DNA of 64,000 bases, taken from Cyclina sinensis (lineage: Eukaryota > Mollusca > Bivalvia > Venerida > Veneridae). The notes beneath the pieces were generated by a model. It was given only the letters and a program-made list of their open reading frames with translations, did no database searches and was not told where the DNA came from. Shown in pieces: positions 1 to 64,000 of the stretch. The position numbers and the translations under genes were made by a program. Location: positions 39,354,770 through 39,418,769 of the forward strand of contig JAAONU010000014.1 in assembly GCA_012932295.1 (NCBI GenBank), in the 5' to 3' direction. Numbering within the stretch: the first letter of the stretch is position 1; each line of letters begins with the position of its first letter.

Positions 1-1417
1 AATACCAGTAAATACATATAAATACGTACAAATAAAGACCAAGATTATATCATCTCAGGACAAAGTATTAACATTTGCAGATGTTCATAATGGCAAACAC
101 TTACTGCATTGGCAAAGTATTATTTTGCTATAATAAAATTACTTTCAATACCAAATGGCTGTGTAATTATCTTTTAATTCAGTTTTCCTTGACATACTGA
201 ATTTTAAAACAACATTATTTCAAAGCATGTTTTATCATGCTGTCATGGCAAAAATCTCTTGTTGTTATGGTTTAAATTTTTTTGGCATGTCAATTTTTGT
301 GTGCATATGTTGCTATGGCAAAAGCCAATGTTTCTGGAAAATTTTCCTTAGCCTGAATTTCTAATGTTGAAAACAAAGTATTTTTGGTTTTAAATATCAA
401 AGAAAATAAACATGAATGGTTTGCCATGGCAGTTTATCCAGATGTGCTGGTTAATTTGTGTTTTATATGGGTAAAGCTAATGTTTTAACTGAGGACCTTA
501 AATAAGAATTCTTTAGACCATATTGATTCTAATAAGTGCCCTTGGGCATTTTCTTCAGACCATATTGATTCTAATAAGTGCCCCTTTGGGCATTGCAAAT
601 TCCAAAAGAAGGGTGTTGTTGAGAACTAGTTTGACCATTACAATTACTTATTTGCCTTTTAAATGTTAAAACTACTTACCATACTCATTGAAAAGTTACT
701 ATGAACATGCTGTATACAGTGTAATGTTATCTACAGTTATTTTAGAGTAAAATTAGTGTTTACTTTGAGTTTCTTTCTCAGGACTGTATATTCAACTGTG
801 AGGTTAGACTTTTTTGTGAAAAGAGAGGGGATTGTAGTAATTAGAGGGGGTGCTAATAAGAAACAATATGGTATGCAATTTTGCACCAGTCAGTTGATGT
901 CATAATGCTACAATTCAAGAAGTGAATAAAGTATGTTACAGACTGAACTGGTTGCTTTTATGAAATTAGGCTTTTTTCAGATATAGTGGGATTTACCCCG
1001 GTATGGCTTCTGAATTAAATTAACATCTTCTTATCATATTAAATGAAAAACAGTCTATCAGCAGCTTAAATCAAAAAGTTCAATTCTTTTATCTCATATT
1101 GCTGGCTCACTTATACCCTTCTGCATACATATATTAGCAAAAAAAGCAACCTAAAAAAGAAAGTTCTCAAAATTTTTAATATGAATGAGCTTAAGGTTAA
1201 AGACTGAACGATTTCAACTACAAGAATTTTATTTTAATTTTGTTGTGTTAGTTAGCAGTGTTTGGCCACATCTTTGGTTTTCTTAATCAGTTGTTTCATT
1301 ATAACAGCTCCATCACCAACGCCTTCACGTTAGTATTGCTCCTTTTTTTAGCGTAGAAATAACAAGTACTACATCAGAGTATGTGTGTTCATTCAAGATT
1401 TTTTGTGTGTGAAATGC
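1..1417. other. Non-coding flank, probably intron of the ATP8A-like gene
   Basis: AT-rich sequence with no reading frame that looks like an exon. It lies 5' of the two terminal exons of the flippase gene, so it is most likely intron. The only structure seen is a short tandem duplication near position 515. Confidence 0.5.
515..598. repeat. 42-bp tandem duplication
   Basis: The phrase AGACCATATTGATTCTAATA starts at 515 and again at 557. Each copy ends in a GCCC..GGGC mini-palindrome. There are two copies only, with no coding potential. Confidence 0.75.
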
Positions 1418-1837
1418 TTAAAGCGACTGACTCACAAAATTTTGCTGAAATTTTTTATTCTTTCAAATTTAAGAGGATTTAATATACTATGGAAAAATAT
1501 AATATTATGCTTCTATACTCTATGAAAACTGAAAAATAAGTTTTGACTTAACCAGGATTCGAACCCACGACCTTTCTGTCAGTAAAATACAGAGCGACGA
1601 CTTAGACCACTGAGCCACGGCCTCTGGTTATTAAACTGCCTCAAAATTAATGTTATAACTAAAGTATCTACCCCGTGACTAACGGGGTAAATTTTTTACC
1701 GATGAAAGTGTGTAAAACTTTATATTTTGATGTTTTTCTGTAACAAAAACTGAGTCAGTAACTTAGTTTAAATCATTATGTTTTTAATATGTATAAACAT
1801 TTTCTTTTTATCATCGTCTGTGAGTCAGTCGCTTTAA
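1418..1837 (-). mobile_element. TTAA-flanked inverted-repeat element with tRNA-like module (copy 1)
   Basis: A perfect 19-bp terminal inverted repeat, TTAAAGCGACTGACTCACA, lies at 1418-1436 and in reverse at 1819-1837. TTAA at both ends could be a piggyBac-type target duplication or simply part of the palindrome. On the minus strand at about 1552-1626 there is a tRNA-like stretch with an A-box-like TGGCTCAGTGGTCTAAG and a B box GGTTCGAATCC. The acceptor ends do not pair, so it is not a tRNA gene. A hairpin with 8-bp arms (TACCCCGT, loop TAGTC) sits at about 1668-1688. A second full-length copy in the opposite orientation is at 29146-29596. No transposase is encoded. Confidence 0.8.
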
Positions 1838-1901
1838 TCTTGTTATGCAGCTTTTTAAGAGTTTTTATATGAAGTAAGGTATTTTTCATGAATCTGTCTT
1901 T

Positions 1902-3612
1902 TTTAGCTCACCTGTCACGTAGTGACAGAGTGAGCTTTTCTGATCACCTTTTGTCCGTCGTCTGTCCGTCGGTCCTTCCGTTAACAATTGGTTTGTTAAC
2001 ACTCTAGTGGTCACATTTTTGCCTCCATTGTCATGAAACTTGGTCAGGATGTTTGTCTCATTAATATCTCGGACGAGTTCGAACATGGGTTATCAGGGTT
2101 GGAAAACTAGGTCACAGAGCCCAAATATAGGAAAACCTTGTTAACACTCTAGAGGCTACTTTTTCAGTCCAAATATCCTGGAAATTTGTCAGAAATGTTC
2201 TAATGATGATTTCTAGCTCAAGTTCAAATATGGGTCATCTGGGTTCAAAAGCTAGGTCATGCTGCCCAAAAATAGAAAAATCTTGTTTACACTCTAGAGG
2301 TTACATTTTCAGCCCAAATAATCTTGAAATTTGTCAGAAAGGTTGATTTGATAATTTCTAGGTCAAGTTCAAATATAGGTCATCTGGGGTCAAAAACTAG
2401 GTCACACAGCCCAAATATTGAAAAACCTTGTTAACACTCTAGAGACCAAATAATCTGGAAATCTGTAAGGAAGGTTGCTTCTATGATTTCTAGCTAAAGT
2501 TCAAATATGGGTCATCTTGGTTCAAAAACTAGGTGACAGAGCCCAAAAATAGAAACATCTTGTTAACACTCTAGAGATTACATTTTCAGCCCAAATAATC
2601 TGAAAATTTGTCAGAAAGGTTGCTTCAAAGATTTCTAGCACAAGTTCAAATATGGGTCATCTGGGTTCAAAAACTAGGTCACAGAGCTCAAAAATAGAAA
2701 AATCTTATTAGCACTCTAGAGATTACATTTTCAGCCCAAATAATCTGGAAATTTGTCAGAAAAATTGCCTTGAGGATTTCTAGATCAAGTTTGAGTATGG
2801 GTCATCTGGGGTCAAAAACTAGGTCACAGAGTCCAAATATGGAAAAACCTTGTTAATATTCTAAAGGTAGCATTTTCAGTCCAAATAACCTGGAAATTTG
2901 TCAGAAAGATTCTATGGATGATTTCTAGCTCAGTTTTATATATAGGGGTCAAGAACTAGGTCACAGAGCCCGAAAGTAGAAAAACCTTGTAAAAGCTCTA
3001 GAGGTTACATTTTTAGTCCAAATGTCCTTGAAATTTGTCAGAAAGGTTGTTTCAATGATTTCTAGCTCATATTTGGATATGGGTCATCTGGGATCAAAAA
3101 CTAGGTCACATGGTACAAATATGTAAAAAACTTTTTAACACTCCAGAGGTTACATTTTCAGTCCAAATATCCTGGATATTTGTCAGACAGGTTTTTTTTT
3201 GATGATTTCTAGCTCAAGTTGGAGTATGGGTCATCTTGGGTCAAAAACTAGGTCACAGAGCCCAAATATGGAAAAACTTTGTCAACACTCTAGAGGCTAC
3301 ATTTTAAGTCCAAATGTCCTGGAAATTTGTCAGATAGGTTGTTTTGATGATTTGTAGCTCAAGTTTGGATATGGGTTATCTGGGGTCAAAAACTAGGTCA
3401 CAGAGCCTAAGTATCGAGAAACCTTGTTAACACTCTGGATGCTACTTTTTCAGTCCAAATATCCTGGAAATTTGTCAAAGAGATTGTTTCAAAAATTTCT
3501 AGGTCAAGTTCAAATATGGGTCATCTGGGGTCAATTAACCAGGTCCATAGCAACTTTGTTAAAAGCAGTCATACTCAGGTGAGCGATACAGGGCCATCAT
3601 GGCCCTCTTGTT
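1902..3612 (+). mobile_element. Helentron-like non-autonomous element with tandem core
   Basis: The 5' end AGCTCACCTGTCACG folds into nested hairpins (GCTCAC..GTGAGC around CTGTCAC..GTGACAG). Near the 3' end CAGGTGAGC at 3576-3584 is the inverse of the 5' GCTCACCTG. It is followed by the hairpin GGGCCA-TCA-TGGCCC at 3591-3605 and a T-rich terminus. This asymmetric inverted-repeat plus 3' hairpin layout matches Helentron-associated elements. The core is about ten diverged units of roughly 150 bp, recognisable by CTAGGTCACAGAGCCCAAAT and TGGAAATTTGTCAGAAAGGT. There is no coding capacity. Confidence 0.7.
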
Positions 3613-6216
3613 TATTGAAAAGATAGGTTGAAAATCCAAATAAAATGGCATAGGACATTTTCAAAATGTGACAAGTTATGAAAAAGCAGTCGGGGAAAAA
3701 GTGTTGTGAAAACAAATAAAGATTTCATAGTTGAAATGTGTTACCTAAGAAAAAAATCTGAAATTGGTAGCCAAAACACTTTTGGGTTTTCAAGAAAGAC
3801 AAAATTTTGACTGGAGTAAAGGTCAAGTTATATGTTTTAATTTTATTGAAATTAAGCAATTTGAACACAGAGGAATAATCTAAACACTGAAAATATTTAC
3901 AATAATTCAACAGATTCTGGTAAATATGTAGAAGAAATTCCATGTGGTAAGTTGATGACCCAGTTGCATGGTAGATAAATAATAAAAGACAAACGTGCTG
4001 GGAGCAAAGATGCAGTCTGTCCTAGCTATGCGAATCTTTGAATGAACATCACAACAAATCTAACTAACTGCAATAGCAAGTTATAATAGCAATAGATGTA
4101 TGTGCTTCTTACTAATCAGCTATGAAAGCTAATGAATAACCAGAGATTTCCTGCATTTTCTTAATAGTGTAAAAGCTTGTTGCTATATTTGTTGAACAAC
4201 TTCTTTCCTAATGTTTTGCCATATAGTTAAAAAATTTTACTCTGAGCAAATATGAACTGAATTTGCTTTAAACTTGTCCCTTCCATTGTCATTCCTGTGG
4301 CACAAATCTGGTGCATTTGAAGTTCACAATTTCAGTAAAATGCTTATTTTCTAAGTGCAGATACTTGCAGCTTTTTGCTGACTCAGCACCTGTTTTGAAT
4401 CTATAAAACTTCATAGTGTAAGCTTTTATATGTGGCAATCCTTGTTCATCTTTTCCAGATGCTTGTCTCACTGTTAATAATTACCAGCCTTAAACTGGCT
4501 GTAAGTTCATTTTAAAGATGATTCTTGAGTTCATTGAAAGGCTTTTGGTCAATTAATGCAACAGACCTGAATTGTCCCTTCTTTCAGAAAGGATAAGATA
4601 CCAGTGCTTCCTTAATTCTATTGTTCATTGCCTGTGTAATGTAGTACTGAACTGAAAAGTACAACAGAGTAAATACAATGTGACATCTATTCCTTATTTA
4701 CTGGAACTTTGAATGTTTTCAGTTTTACCACAGTGGTATTTATACTATACATGTACTTGTTTTTAAATCACACATGCTGAACAAATTATTTTCTTTGTAC
4801 AGAAGTCTCTCAGCAGATTTAAATGATAAGCCCTGAATGTTTTGTGAAAGTAAGTAGAAGTTAAAGAAAAATAACTGCTGGTTATGGGAAACTTGAATGT
4901 TGAATGTTGTCATGTTAAACAGATATGGCTGTGAAATGTGGGGATTAAAAGAACTAATCATTTATATATAGATTCACTTTAGAATGAAAACAAAACTATA
5001 TGAGTGTGGTCATATGTACTAAGTTTGAAGTAAGACAAAATGAGATAAATAGATAGTCTTAACTGATTGTGGGTTTGGGCACATGTCAAATATACTAACA
5101 GATCAAATATGCTGATTGGGTCTCTGCAGGATGTAGGAATGCCATAGATTTTGAAAAATTCACTGTGTCATACATTAGTGTCTTGAGACAACTTGGTCAA
5201 TTATTCGTCCCATTGGTATTCAATTTAAGTCTTGTTGAAACTAAGGAAGGTTGCTCAGTATTGGTGAAAACTTGGGGGAAAAGTTTATAGATAAATTTTT
5301 AAAAAAGCCTACCATGCCTTTCATGAAAAATTGTCAAAATATAATCATCTTTCATTTTTACTACTTTGTTTTTGTACACATATAATGGTTCCACATTTAG
5401 TAACATTTTTAAATGATGAAACTTCTCCTTAATTTATACAGCTGTACACACTAACCTGGTGATATAAAAAAGGTGATGTATTTGGACATAAAAGGTGACG
5501 GTACATGATTTATGGATAAACTTTAATTTGCTGGATGTTTGGAAAAAAAATTGACAAATGTCTTGACATGAATCAATAATTATTTTGCTTTTTATGCTTT
5601 AGAAATAGTATATGTAAGCTTTATAATTGCTTTACCTGAGGAAATATAGTATATAAATGGTTAGACTTAACCAAAACAAGGTGTAAGTTTTTATTCTCAT
5701 GTTAAAAAACCTTGTGCAGTAAAAATTGTTCTTTTATTGGGCAAGCATAACAGTTTATTTAGAACTGGTTTGTTTTTAGCTATTTTAAATGCTTTCATCA
5801 TTGAATTATGCACCTGTGAATATGAAATACTTCAACCTAACATTTTATATCTTTTTGGATTATTACCCTTGCAATATATAGCATATACCTCTTTTTATAT
5901 GAATTTCATTTGATGTATCCATCAGGTTATTTTTGGTCTCATTGTTAATACATCATATTTGATATAACATTAGTAATAGCTGATTAACATTAACAATGCC
6001 TTTTATATCTATCATTGTAGTTTGTCTTGTCTTTAAATGTATGTTGAGAGGTGAATAGAGCAAAATCATCTTTCATTAAAAGTTCATTCATTCATGTATT
6101 TGTTCCATAGAATCGTTTCTTAAATCATGCAGTGATTGTAGCATTTATCATTTTAGCCTTTTCAAGATGATTGCCAAAATGTCTGGCATAACATTTCTTT
6201 TATTTTTTTATTTCAG
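3613..6216. other. Intronic sequence without recognised features
   Basis: AT-rich DNA directly upstream of the penultimate exon of the flippase gene. I saw no exon-like frame, tRNA or repeat array here. Confidence 0.45.
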
Positions 6217-6637
6217 ACGGGTTTGCTTTCTCACAAGAGGAGCATGGCTCTATTGCTCAGGTAATAAATAATTTTCGGAATATCCAAGTGTTTAAAATGT
6301 TTTTAGTAGAGCATTACTGTTAAGATGTTTATGTATCAAAAGTCTAAACTCCAGGCATTATATCTTTACTCTTTCTTTGCTAAACTATAAACGAAGGGAT
6401 AATATTTAAATTAATGCAAATTTATAGGTGATTTTGACGAGGCCCCCAGGAATTTAGTAACAAGTGAATGCATAAAGTGACCATAAATGAATTTATTTTT
6501 GTGACTTGATGAACTCATTCATATTTTGAAATTATCTTGCTATTTGATTCAGATACATTATATTCTTGATTTTTTGTTTTCAGGCTGAACTGATTCGGGT
6601 GTATGACACAACAAAAGAGAAGCCAACAGGTCACTGA
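6217..6637 (+). CDS. ATP8A: P4-ATPase phospholipid flippase, ATP8A1/ATP8A2-like, last two exons
   Basis: Two exons encode the extreme C-terminus of a P4-ATPase aminophospholipid flippase, a multi-pass pump that moves phosphatidylserine to the cytosolic leaflet. Exon 6217-6260 follows a TTTCAG acceptor, starts with two bases of a split codon and reads GFAFSQEEHGSIAQ up to a GT donor. Exon 6584-6637 follows TTTTCAG and reads AELIRVYDTTKEKPTGH then TGA. This closely resembles the vertebrate ATP8A1/ATP8A2 tails (GYAFSQ-EHG-ISQ, then IRAYDTTK). In mammals the C-terminal tail carries the autoinhibitory segment. All catalytic exons lie beyond the left edge. The two vertebrate paralogues cannot be told apart from 31 residues. 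Confidence 0.85.
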
Positions 6638-7444
6638 TATATGGAACAACTTCATCATGTGATTAGAAGACTGTTGAAATTAAATAATTCCACGCTGTAC
6701 CTAAGTCTGAGCACAAGTGTTTGTTCTAACATTTTACATGGAAGTGTGTATTTGTTTCTGAAGCTTGAGGAATTTCAAAAGAATAAAAATTTACAGTTAT
6801 CAGAGCTTTTGTCAAGGATATAAAAGAAATCATGGACAGCATAGCTTCTGTGTAAGCAGTCACTGGAAAAATAACTCATCTTTTTGTTTTTGTCAAAAGG
6901 AAGCTACAGAATATAATCTGAACTGTAAATATGGGCTTTACATCAAGAGATATTTTTTCACCACTGCTTCTTCACCAGAGAATCTACTTTCTGCAGAAGA
7001 GAAGCTTTTTGCAATGAGGCAGATAGCTGCAGTTCTTATTTAAGTAGTGTTCCTTCCTAGAAAATTTGCTGTCTTTATTAGCATTTCAATTTTCAGCTAA
7101 AACATTGCTCTTCTGTTAAGCCTAGAACTGTTATTCTTTTTCAAAACTTTTTGCTCTCCAGGTGTGTCTATTTTTTGTCAGTGAAGCTCTTGTTATCTTC
7201 TACACAAACTTAAATGTCTGCCTTGTCATACTAGAGCATAAAATATGATAGATTAGAGGTCAAGCTTACTCTAAGAATCTGCTTGCATTACTAAATGATC
7301 TGTTCAAATCACAAGTATCATTCTGCTTCAGCCAGTCAATTGTCATGGCGAAAACAGTTCTGTCATAGTCACATATTAATACATGTGTACTGTCATTTCT
7401 TGAGCAGAAAGTATGTTTGTAACATATTATATTGATGATTTTAA

Positions 7445-7735
7445 GAGATTTATGGATAAGAGTACAAGGTAAGACAAATGATAACAGTTGGTGGTCTTAC
7501 AGAGGAATGCTTGTATGGATAAAGTACAGGGTTGTACAAAGGTAAACTTGTATGGATAAAAGTACAAGGTTGTACAAAGGTAAACTTGTATAGATAAATT
7601 ACAAGGTTGTACAAAGGTAAGCTTGTATGGATAAAAGTACAAGGTTGTACAAAAGTAAACTTGTAAGGATAAAAGTACAAGGTTGTACAAAGGTAAGCTT
7701 GTATGGATAAAAGTACAAGGTTGTACAAAAGAGAG
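7445..7735. repeat. 37/38-bp minisatellite with a palindrome in each unit
   Basis: Units begin at 7514, 7551, 7589, 7626, 7664 and 7702, alternating 37 and 38 bp; the leftmost copies are degenerate. Each unit carries GTACAAGGTTGTAC, a 6-bp inverted repeat around GG, perfect at 7562, 7637, 7675 and 7713 and near-perfect in two others. The open frames on the reverse strand come from the repeat and are not a gene. Confidence 0.85.
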
Positions 7736-10133
7736 CTATCTGCCTTTGATGTAGTTTATAGGGAGTTATTCATACTGAGTCTAAACCTAACTTGTAGTGT
7801 CCTCAACCTTAGTCTAGACTTAGCTTTTTACTGTTGTCAAACCTGTATTGAGCTTGAAATTCCATTATCTTCTTATAATAATGCATTAAGAGGTCACTAG
7901 AGACAAGGAAATCAAAATAATGTCATTTCATCAGTTAGGAACAAAATTTGTTTATTTAAAGAGGTGCAGTTACTGTTACTTAAGTCTTAAGTCTAATTTT
8001 AGGGAAAAGTATAGAATCAGTTATTGTTGACCTGACAATAAATGTCTTTATGATACTCTATAATGTGCATGGCTGTAACCTTCTTGTATATGCTCAGTCA
8101 TTTTGTTACTTTTACATAGTAATGTCTGCTTGTTTAAGATTGTGTGAAGATTTTGTTTAGATCTAAGTGCAATTCAGTGTAAGAGTTGTGGTTTGTGCAA
8201 TATTGCTTTTTCCCTACACAGGGTACCTACATTGATTCTTTTTTCAGAAGCTAGAGCTTAAAGGGACCATAAAAAATAGATGTGTATGTATGTATTAAAT
8301 GACTCCATTGAAAACCTTTCTTTTAATGAAAATCGAAACAGGCAGTAATGTATATTATGTACAATGTTCAGAATTTTCAAAACTTTCTTTTACATTTAGT
8401 ACAAACTGTCCTCAGACTGAAAACTTTGGTTTTATCATGTTCTGTTTAAGGACAAAATATTTCTGGTTTCTAGAAAGCATAAATGAAAAAAATGGTATTT
8501 TCTTCTTTCTTATTTTTTCATGAAAATGTCTGTTACTTTTGGGATAGTAAAGTTGGAACTTTCAGGCAAGTGTTTTAAGCCAAAATAGAAATTCTGACTC
8601 AGTTTTAATTTGACCATATGGTTGTGTTGTCTGTGATACTGAATTATTCTCCTGTAATTTAGTGTTAGATATTTTTTATCTTATTTTATGCAGTATTTCT
8701 ATATTCAGTAACCACTTGTTTTAGAGATTCCATTTTTCACTTACTTTATCACTTGTTTCTCTCATTATAGTTATACAGAATACTTGGTGCATTTATGAGT
8801 AGTTTCTGTAATGCATTACATATTTTTATTACATTACAGAAATGATGAATATCTTATAATCTTGTAATGCATGACTATGTTTGTTCCTTTATTATTTTAT
8901 GCCTTAATGGGAACTATGTTTTACAAATTTCATTGCATTTGCATTCAGGTTCCAGTTGATTATTTTACAGTTTCTGTAATGTACTTCAAATTTCTATAAG
9001 AAATTGTTGTAACGATGACTATAGCAGTAATAATTAGTTTCTGTAATGTACTGCTGTTAATATCTCTCTGTATTGTATAAGTTGCCAATCTCTTTAAAAA
9101 TCTTTACTATTATTAATTGATGGATACATTAGACATTAAACTAATTGTATATGTGGTAATTTACTATCTTTATAATTCATTATAATTTTATGACAATGCA
9201 TAACAGATTTTAACAAAATCTAAGTTTTGATGTGAATTTTAAGGCAGTGATTGTTTCTGTAATGTATTACAGTCTTTCACATCTCTAATAAATATTACTT
9301 ATTCTGTAATTATTACTGGACTCTGTTTAGATTACTACACTTTACTATCACTAATAACAGTAATCTTTTACTCTTTACAATTACTTTTAAAGGAAAACTA
9401 AGAATAATATTTGTCATTATACATTTTGCACATAGCAGAGAAATCATGGAAAATAACAGACACGATTTACAAGTACTGTAATGCAGTTAGAAAGATTACA
9501 TTTTAATATATGCTTCGGCAGCAGTGTGGTATGTACAGCATATAAACAAAAGCCACCTTTGAGGTAGAAATTCTGTTATGTCTACTGACTAAAATTGATC
9601 AATTTACTAGAGATACTATGAATACTGGTAGACCCAAATAAACTGTCAACAGATTAGAAAAAGCAAATGCATTGTAATTTGACAAAATATAATTTCAGCC
9701 ACTTATTTGTTTTAAGCTTTATGTCAACTTTTGTTTTTTTACCTGGACAGCTTGTTGAAGATAATCTCAGATTTTCAAAAATTTGATAAAAAAAATGTTT
9801 TGAAATTTTCATAATAAAATAGTTGTTTTATCAGCTGGATATAACTTTTGTAAAATTATTTAATTAATACAAATACTCAAATGTTGTAAAAAACACATTA
9901 TGTAAATTTTACAAGAAATGTTAGTGAACAGTGCATATTATATATTACACTATACAGATATGGTGTGCTTTCAGGTACAATAGTTATTTATTTAAGGTTT
10001 CAGACTGAACAGCACGTTTGTTTAGGTATGTGCGATTTATGCTCATCAAAGGTTTCATAGGCCAAAGTGTGCAGTATAATGGCTTACTCCTATATGAGAG
10101 AAATTATTGTTGTAAAATTTTATATTTATATCC

Positions 10134-10139
10134 AATAAA
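10134..10139 (+). terminator. Candidate polyadenylation signal AATAAA
   Basis: AATAAA followed within 20 bases by a TTTTTTTGTTTTG tract, on the same strand as and 3.5 kb past the flippase stop codon. It could end a long 3' UTR. Context only. Confidence 0.3.
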
Positions 10140-10880
10140 ATGTCTACAGTATTTTTTTGTTTTGCTGTTTTAATCAAAATTATAATTTATTTACACGTAT
10201 CTTTTTCTGTTAATGTTTTGCTCAAGTTTTACATGTATTTATTATAGAAAATTTATTCATAAAGTAATTCTGAAAATACATTGAAGGCTTTTTATGCTCC
10301 CTGAAGGGAGAGCATATAGTCGGCAACTTGTCCGTCTGTCTAGGTCTTGTCCAGAGTATAACTCAAACATCAATGAACCGATTATCTTTAAAAGTCATAA
10401 GATGGTAAAGGACATTGAGGGTAAGTGCAGTGCACAAGAACCTTAACTTATCTTTTCTAGTTTTCTCATTATCTCCCCTTAGTACATTTTGCTTGTCCGA
10501 AGCATATCTCTGAAACTATGAAAGGCATTAAGTTGATATATGGCACATTGATAGAGGGGAGTGAAAGGAAGTGCAGTGTTCAAGAATCAAAACTCTAGCT
10601 GCCCCCAGTTTTGAGTAATTTTTCTTTATAACTTTTGTTAATATGTTACAATGCTTGTCCAGAGCATAACTCTGAAATTATTAAGGGGATTTAGTTGATA
10701 TTTGTGATATTGATAGAGAGTGTATACATGAAGTGCAATGTTGAATAATTCCTTTATTACACTTTAAATGCTTCTTGGATTTTGTCCAAAGTGTAATTCA
10801 AAAAGCAATGAAGGGATTTACTTACAACTTCATAAGATGATAGAGGACATTGAGAGTAAGTGCAGTGCACAAAAACCTTA

Positions 10881-11888
10881 TTAACCAGGTTTTCAATTTT
10901 GAAAATCCTGGTTATTAGATTGGGGTATGGCGGGCGGATGGGCGGATGGGCGGGCGTCAAACGAAATTGTGTCCGCTCTGTAACTCTTCAACCCTTTGAA
11001 GAATTTTGATGAAACTTCAGACAAATGTTTACCACATCAAGATGACGTGCAGAACGCATGTTCCGCATGGCTGGCTCCAAGGTCAAGGTCACAGTGACAT
11101 TAACATTGAAAATCCTGTCCGCTCTGTAACTCTTCAACCCTTTGAAGAATTTTGATGAAACTTCAGACAAATGTTTACCACATCAAGATGACGTGCAGAA
11201 CGCATGTTCCGCATGGCTGGCTCCAAGGTCAAGGTCACAGTGACATTAACATTGAAAATCCTGTCCGCTCTGTAACTCTTCAACCCTTTGAAGAATTTTG
11301 ATGGCTCCAAGGTCAAGGTCACAGTGACATTAACATTGAAAATCCTGTCCGCTCTGTAACTCTTCAACCCTTTGAAGAATTTTGATGAAACTTCAGACAA
11401 ATGTTTACCACATCAAGATGACGTGCAGAACGCATGTTCCGCATGGCTGGCTCCAAGGTCAAGGTCACAGTGACATTAACATTGAAAATCCTGTCCGCTC
11501 TGTAACTCTTCAACCCTTTGAAGAATTTTGATGGCTCCAAGGTCAAGGTCACAGTGACATTAACATTGAAAATCCTGTCCGCTCTGTAACTCTTCAACCC
11601 TTTGAAGAATTTTGATGAAACTTCAGACAAATGTTTACCACATCAAGATGACGTGCAGAAATTGTTGTCTCATTATTAAGTATACTCCTTGCAGACAGTA
11701 TTGTTAGCCGAAATTTACATCCTACTCATTATCATGTATTCTCATGAATATTATCTTTTCCTTCATGTCATGTTATAATCTTTTGAATATTCATAGCAAT
11801 CTTCATTCCAAAATTCATACTATAGTATAGAATCAGAACAACATTTTTGAAAACCTGGTTTCGTGGCATTGCCATGTTTCTTGTTTTG
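10881..11888 (+). mobile_element. Nested element with AACCAGG/CCTGGTT ends
   Basis: The 5' end forms a hairpin: AACCAGGTTTTCAA pairs with TTGAAAATCCTGGTT. Near the 3' end TTGAAAACCTGGTTT (11847-11861) is the inverse of the 5' arm. It is followed by the small hairpin TGGCA-T-TGCCA (11864-11874) and a T-rich terminus, the same architecture as the element at 1902. Host repeat sequence (AACCTTA, then ACTTGTTTTCTCATTATCTC) flanks it on both sides. The core is the 146/84-bp satellite. Confidence 0.65.
10971..11660. repeat. 146/84-bp satellite with higher-order structure
   Basis: GTCCGCTCTGTAACTCTTCA recurs at 10971, 11117, 11263, 11347, 11493 and 11577, giving spacings 146, 146, 84, 146, 84. The 84-bp unit is the 146-bp unit with an internal 62-bp deletion, and 146+84 makes a 230-bp higher-order unit repeated twice. 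Copies look identical over the parts read, unlike all other arrays in the window, so the amplification is recent. The 60-88-residue open frames across it are repeat artefacts. Confidence 0.9.
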
Positions 11889-12039
11889 ACTTGTTTTCTC
11901 ATTATCTCCCCTTAGTACATTTTGCTTGTCTAGGGCATAACTCTAAAACTATTTATGGATTTACACAATATTGGGCACATAGAGGAGAGTGGTAGGAAGT
12001 GAAATGTTTAAGATTGTTAACCTAGCTGTCCCTATTTTT

Positions 12040-14009
12040 AGCTCAACTGAGCAAATGCTCAGGGCGAGCTATTGTGACCACCCTGTGTCCGTCTTCAGTT
12101 GTCCGTCGTCAACATTTTACTTTAAGTGAATCTCCTCCTAAACCACAAAGCTATTTTAAACCAAACTTTACAGAAATGTTTCTTATATTGCCCTTTCCTA
12201 AAATTGCTCAAACCGTTCCAGTCTTTTACACATAAGGGATGCAAAAGCTAAAAAAAGAAAAAAATTCAAACAACATCTCCTCCTAAATGGCTTGGTGATT
12301 TTCCACCAAATTTTACAAAAATGTTCCATACATAGCCCTTTATTAAAATTGCTAAAATGGTTCTGCTCCATTGAACAAAATGGCCACCAGAGCTAAAAAT
12401 AGATTTTCATTAATGTTTGGCCTCAAATGACATCTCCTCCTAAACCACTTGGCCATTTTAAACCAAATTTGACAGAAATGTTCCTTATATTGCCCTTTTC
12501 TAAAATTACTAAAACTGTTCTGCTCCATTGCACATAAGGGCTGCAAAAGCTAAAAATAGAAAAAATTCAAACAGCATCTCCTCCTAAACAGTTTGGGAGA
12601 TTTTCCACCAAATTTCAGAGAAATGTTGCTTACATAGTCCTCTATTATAATTGCTAAAACGGTTCTGCTCCATTGATTAAAATGGCCACCAGAGCTAAAA
12701 ATAGATTTTTGTCAATATTTTGCTTCAAATGACATCTCCTTCTAAACCACTTGGCCATTTTAAAACAAACTTTACAGAAATGTTTCTTATAATGCCCTTT
12801 TTTAAAATTGCTCAAACGGTTCCACTCCATTGCACATAAGGGATGCAAAAGCTAAAAATAGAAAAAAAAATTCAAACAGCATCCTCTCCTAAACAGTTGG
12901 GAGATTTTCCACCAAATTTCACAGAAATGTTCCTTACATAGCTCTCTATTAAAATTGCTTAAACGGTCCCGCTCCATTGATCAAAATGGCCGCCAGAGCT
13001 AGAAATAGATTTTTGTCAATATTTGGCTTTAAATGACAGGGAGGTCACTTAATTTATATAGACTTAATGGAAAAACCAAAAATTCCTTTTTTCTACATTG
13101 ACCTATTGACCTACTTCTTTGTTTTTGCAGCTACAATATGGAAATTTGAACTACACATATTATTTTGCATGTAGATTTAAAGTTTGACCTTAGCCAACAC
13201 GGCCTTAAACTACTGACCTATTTTCTTGTTGTTTTTTTTTACCTTCAGAATGGAAATTTGAATCAGACTTATAATTGTGCACACAGATTTCATGTTTGAC
13301 CTTAGGTGACATTGACCTACTTTCTTGTGGTTTTTTTTGGCAGCCACATTATGAAATTTGAACTATACTTAATAATTTTGCTTGCTGATTACAACTTTCA
13401 TCTTAGCTGACATTGACCTTGACCAACTGACCTACTGTCTTTTTTTAAGGCTAAAATATGGGAATTTGAAGTATTCTTATAATTTTCAAGTGGTTTTAAT
13501 TTTACCTTGGCCTACATAGACCTTTACTTACTGACCTATTTTCTTGTTTTTGCAGCTACAGGAAGGAAATTTGAATCATAATTGTGCATGCAGATTCCAT
13601 GTTTGACCCTAGGTGACAATGACATTGACCTACTGACCTACTTCCTTGTTTTGCAGGTTTAGGATGGAAATTTAAATCATAATTGTGCATGCAGATTTCA
13701 ACTTTGACTAGGTGACTTTGTACTGCTGACCTACTTTCTTGTATTTGCAGTCACAGTATGGAAATTTGAACTACACTTAATTTTGTGTGTGGATATCATC
13801 TTTTATGTCAGCTAACATTGACTTTGTACTGCTGACCTACTTACTGTATTTGAATCTGTGTCTATGAAGTTTGGACCAAATGTACAATTGTGCATGAAGA
13901 TTTCAACTTTAACATTTGGTGAATTCACCTTGATTCCTTCATCAGCCATTCTGTTTTAAATGGTGGTTCTCAGGTGAGGGATATAAGGCCATCATGACCC
14001 TCCTGTTTA
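12040..14009 (+). mobile_element. Second nested Helentron-like element (AGCTCA type)
   Basis: It starts AGCTCAACTGAGCAAATGCT and ends with CTCAGGTGAG, then a GGCCATCATGACCC imperfect hairpin and CCTGTTTA, so it belongs to the same family as 1902-3612. At 12100-13030 the core is built from units of about 150 bp of two alternating types, one with CCATTGCACATAAGGG and one with CCATTGATCAAAATGGCC. From 13070 to 13900 a different array of about 130 bp takes over, marked by TGACCTACTTTCTTG and ATATGGAAATTTGAA. Confidence 0.65.
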
Positions 14010-14215
14010 ATGCTTGTCAGGATCATAACTCCTAATGTATTCAAGGGATTAAGTTGATATTACACCTGTTGGTGGAGGGTGAATAAAAGAAGTGCATAAT
14101 TAAAGGCATATAACTTTTCCTTGCCCAATTTTTTAAACACTTTTCTTTATTATTTTAAAGATACTTGTTCTGAGAATTACTTTAAAAAAGTTCTGACAAG
14201 GAGGTATTGTGGGGT

Positions 14216-17200
14216 TACTGATCACATTCAGTGATAGCTTTAATTATATTTTATAACAGTATTTTTTCTTCAGTTTATACTTAGAAAAAAAAACTAAGAA
14301 GAATACACACATTTTGAAAAAGTGCTACTATGGGGAGTATCTTTTTTTCATTGATTCTCAGCCATTACCCTCATTCCTGTGTTTTTAAAGGAATTGATAT
14401 TTTATGTGTAGCCAGGCAAATAATATATGTAAAAAGATACATCTGAACTTTATATTAAATCTGTTATTTACAGTATGGTCTGTAGTTGTTTTAGTATTTG
14501 GAAGGAAAGCATATACTTGTATGTAATATCTGTCTTTAAGATACAGACACACTGTTGACTTTTTCACTCTTCTTTGAAGTATTTTTTGTCTGTTCCAATG
14601 ACTGGAACATTTCATATTATTTCTTTATTTATCAATTAATGTCTCTACCAGTCTGTGTGATATTTGAGAGAATGGAATGTAATCAAGAGAATTAAGACTT
14701 GACATTGGCGTAATATTTCTCTTCTGTTTTGCCTCTTACGTTCTGGATCATATTTTGAAAATGAATATCACCTTCTTTGATAGGTTTGTTCTATAAACAA
14801 ATCAGACTGAACAATTTTTCTCATACAGCGCACAGTACGAGATAAAAAATAAACATTAAAAATATTTCTCACGATTCATTATGCACTACATTGAACATTT
14901 TAAAAGAATTGACTGAGACAAGACTGAATGGTGTACCATATTAGCTTAATGTTGGTGTTTAGCATTTTGACTAAACCAGTCAATCTTAGATAAAATAATC
15001 CTTGTCTGATTAATTCAAATGATGATGTTAAGTATATTATCCTAGCAAGATAGAAAACTGAAAGATTTAACATAATAACACTGGCAATTATGCATCTTTA
15101 CAAACACAGTAAAAACTAGCATAAGATTTTAGAAGTCAGATGGAAAAAAAACTTGTGTTACATACCTCTTGTCCTGCACCACTGAAAAAATAATTGAAAA
15201 TTATATTTGCTGTTGTGTTTTCCTTCATTTTTTTTTTTTTTTTTTTTGGCGGGGTGGGGTAATCAAACAGGGTTAGGGAAAGAGATTAGTGGAGATGAAT
15301 TTCCATTGATATAAGGCTGCCTGCATATATAGTTTACATTTTATTTTATTTACCGGGTATCATTTCAAGGAAAGTAGACACAAGAATGTGTAAGTGTCAT
15401 GTAACTGTCATGTGAAAGGTAACGTAAAATGTAATTTTCAGGCTTAATGTAAACTGTACAGTCACACATAATCATTTCTGATGTACATGTTATTATTGTA
15501 ATTTATAATTAATTTTATATATTTATAAATATTTTGATTAGCAAAAGATGTTTGTGTAGTTTAACGTGTTTGAAAAATCAGAAGATACTTTGGTATTGAA
15601 CTATTGTATCATTATTTTTTATGTGGTTACAATGATTTGGTGTGTTTACCTTATTAATAAGGTGATCTTGTTTTTTTAATTTTCTTTGCCAGATAACCAT
15701 TGAAACAACATGACTCACCATGTTATTACCAGGCAGTGCCAAAAGTATATGTATTCTGCAGTGAAAGCTGTACACCAAGTAAAGCCATATGGCTAAGAAT
15801 TCTATCAAAATTTAACAGTTTTCAAAGTCCTGAGGTTTTGTGTTTTAGAATATTTTGGGAATTTTTTTTTATATATTTCAGGGGAGAATATAAGGTCACT
15901 TGATTTTACTTTTGTAAATATAACCCTACACTTGTTGTATGTAATGGAATCTTTAGACATTTATTTTTGCAGTATAAATGAAAATAGTTTAGTTAAGGTT
16001 GCTTTGAAAAAAAAATGTTAAAAATTGCTAAATGCTGAAATTTTGTAGTAAGTGAAAAAGGTTTAATGTGGTGTTGTTTTTTTTTTGCATGGAGAACCTG
16101 TTAGATATGTCAGTGTTTGAATCTCTGTTTGTAGACAATTTTGTTATACCTTTTGATTATTGTGAAATATAAATATTTTGTCTATCTCTGTTCTATCTGC
16201 ACTCTTGTATGAAGTAGGTGCTGATAAAACAATAAAGTCATCTATATCTCTTTGCCACCCTTGTTTCTTTTTATTATTCCAAGCTCACAAGGGCCCATGT
16301 TGAAGTTAAAGAGGCCAAGGGAGGCCCATAATGTATGTTTTACAAACATACCTTGCTCCCTATGCCTTTAAGACCATTTATCCAGTAAGGAATGTTTCAT
16401 AACTGTGATTTAATGCAAATTATAACAGTTTTTCTATGACATGAGTAATTTTTATCAAGTGAGCATGCACAAGATGATTATGCCTTTTCATGTTAAATTC
16501 CTGTATAAGAATTTGTTTCATAAATTTATTTCTTTTCTTGAAAGTTACACCTCACCAGCTAAAGTCTTCTGTCCATCTAGGCATGTACATAATAAAATCT
16601 TATTCAAGACTGAGAAAATGCAGAATTTGCCAAACCACACTAAAGATGTATTTGTTCATGTAAATGTGTTCTGGTACTCAAGAAATGTACTTGTGTAACT
16701 GTCAAGTAAAGTCTAAATATTTAAACCTACTTATATTTCAAAGATGAAATATAAACAGCCCATAACCAGTACTGGCCAGTTTAACCAGTTCTAGTATCTC
16801 TGAACATTGTACAAGGATAATGAACTGATTAAAAGAATACAATAAATGTCTAAATATAGCTATGACAGAAATGATAACAACCATTGCAGAAATAAAGAGA
16901 AAATGTTACTTACATTCACCTAAAGGACGTCTTCAAGTAGGCTGTACATGAATACACTAAGTCAGCATTCCCAGTAGCAAAAATGTCCAATGACTACAAT
17001 TAAATTTCTGAAATTCTTTGAAAATGACACTGAATCTGATATTTCAAAATGACATATATAAGATGGTAAAATTGGCCTCTATTTTATTTCTTAGCTCTTA
17101 CCTTGAATACTTTTTTAAAACTCCCTTTAAATACACTTCAAACACTTCCATCTCTAATTAAGTCATAATTATATTTATCTTAAAATGAAAATTTCAAAAT

Positions 17201-17710
17201 GAATCCACAATTTGTATTTTGAAAAACAATCCTTTCATCACCCTTTTACAAGAATCCTCTGTCTAAGGTGATTGCTCCCATATACATATTTTAAGCAAAC
17301 AGAAAAAAAAGATAGAAAAGAAAAAAAAAGAATTTTTACACTTAGTTATAAAGAAATAATTAAAAACATAACCAGATAAAAGAAATAACATTACTCCCAG
17401 TATGAAAAAAAAGACAACTATTCTACAAAATTCTTCACATTCAGTTAATAAGATAGGTGTCCTGATACTTATTATCTGAAGCATTCAAAAAATTCTTTTA
17501 CGGTTTTGATCAATTCTTACACATAACCTATACCTGTATTTTAGAAATCATTTCCATATTCTATTGACTATGGTGCAAAAAAACATTTTTAGATTTTTTC
17601 AAATTGATATATTATTAGCTACATCATTATTTCTCTTACTAACATCAATGTTATCATCATTGTTTTCATCATCAAATTGCCTATGGATGTCAAGTACTTA
17701 ACTTAACATG
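14216..17710. other. Intergenic DNA, no gene recognised
   Basis: AT-rich sequence with a 21-base T run near 15228-15248. A possible AATAAA at 16231-16236 is followed by T-rich sequence and would suit the 3' end of a + strand transcript. No coding exon was found on either strand. Confidence 0.4.
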
Positions 17711-17928
17711 AGGAGGTACCGTGATTCGGGGGTAGAGCGCAGGGCTCCGGATCTGGAGGTCAAGGGTTCGAATCCCGTCAGAGGCGAGATTCTCTCACGA
17801 TCTTCACATTCCTCCACGCTGCGCGAATACTGGTTTGGAACCTAGGAAGCAGCCATCGAGCCTGATGAATCTAAGTTGTAAGAACTTGTATCGCAATCGA
17901 TGTAAAACAAATGAGTCTAAACTAAACA
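17711..17928 (+). mobile_element. tRNA-derived SINE (copy 1)
   Basis: The head is tRNA-like with GGGGGTAGAGCGCAGGGCTC and a perfect B box GGTTCGAATCC at about 17766. It is followed by a shared tail, ACTGGTTTGGAACC..GGAAGCAG and AGAACTTGTATCGCAATCGA. A second copy at 32952-33169 has the same head and tail. No cloverleaf acceptor stem forms, so it is not a functional tRNA gene. Confidence 0.75.
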
Positions 17929-18583
17929 TAAAACATAATATATGAAAAGGCACTGAGCTCATTTTTCATACAACTATGGTAACATTATATTTGCTCTTAA
18001 CCTTTGAATCCCCAAGAATAATCTTATTGATGACACTTACATCAGATACTGATAGATAACTGCAGTTTACTTACTGACTGTAAAAACTTGGTTATCTTTA
18101 TAAGTAAACTATTATCAACAATACACAAGTAATAAAAATATTGGTGCTTTAATTCAGTAGTGTCTGTCCAGTCACATCAGGACATATTACGCACCACTCT
18201 CTTTATTGTGGGATTTAACATCATTTAAAGGTGAGTCAACATTAAACATGTACATGTGTATTAGTATTGTTAATAAATGAATAATAGCATTGATACATGA
18301 AGATTCATACAAAAATCAAGCAGCAATATGTATTTTGTCTTTGGTACAAAAGCACACTATATAATTATTCCAATGGAGAGTCCTTATGCCAAAGTTGTCT
18401 GTGAACAGTTATCTAATGCTGAAAGTAACTATATTTTTTTAAAATGTGAAGACAATCAATAGCATCCATACAACATAATTACATAAATCGTCTTAGTATT
18501 TCAACATTCAATGGTAGCTGAATTGCATAATTATATAAAATGACTAAAACCGTTTCATATAAGGGCTTTTGAATCATTAAAGG
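17929..18583 (+). other. Upstream region of the A-T-R-R gene
   Basis: AT-rich DNA between a SINE and the start codon of the NRPS-like gene. A TATATAAAA box lies 44 bases before the ATG. Nothing else was recognised. Confidence 0.4.
18532..18540 (+). promoter_or_regulatory. Possible TATA box of the A-T-R-R gene
   Basis: TATATAAAA about 44 bases upstream of the ATG at 18584. If transcription starts some 30 bases downstream, the 5' UTR would be only about 20 bases. AT-rich surroundings make chance occurrence possible, and an upstream non-coding exon is not excluded. Confidence 0.3.
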
Positions 18584-21500
18584 ATGGAAAACTATGAGCA
18601 GAATGGACTGCTACATGATATGTTTATCCGTCAAGCGAGAGCCACACCAGAAGCAACAGCAGTTGTTGATGCCAGTGGAAATAAGCTCACTTTTGCCGAA
18701 CTTGACAGACTGTCAGAAATCCTTGCCATAAACTTGTACCTAAGGGGAGTGAAGCCAGACACATGTGTAGCTTTGTATATGGACAAGAGCATTGATTATG
18801 TTGTTGCATATATTGCAATACTGCGAGCTAGAGGTGCTTATCTGCCTCTTGACATATCATACCCAGACTTATTGCTCAAAGATATTCTTAAAGATGCAGA
18901 ACCTGTTGCTATAATTGCAGATGAGAATTTAGCAGAAAGAGTCAAAGGTCAGCAATTTTAAAAACAAGTTTTAAAAAAATACCATTTCAAGTTGGTTTTT
19001 TTTTATCTTAATATTATGTCAACATTAATCTGAGACATTCTGCATAATGTTTTATCAAATTAAACTTTCCATCTTTTTCAGTTAAATTAAAGAGAAAAAA
19101 ACACATTACAGACTTACCTTATTTAAATGTTTGTGTCAAACAATAAACAATGTTTCGTCATGCAATCTTCTGTGAAGAGAAATACGCTTTTAAAACAGAA
19201 ATTTCATAGAAAAAGAGTGTTTAAGCAGAACTGATACGTTGTAAATGAACATATATCTAACAGACTGAACATACATCTTCTTAGTGTTGCTATTGTGTAA
19301 CTATTTCATCTTATTTGTGTACCAGACCTTTTATTTTTTATTGTTAGATGCCAAGAATGTGATAACCCTGATGAAAGACTGGGACAAGAAAGTTTCAGAG
19401 GACAACAAAGAGAAGGAACTACCAGTGATAGAACAAACATTAGATAACCTTGCCTATATTGTGTACTCTTCTGGCACAACTGGGAAACCTAAAGGTAAAG
19501 GGTATAAGCAAAACTTTAAAGCATGTGATAATCATATAGATTCATATTGATTAAGTCAAATATATCAATAACAATATTTATATAATTTGGTGATTTGTTG
19601 GAATAGTGAATGTATAATAGTCATGATCAATAGTAATGGTAAACAATTTACTCAGAGGCTTGATTCTCATCAACTATATAGCTTTCAGTAAGCAGGATAT
19701 AGGCCTACATGTACTGACAATTTTACAATGCAAGGATTTATGAAAACATGGCAGACATTGAATTTACTTCTCATACAGAATGTCTGTCACTCAGCAAACA
19801 TTCTCTGAGAAAATGAGCACACTGAATTTGTCATTTTAGATATTGAATACATTCGGCACAGCTAAAAATCGAACAATTAATCTTTTCTGCTCTTCATTGA
19901 AAAGTATATCCACTGTTATTACAGGCATAAAATGTCCACACAGGGGTGCAGTGTTCTCATACCATGCAAGACATGTATTTTACCCATATGGAGAAAATGA
20001 AAGAGAAGCATGCAATGTATTCTTTGTTTGGGAACTTCTCAGACCACTTCTGAAAGGTAAGACAGACCGTATTGCTTTGCCTTTTTTTTAATGAAAAGTT
20101 GCTGGAGCTTTAAGGTTTGTATGCATAAGTGAAATATCACATTTGCTGAAGCATCATTGATTAAAATAGAAATATTTTTCTTGTAACCAAAAATAGTTAA
20201 GACATTGATTTTTACTGAATTCTGACAGTCACTTTGATTAAGTCAGTCAGATACAAGAAATTAAAGGCATGTCAGTAAGATGAAATTTATAATGTTTCAT
20301 GTATAACATGTACTTTTGAAGAGCCTGGTCTGTCAAAAAGACAGTTATAAGTGTTCAGCTTACGTACCTTATTTAGAGTTGGTTTGACAAATTGCCTCTC
20401 AAGCTTTTGAATCATAATGTTAAGGCTTTTTTGTCACTTTTTTAAATAACTTTAATTAACACTATGAAATTACTAAGAAAACAGTCAGAGAATATCACAT
20501 GAAACAAATCCAAATAAAAGTGTCTGTGTGTTGAGTATAGGTGAACTGTATACTTAAAAGTGTGCAACATTCTTTTTTCAGGAGTACCCCTGTATGTTAT
20601 ACCAAGCTCTGTGATATATGATCCAGCATTGCTCTGTGAGTTCTTGCATACAAACAAAATCACCAGAATGCTGTTCACACCTTCTCTCTTGGAAGCTGTT
20701 TTAAATACACCAGATCTTAATCTTACAGAACAGCTTCAAAGCATGAGGTAAGATCCCTCAGTGGTCTTTCATAATATATGCTCTGTTTGGTAACTGTTAC
20801 TATCCTTGTTTTGTCTCATATTAGGCTCCCTAGTTAAAGAAACAATGAAGGAACTGGGAGTTTCACATTTATACATATTCAGAAAATATTTTTTTAGCAA
20901 TCACCTAGTAACGTTTTCAAGCAGGTAACATTTAACATAAAGAAATGTTGTTCTGTAAATATATCTATAATTTATAACATTTTTTTATGTTAACGCAGCT
21001 CTTTTTGTTCAAGTAACTCTATAGAGCAGGTTTTACAACTCTAAGTGCATAAGGAGCACTGTGTAAATAAAACAGATACAAAGGAAACAATTCCTTATAT
21101 ACATTAAAAAAGGCTACAAACCCAAACCAACAAAGTCTATCTATCTTTAGCTAATGTTTGCATTAAGACATCTTCATTCTTTATGCTCAGAGTTTACTGA
21201 ATTAACTATTGTGTAAAATGAAATCAGAACTATTAAGTTGGTCAAAATTTATATGAAAAACATTTCAATATCATTTCTATTCTATTCTCAGAACTATTAT
21301 ATTTTGTGGAGAGGTTGTGTGTACAAGTCTGTATGAGAAATGCAAGAGGTTGTTACCATGGATACAGTTCCTCAACTTGTACAGTGTGTCAGAATGTCAT
21401 GATGTGGCTTGTGAAAATCTAAATGAATACTTTGAGAAGAACAAGGTAAGATTTGCAATGAAGAATGCATCATGCAGAGTTTATTTTCATTCATAATGTT

Positions 21501-24500
21501 AGAGTTTTTTAGAATATAAACAACAGGGATATCTGAATAGAGAGGTGGGTCAATGGTGCAGTTGTAATGCATGGGACTTCTAATCCATGGATTGCTAGTT
21601 TGATCCACCCACTCCTTGGCGTCTTACCACTTGTCTTTCAGATGAGTCATTAAACCTAGATCCCATTTATAGGTAAACATGCAAAAACAAACACGACTGT
21701 CTCTGGAATTAGATGCTTTCTGTATTTTGCACCACAACCACCAACATAAATAAAATTTCAAAGCATGATGAGATTGTCTAGATGAAATTAATAATTTTGC
21801 TTAAATTGAGATTTCTGGGATTTTCTAGATTTTAGGACAGTTATTGAATTTGTCTCATACACAAGAGATTCACACTCAAAGCTATAGTTAAATAGCTCAT
21901 TTGTTGCTATTTGTGTCATGTTACAATACAGAATGTTTTACCTTTATATTGATTTCTTCGACATTGTAACCGTACTGTCATTCAGGTCTTTTTAATCTTT
22001 CTTTAGATTTTAACGACCTACTGCATACCATGTGTGTCTTTTTAGGATGCATTGTTAACCAGGAAGTTTTGCCCAGTAGGAAAAGTTATTCCTGGAGTCA
22101 AAATAGTCATTACTGACAGCAACTTGAAACCACAACCTGTTGGTAGCTCAGGGGAGGTAAGTCAACTATTTCTTGTTTCAGTGCAAAAGACTTGCAGCTA
22201 ATGGTATGCATATGACATACTGTAAGTTATCCATGGAATGCAGCTTCATTTAAGTAGCAAATCATTATTTTGAATTTATTTGCTCTAGTATTATCATAAT
22301 TTTATGTCATGCACATTTTTATATGAATCAAAAAAGGACAAACTGATCTCAATACTATTCATAGTACATTTGTAAGCATGATTCAGTGACCCTTTTGTCA
22401 GAATGCAAATTAAGATTTTATTCTGAAAAAAAAAAAAAAACCATCTACAATTTGAAACAGATATATGTTGGAGGCCCTACCCTTGCCCATGGCTATCTGA
22501 ACAGACCAGAAATCCAGGCTAAAAGATTCATACCTAGACCTGACCTGGTGCCTGTAGAGTGTGGTGAGGTCTTATACCGCAGTGGTGATTGGGGCTATAT
22601 GCTGTCTGATGGAAGTCTTGAGATCTGTGGTCGATGTGACACCATGGTTAAAGTCAGAGGATACTCTATCGAAGTTCAGGTATAACTTGTTTTATTTAAA
22701 AGAAAAGAGCATGTAGTTACCCTTTTTTGATCAAAGTTTTCTATAGACTTAATTCTTCTATACACTACCTACAGAATCTAGTTTGTCAATCTTGAAGGAA
22801 TTCTGACCAATATATGGACCAGATTCACGAAAAGAAAGTGATATGAATATGTCAAAGGCATTCAGTTAATAAACCCCAAAAAATATCAAGTTTTTATACA
22901 TCTGATTCACTACCTAAATGTTAATTCCTAAACTGTGCTTGCCTCAGCCAGAGATTGAGGTTTGCCTGTATTCCTGTAGGCTGTAGAAGCAGCACTCATG
23001 GAGCTCAAGATGGTCCACAGCTGTGTAGTTCTTGTCAAGGGAGAGGAAGGGGAAGACAAGTTCTTGGTCTCCTACATTGTACCAATCAAAGAAACCACCA
23101 AGAAAGAAGTCAGGGAGGCCCTGAAAGAACGTCTTCCATTTTATATGATACCATCCTACTTTGTGTTTCTCTCAAAGTGAGTATGCCTATAAATTTCGTT
23201 CAAAGTGGGTATGCTTTCAAGTTTCTCTCAAAGTGAGTATGTGTATGAATTTCCCTCATAGTAAAAATGCTTATAAGTTTCTCTTAAAGTGAGTACGCTT
23301 ATATGTTTCTTTCAAAATGAGTATGCCTATAAATTTCTCTCAAAGTTAGTATGCTTGTAAGTCTATGTGGTAGATTGGAAACATGATGGTAGATATGGTT
23401 TCTGACTGTCATGTTGTAAAGTAGTTACATCATTGAAGGTCAAGGTTACAGTGAATTGATAATAGTTTAAATGTGATAGAAAATGTTCTAGGGAAGATCA
23501 AGGTCACAGTGACATTTACATGAAAACTTGAGATCAAACTGATGCACGATAGTACTTCTAATTGTTTCTACTTAGTTCAATTTTCAATTAAGAATTAATC
23601 AAATATGTTGATTGCAGAATTCCTGTTGTACCTGCAACTGGTAAGCTAGACAAGGCTGCCTTACCTCCCTTTGATAAACAGGAAGATGACATCATAAATG
23701 AGGGGAAACCAGTCACAACAACTGAGGTTTCTGTGGCAACAGTCTGGTGTAAAATTTTACAACTCAGGGAACCAGATATCCATGAAAGTTTCTTTGACCT
23801 TGGAGGGTAAGCATATAATGGGAAAAACAGATTTTGTATAAGATTTAAAAGCAGATAAAATTGAATTTCTTTTGGAAAGTAAAGACTTTGGTTAAACTTT
23901 TATTATGACAATAGATGTTGTGCAGTTCTTTGGAAATTTCATACATCTATGAACGGAAAAAGAAAATTTTGTGAAGTAGACTTTTTTTGCAGGCATTTAA
24001 TTACACTCGGATAATCTTAATTTACACAAGGTTTAAAACAATGAAAGCCCTGTTTAAAAGCTTCTGGTTTATGACGAGGCCCCTGTTAAAAGTACATATG
24101 ATGATGAACAGAATGGATGAGAATTTATGCACTGTTTCAAAAGTTATCTTGTCTAATTTTCAGACATTCTCTGTTGGCCACAGAGCTTATTAACAGAATA
24201 AACAGCCAGTTTGGAGTAAAACTACATGTGCATGAACTGTTTTCTTACCCCACAATATCAGCCCTTAGTACTCTGATAGACTCCAAACTCAACAAAGATG
24301 TGAATACACCAGAAAAGACAAGAGAGAGTGATGTAGACCTTCTAGCTGAAGTGGACAAACATGATTATATTGAAGTCAAGTAAGCTTATCAAAAATATCC
24401 AAATCACAAAAGAGGTTTTACTCGATTCTTTTCTTTTTCCTCCCAATTTCCTGTTGTTACTTCTTCCTTATATTCCCCCACCCCATCCTTCACCCCAATT

Positions 24501-27500
24501 TTCCACTAGTTTCTACTTCTTCTTTTAATTCTATTTCTCTAACTTCATGAACTTCTTCTTTTACATCTTTTTCTCTAACTTCATGTACTTCTTCTTTTAC
24601 TTCTATTTCTCTAACTTCATGTACTTCTTCTTTCACTTCTATTTCTCTAACTTCATGTACTTCTTCTTTTACTTCTTTTTCTCTAACTACATGTACTTCT
24701 TCTTTTACTTCTATTTCTCTAACTTCATGTACTTCTTCTTTCACTTCTATTTCTCTAACTTCATGTACTTCTTCTTTCCCTTCTATTTCTCTAACTTCAT
24801 GTACTTCTTCTTTTAATTCTATTTCTCTAACTTCATGTACTTCTTCTTTTACTTCTATTTCTCTAACTTCATGTACTTCTTCTTTCACTTCTATTTCTCT
24901 AACTTCATGTACTTCTTCTTTCCCTTCTATTTCTCTAACTTCATCTACTTCTTCTTTTAATTCTATTTCTCTAACTTCATGTACTTCTTCTTTTAATTCT
25001 ATTTCTCTAACTTCATGTACTTCTTCTTTTAATTCTATTTCTCTAACTTCATGTACTTCTTCTTTTACTTCTATTTCTCTAACTTCATGTACTTCTTCTT
25101 TTACTTCTATTTCTCTAACTTCATGTACTTCTTCCTTATACCTACTGTATCATCACAGTCTTCTTCTTAGACTTCTCCTCCTCATCTCTGTAGCAGCAAC
25201 ATCATCATTTTCATCATCTATTTTAGATTGCCACAATGTTTTTCATTTGCAGTTTCATTATTGTTATCTTTGCTGTCAGCATTGTCTTTTGGCTTTATGC
25301 TGTTTAGTCAAGTAAATGTGAATGTTATTCAATTGCAAAGGTTACTTAATTCTTATCAATCAGAATAACTAGCAAATCTATGGTCCAGCACAGTGCTATG
25401 ATAATGATAAAGTGTTCTTGACTAATATTTACATACCATAGTATTGCGCTTGGATACTGGAATTGCCACTGAGATAAAGAATGATGCAATCAAGCAGTAA
25501 ATTCTTATTAATCTCTGATAAGTTCTGATCTTGTTAACACCAAAACTAAACTAAAACCAGTCCAGACCAATATAGATCTGGATGAAACTGGTTTGCTGGT
25601 GTAAGTAGCTGATAACATAATCAAACAATATCAGAATGCAATAAAGGATGTGCAACTGTTTCAGTTGTCAATTCAGTGTTGCTAAACACAATATACTGTA
25701 TTGCCATCTGAATTAAGTAGAAATCTAAAGGAAACTCAGTATATAGATATGTGTAAAACAGACCTGCTTGAGAATGAAAAGTGTGAAAACCTTGTTACTG
25801 AAGTTGATAAATTCAATGATTTGACAGTGAAGTGAGTGTGCTTGTTCTAAATTGCTTGTCTGTAATCAAACATTTATCTTAGGCTCTTGTTAAAAAGGAG
25901 AATTGGAAGTGCATGTACAATTAAGTAGATTATGTAACATTTCTGGAAGAAACATTGTGTTGGAACAGAGAAATATTTTCATGGAAGATATGAGCTTGCT
26001 CTGTGGAAATGCTGTTTTAACAGGTTTCACTGTATTTCTCAACTTTTTTTTTCTCATATGTATTTAAAAGAGCACTCTTATTATGCATTATTTTTATTCA
26101 TCTTTTCAATTTACTTGCTTTTTACAATATTTTAAAGACATTTTTTTTTACATTTTTAAAAAATCTTCCTTTAAAAATTTTTCCTTTAGACACATAATTT
26201 TGTTTTCAATAGTATTTTATGTATTGCATCTATTATTACAGCATTGATATGCAGCTAAGGGCATTTTGGAGAACTTTTGCATTTTACAACGAGAAAAGAT
26301 TTGCCAAAGGACGTGTTCTGTTGACAGGTGCTACTGGCTTTCTTGGAGCTTTCGTTCTGAGGGAATTACTGCTGCAAACAAGGGTATGGTTGTACCAGGC
26401 TTTATAGATTCTGATGCACTTCTGTTCATTATTCTTAGTTTCAATCGGTCATTAAATATTTTAATTGACATAGAAATTTTTGTGTAGATACACCCTCTAA
26501 AACATGTAAAATGTCTTCTTAGAAAAAAATGGTTACTCCTTGTAAATCAGTAATGAAAACATTCAGTTTGTCTGTTACGAATTTCTAAAAGATTTTTTCT
26601 GCCTTAAATTATCAATAGCTTCATTCATATGATTTTGTACTCTGGTTGTTTAAATTGTCGTTTAGCTTGAGTGATAGTATGGCCTAGCTTTCATACAGTT
26701 ACAGGGATCGAAACTAAAGGGTGTAAAACCAACTATTTCTTCCATTGTCACATCATACTTAAGTTTTAAACAATATCATTCATCTAGGTATTTGTGTTTT
26801 GCTTGAGCCGAGAACTACCAGATGCAACTCCTTTAGAGAGATTAACATCAGTGCTAAGAAAGTTCGGCATTCTTGCAGAAGATGGGGAAACCCCTACAGA
26901 AGAACAGAAAACACTGCAACAGCTTGTCAACAAAAGGGTGGCTTTACTTAAAGGTGATTGTTTCTTATTGTCTTCACTACCTTTTCTCTGTTAAGTGCAA
27001 CCTTTCTAGAACAAATCTTGTCGACCAGATTGTTTTTTTAGGAGGTAACATCTGAAAAGAAATTTCCTCTTTGGCAGTATTATTCATTGTAACCATTAAT
27101 GAAATTTGGACAATTAATTGGCTAAGGACTTTCTACAGGCAGATACAGTTCTGGGAGCTCTAACTAAAGATAAATAGATAAATAGCAATACATTAAACAC
27201 ATAAGAAACCTTCTGGTTCTCAGTTAATTATTTCATATCTTTTCAAAAAACTGAACATACATTTGTTGACTCTTTTGCAGGTGATGTTGCTCTTCTCAAT
27301 ATGGGGCTATCAGATGAAGATTACATGTATGCTTGTTCTGACATTGATATGGTAATACATGCTGCAGCCAATGTTAACCTGGTCTATCCTTATAATGTAA
27401 GTCATATAGATTTTCTACTCACATTATACTTCCCAATGATCTTTCCCAGTAACTGGCTCAAGTTGTTTTTGATCTAAATGTATATATCATTGAAACATAC

Positions 27501-30500
27501 ACAGTTTAGAGTGCTGTCATTTCAGAAAATGAATATATTGCTGTGAGTGATGGAACTATTGTTCAGTCTGATCTTCCTATAAAGACCTGCAGTTGTAAGT
27601 CATACGTATTATTGATTTCAGGCTTTGGCTGGAGCCAATGTCTATGGTACAGCTTATGTGGTCAAGTTTGCGTGCACTGGCAAAATCAAACCCATACATT
27701 ACATAAGGTAAGTCAACTTATAAAAAGGAACAACACATCTAGGATATTAAACTTTCATGCAGTTGTAACATGGTATACCTTTAGGTAGATTTTGAATGAG
27801 GGACATTGTTGATTACAAATTATCTCCCTTACTCAGATAACCTCAAAGGTAGACCAAATTGCACTTTGGTCCTTTCAGTTGAAATCGTCTGACTTTATCC
27901 TTGTTTCTCTTTGTGATTGTCTTGACTTTTAGCTGTGAAAATTGTCACTAATATAATAAATAAAAAGTTAGGATTAACAAAAAAACAAACATTATGGTAT
28001 TAGCAAACCATGTTGCTAAACTAAATGTTTAATCTGACTATCATTGTTGCAAATAATTAGGCTTTAAAATTATCACAATACCAAAAGAGAAAATAGCAAT
28101 AAGCAGAGGAATCCAAATGAAAGGACCAAAGTAATATTAGAGAGTATTCAGGGTAGATAATCCACCAATGTCCCCCATTAATGTTACTGAGAGAAAAGCC
28201 TATTAATCCAACTCTGAAGCATTTTTAAAGCAAAAACAAAGACAAAAAAAAAAACAACAACCAAAAATTATATAACTCTATATAAAAAAGATATCTCTTA
28301 AATGAAAATCAGTATAACACACTGGTGATATAAATACATCTTGTATGAAAGTGAAACCTATCATTCAATATGACTCATCATAAATGACCATGTAAGTTTA
28401 TTCTTACAATTGAACTTTGTCCTGGGACTAATGACTTTATAAAACTCATAATAAAGACCTTATATGTTACTTAGTGCAAGTGAACTTTGCTCACAAACCA
28501 GATTTGACATAAACCATCAGAACATACCTTGTGAGTTGTTTTTTTTTCATGCCAGTGATTTTTGTTTAAAACCTATGGTTTGACATAACCCATCATAATA
28601 GATCTTGTGACTGAACTTTGATCACAAAACTCATACAGGCTTGCCCCATCATAAAAGACCTTGAACGTTACTTTTATATGGCTTGATATAACCTATAAAA
28701 AGACACAAAACTTTGTTTACAGGTACTGATTTGTCTGTTATATGCTGCATTGTCAGTAAGATTTCTGAAGTTATATGAGTCGTTTCATCTTAAATAATAT
28801 AAAACATTTACTCAGTGTCAGATACTGGGAGGTGTTCATGTTTGCTAAAGTCTAGAAGAACTCATACACCTATAATATTTATTTATAGCACAGATGCAGT
28901 TTTCCCACCAGGTTTGAAGGATTGTTCTGAAGCAGATGATGCTGGTTCCTATCATACACAATTGCATGATGGGTACTCACAAACCAAGTGGGTAGCAGAA
29001 CAAATTGTCAGAAGAGCTGGACAAAGGGGAATCCCTGTTACTATATATAGATTAGGTAACAAAACTTATTTCTGACTCAGAAAAGCAAAATTAGTTTGTT
29101 TGTTTGATGGAACATTACTTTGATACAACAATGTAATCAGAAACCTTAAAGTGACTGACTCACAGATGGGTTGACGATGCATAAAAAAAGAAAATGTTTA
29201 TACATATAGAATTTCTAGTTGTTGTGAAGATTTATATCGAAACTAACTGTCTCATATTTTGTTACAGAAACACATCATGATATAAAGTTTTACACACTTT
29301 TATCAATAAAAAATTTATCCTGCTAGTCGCAGGCTAGATAATTTGATTTATTGTTAATTTCAACTGTTAGTACTAACAAGTGTCTGTGGCTCAGTGATTT
29401 AGCTTGCCAACCTTAATTTCACTGACTGAAAGGGCATGGGTTCGAATCCTGTTGAATTCAAATTCTTTTTTCTTCAGTTTTCATGTGGTACGTATAAAAG
29501 CTTAAAATTATGTTTTGTCCATAGTACATTTACTTCTCTTTGATTTGAAAGTAAAACATTTTTTAAGCTGAATTCTGTGAGAATCAGTTGCTTTAAATTA
29601 ATGTTTAATAATTTTGCCTTTATTAGTTTAAATCTTAATTGAAAGCTACACCTTGGTGCCTGCTGAGTTTTGTCATTTTTAATGCAGAAGTCCACTAGTA
29701 TTTTGTAAAACGGGTTATGATGGCTAGCAATTCAGTCTTGGTTCTGTTTTAAGGTAACATGTCTGGAGACAGTAAAACAGCCAGTTGGAACCCTCAGGAC
29801 TTCACACTGATCCTGCTTCAAGCTTGTACCAAGCTTGGAAAAGCACCTGCTGTCGACTGGCACATGGAAATGACACCAGTCAACTTTGCAGCCAACTTTA
29901 TTGTTAAAATGATCAAAAATTCTTCTCAGGCACTTGGAAAAACCTTTCATATCATTAATGACAAGCCCATTCAATCTAGGTATGTGATCATATTTAATGA
30001 AATTTTAAAATGCATTTTGCTCTTTGAAATTAAAATTATAGAAAAAGAGTTATGCACTCTGTCACCAACCTTTAAGGAGAAAAAATATCAACTTTAGTGT
30101 AGAGACAGAGTGAATAATGTCTCAGCAAACTGCACATCTTTTGTAGTTTGTCAGTCATGAGCAAAGAATGCAAATGCTTACTATACTAATATAGAAAAAG
30201 ACATTTATCCCTGTGATTTTGAATCTGGACTAAATAAAGCAGTGAATTTCAGTTCTGCTTAATATGTAACATCATGAGAGTGGTCAGTTGGGCTTATATT
30301 TTTTTATTTATATTTTTTTTCACTGCTCCATTCTTCTGTATTACAGATGGGTATTTGAATGGATGAATGCAAATGGCTACCGTCTAAAAATTGTCAGCTT
30401 TGAAGAATGGAGGAAAAGGTAATAAAAAGTTGTCCCGCATGCTTTTGAATGTACAATGATGCCTTTTTAGGACTTATTCAGCAATTTTACTGAAATACTT

Positions 30501-33500
30501 TTTTATTTGCTTCTTGACAAAATATTTATTTTCCTTGTCCTAAATTGTTTTATTAGTGGAAATTAATGACTAACTTATATTAATTGAAATTTTGTGTATC
30601 TGTATATGGTGCATATTTATTTCAGTGTTCTTGATCTGAATGGAAATGGTAATGGTTTTCTTCACAGACTTATGGAGTCTTACATCACGTAAGTATAATT
30701 GTTTAATAAATTACCCAAAGTCTGCTCCAACTCTTTTCAACCAGTCTGTAGACAAAAAATACATCTGCTTTAATTTTTTTTCAGACAAAACATGAAAATA
30801 AATCGAATGCTCTAAAATGATTTATACTGCATACCGCCCAACTTTTTTAAAAATCCTTGCATGTTAAAATTAATTAAAAAAGTAATTTTTTCAGACCTGG
30901 CAGTAGATCAATGTTTTTTTCCAAATGCAATTTAATGACAGATTGCACCAGTGTTTCAATCCTCAGAGATAACAAAGCTTAATGTATCTCATTTTTGCTG
31001 CTTTAATAGGATTCATATTCAATGCATTGATCAGTTCATTTTGTTTCACATTTCAGAAGTTCTGAATTTTTCACCACCCTGAGTACATACAAAGCTGCTA
31101 ATCTCCATGCAGTATTATCCCAGCTTGGATTACAGTACCCTTACATTGACGCTGGCCTACTGGACACATACTTCACCAAACTGTCTCACAAAGGGATCAT
31201 TTCTTCCAAGAAATACAAAATCTTTACTGGTATGTTTGACTGTTTGCTTTTGAAGGGAGGTAATTCAGTATATACCTGAATTTAATAATACAGTGTTAAC
31301 TCCCCTGAAAAAAGTGCCCCATTTTTATGCACACTGTCGTGATGACCAACTAAACTTTGACATTGACCTGTTTGCATACTCTGATCAATAGGGACATTTT
31401 AAAAACGGATTTAAAATGGCTGAAAAGGGGCCAGGTATGGGCATATATAGTAAAAATATAAATTTTACAATTTAGCTAAAATGTTCTACTTTCAGTTTAT
31501 ATAACAGCAGGGCAATTGAGATTAAGGCCCTGAACATATACAGGTATATATCTAATAAGATTATTCACATGCTAATTTGTGTGCATGTACTTTCTGTTGA
31601 TATTATGTTAACTAAGTTCTGTTATTTCTGCAAAAATGATTTGGTGGACATTAATTTTTACAAGTATAAAATGCTATATGGTTGAACAGGGCCTCAATTA
31701 AGGCCCTGGGTTGAATGACCTGTTATTACATATATTTGTCAAGGCCAAGGGAAGTTTGATTTAGAATTGCTTTCTGAACAGACTATCATGCAGTGTGACA
31801 GCATGTGTAAATTATTGTCATTTAGTTATTTTTCTGTTCTGTCAAAAGAAAGATTGTATTTGTGATTTTTAATTCTACTGTATAAATTAAAAGTTTAGGC
31901 ATTAAATAACAAATAGCAGTAAGTACATCAGTTCATAGTAAATATATGACATGGTTCAAAGTTTTGCTATCTTCAACAAGGCCTAGCTATGAAATATTTA
32001 TAAGATATGGTTCAGCTTATGCTCAGAAACCAAAAGGTCAGTTCTCACATCCAGCTGTGATATCTTTTTAGTAAAACCATTGATTTTTTAAGTACTTTTA
32101 TTCATGTTACAGGTAAAGCTCTAGAAAACAAGGTTGCTATAGTAACAGGTGCATCCAGTGGTATTGGTAAGGCTATAGCTTTGGCCTTGGCAGAAGCAGG
32201 TGCTAAGGTTGCCATGGCAGCCAGAAGGGTTGAAAGGTTAGAGGAAGTGGAATCTACCATTGCAACAGCTGGTGGTGTCTCAATTTCAGTTAAAACTGAT
32301 GTTACTAACAGAGCTGAGGTAATATTGGTAGTATATGTATTACAATATAATGTAACGTATAGAATTTAAAATCATTAGTTTGACAGAAAATTATCTTTGC
32401 TATTAAACCATGCATTGAAATATGATGATTGCTGTCATCAAGTAGAATCAAAATAAGTTTAAAGAACTTGTTTCTCAGTTCATGTGAAAGAAATAAGCTT
32501 GAAGTTACAAAATAAACATTATATATATTACAAATATGATTGTTACTGGTCAAATAATTCTAAGATTGCTACCAGACTATGTGGTTTAAAGAAACACCAT
32601 AATTGTTTGCTTTGTCATGACATTTTGTTGATTTACTGAAAGGTAAGAAAATCTAAATGTAACACTACTATACCTATCCAGTGACAGTATTTCATAAATA
32701 AATAAACACTTCTTTTTCAGGTGAAGGAGTTGGTAAAACACACAGAAATGACTCTAGGTCCTGTAGATATTTTAGTCAACAATGCTGGTATCATGTACTA
32801 CACAATGATGAAAAATCTACTTGAAGAGGAGTGGGAGAACCAAATTGATGTGAATGTCAAGGTCAGTCTTCATATTCGAAGTTGTTTTTAAGATGTTTCA
32901 AAATAAATTTAGGAGTTAAAATGTATGTCCCTGCAATTATTAGTTGTGATTGAGGAGGGGCAGTGGTCGAGGGGTTAGAGCACCAGACTCCCGATCCAGA
33001 GGTTGCTGGTTTGAATCCCAGCAGAGGTGAGAGTCTCCAGTGAGATTCCACATTCCTCACTTTCAGCGCGAGCACTGGTTTGAATCCAGGAAGCAGTCAC
33101 TGAGAGGGATTAATATATGTTGGAAGAACTTGCTTCCCAATCAATGTAGAACAAATAAGTTTAAATTAAAAGTTGTAATATTGAACCATCTGTCTGTTGA
33201 TTTATTCATTTTATCTTGCTAGTGGACACATCATGTTCTTTGTTCTTATATTAACATCAGTCATGTATTTAGTCATGGTACCTTTAAAGCAGTGATTGAT
33301 AGCATCATGCCAGTGTTCAAGTTTATTATTACTTGTGCCTAATACCTTGTAAGATTTGTTTAAATCAGTCAAACAAAAGGAGGTAAGGCAATATCCCACT
33401 TACAGACAAGTTATATGTATGAAAGGATCTGGCAGAAACCATCTGTCAATATTATGTCAGCAAGAAAATCTGTCTGTAACACTGATTTTTGAAAGGAATT

Positions 33501-34912
33501 TGGCAGAAATGGTTTTGACACTTTCAGGGTGTGACACATTGTATTGGAGCAGTGCTTGATGGGATGTTGAAGAGGGGTAAAGGTCACATAGTCAACATGT
33601 CCTCTGATGCAGGCAGAAGGGTAGACTAAATTATTGATTGTTTTCTATAAGTAATATATTCAAGTGGGTAAAACTATTACAGTTGAAAAGATATTTATTC
33701 AGTAATTATAATAATAATAATAATAATGAATATAACAGCTTTATTTACTGTGGATAACATATTTGGTGCAAAGACCAATTTTCAGTATGGCTAACATCAG
33801 AATACATATACATTTTTACAACAGTATTAAACATTTTGACAGACAAGTACCGGTAATATGGCAAGGCTAACAAACATGTAGACATGCTAATCATTAATAA
33901 TAACATTCTGAATGTTTACTTGCAAATCTATCTCTGATCATGAATTCAGGATTTCTTTCACTTTTCAAGCAGTGGTTCTTTTTTCACTTAAACTTCTGAA
34001 TAAATCTCTCTTATATTACCGGTAGCCTATGTAATGAATATAAAGTTAAAATATTTTCAGGGGTTTGCAGGCCTTGCAGTGTATTCAGGGACAAAGTTCT
34101 ATGTTGAGGGTCTTTCACAGGGTATGAGACATGAGCTTTCAGGGTCAGGGGTCAGAGTGACATGTATACAACCAGGAGATGTAAAGACAGAACTGATCGG
34201 GCATACTACTGACCTAGAGGTAAGGTTTCCATCTTCTAAATGCCTTTTTTTGGTTTTATTGGGGTTTAACACCAGTTTTAACAGCTGAGATCATATCCCG
34301 GCGATTAGTCCTAACCAATGTTCCTGAGTATCCAACAAGTTTACAAACCAAATTTCTCCGCAAGTGACTGACTACTTCCTCACTTGTTTCTACTTAATGC
34401 CTGCCTGTAAGCCATTGTTGTATGTAGTTCTGTAACAGTTACCAAGGTTTAGATTGCCAGCACAATTCATATCCATAGACTGTTTGAAATAAGATTTAAT
34501 TTCCTTTTTTTCTGGTATTTGTGTTTTGGCTGTACTGCATTTTCACAAGGCTGACCCATCGTCCTGATATTTAAAAGGTCTAGTGCAAGTTTATAAAGAC
34601 AGTTTACTGTAGCGAATGAGCAGTATACAGTTACAGTAGTATTTTTAAATGATTTTATTTTTATTTTATTCTTATAAGAATACAATACCAATCATTATTC
34701 TAGTCAGTGCTGTACAGTTAACTGATTTAAGTTGATTTTATTTTAAGAGTTTCTATTGTAAATTATAGGCCAAAGAGAAGTTTGATGGTAGCCAATCGTG
34801 TAAGATACTGGAGCCGACAGATATTGCCAATGCCGTGGTGTATGCCGTGTCACAACCAGAATATGTCGCAGTCAATGAAATACTGATTGAACCTAGAGAA
34901 TCCCATGTTTGA
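18584..34912 (+). CDS. NRPS-like A-T-R-R enzyme: adenylation, carrier, thioester reductase and SDR reductase (24 exons)
   Basis: Predicted cytosolic megasynthase-like reductase. The A domain (about residues 15-545) activates a carboxylic acid with ATP. The T domain (about 546-610) carries it as a pantetheine thioester on Ser562. R1 (about 640-1030) reduces the thioester to an aldehyde and R2 (1037-1282) could reduce that to an alcohol. I joined 24 exons by hand; every junction is GT-AG with compatible phase, giving 3849 nt (1282 residues plus TGA). The start is the first ATG of exon 1, and the protein begins where A domains normally begin. The architecture equals that of the fungal ATRR glycine betaine reductase. 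Alternatives are an aminoadipate-reductase-like or other acid reductase. Domain order and motifs are seen directly; the substrate is inference. There is no condensation domain, so it is not a peptide synthetase. Confidence 0.9.
21537..21735 (+). mobile_element. SINE with tRNA-like head and conserved GATGAGTCATTAAACC tail
   Basis: In intron 5 of the A-T-R-R gene. The head GTGGGTCAATGGTGCAGT..TCTAATCCATGG..GTTTGATCCACCCAC looks tRNA-derived. The following GATGAGTCATTAAACCTAGA resembles the central domain shared by several mollusc SINE families (from memory). It differs in head and tail from the SINEs at 17711 and 32952. Confidence 0.55.
23173..23365 (+). repeat. 28-bp minisatellite overlapping the exon 8 splice donor
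   Basis: Seven copies in exact 28-bp register start at 23173, 23201, 23229, 23257, 23285, 23313 and 23341, consensus CAAAGTGAGTATGCTTATAA plus TTTCTCT. Copy 1 is the real exon 8 end and 5' splice site (CAAA, then GTGAGTATG). Copies 3 and 5 keep a perfect donor, copy 2 has GTGGGT, copy 7 has GTTAGT, and copies 4 and 6 have lost it. Confidence 0.9.
23618..24379 (+). other. Exons 9-10: carrier (T/PCP) domain
   Basis: Exon 9 ends in FFDLGG and exon 10 (24164-24379) continues HSLLATELI, so the phosphopantetheine attachment motif FFDLGGHSL is split by intron 9 (24-base-exact phase 2 junction). Ser562 is the expected attachment residue. The domain runs through LHVHELFSYPTISALSTLID, after which an acidic linker (DLLAEVDKHDYIEVK) leads to R1. 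A 4'-phosphopantetheinyl transferase encoded elsewhere would be required for activity. Confidence 0.88.
24508..25136 (+). repeat. 36-bp minisatellite in intron 10
   Basis: AACTTCATG recurs every 36 bases from 24541 to 25117 without slippage, 17 copies of about TCTATTTCTCTAACTTCATG plus TACTTCTTCTTTTACT. Variants at one site (TTTTACT, TTTCACT, TTTCCCT, TTTTAAT) show a four-unit, 144-bp higher-order repeat at 24697-24840 and 24841-24984. Because 36 is a multiple of three, both strands stay open for long stretches, but it lies in an intron and encodes only a 12-residue repeat, so I do not call a gene. Confidence 0.9.
25721..25831 (+). other. Candidate 111-nt cassette or decayed exon in intron 10
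   Basis: An open segment between AAGTAG and GTGAGT donor starts with one base and ends with two, so it fits both the end of exon 10 and the start of exon 11 without changing frame (37 extra codons). Its last residues, NLVTEVDKFNDLTVK, resemble the end of exon 10, DLLAEVDKHDYIEVK, and both use the same donor phase. It may be a duplicated linker exon used alternatively, or its remnant. The acceptor has a weak pyrimidine tract. Confidence 0.45.
28330..28710. repeat. Diverged tandem repeat in intron 14
   Basis: Phrases such as CCATCATAAnAGACCTTG, TGAACTTTGnTCACAAA and TTGACATAA recur at intervals of roughly 75-90 bases. Copies are degenerate and non-coding. Confidence 0.55.
29146..29596 (+). mobile_element. 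TTAA-flanked inverted-repeat element with tRNA-like module (copy 2)
   Basis: In intron 15 of the A-T-R-R gene. The left end TTAAAGTGACTGACTCACAG is matched in reverse by CTGTGAGAATCAGTTGCTTT then AA on the right. It aligns along its whole length with the reverse of copy 1 (1418-1837), including AAAGAAAATGTTTATACATA, TATAAAGTTTTACACACTTT, the TAGTC-loop hairpin and the tRNA-like part with B box GGTTCGAATCC at about 29440. The copies are clearly old relative to each other. Confidence 0.8.
32952..33169 (+). mobile_element. tRNA-derived SINE (copy 2)
   Basis: In intron 21 of the A-T-R-R gene. It has the head GAGGGGTTAGAGCACCAGAC and the degenerate B box GGTTTGAATCC. The tail ACTGGTTTGAATCCAGGAAG and GAAGAACTTGCTTCCCAATC matches copy 1 at 17711. 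Confidence 0.75.
33705..33727. repeat. Short (AAT)n microsatellite
   Basis: About seven ATA/AAT repeats in intron 22 of the A-T-R-R gene. Confidence 0.8.
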
Positions 34913-35606
34913 CCTGGTAGATGCTAAGGTTGTTGAGATGTGTACAGATGTTGTGTTGAAACAGCTGATAGTAATGTGTTTGAAGAACTACTGAATATGT
35001 GATGGGTTATAATGTAATATTTAGTGAGACATTTGGCTTCAGATTTTTCGAGTTCATGAATAAGAAAAAGACTTGTTGAATCTTGTTTTCAGAGATTCTT
35101 CAGGTCTGTATTTCATTTTCGAGTCTGTATTTGATATAGACTTGTTTATTATTGTATTTGAACAGATCAGTTGGGGTGCTGGTGATATCTTAGTGACTAA
35201 AAAAGCAAATATTGCAGGCCATCAACATCGACTGTTTTACAGGTTGATTATGGTCTGCACTGGTCACAAAGGTTAAAAAATGGCCTACAGCAGAGTAAAG
35301 GTTAAGCTTGGTGACTATTTGTACATCACATTATATATGTTACTAAAGTTCTGAAGTGATTCTGAATTACAATTTTGTAAAAAGATGTCATTGAAGGTGA
35401 CATTGATATGAGAAGATTGTGTGTTCAAAGATGGAAGATGTGAATACTGGTGCTTCTGAAATGTTGCAATTCATGGGTCCTAATAAGGGCATATTAGGAC
35501 CCAGATATACCTAAATGCACATGCACTGTTTGTTGAAACTAATGCATTTCAATAAAATTGAAAATTTCTTTTCAGTTTATAGTCAATTGATGATAAATTC
35601 AATAAA
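34913..35606 (+). other. 3' UTR of the A-T-R-R gene with hairpin and poly(A) signals
   Basis: After the TGA at 34910-34912 there is no further coding exon. AATAAA occurs at 35551-35556 and 35601-35606. A perfect 12-bp inverted repeat, TGGGTCCTAATA and TATTAGGACCCA with a 6-base loop, lies at 35474-35503, 48 bases before the first signal. Transcript ends were not seen, only inferred. Confidence 0.6.
35551..35556 (+). terminator. Probable polyadenylation signal of the A-T-R-R gene
   Basis: AATAAA 639 bases past the stop codon, followed by T-rich sequence; a second AATAAA follows at 35601. Confidence 0.5.
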
Positions 35607-35899
35607 TCTTTTCTGTTAATTTGAGCATAAATCAGGGAAAACATATATCTTGAAGCTGAAAGTCGCTAAAAAAATACATGTCACTAGCCTTAAAGGGGTA
35701 AAAGATGTCTTGAAGAAGACAGGCATTAAAAGAACATGTCAAAAGCCTAAAAGTGGAGCGGCTGGTGTGGGGGTGGGGTATGGGTGTGGCAAAAGATGAT
35801 GTGAAGTTGATACAGATATATTGTGAAAAATGCAGCCAAACCACAAATACCAGAAAAAAAGGAAATTAAATCATTTCAAACAGTCTAGGGATATGAATC

Positions 35900-37280
35900 A
35901 TGCTGGCATTCTAAATCTTGGTAACACAGAGCTACATATAACAATGGCTTACAAGCAGGCATTGTTGTTCAAATTATGCCCCTGGGGTCATTAATGGCCC
36001 TGTACCGGGGTCACTTGATTTTACATCTATAGGCTTATATAGGGAAGACTTAGAAAATCTTCTTGCCTGAGACCACAAAACATTTTGCATAGAGCAACAG
36101 CTAGAAATCTTCTGCCAAGATTGTTCAAATTAAGCCCCTGTGGTCATAACTAGCCCCACCCTAGGGGTTCTATAAATGTGCAAAATATTTAATCTTTAAA
36201 AATCTTCTTGTGAGAAACTGTAAATTTTTTACCTAAGAGTTTTTGCATGGAGCATCATCTGCAGATAGCTAAAATTAAGCCCCTTGGTTCACCAATAGCC
36301 TTGCCCAAAGGGTCACTTGATTTTACACAGGCTTATATAGGGAACCGAAGACTTTAAAAAAATCTTCTTGTCTGAAACCACAAGATATAGACATCGATAG
36401 GCATAGAGCATCAGTCCGAGGTCCTCTACCAAGTTTGTTCAAATCATCTTCCAGGGGCTCAGAATTGGCCCATACCCTGGGGGTCCTATTTGTGTGAAAT
36501 ATTTAATCTTTAGAAATCTCCTAGTGAGCAACTGTAAATTTTAGACCTAAGATTTTTTGCATGGAGTGCCATCTGGAGGTCCTCTTTTAAGATTGTTCAA
36601 ATAATACCCCTTGGGTCATTAATAGCCTTGCCCTTGGGGTCACCTGATTTTACATAGGCTTATATTGGGAACACTTTAAAGAAGTTTCTGGTCTAAAACC
36701 ACAAGGCATAGAGCTTAAATATTTTGCATTCAGCATATGCTAGAGCTCCTCCACCAGGTTTGTTCAAAATATGCTCCTGGGTCAAAACTGGCCCTAAAAA
36801 GGGGTCAGGGGGGGGACAATTTATTTTACATAGGCCCATATATAAACCTTATTAAATCTTCTGGTCTAAAACCACAAGGTCTAGAACTTAGATATTTTGC
36901 ATGGAGCATCAGCTAGTTGTCTTCTACAAAGTTTGTTAAAATCATGCCCCTTGGATCAAAATTAGCTGTACCAGGGGATCAGATGATTTTACATAAAAAT
37001 TGCATAGGCTTATAAAGGGAAGACTTAAAAGATCTTGTCTGAAACCACAAGGGCTAGAATTTAGACATTTTGCATAGAGCAACAGCTAGAAGTACTCTAC
37101 CAAGCTGATTCAAATTATTCCCCTTGAGTAAAAACTGATTCTACCCTGGGGGTCACTTCAATTGATATAGATTTATATAGGGAGAACCTTAAAAAAGCTT
37201 CTGATGTTTGCTCAACAGCAGATGCAAAGGCAAAGTATTCAGGTGAACGATCTATGGTCATCATGACCTTCTTGCTGTGA
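35900..37280 (+). mobile_element. 5'-truncated Helentron-like element with tandem core
   Basis: The 3' end is of the same type as at 3576-3612: CAGGTGAACGA, then the hairpin GGTCAT-C-ATGACC (37256-37268), then TTCTTGCTG. The core is a diverged repeat of roughly 170 bp with the phrases CATTTTGCATAGAGCAnCAG, TTTACATAGGCTTATATAGG and CTGAAACCACAA. No 5' hairpin end was found, so the left boundary is approximate. Confidence 0.6.
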
Positions 37281-38149
37281 AATCATTTTGAAATCAGGCA
37301 TGCAGTTTCTGAAAAGAAGAGTTCCAAAGTTTTCCATAGTCATATAGTGCAAAATATTACAGCGTGTCACTGAGGAAAGTTTTTCTTTTCACCATATCAT
37401 TAAAGGGAAAATGAGCTTCAAAATTTCAAAGATTTGTAAATGTTCTACCTCCTAAAATCACAAAACATCAATTGTCAGAACAGATGCATTTATCTCAATA
37501 CAAACTAAATAGCTTAAAAATGTCCCCGCTTTAATTTTTATTAGTTCAGTAGAAACCTGTCGAAATGTAACATTTTTAATTGTCCAAAATTCTGGATAGA
37601 TCTTGGTAGAGGAGGTTCTAAAATTTTTTCAAATTAATTAAAAAGAAGTTTTTCTTTTGGAGGAATAACATTTATCATAATTTCAATATCTAAGCAATCA
37701 GAATGTAAAACAGTAAAACATAAACACACACAACAGGCTTAAACGAGAGCTCTGCTGAAGCGGGGCAATATATGCCTCAAGAACGATACCGACAGTAGAA
37801 GACCTATTGTACAATTGATAAACATATATCAACAGGAAACATAATAAGATGCTGTTTATTTTTAAGGACAATATTATAACATTGTCTTCAAATAAGTTCA
37901 AAATGACTATTGTTTCCTGATTAATTCTTTAGCAATGATTGACTTTACTACCAGCCAATCCAGCAGATTTTATGGTCAGTGTAGTAAGCTTCCAAGGTTC
38001 CACAGTTACAGGTTTCAGTATTAATAAAAACATGGTCAAAGTGTTGAGTTATTATTATTAGTTGGACCTGTAATGACCAGTAGTGTGTTCTGGTCATGAC
38101 CTTCTTATTATGGTATTACATTTGAATATTTCAGTAACTGGTACCTTTA

Positions 38150-38835
38150 AAAATTTCTTTCCAATAGAAATTACTTACCAACAGAGAGCTAGATGGCAAC
38201 CAGGGGCATATTTTAATAATAATTGTCCCTCACGACATATAAACTTTTCTGCCAATTTCAATTTCCTTAAATCAGTTCAAGCTGACAGGATATTCCACAA
38301 ATCATACAAAAAAAGTGTGAGACTTTTACCTCATTATATCATATATTAAATCAAAATAACTAAGTGTGGCCCTGAGGCAAACCAGCTAAAACCTGCACTC
38401 TACACATCATCTCAGTATGGTTAACATTTGTGCCTGGTTTTTTCAATTTCCTTCAATTGCAACCGGTGCAAGAGATACAGAGCAGGCACAAATGATCACA
38501 TATTAAATCTTAATGACAAATTGTGACCTTGACATTGAGGGAAACCAGCTAAAACCTGTGCTCTGCACATTGTCTCTGTATGGTTGACATTTCCGCCAAG
38601 TATTTTCAGTTTCCTTCAACCGGTTCTAGAAATATAGAATATTACATATTAAACCATAATGACTTAGTTTGGCAAACCAGCTGCAACTGTACTCTGCAAA
38701 TTGTCTTATAATGGTTAATATTCCTGCCAAGTAGTTTCAATTATCTTCAACTGGTTCAAGAGATATAAGAGTGGATATGAAATTGCTAATAAAGGGACGA
38801 ACAGATGCACGGACAATCAAGGGCATAAAATAATA
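38150..38835. repeat. Diverged tandem repeat between the two convergent genes
   Basis: AACCAGCTAAAACCTGCACT recurs at 38380, 38543 and (degenerate) 38674, with GGTTnACATTTGTGCC and AGAGATACAGA phrases between. The intergenic space between the 3' ends of the A-T-R-R and TMEM232 genes holds nothing else recognisable. Confidence 0.6.
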
Positions 38836-39467
38836 TGTCCCTTTGGGCATATAAAAATGCAAAGCCTCTGAAAATATAAGTTCAGTGTATATTTAATGTT
38901 ATCACAGACCTTAACAAGTACTACATATATGTCTATGTGATGTGACAAAATCAACAATCTGGTCAGTTTGACGTCATTAAGAAACTTTATAAACAAACTT
39001 ATGATTTCTGCAAACAAAGATGGCTTTTATGTTTTTGTACCTTTCACTTTGTGAAATTAGGCCATTTCAAATATAGTACAGTTGTAATCAGCCTATGAAA
39101 ACCATTCACTGTTACCTTTTTAGAAGCCTTTTAAGTAAATTTATATGCTTTATATCAATAAGCCATAATACTGCAGACAGAATAAACACTGATGGTATGC
39201 CTTAGTCTTCCAATGCTTAAAAGATCTGATAATTTTTTTTTTTAATTTTTATATTCCGGCTTTCTTTTTTCTTAGAACTTTAAAAACTGACCCAATCTAC
39301 ATATAAAAACAAAGCTTCCTACATCTGTAACACTTCTTGCTGAAATTTCTACTTAGGCTCCAGAATTTTCAATCTGAATTTTAAAAAAACTTTCATTCTA
39401 GCAAGTAGTAGGGAAAAATAAGATATTTAACCTAAATGTCAAACTTTCTTTTCAAAGTTAAAATTAA

Positions 39468-39524
39468 CAGTCAATCAGCCTGTTTTAATCATTTCAGTCA
39501 ATCAGCCTGTTTTAATCATTTCAG
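39468..39524 (-). repeat. 27-bp tandem duplication across the TMEM232 stop codon
   Basis: CAGTCAATCAGCCTGTTTTA plus ATCATTT occurs at 39468-39494 and again at 39495-39521. On the minus strand it repeats the last coding codons EMIKTG plus TGA, so a second identical in-frame stop context lies 27 bases (nine codons) downstream of the used stop. Confidence 0.85.
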
Positions 39525-42500
39525 CATTTTCACAGTCTTTTTCTTTTTTAGATTTACTGAACTTCCGTTTTCTTTTTTCTTCAATCTGTCTCTGGAATTC
39601 TTCTTCCTCCTTCTGTCTTTCCTTCAATGCCTTCTGTCTCTCCTCTTCCTCTTCTTCCATTTGCTTCTGGAGATCTTTCCTCCACTGCAAAACAGATACA
39701 TTCATAACATACATGGAAAACTGTATGGCAAGGGTAATATCTCAAACCAGTGTGTTAAGGCAACTTGTGTAATCATTCTTTAGAATTCATAATTAAATCT
39801 ATTTAGATGTCCCAAAAGGAATTAGAGACCTTCATTAATCTTTCACATCATATATATTTTTTGTCATGAGATGAATATGAGAATTTGAATTATTCTATAT
39901 ATTGACACCAGAACACTTAAAGGCAGTAATGATTTCAACTATGCGTAACTAGGCTAACATCATCAGAGCTATAAATGACTTCAGAAGCAGAATCTCAAAT
40001 CAAAAAGCTCGTCCGTTTAGCAATCTGATTAAAATCATGTCCTCAAAATGCCTATGGATCTGAGCCCACCGGGTATTCATCAGCCAATTAGAGCAATGCT
40101 TCCACCATTTTTTTTAAATAATCAGCATCATTATTAAACTGCAAGTCTATATATGGAACTGGGATACCAAATAATGTAAATCTTGCATCTGGTTTTCTAC
40201 GAACAACGCATTGTAGCTGTACTCAAGTTAAATCTATGTAACACAACCTTGTTAAATATTGAGTTAATTGTATGTGCAGGGAAAGTTCAAATAAAGTTTG
40301 ATGGATACAACATATATACCAAAATAGAGCAGGACTGTTTTTGTGAATATTTTTGTCACTATGCTCACACACTGATTCATTTTCATTCCATAAATACAAA
40401 CCAAAACTTAAATTAACTTACATAAATAAAAAAGGAAATCATTTATCAGGCAAAACACATTTAAGGTATTTTTAAATATCTTAGATATCATCTGTCTCCG
40501 TTGATTTGAATATTGAAGTGCTACAGAAGTTTACATGCTCAACATGTCTTCTCTACAGGTAAACAGATGATCAATATGACTGTGTCATAACATGCAGTCT
40601 CATTTGCTGGATATAAACAACAATATTGGAAATCAAGGTATCAAGAAAGCAGAATTCAGATCTAATGATAAAGAGATTGGATGGTGTCATTAACCTATTC
40701 TATATTCTATGGAAAGTTAAGTCTATTTCCTTACCTGATCCTCAACAATTCTCCTAAGATCAAAGCTTGTCCTGGTGTTGAAGGATACTGGAGGCTCATA
40801 CAAGGCTGTTGCCAACATAATCTCCTCCCTGAAAATTTCAGAAATATAAGAAATCATTATGCAAATTATCTTTATCCCAGCTGAAAGAAGACAAACCATA
40901 GACTACTATAAATTGCATTTCAACTGTGACTAAATTATCAACAGTCTCTAAAAAGACTTTTACCAGATCATCAATACACACTGTTTTTGCAAACCATTGC
41001 CAATATGTGTCTGTATTACTGAGAGATACTTTGAAATGCTCTAATTTAAATGTCCTATAGTAACACAATGGCTATAATTAAGTCATTGTTAATGAAGATC
41101 ATACCAACACTACACTTTGTCAGATTGATCAGGATCTGCTTTCATTATTTTCAACTGGAACAAATTACTCTAAAAGAAACAGAATGGAATCGTCCAAATT
41201 CAGTTATGGGCAAGTCCATTTAAAATATTAGGAGAGTCATAATTATGGTAATGAAAAATTTCTTACTTTAATGAGGTTCTAGCCTTCTGTTTCTCTTTAG
41301 TTTGTGGCATTGATTCCTGCGAGGTGGTTGTTCCTTTGACAGGGGATGGTGTTGTCTCTCTCCTTTTAGGAGACACATAGGGGTCAACTGGTGGTGGCAG
41401 TGGGGGCAAGTAAATCTGGGACAGACCTCCAGCTATCTTGGACCCTAATGTATAGGGGCTGGCCACCAACTGTTTGTTTAAAAAACCCTCTATATCTGTA
41501 TGCACCTATAAAACAACACAACAGATGCATCAGATTTTCATATCCATTTTTTTTTTAATTTTATTTGAATATTTGTGCCCTTTATACTGTTTCTTGCTTT
41601 TCAAATACTACCATAAAAATCCTTCACTTATTTCTAAATGCATATCTGAGTATTGAATTTCTCATATTTCATGCAAAATTGTATCACAATGAGTGGATAT
41701 GCACTCGTAAATTATACAATTCTATTTAAAGTTATATCTGTGTTCAAAATTACAAAAATGACAGTCAAGATAAATACTGAAGACATAGTGAATATTCAGA
41801 AATAACGCAAATTTAGAAATAACTATATGCCTATGGGCATCGTGCTGTGCCCACCAGGTGTCATAAGGACAAAAAAATCAAGTTGTGGAATAGACTTGCA
41901 GAGTTATGCACCTTGTACAGTGCACTTCTGATTAATGAATATATATAATCTCTTTTATCCTGTCAATTATTTCATATCCGACCCGATAAAGGGGGGTCGT
42001 ATAAATTTTGCTTTATACGGCACATGCTACGTCATCACTGGTGACGTCATGGACTAGTTTTGTGTTTATAAACAATATTATAAATAATCAGAAGGAAGTG
42101 ATTAAATGATTGTTATTACAAACAGAGACTACTTGAATAAAAATTAAAAATTTCAATATCTAGATCTTATAATATAGCATGGTCATTTAAGGAAAAAAAT
42201 TTCGAAAGTTTGGAACTATTTTTTTGTGTATTTGTTCACCTGACGGATAACCTTGACATTTGAAACACTTTAAAGATAGGTTTTCAATATCCTAGTAATT
42301 TATTGACAAATGCCAGATGTGACAGGATAAATAGAATAATAGGTTAGTGTCTTAAATGAGAAAGTTTATCCGGCTCGGCTGCGGTATTTATCAGGTTCGC
42401 CTTCGGCTCACCCGATAAATTCCTACGCCTTGCCAGATAAACTTTCTCATATTAAGACACTTACCTATTATTCTCTATCTTTTGATTAATGCCTTTTGCA

Positions 42501-45500
42501 AGTCCTCTCATCAAGGTCAACAAAAGTGGCAAGGTATTTAAAAATCTTTCCAAGCATGGAAAAGTTATGGCCCGGACAAGTCAATCCATCCACATTTTTA
42601 CCTTTGAGATTCCACTCTGACCTTGACCCCTGAGGTAAGAACAAGGGTCTTGCATGTGACATCCTTCTCATCAAAGTGAACAAAAGTACCAAAGTATTTA
42701 AAAATCCTTCCATGCATGGAGAAGTTATGGCCAGGACAAGAAATCCATGCACATTTGTACCATACAGTGGTCACCTTGACCTTTGAGCTATAACCCTGGG
42801 TGTTGCACACAACATGCTGTCTCATTGAGGAAAACATTTATGCCAAGTTATTGAGAATCTCTCTATCCTTGGTTAAGTTATACCCTGGACAAACTCAGAT
42901 GGATGCTCTCACTAACACATGTACATACACTGATCCTCCATTGTGGCAACTTTATTGAGCCCACAGCAAGGAGGCAGGACAAAACTGCTTTCACTTCTAA
43001 GATGAATATAAATGCAATTATGCCTTCCAGTATAGTTTCAGATTTAATATTTGGGCTAGTGAATTTTTTTTTTTTAACATATTCAGCTTTCTTTAATGGG
43101 AGTAAAGCTTTTTTCATAGTGAAGTAATTTTAGTAAACAGGCTAGTAATGCTTGTTTTACTAAAAATTAAAAATACACATCCATGCAAACGTGTAAATCT
43201 TATTTAGAGAGCAAACTGAACTTTACAAGTTTAACACCATCTAAGCAATAACAAAACAACATTCTGTGTGAGCTGTCTGCCAAGCTACATGTCTGCATAA
43301 CTTTATTTCCTTATAGTAACCTAGGAAATCAATGTTAATGCAAGTGTCATCAAATTTAGACAAGTCAGATTTGTTAATGTCTCAACTTTTCTTTCCATCT
43401 GTCTTAACTTTATGGTGGTCTGTAAAAACTAGTCAACATACTGTTTCTATTTGGAACATCTACTCTAGAGTATCAAATCTTACCCTTTTTGAAATCTATA
43501 TGCAGTATATTGCCAAAAACGGTGTTTTGGGTGGACAGGACAATTTGATTCTCTAACACTGTGTGAACAATATATATTTTTGAAGAACAAAAAGCAATAA
43601 CTCAATAATGCTTCCTTGATATAATATGCTCAACTATAGTAAGCCTACATGAGAATGGTGTAAAAAGAAATCAATCTGGTTTCACTGTTTTATTCAGAGA
43701 GCAATTAGTGTGTTTTCAAGCCTTTTACTTTCTGTCTTCTTTCTAGTGTACCAGACAAAATCTGATAAAACTGAATGTGACATCTGTTCACAAAACAATT
43801 CACACAACTGCTAAGTACACAGAAACTATCAACAGTAAAAGATATACCCAACTAAAGTAAGACTACAATTCATGCATTCTTTAGAATGTTAGAAACTGTA
43901 TATGTGGTCCTTTTCAAAACTATGTAACTCTAAACAGTTAAAACTAAGTACCTATACCTGTACTGTGATTTTACTTACTTTTGGTGTATATTCCTATTTA
44001 TTTGTAAAAAACGTTATGTAATTTGAAACAGTATGAATGAAAGAGAAGTGCTGTAGTCTTTGTATATACCTATACATGTATACCAGTAATTGTTTCTTAC
44101 TCAATATACAAATCTTTACATTTTTTCAGCTATCTATCATGGGGGGAAAAAAAAAATTATTGTGATACACATAATGAAAACGAAAATGCATGTACAGTAA
44201 AACTCCTCAATTAAGGACAGTCACCTTTCCTTTAGAAAAGTGGCCTTAACTGACTGGGTGTCCTAAATAATGGATTGTATGTGGCCACGACAGCTCAGGA
44301 AAAATCTAAGATATCTTTAAAAAAAACTTTTAATGGTACTGCATAAAATAACCGATAAAACTATTATGCATTTCACTTATTTCTACTATTTATAACATTA
44401 AACCAATCAACAACATACAGTTATATATTTTGTTTTCTAGTGTTGATAAAGTGATAAACCTTTTGCTTAAAGAATAATTGAGTACTTCACACTGTGGTGA
44501 TATTTGTATGTGTGCATGTGTGTTGAAGAATGAACTGATTATAAACGTAATTATTATGAGTTATCTCTCGATAATATAATATTTCTTGTCAAAACTCTAT
44601 TAAACATTGCCGGATTAGCATTGCCAATGAAATTTGAAGCCCCTTATTCATAAAAAAATGGTATTATTCTCAAATTTCAAACAGGCCTTGTGGGAGTGTC
44701 GTAATCTAATGTCACAAAAGATAACCAGTAATGACCTATTGTGGAATGTGTGAAAGGTGTGAAACCACCAAAAAACATTCTTTCTGTATCCTTATGGAAT
44801 TCATAAATTTCACAGGGCTGTAAAACAAAGAAAGACCTCTTTCTAACTGACTTTCACTTGCATATTCTTGTACATTTGCAATACTATTTTTGAAAAATAG
44901 CAGGAGAAGTGTGGGTCATTTTTCAAACAAGAAAGATATTCCTGCTCATGTAAACTTACCCATAAAATTAACAAAAAATCTCACCAAATTTTCAGATTTG
45001 GGGTATGTGAAAGAACTTCTTATTCTGTATTCCACTCTGAATGTATATGAGCATAAAATTGCATCTATATTATAAGAAATTAATGCCATAATAGCAGAGT
45101 CCCCTAAATACTGAAGTCCCTAATTACTGTAATACAGGGCAGAAAACATCCATTCTTAACTACTTTGTCCATGATACAGGAGTGTCTGTACTTTCAGTGT
45201 GGCCGTAAGGTGGGTTGTTACTGTACTAACACATTCACAAAACTTAATCTACCACTGATACACTTCCTGAAAAATTAGGCACATGCTACTAGACATAGGA
45301 AGGATAATATTTTAAACCTTGCTGTATAGGATCACATGTATATATCTGTAACATTATCACTATTTTACCTGTCCAACTTTCAGTGCTTCTAATACTCTCT
45401 CATCTTTCTCCATTGAATGTGCCCTTAATAAAACATTCCATGCTGCTGTTCTTATACCCTCTCTGTTTTTGTCATTGGCTAAACATCTACAGATCTTCAC

Positions 45501-48500
45501 CATAGATTGTACAGCACCAAACCGAATACGCCAACTCCAGTCATTTGGTCCTGAAAACAGAATGAATGGTGCTAATATGAAGTACAATGAAGACCTACTG
45601 GTATATCCAAAAAGATTCATAATTGTTATGTGGTGAGTTCTCAATCACTCTCTGAATGACGAACATTTTGTTAATCTCTCATTTTCAGTTAGATTTTTTT
45701 TAATTTTTACAATTAAAAATGACAAAAACTTTATAAAGAGTAAAACCCAACTGCCTTTGAAGAAAATTCCATACTTGGATTAAAATACCACTTTACTGAC
45801 CATATTTATCTGCTTCTGATAAAATAATGGATAAAGGATACTGGTTACTATAGTAACTTTAGCTTTTTAGAAACTTTATTGAACTTAATGACAATACGAC
45901 TAGAGAGTCCAAGCTAAACTTACTTGAAGAAATCTGGCAAGGACAGGTAAATACAGGACACAGCCCTTCTTAAATAATTCTAAATACTTACTTTTAAAAA
46001 TTGTGTCCCAAATCTCAAGAACTTCATGGTTTCAAGATACAAGAGGACAGGATCTTGAATACACGAATACACTACTTGTGAGCTATAATGAACATACCTC
46101 CATCTCTGGATTCATTTACTGCTTTGAAGAATGCCATGTCCAGTAATCCAGCACTGTGAAGGGGTAGAGTGTTGTTACTTCTCTTGAACGGATCGGCAAT
46201 ATCTCTGTTAGACCCCATTAATGCTAACTTCTGGATATCAGCACTTCCTCCATGTAAACAAATGTCAGCTAAGATATCAGTGTAAGTGATAGCAACTTCC
46301 CAGTGCCAGCCGTTGATACCAGGCATCTCAGGGCTCTGCAAAGTATGATAATTGCCTCATTGCCATCAGGTTCAGATCTTTGACATTATAAATGTGATTT
46401 CAGTGAAGCAATGTAAGTCTCTAGATGTTTAAAGTTAGATTATTTGTATGTTCAATAAGTTGGTAAACTATTTTAAACAAAACAAATGAAGGAATTTCAA
46501 CTCCAAAGTGCATCAAAATGATTTATGACAAAACATGGGACATATAAGAACTGTCACAGAAAAACCCACTTTATAAATGAATGAATGTGTGCACAATGTT
46601 GCCTATTTTTTTTTTCTTGGTTTGTTAATCCCTTATTTCTTTGATGATATTTGAACATAAACCCCTTCCAATACAGAAAAACTTGGCAGGCAAAATGCAC
46701 ATACCACAGCGTTTGTGTAAGTCTGTACTGTGCTAGCCTCAGAGGCTCTACCACTTGGTAAGGTGGTACCAGCCTCTGCTTGGTAACCAGTTCCTGGTGG
46801 ATAAAAGCTCTCTCCAGTACCAGCTGTGGTACGGGAACCTTGTGTCACTGCCCTTGTCCTGCAATTTAATTCTAAATATATTTTACGTGATGAACACATG
46901 CACTTGTCAATAACTAACACAGAAGTCTCTGCTCTCCTTTAATCACTGCATACTCATACAAGATATATCTTTTAAAATCATCAGGTAAATTCACAGAATT
47001 CAACATACATTTCTGTGCATATGAAAATATTAAGTTTCCAGGAACATCAATTTAACAATGGTAAGTACTTTCAACTTCCAACTTAAACCTGGACTTAATG
47101 TCAGCTATAAACTGCACCTGTTACCTAAGATTTTCACTCCTCTCTCTCACTTGCATAAGAACATTAGTATAAGTTCTCAGATGAATTGATGCAAAGATAA
47201 AAAGATGATATACTAAAATAAATCAAAGCTGAAGAACCAAAAAATATATAGAAAAATACCCCGGTGTAGACTTTGGGGATGTTCTTCTAACAGCTTCAGG
47301 CTTTGAGCCATCTTCCTTGGGAACAGCTGATGTATCAAAGGACACCTCTCGTTTAAATATAGCAGAAACCGATGGTTGTACTTGAGACATTTCTTCTCTA
47401 AAAGACATGAAATTTATTATACAGTTCAAAATAGTCTAGACTAAACACACAGGAATGACTACTTTAAACATAACACTGGAATTACTTCCTTAACCAAGGA
47501 AATGACTGTTAAAACATCACAGTGGAATGACTATTTAAAACATCACACTGGGACGACTACTTAAAACACAGAAATTAGTTAACATTACAATGGACTGACT
47601 ACATTAAACATCACAACTGAGTGACCACTTCAAGCAACACAATGGAATGATAATGTTAAATATCATAATGGAATGGCTACATTAAACATCACATTGAAAA
47701 GACTACTCCAAACATCACAATGGAAAGATTATGTTAAACATAACATTGGAATTACTTCTTTCAACTTAGTGAGTACAATTTTGTTTTTAACTATTGTAAA
47801 AAAGATGGTGAAAATCAATTAAAAGCATCATTGGTGACCTAAGTTTTTGCCTCAACTGTACCTTGACCAAGACTATCCCTGAAAAATATCAAAATAATTC
47901 ATGGACAAGCTCTCATTTCATGTGTCTGAAAATTTCTGTTGTGCTTTACAGAATGTTTTTAAAACTGTAAATCAGTTTCATGACTGTCACAATCTGTTAG
48001 GATACTGATCTTGTACTGCCAAGATTCAATGACTTACTTATTGGCTCCATCATTTTTCATGGGTGATTCTGTGTATGGTGGGGAGGCTTCACTAGGGTCT
48101 GTGTCCTTTGCTGATGAGTGCCCCTCTGCACTTTTACCTTTGGATGAAGCTGAAATGAAAAAAAGGAGATTTGTAATCAGCTCACATAGTGCTTTACTAG
48201 CTAAAAGGCACAGACACATTTTATGCAAAGTTTGTACAACATGCACTGGTTTAACATATAAATTAAATTATTACCATCAACACTTTATTGATATGTTTTA
48301 TAGCTCATTCTGAACCATCAAAACTTTGCAATATTTCAAGGTTTAATAAATATTCTACCTGTTCCAGACTTATTCTTTTCTGAATCGCTTTCCTCACTTC
48401 TCTCATAGATGTCACTCAAGGTAGGCTTTGAGCTTGCAACACTTACACGAGATGCCTCATCCTTAGGTGTTGTCTCTTCACTTGAAAAACTGTAGCTTTC

Positions 48501-51500
48501 TATTTGAAAAACAAATATACAATTTTGATAAAATATGTCCATGCATAAGAAGACATAATTTTAAAACAGCTAAACATTAATTACATGTTGACCACTGTCA
48601 AGCTAGCACCTGAAAATTGTCATAAGATTTTTAAATTTTTACATCAGTTTGAACTGGCTTTGAAAACAATCTTCAAATTTACAAAATAAATTCACAAAAC
48701 TGCTGAGTTACCTCATAGGCACATTATAGAGTTTAAGGAAAAACCTAGTGTCATGTTAAAAAGCCTTTATTCTTACATAATCTATAGAATAATGAACGTC
48801 TTTCATGCATTCTTGTTACACTTTTTGAAGTAGTGGTAAATGGAAACATAATTGACAAGGTGTGTGTACTTTTTTTTTGTTTGCTTTCAAAATTAATGAA
48901 AAAAGGTGTTGTTTTTTTTTTCCTCTTAAAATTTTACAATCATTATTCAGTGTTGATTTTCCCATCACCTGTTAGTAATGATTCTGAAAGGAAAAAAGTG
49001 CTTATTTATCTTGATAAAGAAATAAAAATAATTACAATGACAGAAATCTACATCTACGGAGTCCACATAATCATCATAATAACTTTTCATTTTTTGGTTA
49101 TCTGGCCAAAAGATACTCTTCTATATACCAGTATAAGATACACTCTTACACAGGTACCTCATCAGGGTATTTTGGGTTTTGAAATCCTATAGCATGTACA
49201 TGATCATGTATTGCATCTTAAGAATATTGTCTCAATAATGTTTTCTCTTCTGCTAAATCATCAGCATATTCATTTATGCTTTGTTTCTTCAATTCAGATT
49301 CAATCACTGGTATTTAAAATACCTATAAAAGTAAAATCTTTTCAGAGAATTACATTGAGACTGTATTTAAAAACTGATGAATACTGATTTGTACACCATG
49401 ACATTTGCTACAGTCTGTGCATGTATTTTTATCTCTCATTTCAGCAATGAAAAATATATCATTGTTAAAACAGAATGATACATTATGTTTTTTGCATACT
49501 TAACTCACAAGTTTTTGATAGCTACTATCATCTTAAAAAATTATGTCATAAATATCTGATGTGTAAATATATACTAATAAAGACAACAGAAAACTTCTAC
49601 AATCAACAGACCGTTTGTTTATTATGTATCTACAGATCCTGACTAATAAATCATAAAAAAACTAACAGTTAGTTTCTATGTCACACACTATATGGTATAT
49701 ATTTGTATTAATAAAACAAATAAAGATACGTGTATACGTATAAGTCGTACCAAATCTCAACACTTTCTTAGTTCTTGGACTGGCTGTAATTCAAGCATGC
49801 AGTGTTAGACATGTTAAAATGAGTTCACAGTTTACTTGTATATATTATATCATTACCTATTAAGAGGCAAACTTTCCCTACCCCCTCATTTCTTTAGGTC
49901 AAACATTTAATTTCAAAGCAATAATTGTGAAATTCAAGGGATTCATTCCCTGAAAAGCTGAAATAATCTGTGATTTATCTCTTGATTTATACATAATCAC
50001 CTATCTAATAGAATTCTTTTACAATTATAAATATATCACAATCAAGTCTTAACATGTGTCTTTGTCAGTTTACTTCTACATATATTTCTGTGACTTTTAC
50101 ATACTTTATCACATGCCAACCTCTTAATAGGTGAAACCATGATAAATTTTACATATTATCAACCATTACAGAGATGACTATTATACTACCCAGTATATGT
50201 GCTTCATACGTATATGTGTTAATAATACCCTTTTTATGACTAACTTAAACCATCAAGGACTTGGACTTAGTATATTTTTGATACAAAATACAGGATATAC
50301 AGCTATGCTATAACTCCAGGATTCATCAGTTATTGCAAGGGAAAAGCTCCCTAAGCTTTCCACCAGGTCAACTGATAATGGTATAAAATATCTAAAGCAA
50401 TTTTTTTCGTATATGCCATTACACTGCACACTCAAGCCCATTATGATTGTGTATGTTTAAAATGCCTACACTTGAAAAATCACTCATCAAATGAGTGAAA
50501 AAACCCAACAAAAAGCACAAGGTGACAGTCTTTGAATGGCAATTTATTTTGTTCTTGAACTATGTATATTTCTGATAGTACAGTGCACAGGTATATCCAG
50601 GTGTTCTATAACTGCAGAATTCATCAGTTATTGCATGACACACACTCCCTGGCCTTTGCATCATGTAAATTAATGACAGTACTTGACACTAGGGTATATA
50701 TACAGCAATTTTTAACATTATCATACATACTTCACATGCAGGCTTATCATATGTGTATAAATCACAGAGACTACAAAAATCATGCAGTAAATATGGGTTG
50801 TGTCATGAGATTCTCAACAATGTGGTCAAGTTTTATATTATCAGCTTTTTACATTTTTAGATAACTGACTGATATGAAGTTACTTTTCTATACTTTTTAT
50901 CACACTAAGCATACCAGAAGGTACAATAATAGTGGAATAAACAGTGCACATAATATAACATTTCCATTTATCATTTTCGCATCATGGACTTCATACTGCC
51001 TTATAAGCCACAAGCGATATAGTTGCTTGTTACGTGACCCATATCCATATTTCAGTAGTTTTTTGCATACTTAACTCACATTTTTTTAAAAACAGCATTT
51101 AAGGGTAATTCAAAGAAGGTATAAAACACCATGTGTTGCAGAAATTGTTAGTTTCTGGCATCAAATTTTGACGTTGTTTTCTGGATGATGTCAAATTGAC
51201 CAGATTGCTGATTTTGTCATGTCACGTCACATATACAGTATCTAATTCAAATATAAAGTAAGGAATGACAATTAAATTATATGTAAGACTGTTAATTTGG
51301 TGACAATTATTAAGAACAATGAACAAGTATAAGCATATATATACGTTGTTTGATCAATGATGAAGTTAAACATATATATGACCCAACTTCACTATTATTG
51401 CAGCCAGTATATCAATGCTGTTTTATATTTTTTTACTAGAAGCAATCTGGATTTAAAATGTATTATAAAACTGGAGTGCTCCCATCACCAAAGAGCATAC

Positions 51501-54500
51501 CTACCTGAAGAACTCTGCTTCACTTTTTGTTCTATAAATCATAAAATTCCATAAACCAAACTGAATGATTAAGATCTATAAGTACAAATTCTTTTGTAAA
51601 CTTATATCAGAAAAAAATCATTTCCAAAGGCAAAATAATATAGAAAAAAAGAAAATTCCACAAGAAACAACAAGTCAGAGTTAGCTTGATAAATTAGAAT
51701 ATAATACAGAAAACTCCTGCAAAGAATAACAGAAGTGGTTTAAATTAATAACAAAGATAAGGAGACTATGAAATAAAAGTGCCTAGATATGAAAAAAATT
51801 CTATCAAAATAACAACAATCAAATAAACCTGAAGTGAGTAAAATCTAGGAAAATATCTAGCAGTAATAAATTTTCTAATAAAAAATTCTAACATTCTCTA
51901 TCTATGATCTATTTCTAAAATCTTGTACCTGTGCTCTCAGACCTGCTGGAGGTGGGTGGGGATTTGACCTCTTCACCTGGACGAAATCCACGTGCAAGGT
52001 TATGAAGTGCCCTTAGTGCCATAATGCTGGATTTTGAGGCTTCGGCCAGAATTTGTAGAGCTACCATACTATCTACCCTGTAACAGATTGGTAAATTTGG
52101 TGAGTTAATTAAATGTACATTTTTTTAAACAAAACATATTGTTTTAAATAAAATAATTTTCTTATACTTTATATATAATCTAAAGTGTGCAAGAGACAGC
52201 ATGTAAATCAGCTAAAAGCTGATAGAATTGTAATGTATACATGTATGTATCTAAATATTAATGTACCTGACTAAAGTGTCTAGGACCACAAACAGTTCAA
52301 TGGCTACCAGTAAGAAAATTTGTAATATGTTATTTCTCATACATATTAATGAGTCAAGAACTCAGATTTAAAATGTGTCCAATGAAAAGTTGACCTTTTC
52401 TCTAAAAGTGGTTCCCAATAATACATAGTCTTTCTGAATACTACAATAATATAAGAATGCCATATGTCTTACCAGCTTTCATTAACAAGTCCCATACCAC
52501 AATGACTCAGGGCTTTAAGGGCTTCAGTAAGACCCCCACTGAGATGGTTGGTACACCTCCAAACATCCAGGGCATGCCACAAGGTGGGGCTGAGGTCATG
52601 TACACTACTGCTGATAGCAACACTATGGGATGTGTGAGAAGTCATGTCTTTGGAATGGTTTGTTCTTTTTCCAGTGTCTGTACTTCTCTGTGTAAAAGAT
52701 ACACATTAATCAAAGTCCCTAATTTTGAAACATTTAGTTAAAGATTTTTCTTTCCACAACATTATATGCTTAATTCAATTTGTTTGCAAAATCATTCAAT
52801 TCATGAACTCTACAGGAAAGTTGTCACAGATGATTTTAAAACAGCAACAACAGCAGCAAAAACCAAATCTCTGATTTCTGACTGGTCTGTTTTGAGGATG
52901 GGGTTACAATGTAGTTTTAGTACTTTAAGTCTTCTCTACTGACACTGCCATATAGCTACCTGTTCTAAACTGAGAATTCCCCTATCTTTATATATGTCAT
53001 TCAAATCTAAATGTATTATATCATCAAATTTTTTACTCTCAAAATAAGTAAAAACCAAATTAGATAAAACCAGAAAATATAAAATTATCTTACTGCACTA
53101 GGTCTACTGAGTGCTGATTTCCTGACATTGTCACCTTCCTTGATTTCCCCAGGCTCAAGCTGTGTATCTGACATGATGATTTTACCCACAGTTATGATAA
53201 ACCTCAGTGACAGTAGAGCATTTGGGTATGGGCTATAAGCCTCTTGACATTCTTGTAGACCTGTAAAAAATAATCATGTGCCAAATCACAACCAAGTCAA
53301 GTGACAGAAGAAACAAAATTATCTGTGATATATCTGGAAATTGATATCACCTGTAGCATGTTAAACAAACTTATGATTTCTAAAAATCTGTAATTTAAAT
53401 ATTACTAGAAAAACTTAAGCAATCAATAATATCTGTTGTCTTATATCACCTGTAACATACCAGACACAACATACTTTTGTCACAAGTCCCTTATACTAAA
53501 ACATTAGAAACAAAATAGTCTGCTGAAATGTCACAAGACCTTTTAAGGAGTTCATTTTTAACAAAAGGGAGAACAATCACTGGCCATCTTCTTTACAAAG
53601 TTCTTTAAATCTTTACTTAGCAACTTAAGCATTGTTCCAGCATATTTTTACACAACACAATAAAAAAGAGTTGCTAACTGATGACTGATCATACTTAACA
53701 GAACAAGCATGATAATAAAAAGCTACAAATCAAGTCTCAATCAATGCCTTTATGGCAAAAGTGTATTGTTATGTAGTTTCTATTTCGTTGTAAGAGTAGG
53801 ATTTTTGTAAAGATAGGCATCTTGACAATATATTGACATAATTTTATTACCATCAAGGTATGTAAAGAGTCTGTTTTTGAATTCCTTCTGTCCAGACAGT
53901 TGGCCAGCCATGTGATGATAGAAAAGGCGAGTAAAAACCAGCTGTCCCATCTGCAAAAAAACAAGCACAATCGAAACATTATGTCAAGTAAGAAATATAA
54001 AATAACATCTTTCTGACTAGAATTTGAATATATATTTTCTATTAAATAGTTCATGTCACTATCAAAAATTAGGTACTTTTGAAGTATTTTACAAACATTT
54101 TCTGAGAACAATTATACATTTGTACTTTTTTCATGATGTGTTTACTGAGTGCTATTATACTAACTTCTTAATCATCACTTTAAATAATTAAGATATATTG
54201 AACATTATATTCAGTTTTGATAATATTTTCATTTTTATCATATTTTTTTTCTGATAAAAATCACCATTATAAGCATTCTTTACAGATGAAATTTTCTACA
54301 AAAACTTTTTGATCATACTGAAATTTCAAAAGCTACATGATTAAGTACAATTACAGATCTATCTACCTTTAACAATTTGATTTCACCAGTTCTCAGGTAT
54401 GGCTGGTGAACAGCATCTGTCCGTAACCAATACAACATGGTCTCAGCCAGAAAGAACAGGGCTGGTATATGGTACTTCTCTAGTGGAGATTGGTCAAGGG

Positions 54501-57500
54501 AGATAATCAGTACATCTAAGCACTCTGAAAATAATTTGTTTAATATAGCTCACAATCATTGTAGTTATTTTTCAAAATAACATATATAAAGATGAAACAA
54601 TAACAACATACACAGTTTGAATTTCAATAATAATTTTCCTTGATTAGCATGTATATTGAAAAATATACAAATATGCATAAAATTTACTTTCAGTATAAAT
54701 GTCATCCTGTCTTCTATAAGCAGGGTTGGATGGGATTTCCCGGACGAGGGAATTCCCACTGGGATTTCCCGGTAATTCCCGTCCTGGGAAATACCCCAAA
54801 TTTAGCAAAAATGGGAAATAGTGGGAAATACTAAATTTTATTGTGGTGAAAACATCAGTACAAAAGTGAATATCAGCAAATACATTGCAAATATTTGGAA
54901 AATATAATAATATTACTTGCAATACATAACATACAGCTTGCAATACATAACATACAGAGCAATGGCATTATGTCACAAAATTATCTTTCATATATTTACG
55001 CTTTCAGAGTCATAATATTGTAAGTTTTAATCACAAGACTGAGCACCGGTAACTTTTAATTTTTTGCCACAACTTTACCAGTCAATTTCTTCCTTACCAC
55101 GAAGCATGCGATAACAACAGACCAGCTTTGCTGCCTTGTGAAGACCTAGTCTATTTCGGAGTTTTGTTTGGATTGTACCAAAGTTGGAAAAAACACGCTC
55201 AATGGCTGCAGAGTTAGAGGGCATTTTCATTAGTTTTGCTGCAAGTTCACACAGTTCCTTACTGATCACTCCTGTACGCTGTACAGACATCCACCATATG
55301 ACTGGCTTTGTTTGGTCTCTTGTAACTTTATCTGTCAGAGCCTTGGGCAGTTTTGAAACATCTGACAGAATCGTCAACATTTCTGACACACTTTCTTTTC
55401 TTATGCTAAGAAGCAAGTCCTGTGCACTTTCAGAGCTGTTCAGGGACAACTTTTTTCCCCTGTATACTGGATGAAGCATGTTAGCGAGGTAATGGTAGGC
55501 CGTCATTGCCTGGTCAAACCGTTTTTTCACTTTCTTGTCATGAGGCTGAAGTTTGTCATTAGCTAATAGCTCACACCATACTTCACAAGACTCTGCAATG
55601 GATGACGAAACCGACTGTAGTCTGTTCAGTGCATCGGCAATCGGCTGTAACTGCTCTTTCAAGTACTTGGCCTCATTATATAGTCCAATATTGTGAATCA
55701 GGTTTCTGATGTGAGGGTCAATCTGGTCTTCCTTTTGTGCAGTGATGAGAAGCATGAATGGTCGGTGTATGCGCTCTCAGGCGGTCACTTTTGCCACTGA
55801 CCACTTTTTTACAGTCTTTACAAGTCACTATTTTCTTAGATCCTTCCTCAACTACATCATAAAAATTCCAGGCTGGATCTTTAGGTTTGAACCTTGACAT
55901 GATGATGATTTACACAAGAGTGCTACTGTATATGAAGTGAAAATGAATTTCTAAATAACTGACCATGTACTGACAAAACTGAAGATTAAAACTAATAATT
56001 TGACTACTAGTTACTGGTAGTTTGAGGAACTCAATGCCCCAGGCATTTAAATACTGACCAGACCATAATGGTCAAAAGTTGTAAAAACATCAATAAAGGT
56101 GTCAAAGTAGGATAGTAGGGTTTGCATCATCATTCCTCAACACAGTATTTCCCACTATTTCCCGGGAATTCCCCGTATTTCCCGGGAAATCCCTGTATTT
56201 CCCACCGTCCTGGGAAATACTAGTATTTCCCACTTAAATGCCAACCCTGTCTATAAGGCATAGTAGGTCCAAGGTTACATTTTATATTCAGTTATAAATT
56301 ACATGAAACTTCAAAATCTGCAGTAAAAGTAGACGATTGAGAAAAAAAGGGTATATCAGCATTTACTATAAGTAATATCTAAAGCACAAGTTACCTTCTT
56401 GTATTTTTCCCCTACACTGAGCAAGCTGTGCAAGTTCTGTCCATGCCATAGGCAGATTAACATGTTTGCCAACACCACCATCTTTTAGCCCTGCCCTTCT
56501 CTAATAAGTGAAAAAAGAGCATATGAAGTTTTCATTCACAATTATTCCTTTATGGTCATCTGTAGAGCTAAATCTTTAAATTACTTTTAATTTATCACAG
56601 ATCTTGAGTAGTATAGTTGAAAATATGCATTGCTTTATGGGTGACAGTATCACACTTCAATAATCTTTGATTGCCAGAATTCCAAGAGGCCAAAACTTTA
56701 ATACAATTTATAAAACTGTCAAACAGAAACTAGATTTACCTTTGATCTTTCCAGCATTTTCTGAGCAGACTGTTCTAACTTTTCTTTCTCATCAAAGTCT
56801 TTGGCATTATTGTAATCTTGTACAAAATCTTCTGAAACTTCCAACGGATTTCTGAAACAGATATCAGTTTTATACTAAAACAGCAAATGGACAGTTAAGG
56901 TCTATGTTAAGCATTTAACCCTTACTCTGCTGGAGGCAACTGACTGACTGAGTCTAGTGCAGATCAAGATCAGCCTGCACATCCGTGAAGTCTGATCAAG
57001 GTCTGCACTAATGCCATTCAAGCAGTAAATTTTCAATAAGCACCCCCATAGACAATGGATCTGTCCAAACTGAAAGACAGTCAAGTCCATTTTAGCCATC
57101 TGGCATGGTAAGGGTTAAATAACATTAGACATACATTGGTGCTATGTCACTTCTCCTGCATTATGATAATTTATCAAATACATTTCAAATGTAAGGAAAA
57201 TATTAGTAAACAGGATCGGAATCATCAACTTACATGTAACATACAATATCAACTCTTCATCAGTTTAAGTCATATAAAGCTGAAATCTCATACCAAAACT
57301 CATGACGGAATAAGGAACTCATATTCATGTTCACGAATTCTGACTGTCCTGAACTTATATCAAATAGTTCATTTTTAAAGTCCCTATATCTTTCAGAAGC
57401 TATCATTTTGAGTACACAAAACTGACTGTCAGACTGTCCTTTATTGATTCTAGAAGCACCGATAACATGTGCATCAGAAAAATTCTTAACTATTTTAAAA

Positions 57501-58143
57501 CTAGTCAGATTTCAATCCTCAATCAATATATCTTGATGATTTCTGAGATTTCTTAAAAGTAAGTTTTGCTTCTATATAACAAACTTCAATTTATGCATAG
57601 AAAAGTGTGTGTGCAATATCTGATGATGCATTACACACTTCAGTAAAATGATTTGTGTTTCTGATTTGATTTTTGATGAAACTATTCCTTCATCCTGTGT
57701 ACCAAAAGCTATCAGACCTTCATCTAAAACACTTGCCAATTATAAAAATACAATAAACAAATTTAGTATCTTAACATTAATCCAAAATACAGGAATGCTC
57801 CTTTTACATAACATATTTTTAACCAAAGTAAGTAAGTGGGATCAAATAGAAGGCATTTTGGTACAATTTATATTCTTCCGCATTCTCGAAAATCTAATAG
57901 ACCTGCTTTATAAATAGTGGGACTTTAAATTAGATCAGTAAGAAATACATCTAGATTTGTTTTATTCATAAAAGAAAACAAAGACAAAGTTTTTTTTTCA
58001 AATTACCTTGTAGGGACAAGAACTTTTTGACTTTTAAGCGTCTGTATATATGACTGTTTCAGAAGTCTTTCTTGCAACTCAAGCCTCTGAGTGTGGGAAA
58101 TAATCCCAAACTTGTGAACAATAGGGATTTTGGTGATCGGCAT
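39502..58143 (-). CDS. TMEM232: TMEM232 orthologue, complete coding region (17 exons)
   Basis: Exons in order: 58143-58007, 56851-56740, 56500-56395, 54524-54367, 53950-53851, 53260-53094, 52687-52473, 52077-51929, 48499-48359, 48149-48038, 47397-47260, 46858-46705, 46335-46098, 45550-45369, 41505-41267, 40828-40735, 39684-39502. All phases agree; 2625 nt, 874 residues. Marks shared with vertebrate TMEM232 (recalled): LPMAWTELAQLAQCRGKIQ, PALFFLAETMLYWL, GEIKLLKMGQLVFTRLF and WSWRIRFGAVQ. The C-terminus has a Pro-rich segment (LPPLPPPVDPY) and a Glu/Lys-rich coiled coil. Vertebrate TMEM232 is linked to sperm flagellum formation; that role here is inference. The human protein is about 657 residues. 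Most of the difference is a Ser/Thr/Pro-rich block encoded by exons 9-12. Confidence 0.88.
41954..42474. mobile_element. Foldback (snap-back) repeat in TMEM232 intron 14
   Basis: Near-perfect arms of 41 and 42 bases lie at 42333-42373 and 42433-42474 (AGAATAATAGGTTAGTGTCT and its inverse), around a GC-rich centre that is itself partly palindromic. An outer inverted pair TTTATCCTGTC (41954) and GACAGGATAAA (42321) encloses CGACCC..GGGTCG and a TGACGTCA palindrome. No coding capacity; it reads as a nested palindromic element. Confidence 0.65.
42486..42900. repeat. Diverged tandem repeat of about 170 bp in TMEM232 intron 14
   Basis: Three degenerate copies with AAAATCnTTCCAnGCATGGA, AAGTTATGGCCnGGACAA and GACCTTGACCT/CTTTGAG phrases. 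The open frames crossing it are repeat artefacts. Confidence 0.65.
44193..45225. mobile_element. Possible old inverted-repeat DNA element
   Basis: The left end TACAGTAAAACTCCTCAATT and right end CACCTTAC..TTGTTACTGTA (inverse TACAGTAACAACCCACCTTA) give a weak terminal inverted repeat. Internal phrases (AAGGACAGTCACCTTTCC, TGTGGCCGTAAGG) are typical of Tc1/mariner-type non-coding elements. Borders are tentative. Confidence 0.35.
47452..47760. repeat. Diverged minisatellite of about 35 bp in TMEM232 intron 10
   Basis: The phrase AAACATCACAATGGAATGAC plus TACTTT recurs about eight times with drift (AAACATAACACTGGAATTAC, AAACATCACATTGAAAAGAC and others). Non-coding. Confidence 0.7.
55075..55755 (-). 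pseudogene. hAT transposase, C-terminal half, broken
   Basis: 226 open codons covering the end of the insertion domain and the hAT dimerisation region (SNSAAIERVFSNFG, then KLRNRLGLHKAAKLV), a hallmark near the C-terminus of hAT transposases. Full-length proteins are usually about 600-700 residues; the N-terminal catalytic half is missing and the BED-domain frame overlaps it out of phase. A non-autonomous, internally deleted copy is the simplest reading. Confidence 0.85.
55718..55900 (-). pseudogene. BED-type zinc finger of the hAT transposase, truncated
   Basis: 60 codons: PAWNFYDVVEE, CKDCKKVVSG, then RAHTPTIH give the aromatic, two-Cys and two-His pattern of a BED finger, the DNA-binding start of many hAT transposases. 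The frame then differs from that of the C-terminal half and runs to a stop, so the two parts cannot form one protein. Confidence 0.8.
56914..57120. mobile_element. MITE with TTTAACCCTTAC ends
   Basis: TTTAACCCTTACTCTGCTGG at the left is matched in reverse by CTGGCATGGTAAGGGTTAAA at the right. The interior AGATCAAGATCAGCCTGCAC..TCTGATCAAGGTCTGCACT is itself an inverted pair. I recognise this as a repeat widespread in bivalve genomes (memory, not a search). It lies in TMEM232 intron 1. Confidence 0.8.
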
Positions 58144-58205
58144 TTTGTCTCAAAGTAATAGGCTCTGAGTACTTCTACTAGAATTGGTACATCACATAGT
58201 TGCAT
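58144..58205 (-). other. 5' UTR part of TMEM232 exon with an upstream AUG
   Basis: A TTTTAACAG acceptor at 58206-58214 suggests that this exon is preceded by a non-coding first exon. The exon would begin directly with an out-of-frame ATG whose 48-codon frame overlaps the main start and ends inside exon 1. Confidence 0.4.
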
Positions 58206-58699
58206 CTGTTAAAAGAAAGATAATGATATATTGTGAAGTCATCAGTTACTTCTTAGCAAATGCAGCACAGTATTAACTGTCCTTACATGCCAGATTTGAA
58301 GAGAGCAAACATCATGATATACATATAGTCATATAATAATAACTTTTACTAATAGTCTTACAGAACTTTTATTCTTTTATCTACTGTAACTTTGCGTATC
58401 AGTGCAGTGATGGAAATTTAGTCAAATAAATCTATTTTCTTTCAGCCATTTATCCAAGGACATACGTAGTTACTTTATATCTGGACATCTCCTTTAAGAT
58501 CATAATAATAGCTTTTTAAATCAGCATATATTTTTCATATCCATGTTAGGCAAAGGATATTTCTTTGACTAGGCATTATCTTTTTAGAAGAACATGTAAA
58601 GCTATAGACAATGAGTTAAACTTTATTACACAATGCACTCGCTTTCCACAAAATAAGACAAGATACCCAAATTAGACTTAAATCCCTAGTGTACGACAG

Positions 58700-58790
58700 A
58701 TTCAGTTTCCATAGAATTTATGTACACTACGCAGGCGCACTGACCACCGGAAACAGCCATAGTACGGTAGCGTGAGATTTGCAAGAATGT
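58700..58790 (-). promoter_or_regulatory. Possible TATA-less promoter of TMEM232
   Basis: A small GC-rich island in AT-rich DNA about 560 bases upstream of the start codon. It contains CGCAGGCGCA (NRF1-like), ACCGGAAA (ETS core) and AGCCAT (YY1-like) within about 40 bases. Clusters of this kind are common at ubiquitously active promoters. Position and motif content only. Confidence 0.3.
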
Positions 58791-58890
58791 GAGGATTATA
58801 AGATCTTAGACTCTCAAATTATACCCGTGAAGATAAGTGTAAAACTTTTGCAAACCGAATCAAATGTAACATGAGTTGAAAATAAATAGA

Positions 58891-58912
58891 TAAAAAAATA
58901 AATAAAATAAAA

Positions 58913-58959
<47 letters not shown>

Positions 58960-58962
58960 ATA
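58891..58962. repeat. (TAAA)n microsatellite
   Basis: About 18 tetranucleotide repeats, slightly interrupted at the left end. Confidence 0.95.
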
Positions 58963-59149
58963 TTTCATGACTTAGATCATGTGCCAATGCACTAGACCAC
59001 TGATTCAAACATCAATTTCCTGGGGTAATTGTTTGTAGCCAGTTAGAACAGTCTGAAAGCCAGGACCAACACCAAACATTTAATCCATCTAACAGTTTAA
59101 TGTAATAAAATAAGTCTAACCTGTTTAAAAGTTAAAATTTCAGTTATCT

Positions 59150-59640
59150 TCTAGACAACCGTTTTTTTTAACACAACGAGAGATGTTAAACATGGGCAAT
59201 GGCAAAGTTATGGTTCCTGAAAAATGCACGTCTAGTAAATATACTTTTACGTCAAGTGAAATACTACCTGAAGTCCTTATGTTGTTTTTGTATTATAATA
59301 AAGGGACATAATTCGAAAAATAGTAAAGGTAGAGTAATGGTTCTAAGGCATTGCATGCATTGATCTTTGGGGTCCTCTATCATTGTCACAGCGTGGAATA
59401 TGAATTAATTTCCTTAATAACTTCTGGAGCGGACAAGCAATATTTATATAACGGGAGATATTTTACAAATAGGGCAAAGTAGAGCTATAGCCTTTGTACA
59501 CTGCACTTTTTATCTGTGCCCTTAATCGTTGTGATGATTAAACAAATTCGGACAATAGTGTCAAGGACGGAGAGAGGCCATTAGATCATAATGCCCCCGC
59601 CTATCGGCGGGGAAATAATAAAATCAGAAAAAAGGCATTA
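59150..59640. repeat. Dispersed repeat ending in a GC hairpin
   Basis: Contains GGGACATAATTC, a block on CTCTATCATTGTCACAGCGT, and near its right end the perfect hairpin CCCCGCC-TATC-GGCGGGG (59595-59612), which stands out in AT-rich DNA. It reads as another hairpin-ended mollusc-type element; boundaries are approximate. Confidence 0.45.

Positions 59641-64000
<4,360 letters not shown>

Follow-up and report, generated by a model that had tools for sequence, protein, structure and literature searches.

A single-protein adenylation–carrier–reductase–reductase gene in the bivalve Cyclina sinensis encodes a candidate glycine betaine reductase

In textbook animal metabolism, the conversion of choline to betaine is treated as irreversible. 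A gene on the forward strand of the Cyclina sinensis genome, within the 64,000-nt stretch of DNA analyzed here (the window), raises the question of whether an animal may encode the opposite reaction. Its predicted product joins, in a single protein, an adenylation (A) domain, a carrier (T) domain, a thioester reductase (R1) and a classical short-chain dehydrogenase (SDR; R2), which is the architecture termed ATRR.

The predicted gene model runs from start to stop codon at 18584..34912 (+) and comprises 24 exons, with a coding sequence of 3849 nt that translates into 1282 amino acids (a.a.) and contains no internal stops. Exon boundaries were chosen from splice signals and reading frame, guided by domain homology, and all 23 introns start with GT and end with AG. 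Stop triplets account for 6.85% of intron triplets, so the chance of encountering 1282 open codons is very small (log10 P of about –39.5). GC content is 0.42 in the coding sequence vs. 0.307 in the introns, and exons 13 and 15 were matched independently by a genome search. The single 24-exon gene proposed by the first-pass annotation is confirmed as a real observation by this open frame and its GT-AG introns. An AATAAA approximately 640 nt 3′ of the stop codon (35551..35556, +) may serve as its poly(A) signal.

According to Pfam, the 1282-a.a. protein contains AMP-binding (residues 16–371, E-value 2.4e–64), PP-binding (536–598, 5.3e–17), NAD_binding_4 (659–907, 4.1e–55) and adh_short (1042–1229, 5.9e–58) domains, the same four, in the same order, that had been read from the sequence at the outset. 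All exons lie on the + strand. The A domain begins in exon 1 (18584..18947, a.a. 1–122), where an in-frame stop immediately precedes the ATG, and extends through exon 2 (19348..19494), exons 3 to 5 (see below), exon 6 (22046..22156), exon 7 (22461..22679) and exon 8 (22980..23176), the last encoding its C-terminal part. Exon 2 encodes the A3 core YSSGTTGKPKG, beginning at residue 161; exon 7 encodes A7/A8-type motifs, with the A8-type stretch EICGRCDTMVKVRGYSIE at residue 412; and exon 9 (23618..23806) encodes Lys506, the A10-type lysine, as well as the start of the carrier domain. The carrier serine, Ser562 (LGGHS), is in exon 10 (24164..24379). The A domain does not pass the amino acid adenylation model TIGR01733 (295 vs. 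a cut-off of 317.4 bits) and is thus divergent; its Pfam AMP-binding match lies far above the cut-off.

R1 opens with TGATGFLG in exon 11 (26242..26383) and continues through exons 12 (26788..26953), 13 (27281..27396), 14 (27622..27707), 15 (28889..29055, with Tyr831 and Lys835 in GYSQTK), 16 (29754..29979), 17 (30347..30418) and 18 (30626..30688) to exon 19. It passes the thioester-reductase model TIGR01746 (273.4 vs. 213.35 bits), and among solved structures the reductase domain of MxaA is its nearest relative. R2 follows in exons 20 to 24, with NNAG in exon 21 (32721..32861), Ser1177 in exon 22 (33528..33620), Tyr1190 and Lys1194 in exon 23 (34061..34219), and the end of the domain together with the stop codon in exon 24 (34769..34912). 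The closest solved relative of R2 is clavaldehyde dehydrogenase, by its name an aldehyde-to-alcohol SDR. The carrier serine and the catalytic residues of both reductases are intact, and every residue named in the first-pass annotation is present at the number given there. Both reductases have basic residues after the second beta strand (CLSRE and AARR), a feature of NADPH enzymes.

The glycine betaine reductase of Aspergillus nidulans is reportedly a fungal ATRR, from a study in 2019. The fungal architecture had already been described in 2010 as the ChNPS10 subfamily (PMC2823734). The comparison originally drawn with fungal ATRR, which is one of architecture, stands up: an A-T unit leads into a thioester reductase and then a short-chain dehydrogenase, although the host is a fungus. 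Judged by this architecture, the Cyclina gene belongs to the known ATRR kind. ATRR is also not new to animals. A Meloidogyne incognita A-T-R1-R2 protein (MiATRR; 1306 vs. 1282 a.a. in Cyclina) was studied in 2024 as a glycine betaine reductase: yeast carrying it still grows where the glycine betaine level is high enough to inhibit controls, and after RNAi against it the phenotype is aggravated by betaine and eased by choline (PMC11050029). The data concern growth, expression and parasitism, with no product assay described in the text consulted, and the authors note that ATRR genes were already known from several protists and invertebrates (PMC11050029). The yeast and RNAi data belong to the nematode protein, which comes from a different animal. 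Given these reports, the initial suggestion that the animal role was undescribed was too strong and only partly right; a literature search, with thin coverage of subscription journals, found no paper on a mollusc ATRR.

A join between two neighboring genes, an A-T-R gene and a separate SDR, could also yield such a model. R2 starts exactly at the boundary between exon 19 (31057..31229) and exon 20 (32113..32318, from a.a. 1036), intron 19 contains two ATTAAA motifs, and a stand-alone bacterial SDR from a Rubrobacteraceae metagenome-assembled genome is 59% identical over R2 residues 1039–1282, with MYYTMMKN intact. That relative is a single-domain protein, however, whose gene adjoins Stf0 sulfotransferase, sulfatase and APS kinase genes. 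The final R1 exon, exon 19, stops in phase 1, and its frame is continued by exon 20; the splice sites at both ends are canonical; exon 20 is open with no methionine 5′ of its TGASSGIG; and the same fusion occurs in the fungal and nematode proteins. A separate gene for R2 was rejected on its in-frame join to R1 and its lack of a start methionine, which makes a misjoined model highly improbable. When genome contigs were scanned with six short peptide patterns, 24 stretches came up, of which 3 were confirmed, each with an SDR only; with such patterns the scan is silent on bacterial A-T-R-R genes. A scan of viral contigs found no relative of the Cyclina protein. Membership of the AASDH, Lys2 or carboxylic acid reductase (CAR) families is even less probable. 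A and carrier domains are common to the Cyclina protein, Ebony, AASDH/ACSF4-U26, Lys2 and bacterial CAR, an R domain is present in Lys2 and CAR as well, and partial scores are obtained with the Lys2 (TIGR03443, 399.2 bits) and CAR (NF041592, 169.9 bits) models, but these fall far below the respective cut-offs of 1030.1 and 1300 bits. We know of no R1-R2 pair in any of these four groups. AASDH has C-terminal PQQ repeats and lacks reductase domains, whereas the 14 Pfam families listed for the Cyclina protein include no PQQ family and its two reductase domains end in a C-terminal SDR. The AASDH, Lys2 and CAR families were rejected on these models, in line with the separation from AASDH and Lys2 anticipated earlier. 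Ebony consists of A-T followed by an amine-selecting domain, without reductases, and was rejected since R1 and R2 come after the carrier here.

That the gene is a microbial contaminant or a decayed copy is barely credible. By name, 60 of the 67 solved A-domain relatives among the matches listed look microbial, but the gene has 24 exons and an intact frame, is located about 39.4 Mb along its contig (genome size, 903 Mb), and is flanked by TMEM232 and GH9 genes. The flanks were surveyed with 10 segments hand-picked from 138 scored segments (ATRR exons included) and sent to Pfam; further flanking genes may have been missed because the segments were picked by eye. The matches were to GH9 (3/10), TMEM232 (3/10, one under the curated cut-off), a hAT transposase (1/10) and a BED finger (1/10, at the cut-off), with no match for two, and a gene cluster around the ATRR gene was rejected on these identities. 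Scanning the window for Rfam families and for tRNAs gave no hits. Elsewhere in the same genome lies an intronless formyltransferase-A-T-R gene, which may be an odder find than the ATRR gene.

The acid that the ATRR would reduce is a matter of the A-domain pocket, which was compared in an alignment of 14 rows (the Cyclina protein and 13 others). An Asp at position 235 is typical of amino-acid pockets. It is present (FD) in 12 of the 14 rows and is absent from the Cyclina protein and from a Nostoc protein (L001) only, although positions 235–237 sit in a gap where the three alignments that were run differ. Where Asp235 would fall, the pocket stretch FFVWELLRP of exon 3 (19925..20056) places Phe203, Phe204 and Trp206. 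The A domain continues through exon 4 (20582..20747) into exon 5 (21292..21445, LYSVSECHDVACE), where Asp307 occupies the 330-equivalent, a position at which none of the other 13 rows has Asp. Lacking Asp235, the pocket seems not to be made for an alpha-amino acid, which may be a defining trait of ATRR, and the new Asp and aromatic residues may suit a quaternary ammonium group. The pocket is thus compatible with a betaine-like substrate, but no proof of one, and the loss of Asp235 fits many acids. Two other rows (L002 and L024) have Asp at 331, one position further, while keeping Asp235; an Asp in this region is therefore not specific to betaine.

An ATRR-type acid-to-alcohol reductase acting on something else (for instance a betaine other than glycine betaine, an omega-amino acid or some acid that is not an amino acid) is the less probable reading. 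L001 (BAY35388.1, Nostoc carneum NIES-2107), a stand-alone A-T-R protein of 1001 a.a. without R2, also lacks Asp235, alone among the other 13 rows, and has Ser at the 330-equivalent; the loss of Asp235 therefore does not specify betaine. It has the top A-domain score of the 13 compared, at 36.4% identity, a value that no other row exceeds. In the tree it pairs with the Cyclina protein at 100/99 support, with both on long branches; its R domain, however, ranks only 7th of 13, and with L001 removed the Cyclina protein has no supported neighbor. Against a different substrate stand the suitability of the new Asp and aromatic residues noted above and MiATRR, which shares the domain order and behaves as a betaine reductase in yeast; the paper on it assigns ATRR a 10-residue specificity code, for which it refers to a figure (PMC11050029).

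The gene probably encodes a one-protein, ChNPS10-like ATRR carboxylic acid reductase whose likeliest substrate, as we infer along with its physiological role, is glycine betaine, reduced to choline. By analogy with the domain families, the A domain would use ATP to activate a small acid, which would then be attached through phosphopantetheine at Ser562; R1 would free the carrier-bound acid as an aldehyde at the expense of NADPH, and R2 would reduce the aldehyde to an alcohol, also with NADPH. Glycine betaine, a plausible substrate, would pass through betaine aldehyde to choline, and in a betaine-rich animal the reaction would feed osmolyte back into the choline pool.

It is tentatively proposed that a free-living, non-parasitic animal runs choline oxidation backwards in this way, from glycine betaine to choline, through an ATRR encoded in its own genome. 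If so, betaine formation would not be one-way here, and the disposal of betaine in dilute water may be coupled to the supply of choline and phospholipid. The complete gene model makes the enzyme directly testable. A working ATRR in this bivalve would untie the enzyme from plant parasitism, the explanation offered for the sole published animal case found (PMC11050029). A working enzyme of this kind in a non-plant-parasitic invertebrate would open the reverse route to animals and provide a means of controlling the balance between osmolyte and choline.

The gene at 18584-34912 on the plus strand is real, complete and apparently intact. Under a canonical splice-site reading, its 24 exons carry 3849 nt of coding sequence for a 1282-aa protein with zero internal stops; all 23 introns are GT-AG, and the chance of a frame this long staying open is minute (log10 P of about -39.5). 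GC content is 0.42 in the coding sequence vs. 0.307 in the introns. According to Pfam, the protein contains AMP-binding (residues 16-371), PP-binding (536-598), NAD_binding_4 (659-907) and adh_short (1042-1229) domains, all far over cut-off, and exons 13 and 15 of the model, which encode parts of R1, were matched independently in a genome-wide search with the R-domain family. The residues named in the first-pass annotation were all found in the spliced protein at the numbers it gave. The adenylation (A) domain has its ATP-binding core, A8-type stretch and A10-type Lys506, and the catalytic residues of the carrier (Ser562), R1 (Tyr831/Lys835) and R2 (Ser1177/Tyr1190/Lys1194) are kept. Judged by this architecture and these residues, the predicted protein is of the ATRR type.

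The start of R2 coincides with the exon 19/20 boundary. Since this is the expected look of a gene fusion, a separate short-chain dehydrogenase (SDR) gene needed to be excluded. Intron 19 contains two ATTAAA motifs, some later introns contain AATAAA motifs, and the first AATAAA 3' of the stop codon lies at 35551. The phase-1 end of exon 19 is carried on in frame by exon 20; the open frame of exon 20 has no Met ahead of TGASSGIG, and if exon 19 were extended past its splice site, a stop would follow within intron 19 about 16 codons on. The predicted joined A-T-R1-R2 model is thus much the better of the two.

R1 passed the thioester-reductase model, and its nearest solved protein is the MxaA reductase domain; that of R2 is clavaldehyde dehydrogenase. 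From these kin and the intact residues of all four domains, the natural reading is that an acid would be converted to a thioester, then to an aldehyde and finally to an alcohol. MxaA is a four-electron reductase, and by analogy R1 could in principle reach the alcohol by itself. A two-plus-two split between R1 and R2 seems more likely, because a dedicated aldehyde-type SDR comes after R1.

The substrate pocket was examined in an alignment of 14 A-T-R rows, comprising the query, the other A-T-R of the genome and 12 bacterial rows drawn from the 30 matches listed of at least 5000 matching records. Of the 14 rows, 12 have the FD typical of amino-acid pockets, the exceptions being the query, which carries an FFVW stretch at this position, and a stand-alone A-T-R of Nostoc carneum NIES-2107 (BAY35388.1). 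Using GrsA numbering, the Asp at the 330-equivalent is D307, and the pocket code is approximately V-F-W-L-I-C-L-D-V-K under one alignment; its first two letters are unsure, because two other alignments place a gap around positions 235-237. The absence of Asp235 makes common alpha-amino acids less likely substrates, and the aromatics and Asp of the pocket would suit a quaternary amine. Two points weigh the other way: betaine would not be implied by loss of Asp235 alone, as the Nostoc row shows, and two rows (L002 and L024) that keep Asp235 carry an Asp at the adjacent 331-equivalent. The Nostoc protein (1001 aa, without Asp235) is encoded at L001:2980-5985 on a conjugative plasmid.

In the tree, the query pairs with the Nostoc A-T-R (support 100/99), both being flagged by the program as long branches; with the Nostoc row left out, the query has no supported neighbor. 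The Nostoc protein ranks 1st of 13 by A domain (36.4% identity) and 7th of 13 by R domain, and therefore, in this small 13-row set, A and R1 have no single nearest bacterial kin. The other A-T-R of the genome is last of the 13 by A-domain likeness, so it is not a recent copy of the query. R2 shares 59% identity with a stand-alone SDR from a Rubrobacteraceae MAG and 46.5% with the best plasmid-borne SDR among the matches listed; therefore, within the sequences searched, R2 has nearer bacterial relatives than the A-T-R part. At L004:1098-4735, the Rubrobacteraceae SDR adjoins Stf0 sulfotransferase, sulfatase and APS kinase genes, and it may act either on choline or on a sulfated alcohol.

The genome (903 Mb, 154 contigs) gave 15 listed matches in the R-domain search: two in this gene, one in a formyltransferase-A-T-R gene, 10 on one contig (C12) and two weak ones (C9 and C16). 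Six of the 10 fall within two stretches that were read and that presumably resemble fatty acyl-CoA reductases. No second ATRR was found in this genome-wide search, in which only the top candidates are scored, one exon at a time, so that its yield is a lower bound. The repeat families point to a bivalve as the likely host. Pfam searches of 10 flank segments within the 64-kb window found no metabolic cluster around the gene. Downstream, on the minus strand, lie TMEM232 segments (about 45372-53264; three matched, one under the curated cut-off), a hAT-type transposase remnant (55078-55885; BED zinc finger at cut-off) and GH9 cellulase segments (about 61238-63552; GH9 in 3/3 submitted). Long tandem arrays occur 5' of the gene at 2076-3534 (145-bp unit) and 10970-11660 (146/230-bp units, some with 100% match). 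Intron 10 holds 17 copies of a 36-bp repeat (24514-25134), whose minus strand is open for about 215 codons (KEEVHEVREIE repeats); this is more probably a minisatellite than a gene. The stretches at 32950-33100 (GGTTTGAATCCCAGC) and 17711-17864 look like tRNA-derived repeats; ARAGORN called zero tRNAs at either.

The fungal ChNPS10 subfamily comprises A-T, thioester reductase and short-chain dehydrogenase domains, in that order (PMC2823734). The surprise expressed in the first-pass annotation was due in part to its missing the study of an animal ATRR, nematode MiATRR. In yeast, MiATRR overcame growth inhibition by glycine betaine, and its host-derived RNAi led to fewer galls and egg masses, an effect made worse with betaine and milder with choline; its authors proposed conversion of betaine to choline, and ATRR genes were known from prior work in several protists and invertebrates (PMC11050029). 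The sections consulted of an NRPS survey across 1059 animal genomes make no mention of the A-T-R-R architecture (PMC10531068). In the usual account of bivalves, choline dehydrogenase and betaine aldehyde dehydrogenase make betaine, and BHMT degrades it (PMC11702833).

The formyltransferase-A-T-R gene is an intronless ORF of 1607 aa on the plus strand of a 60-Mb contig (L015:875-5698; G000:C3 about 22761374-22766197), with Formyl_trans_N, a stretch without assignment (about 170-587), AMP-binding, PP-binding and NAD_binding_4. In the best 10 of 2751 plasmid records, from rhizobia, Mycetohabitans and Legionella lytica, matches extend from near its start (formyltransferase included) into the A/carrier region at 28-31% identity; no plasmid locus covers 80% of the ORF. 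Its GC content is higher than that of its flanks, which is not a sign of transfer because the coding GC of the ATRR gene also exceeds that of its introns. The ORF is possibly a bacterial-type formyltransferase NRPS-like gene that was horizontally acquired by an animal. Contamination has been an uncertainty for mollusc NRPSs, since these lie on short scaffolds (PMC10531068). Lying on a 60-Mb contig, this ORF would settle that doubt if its host is a mollusc.
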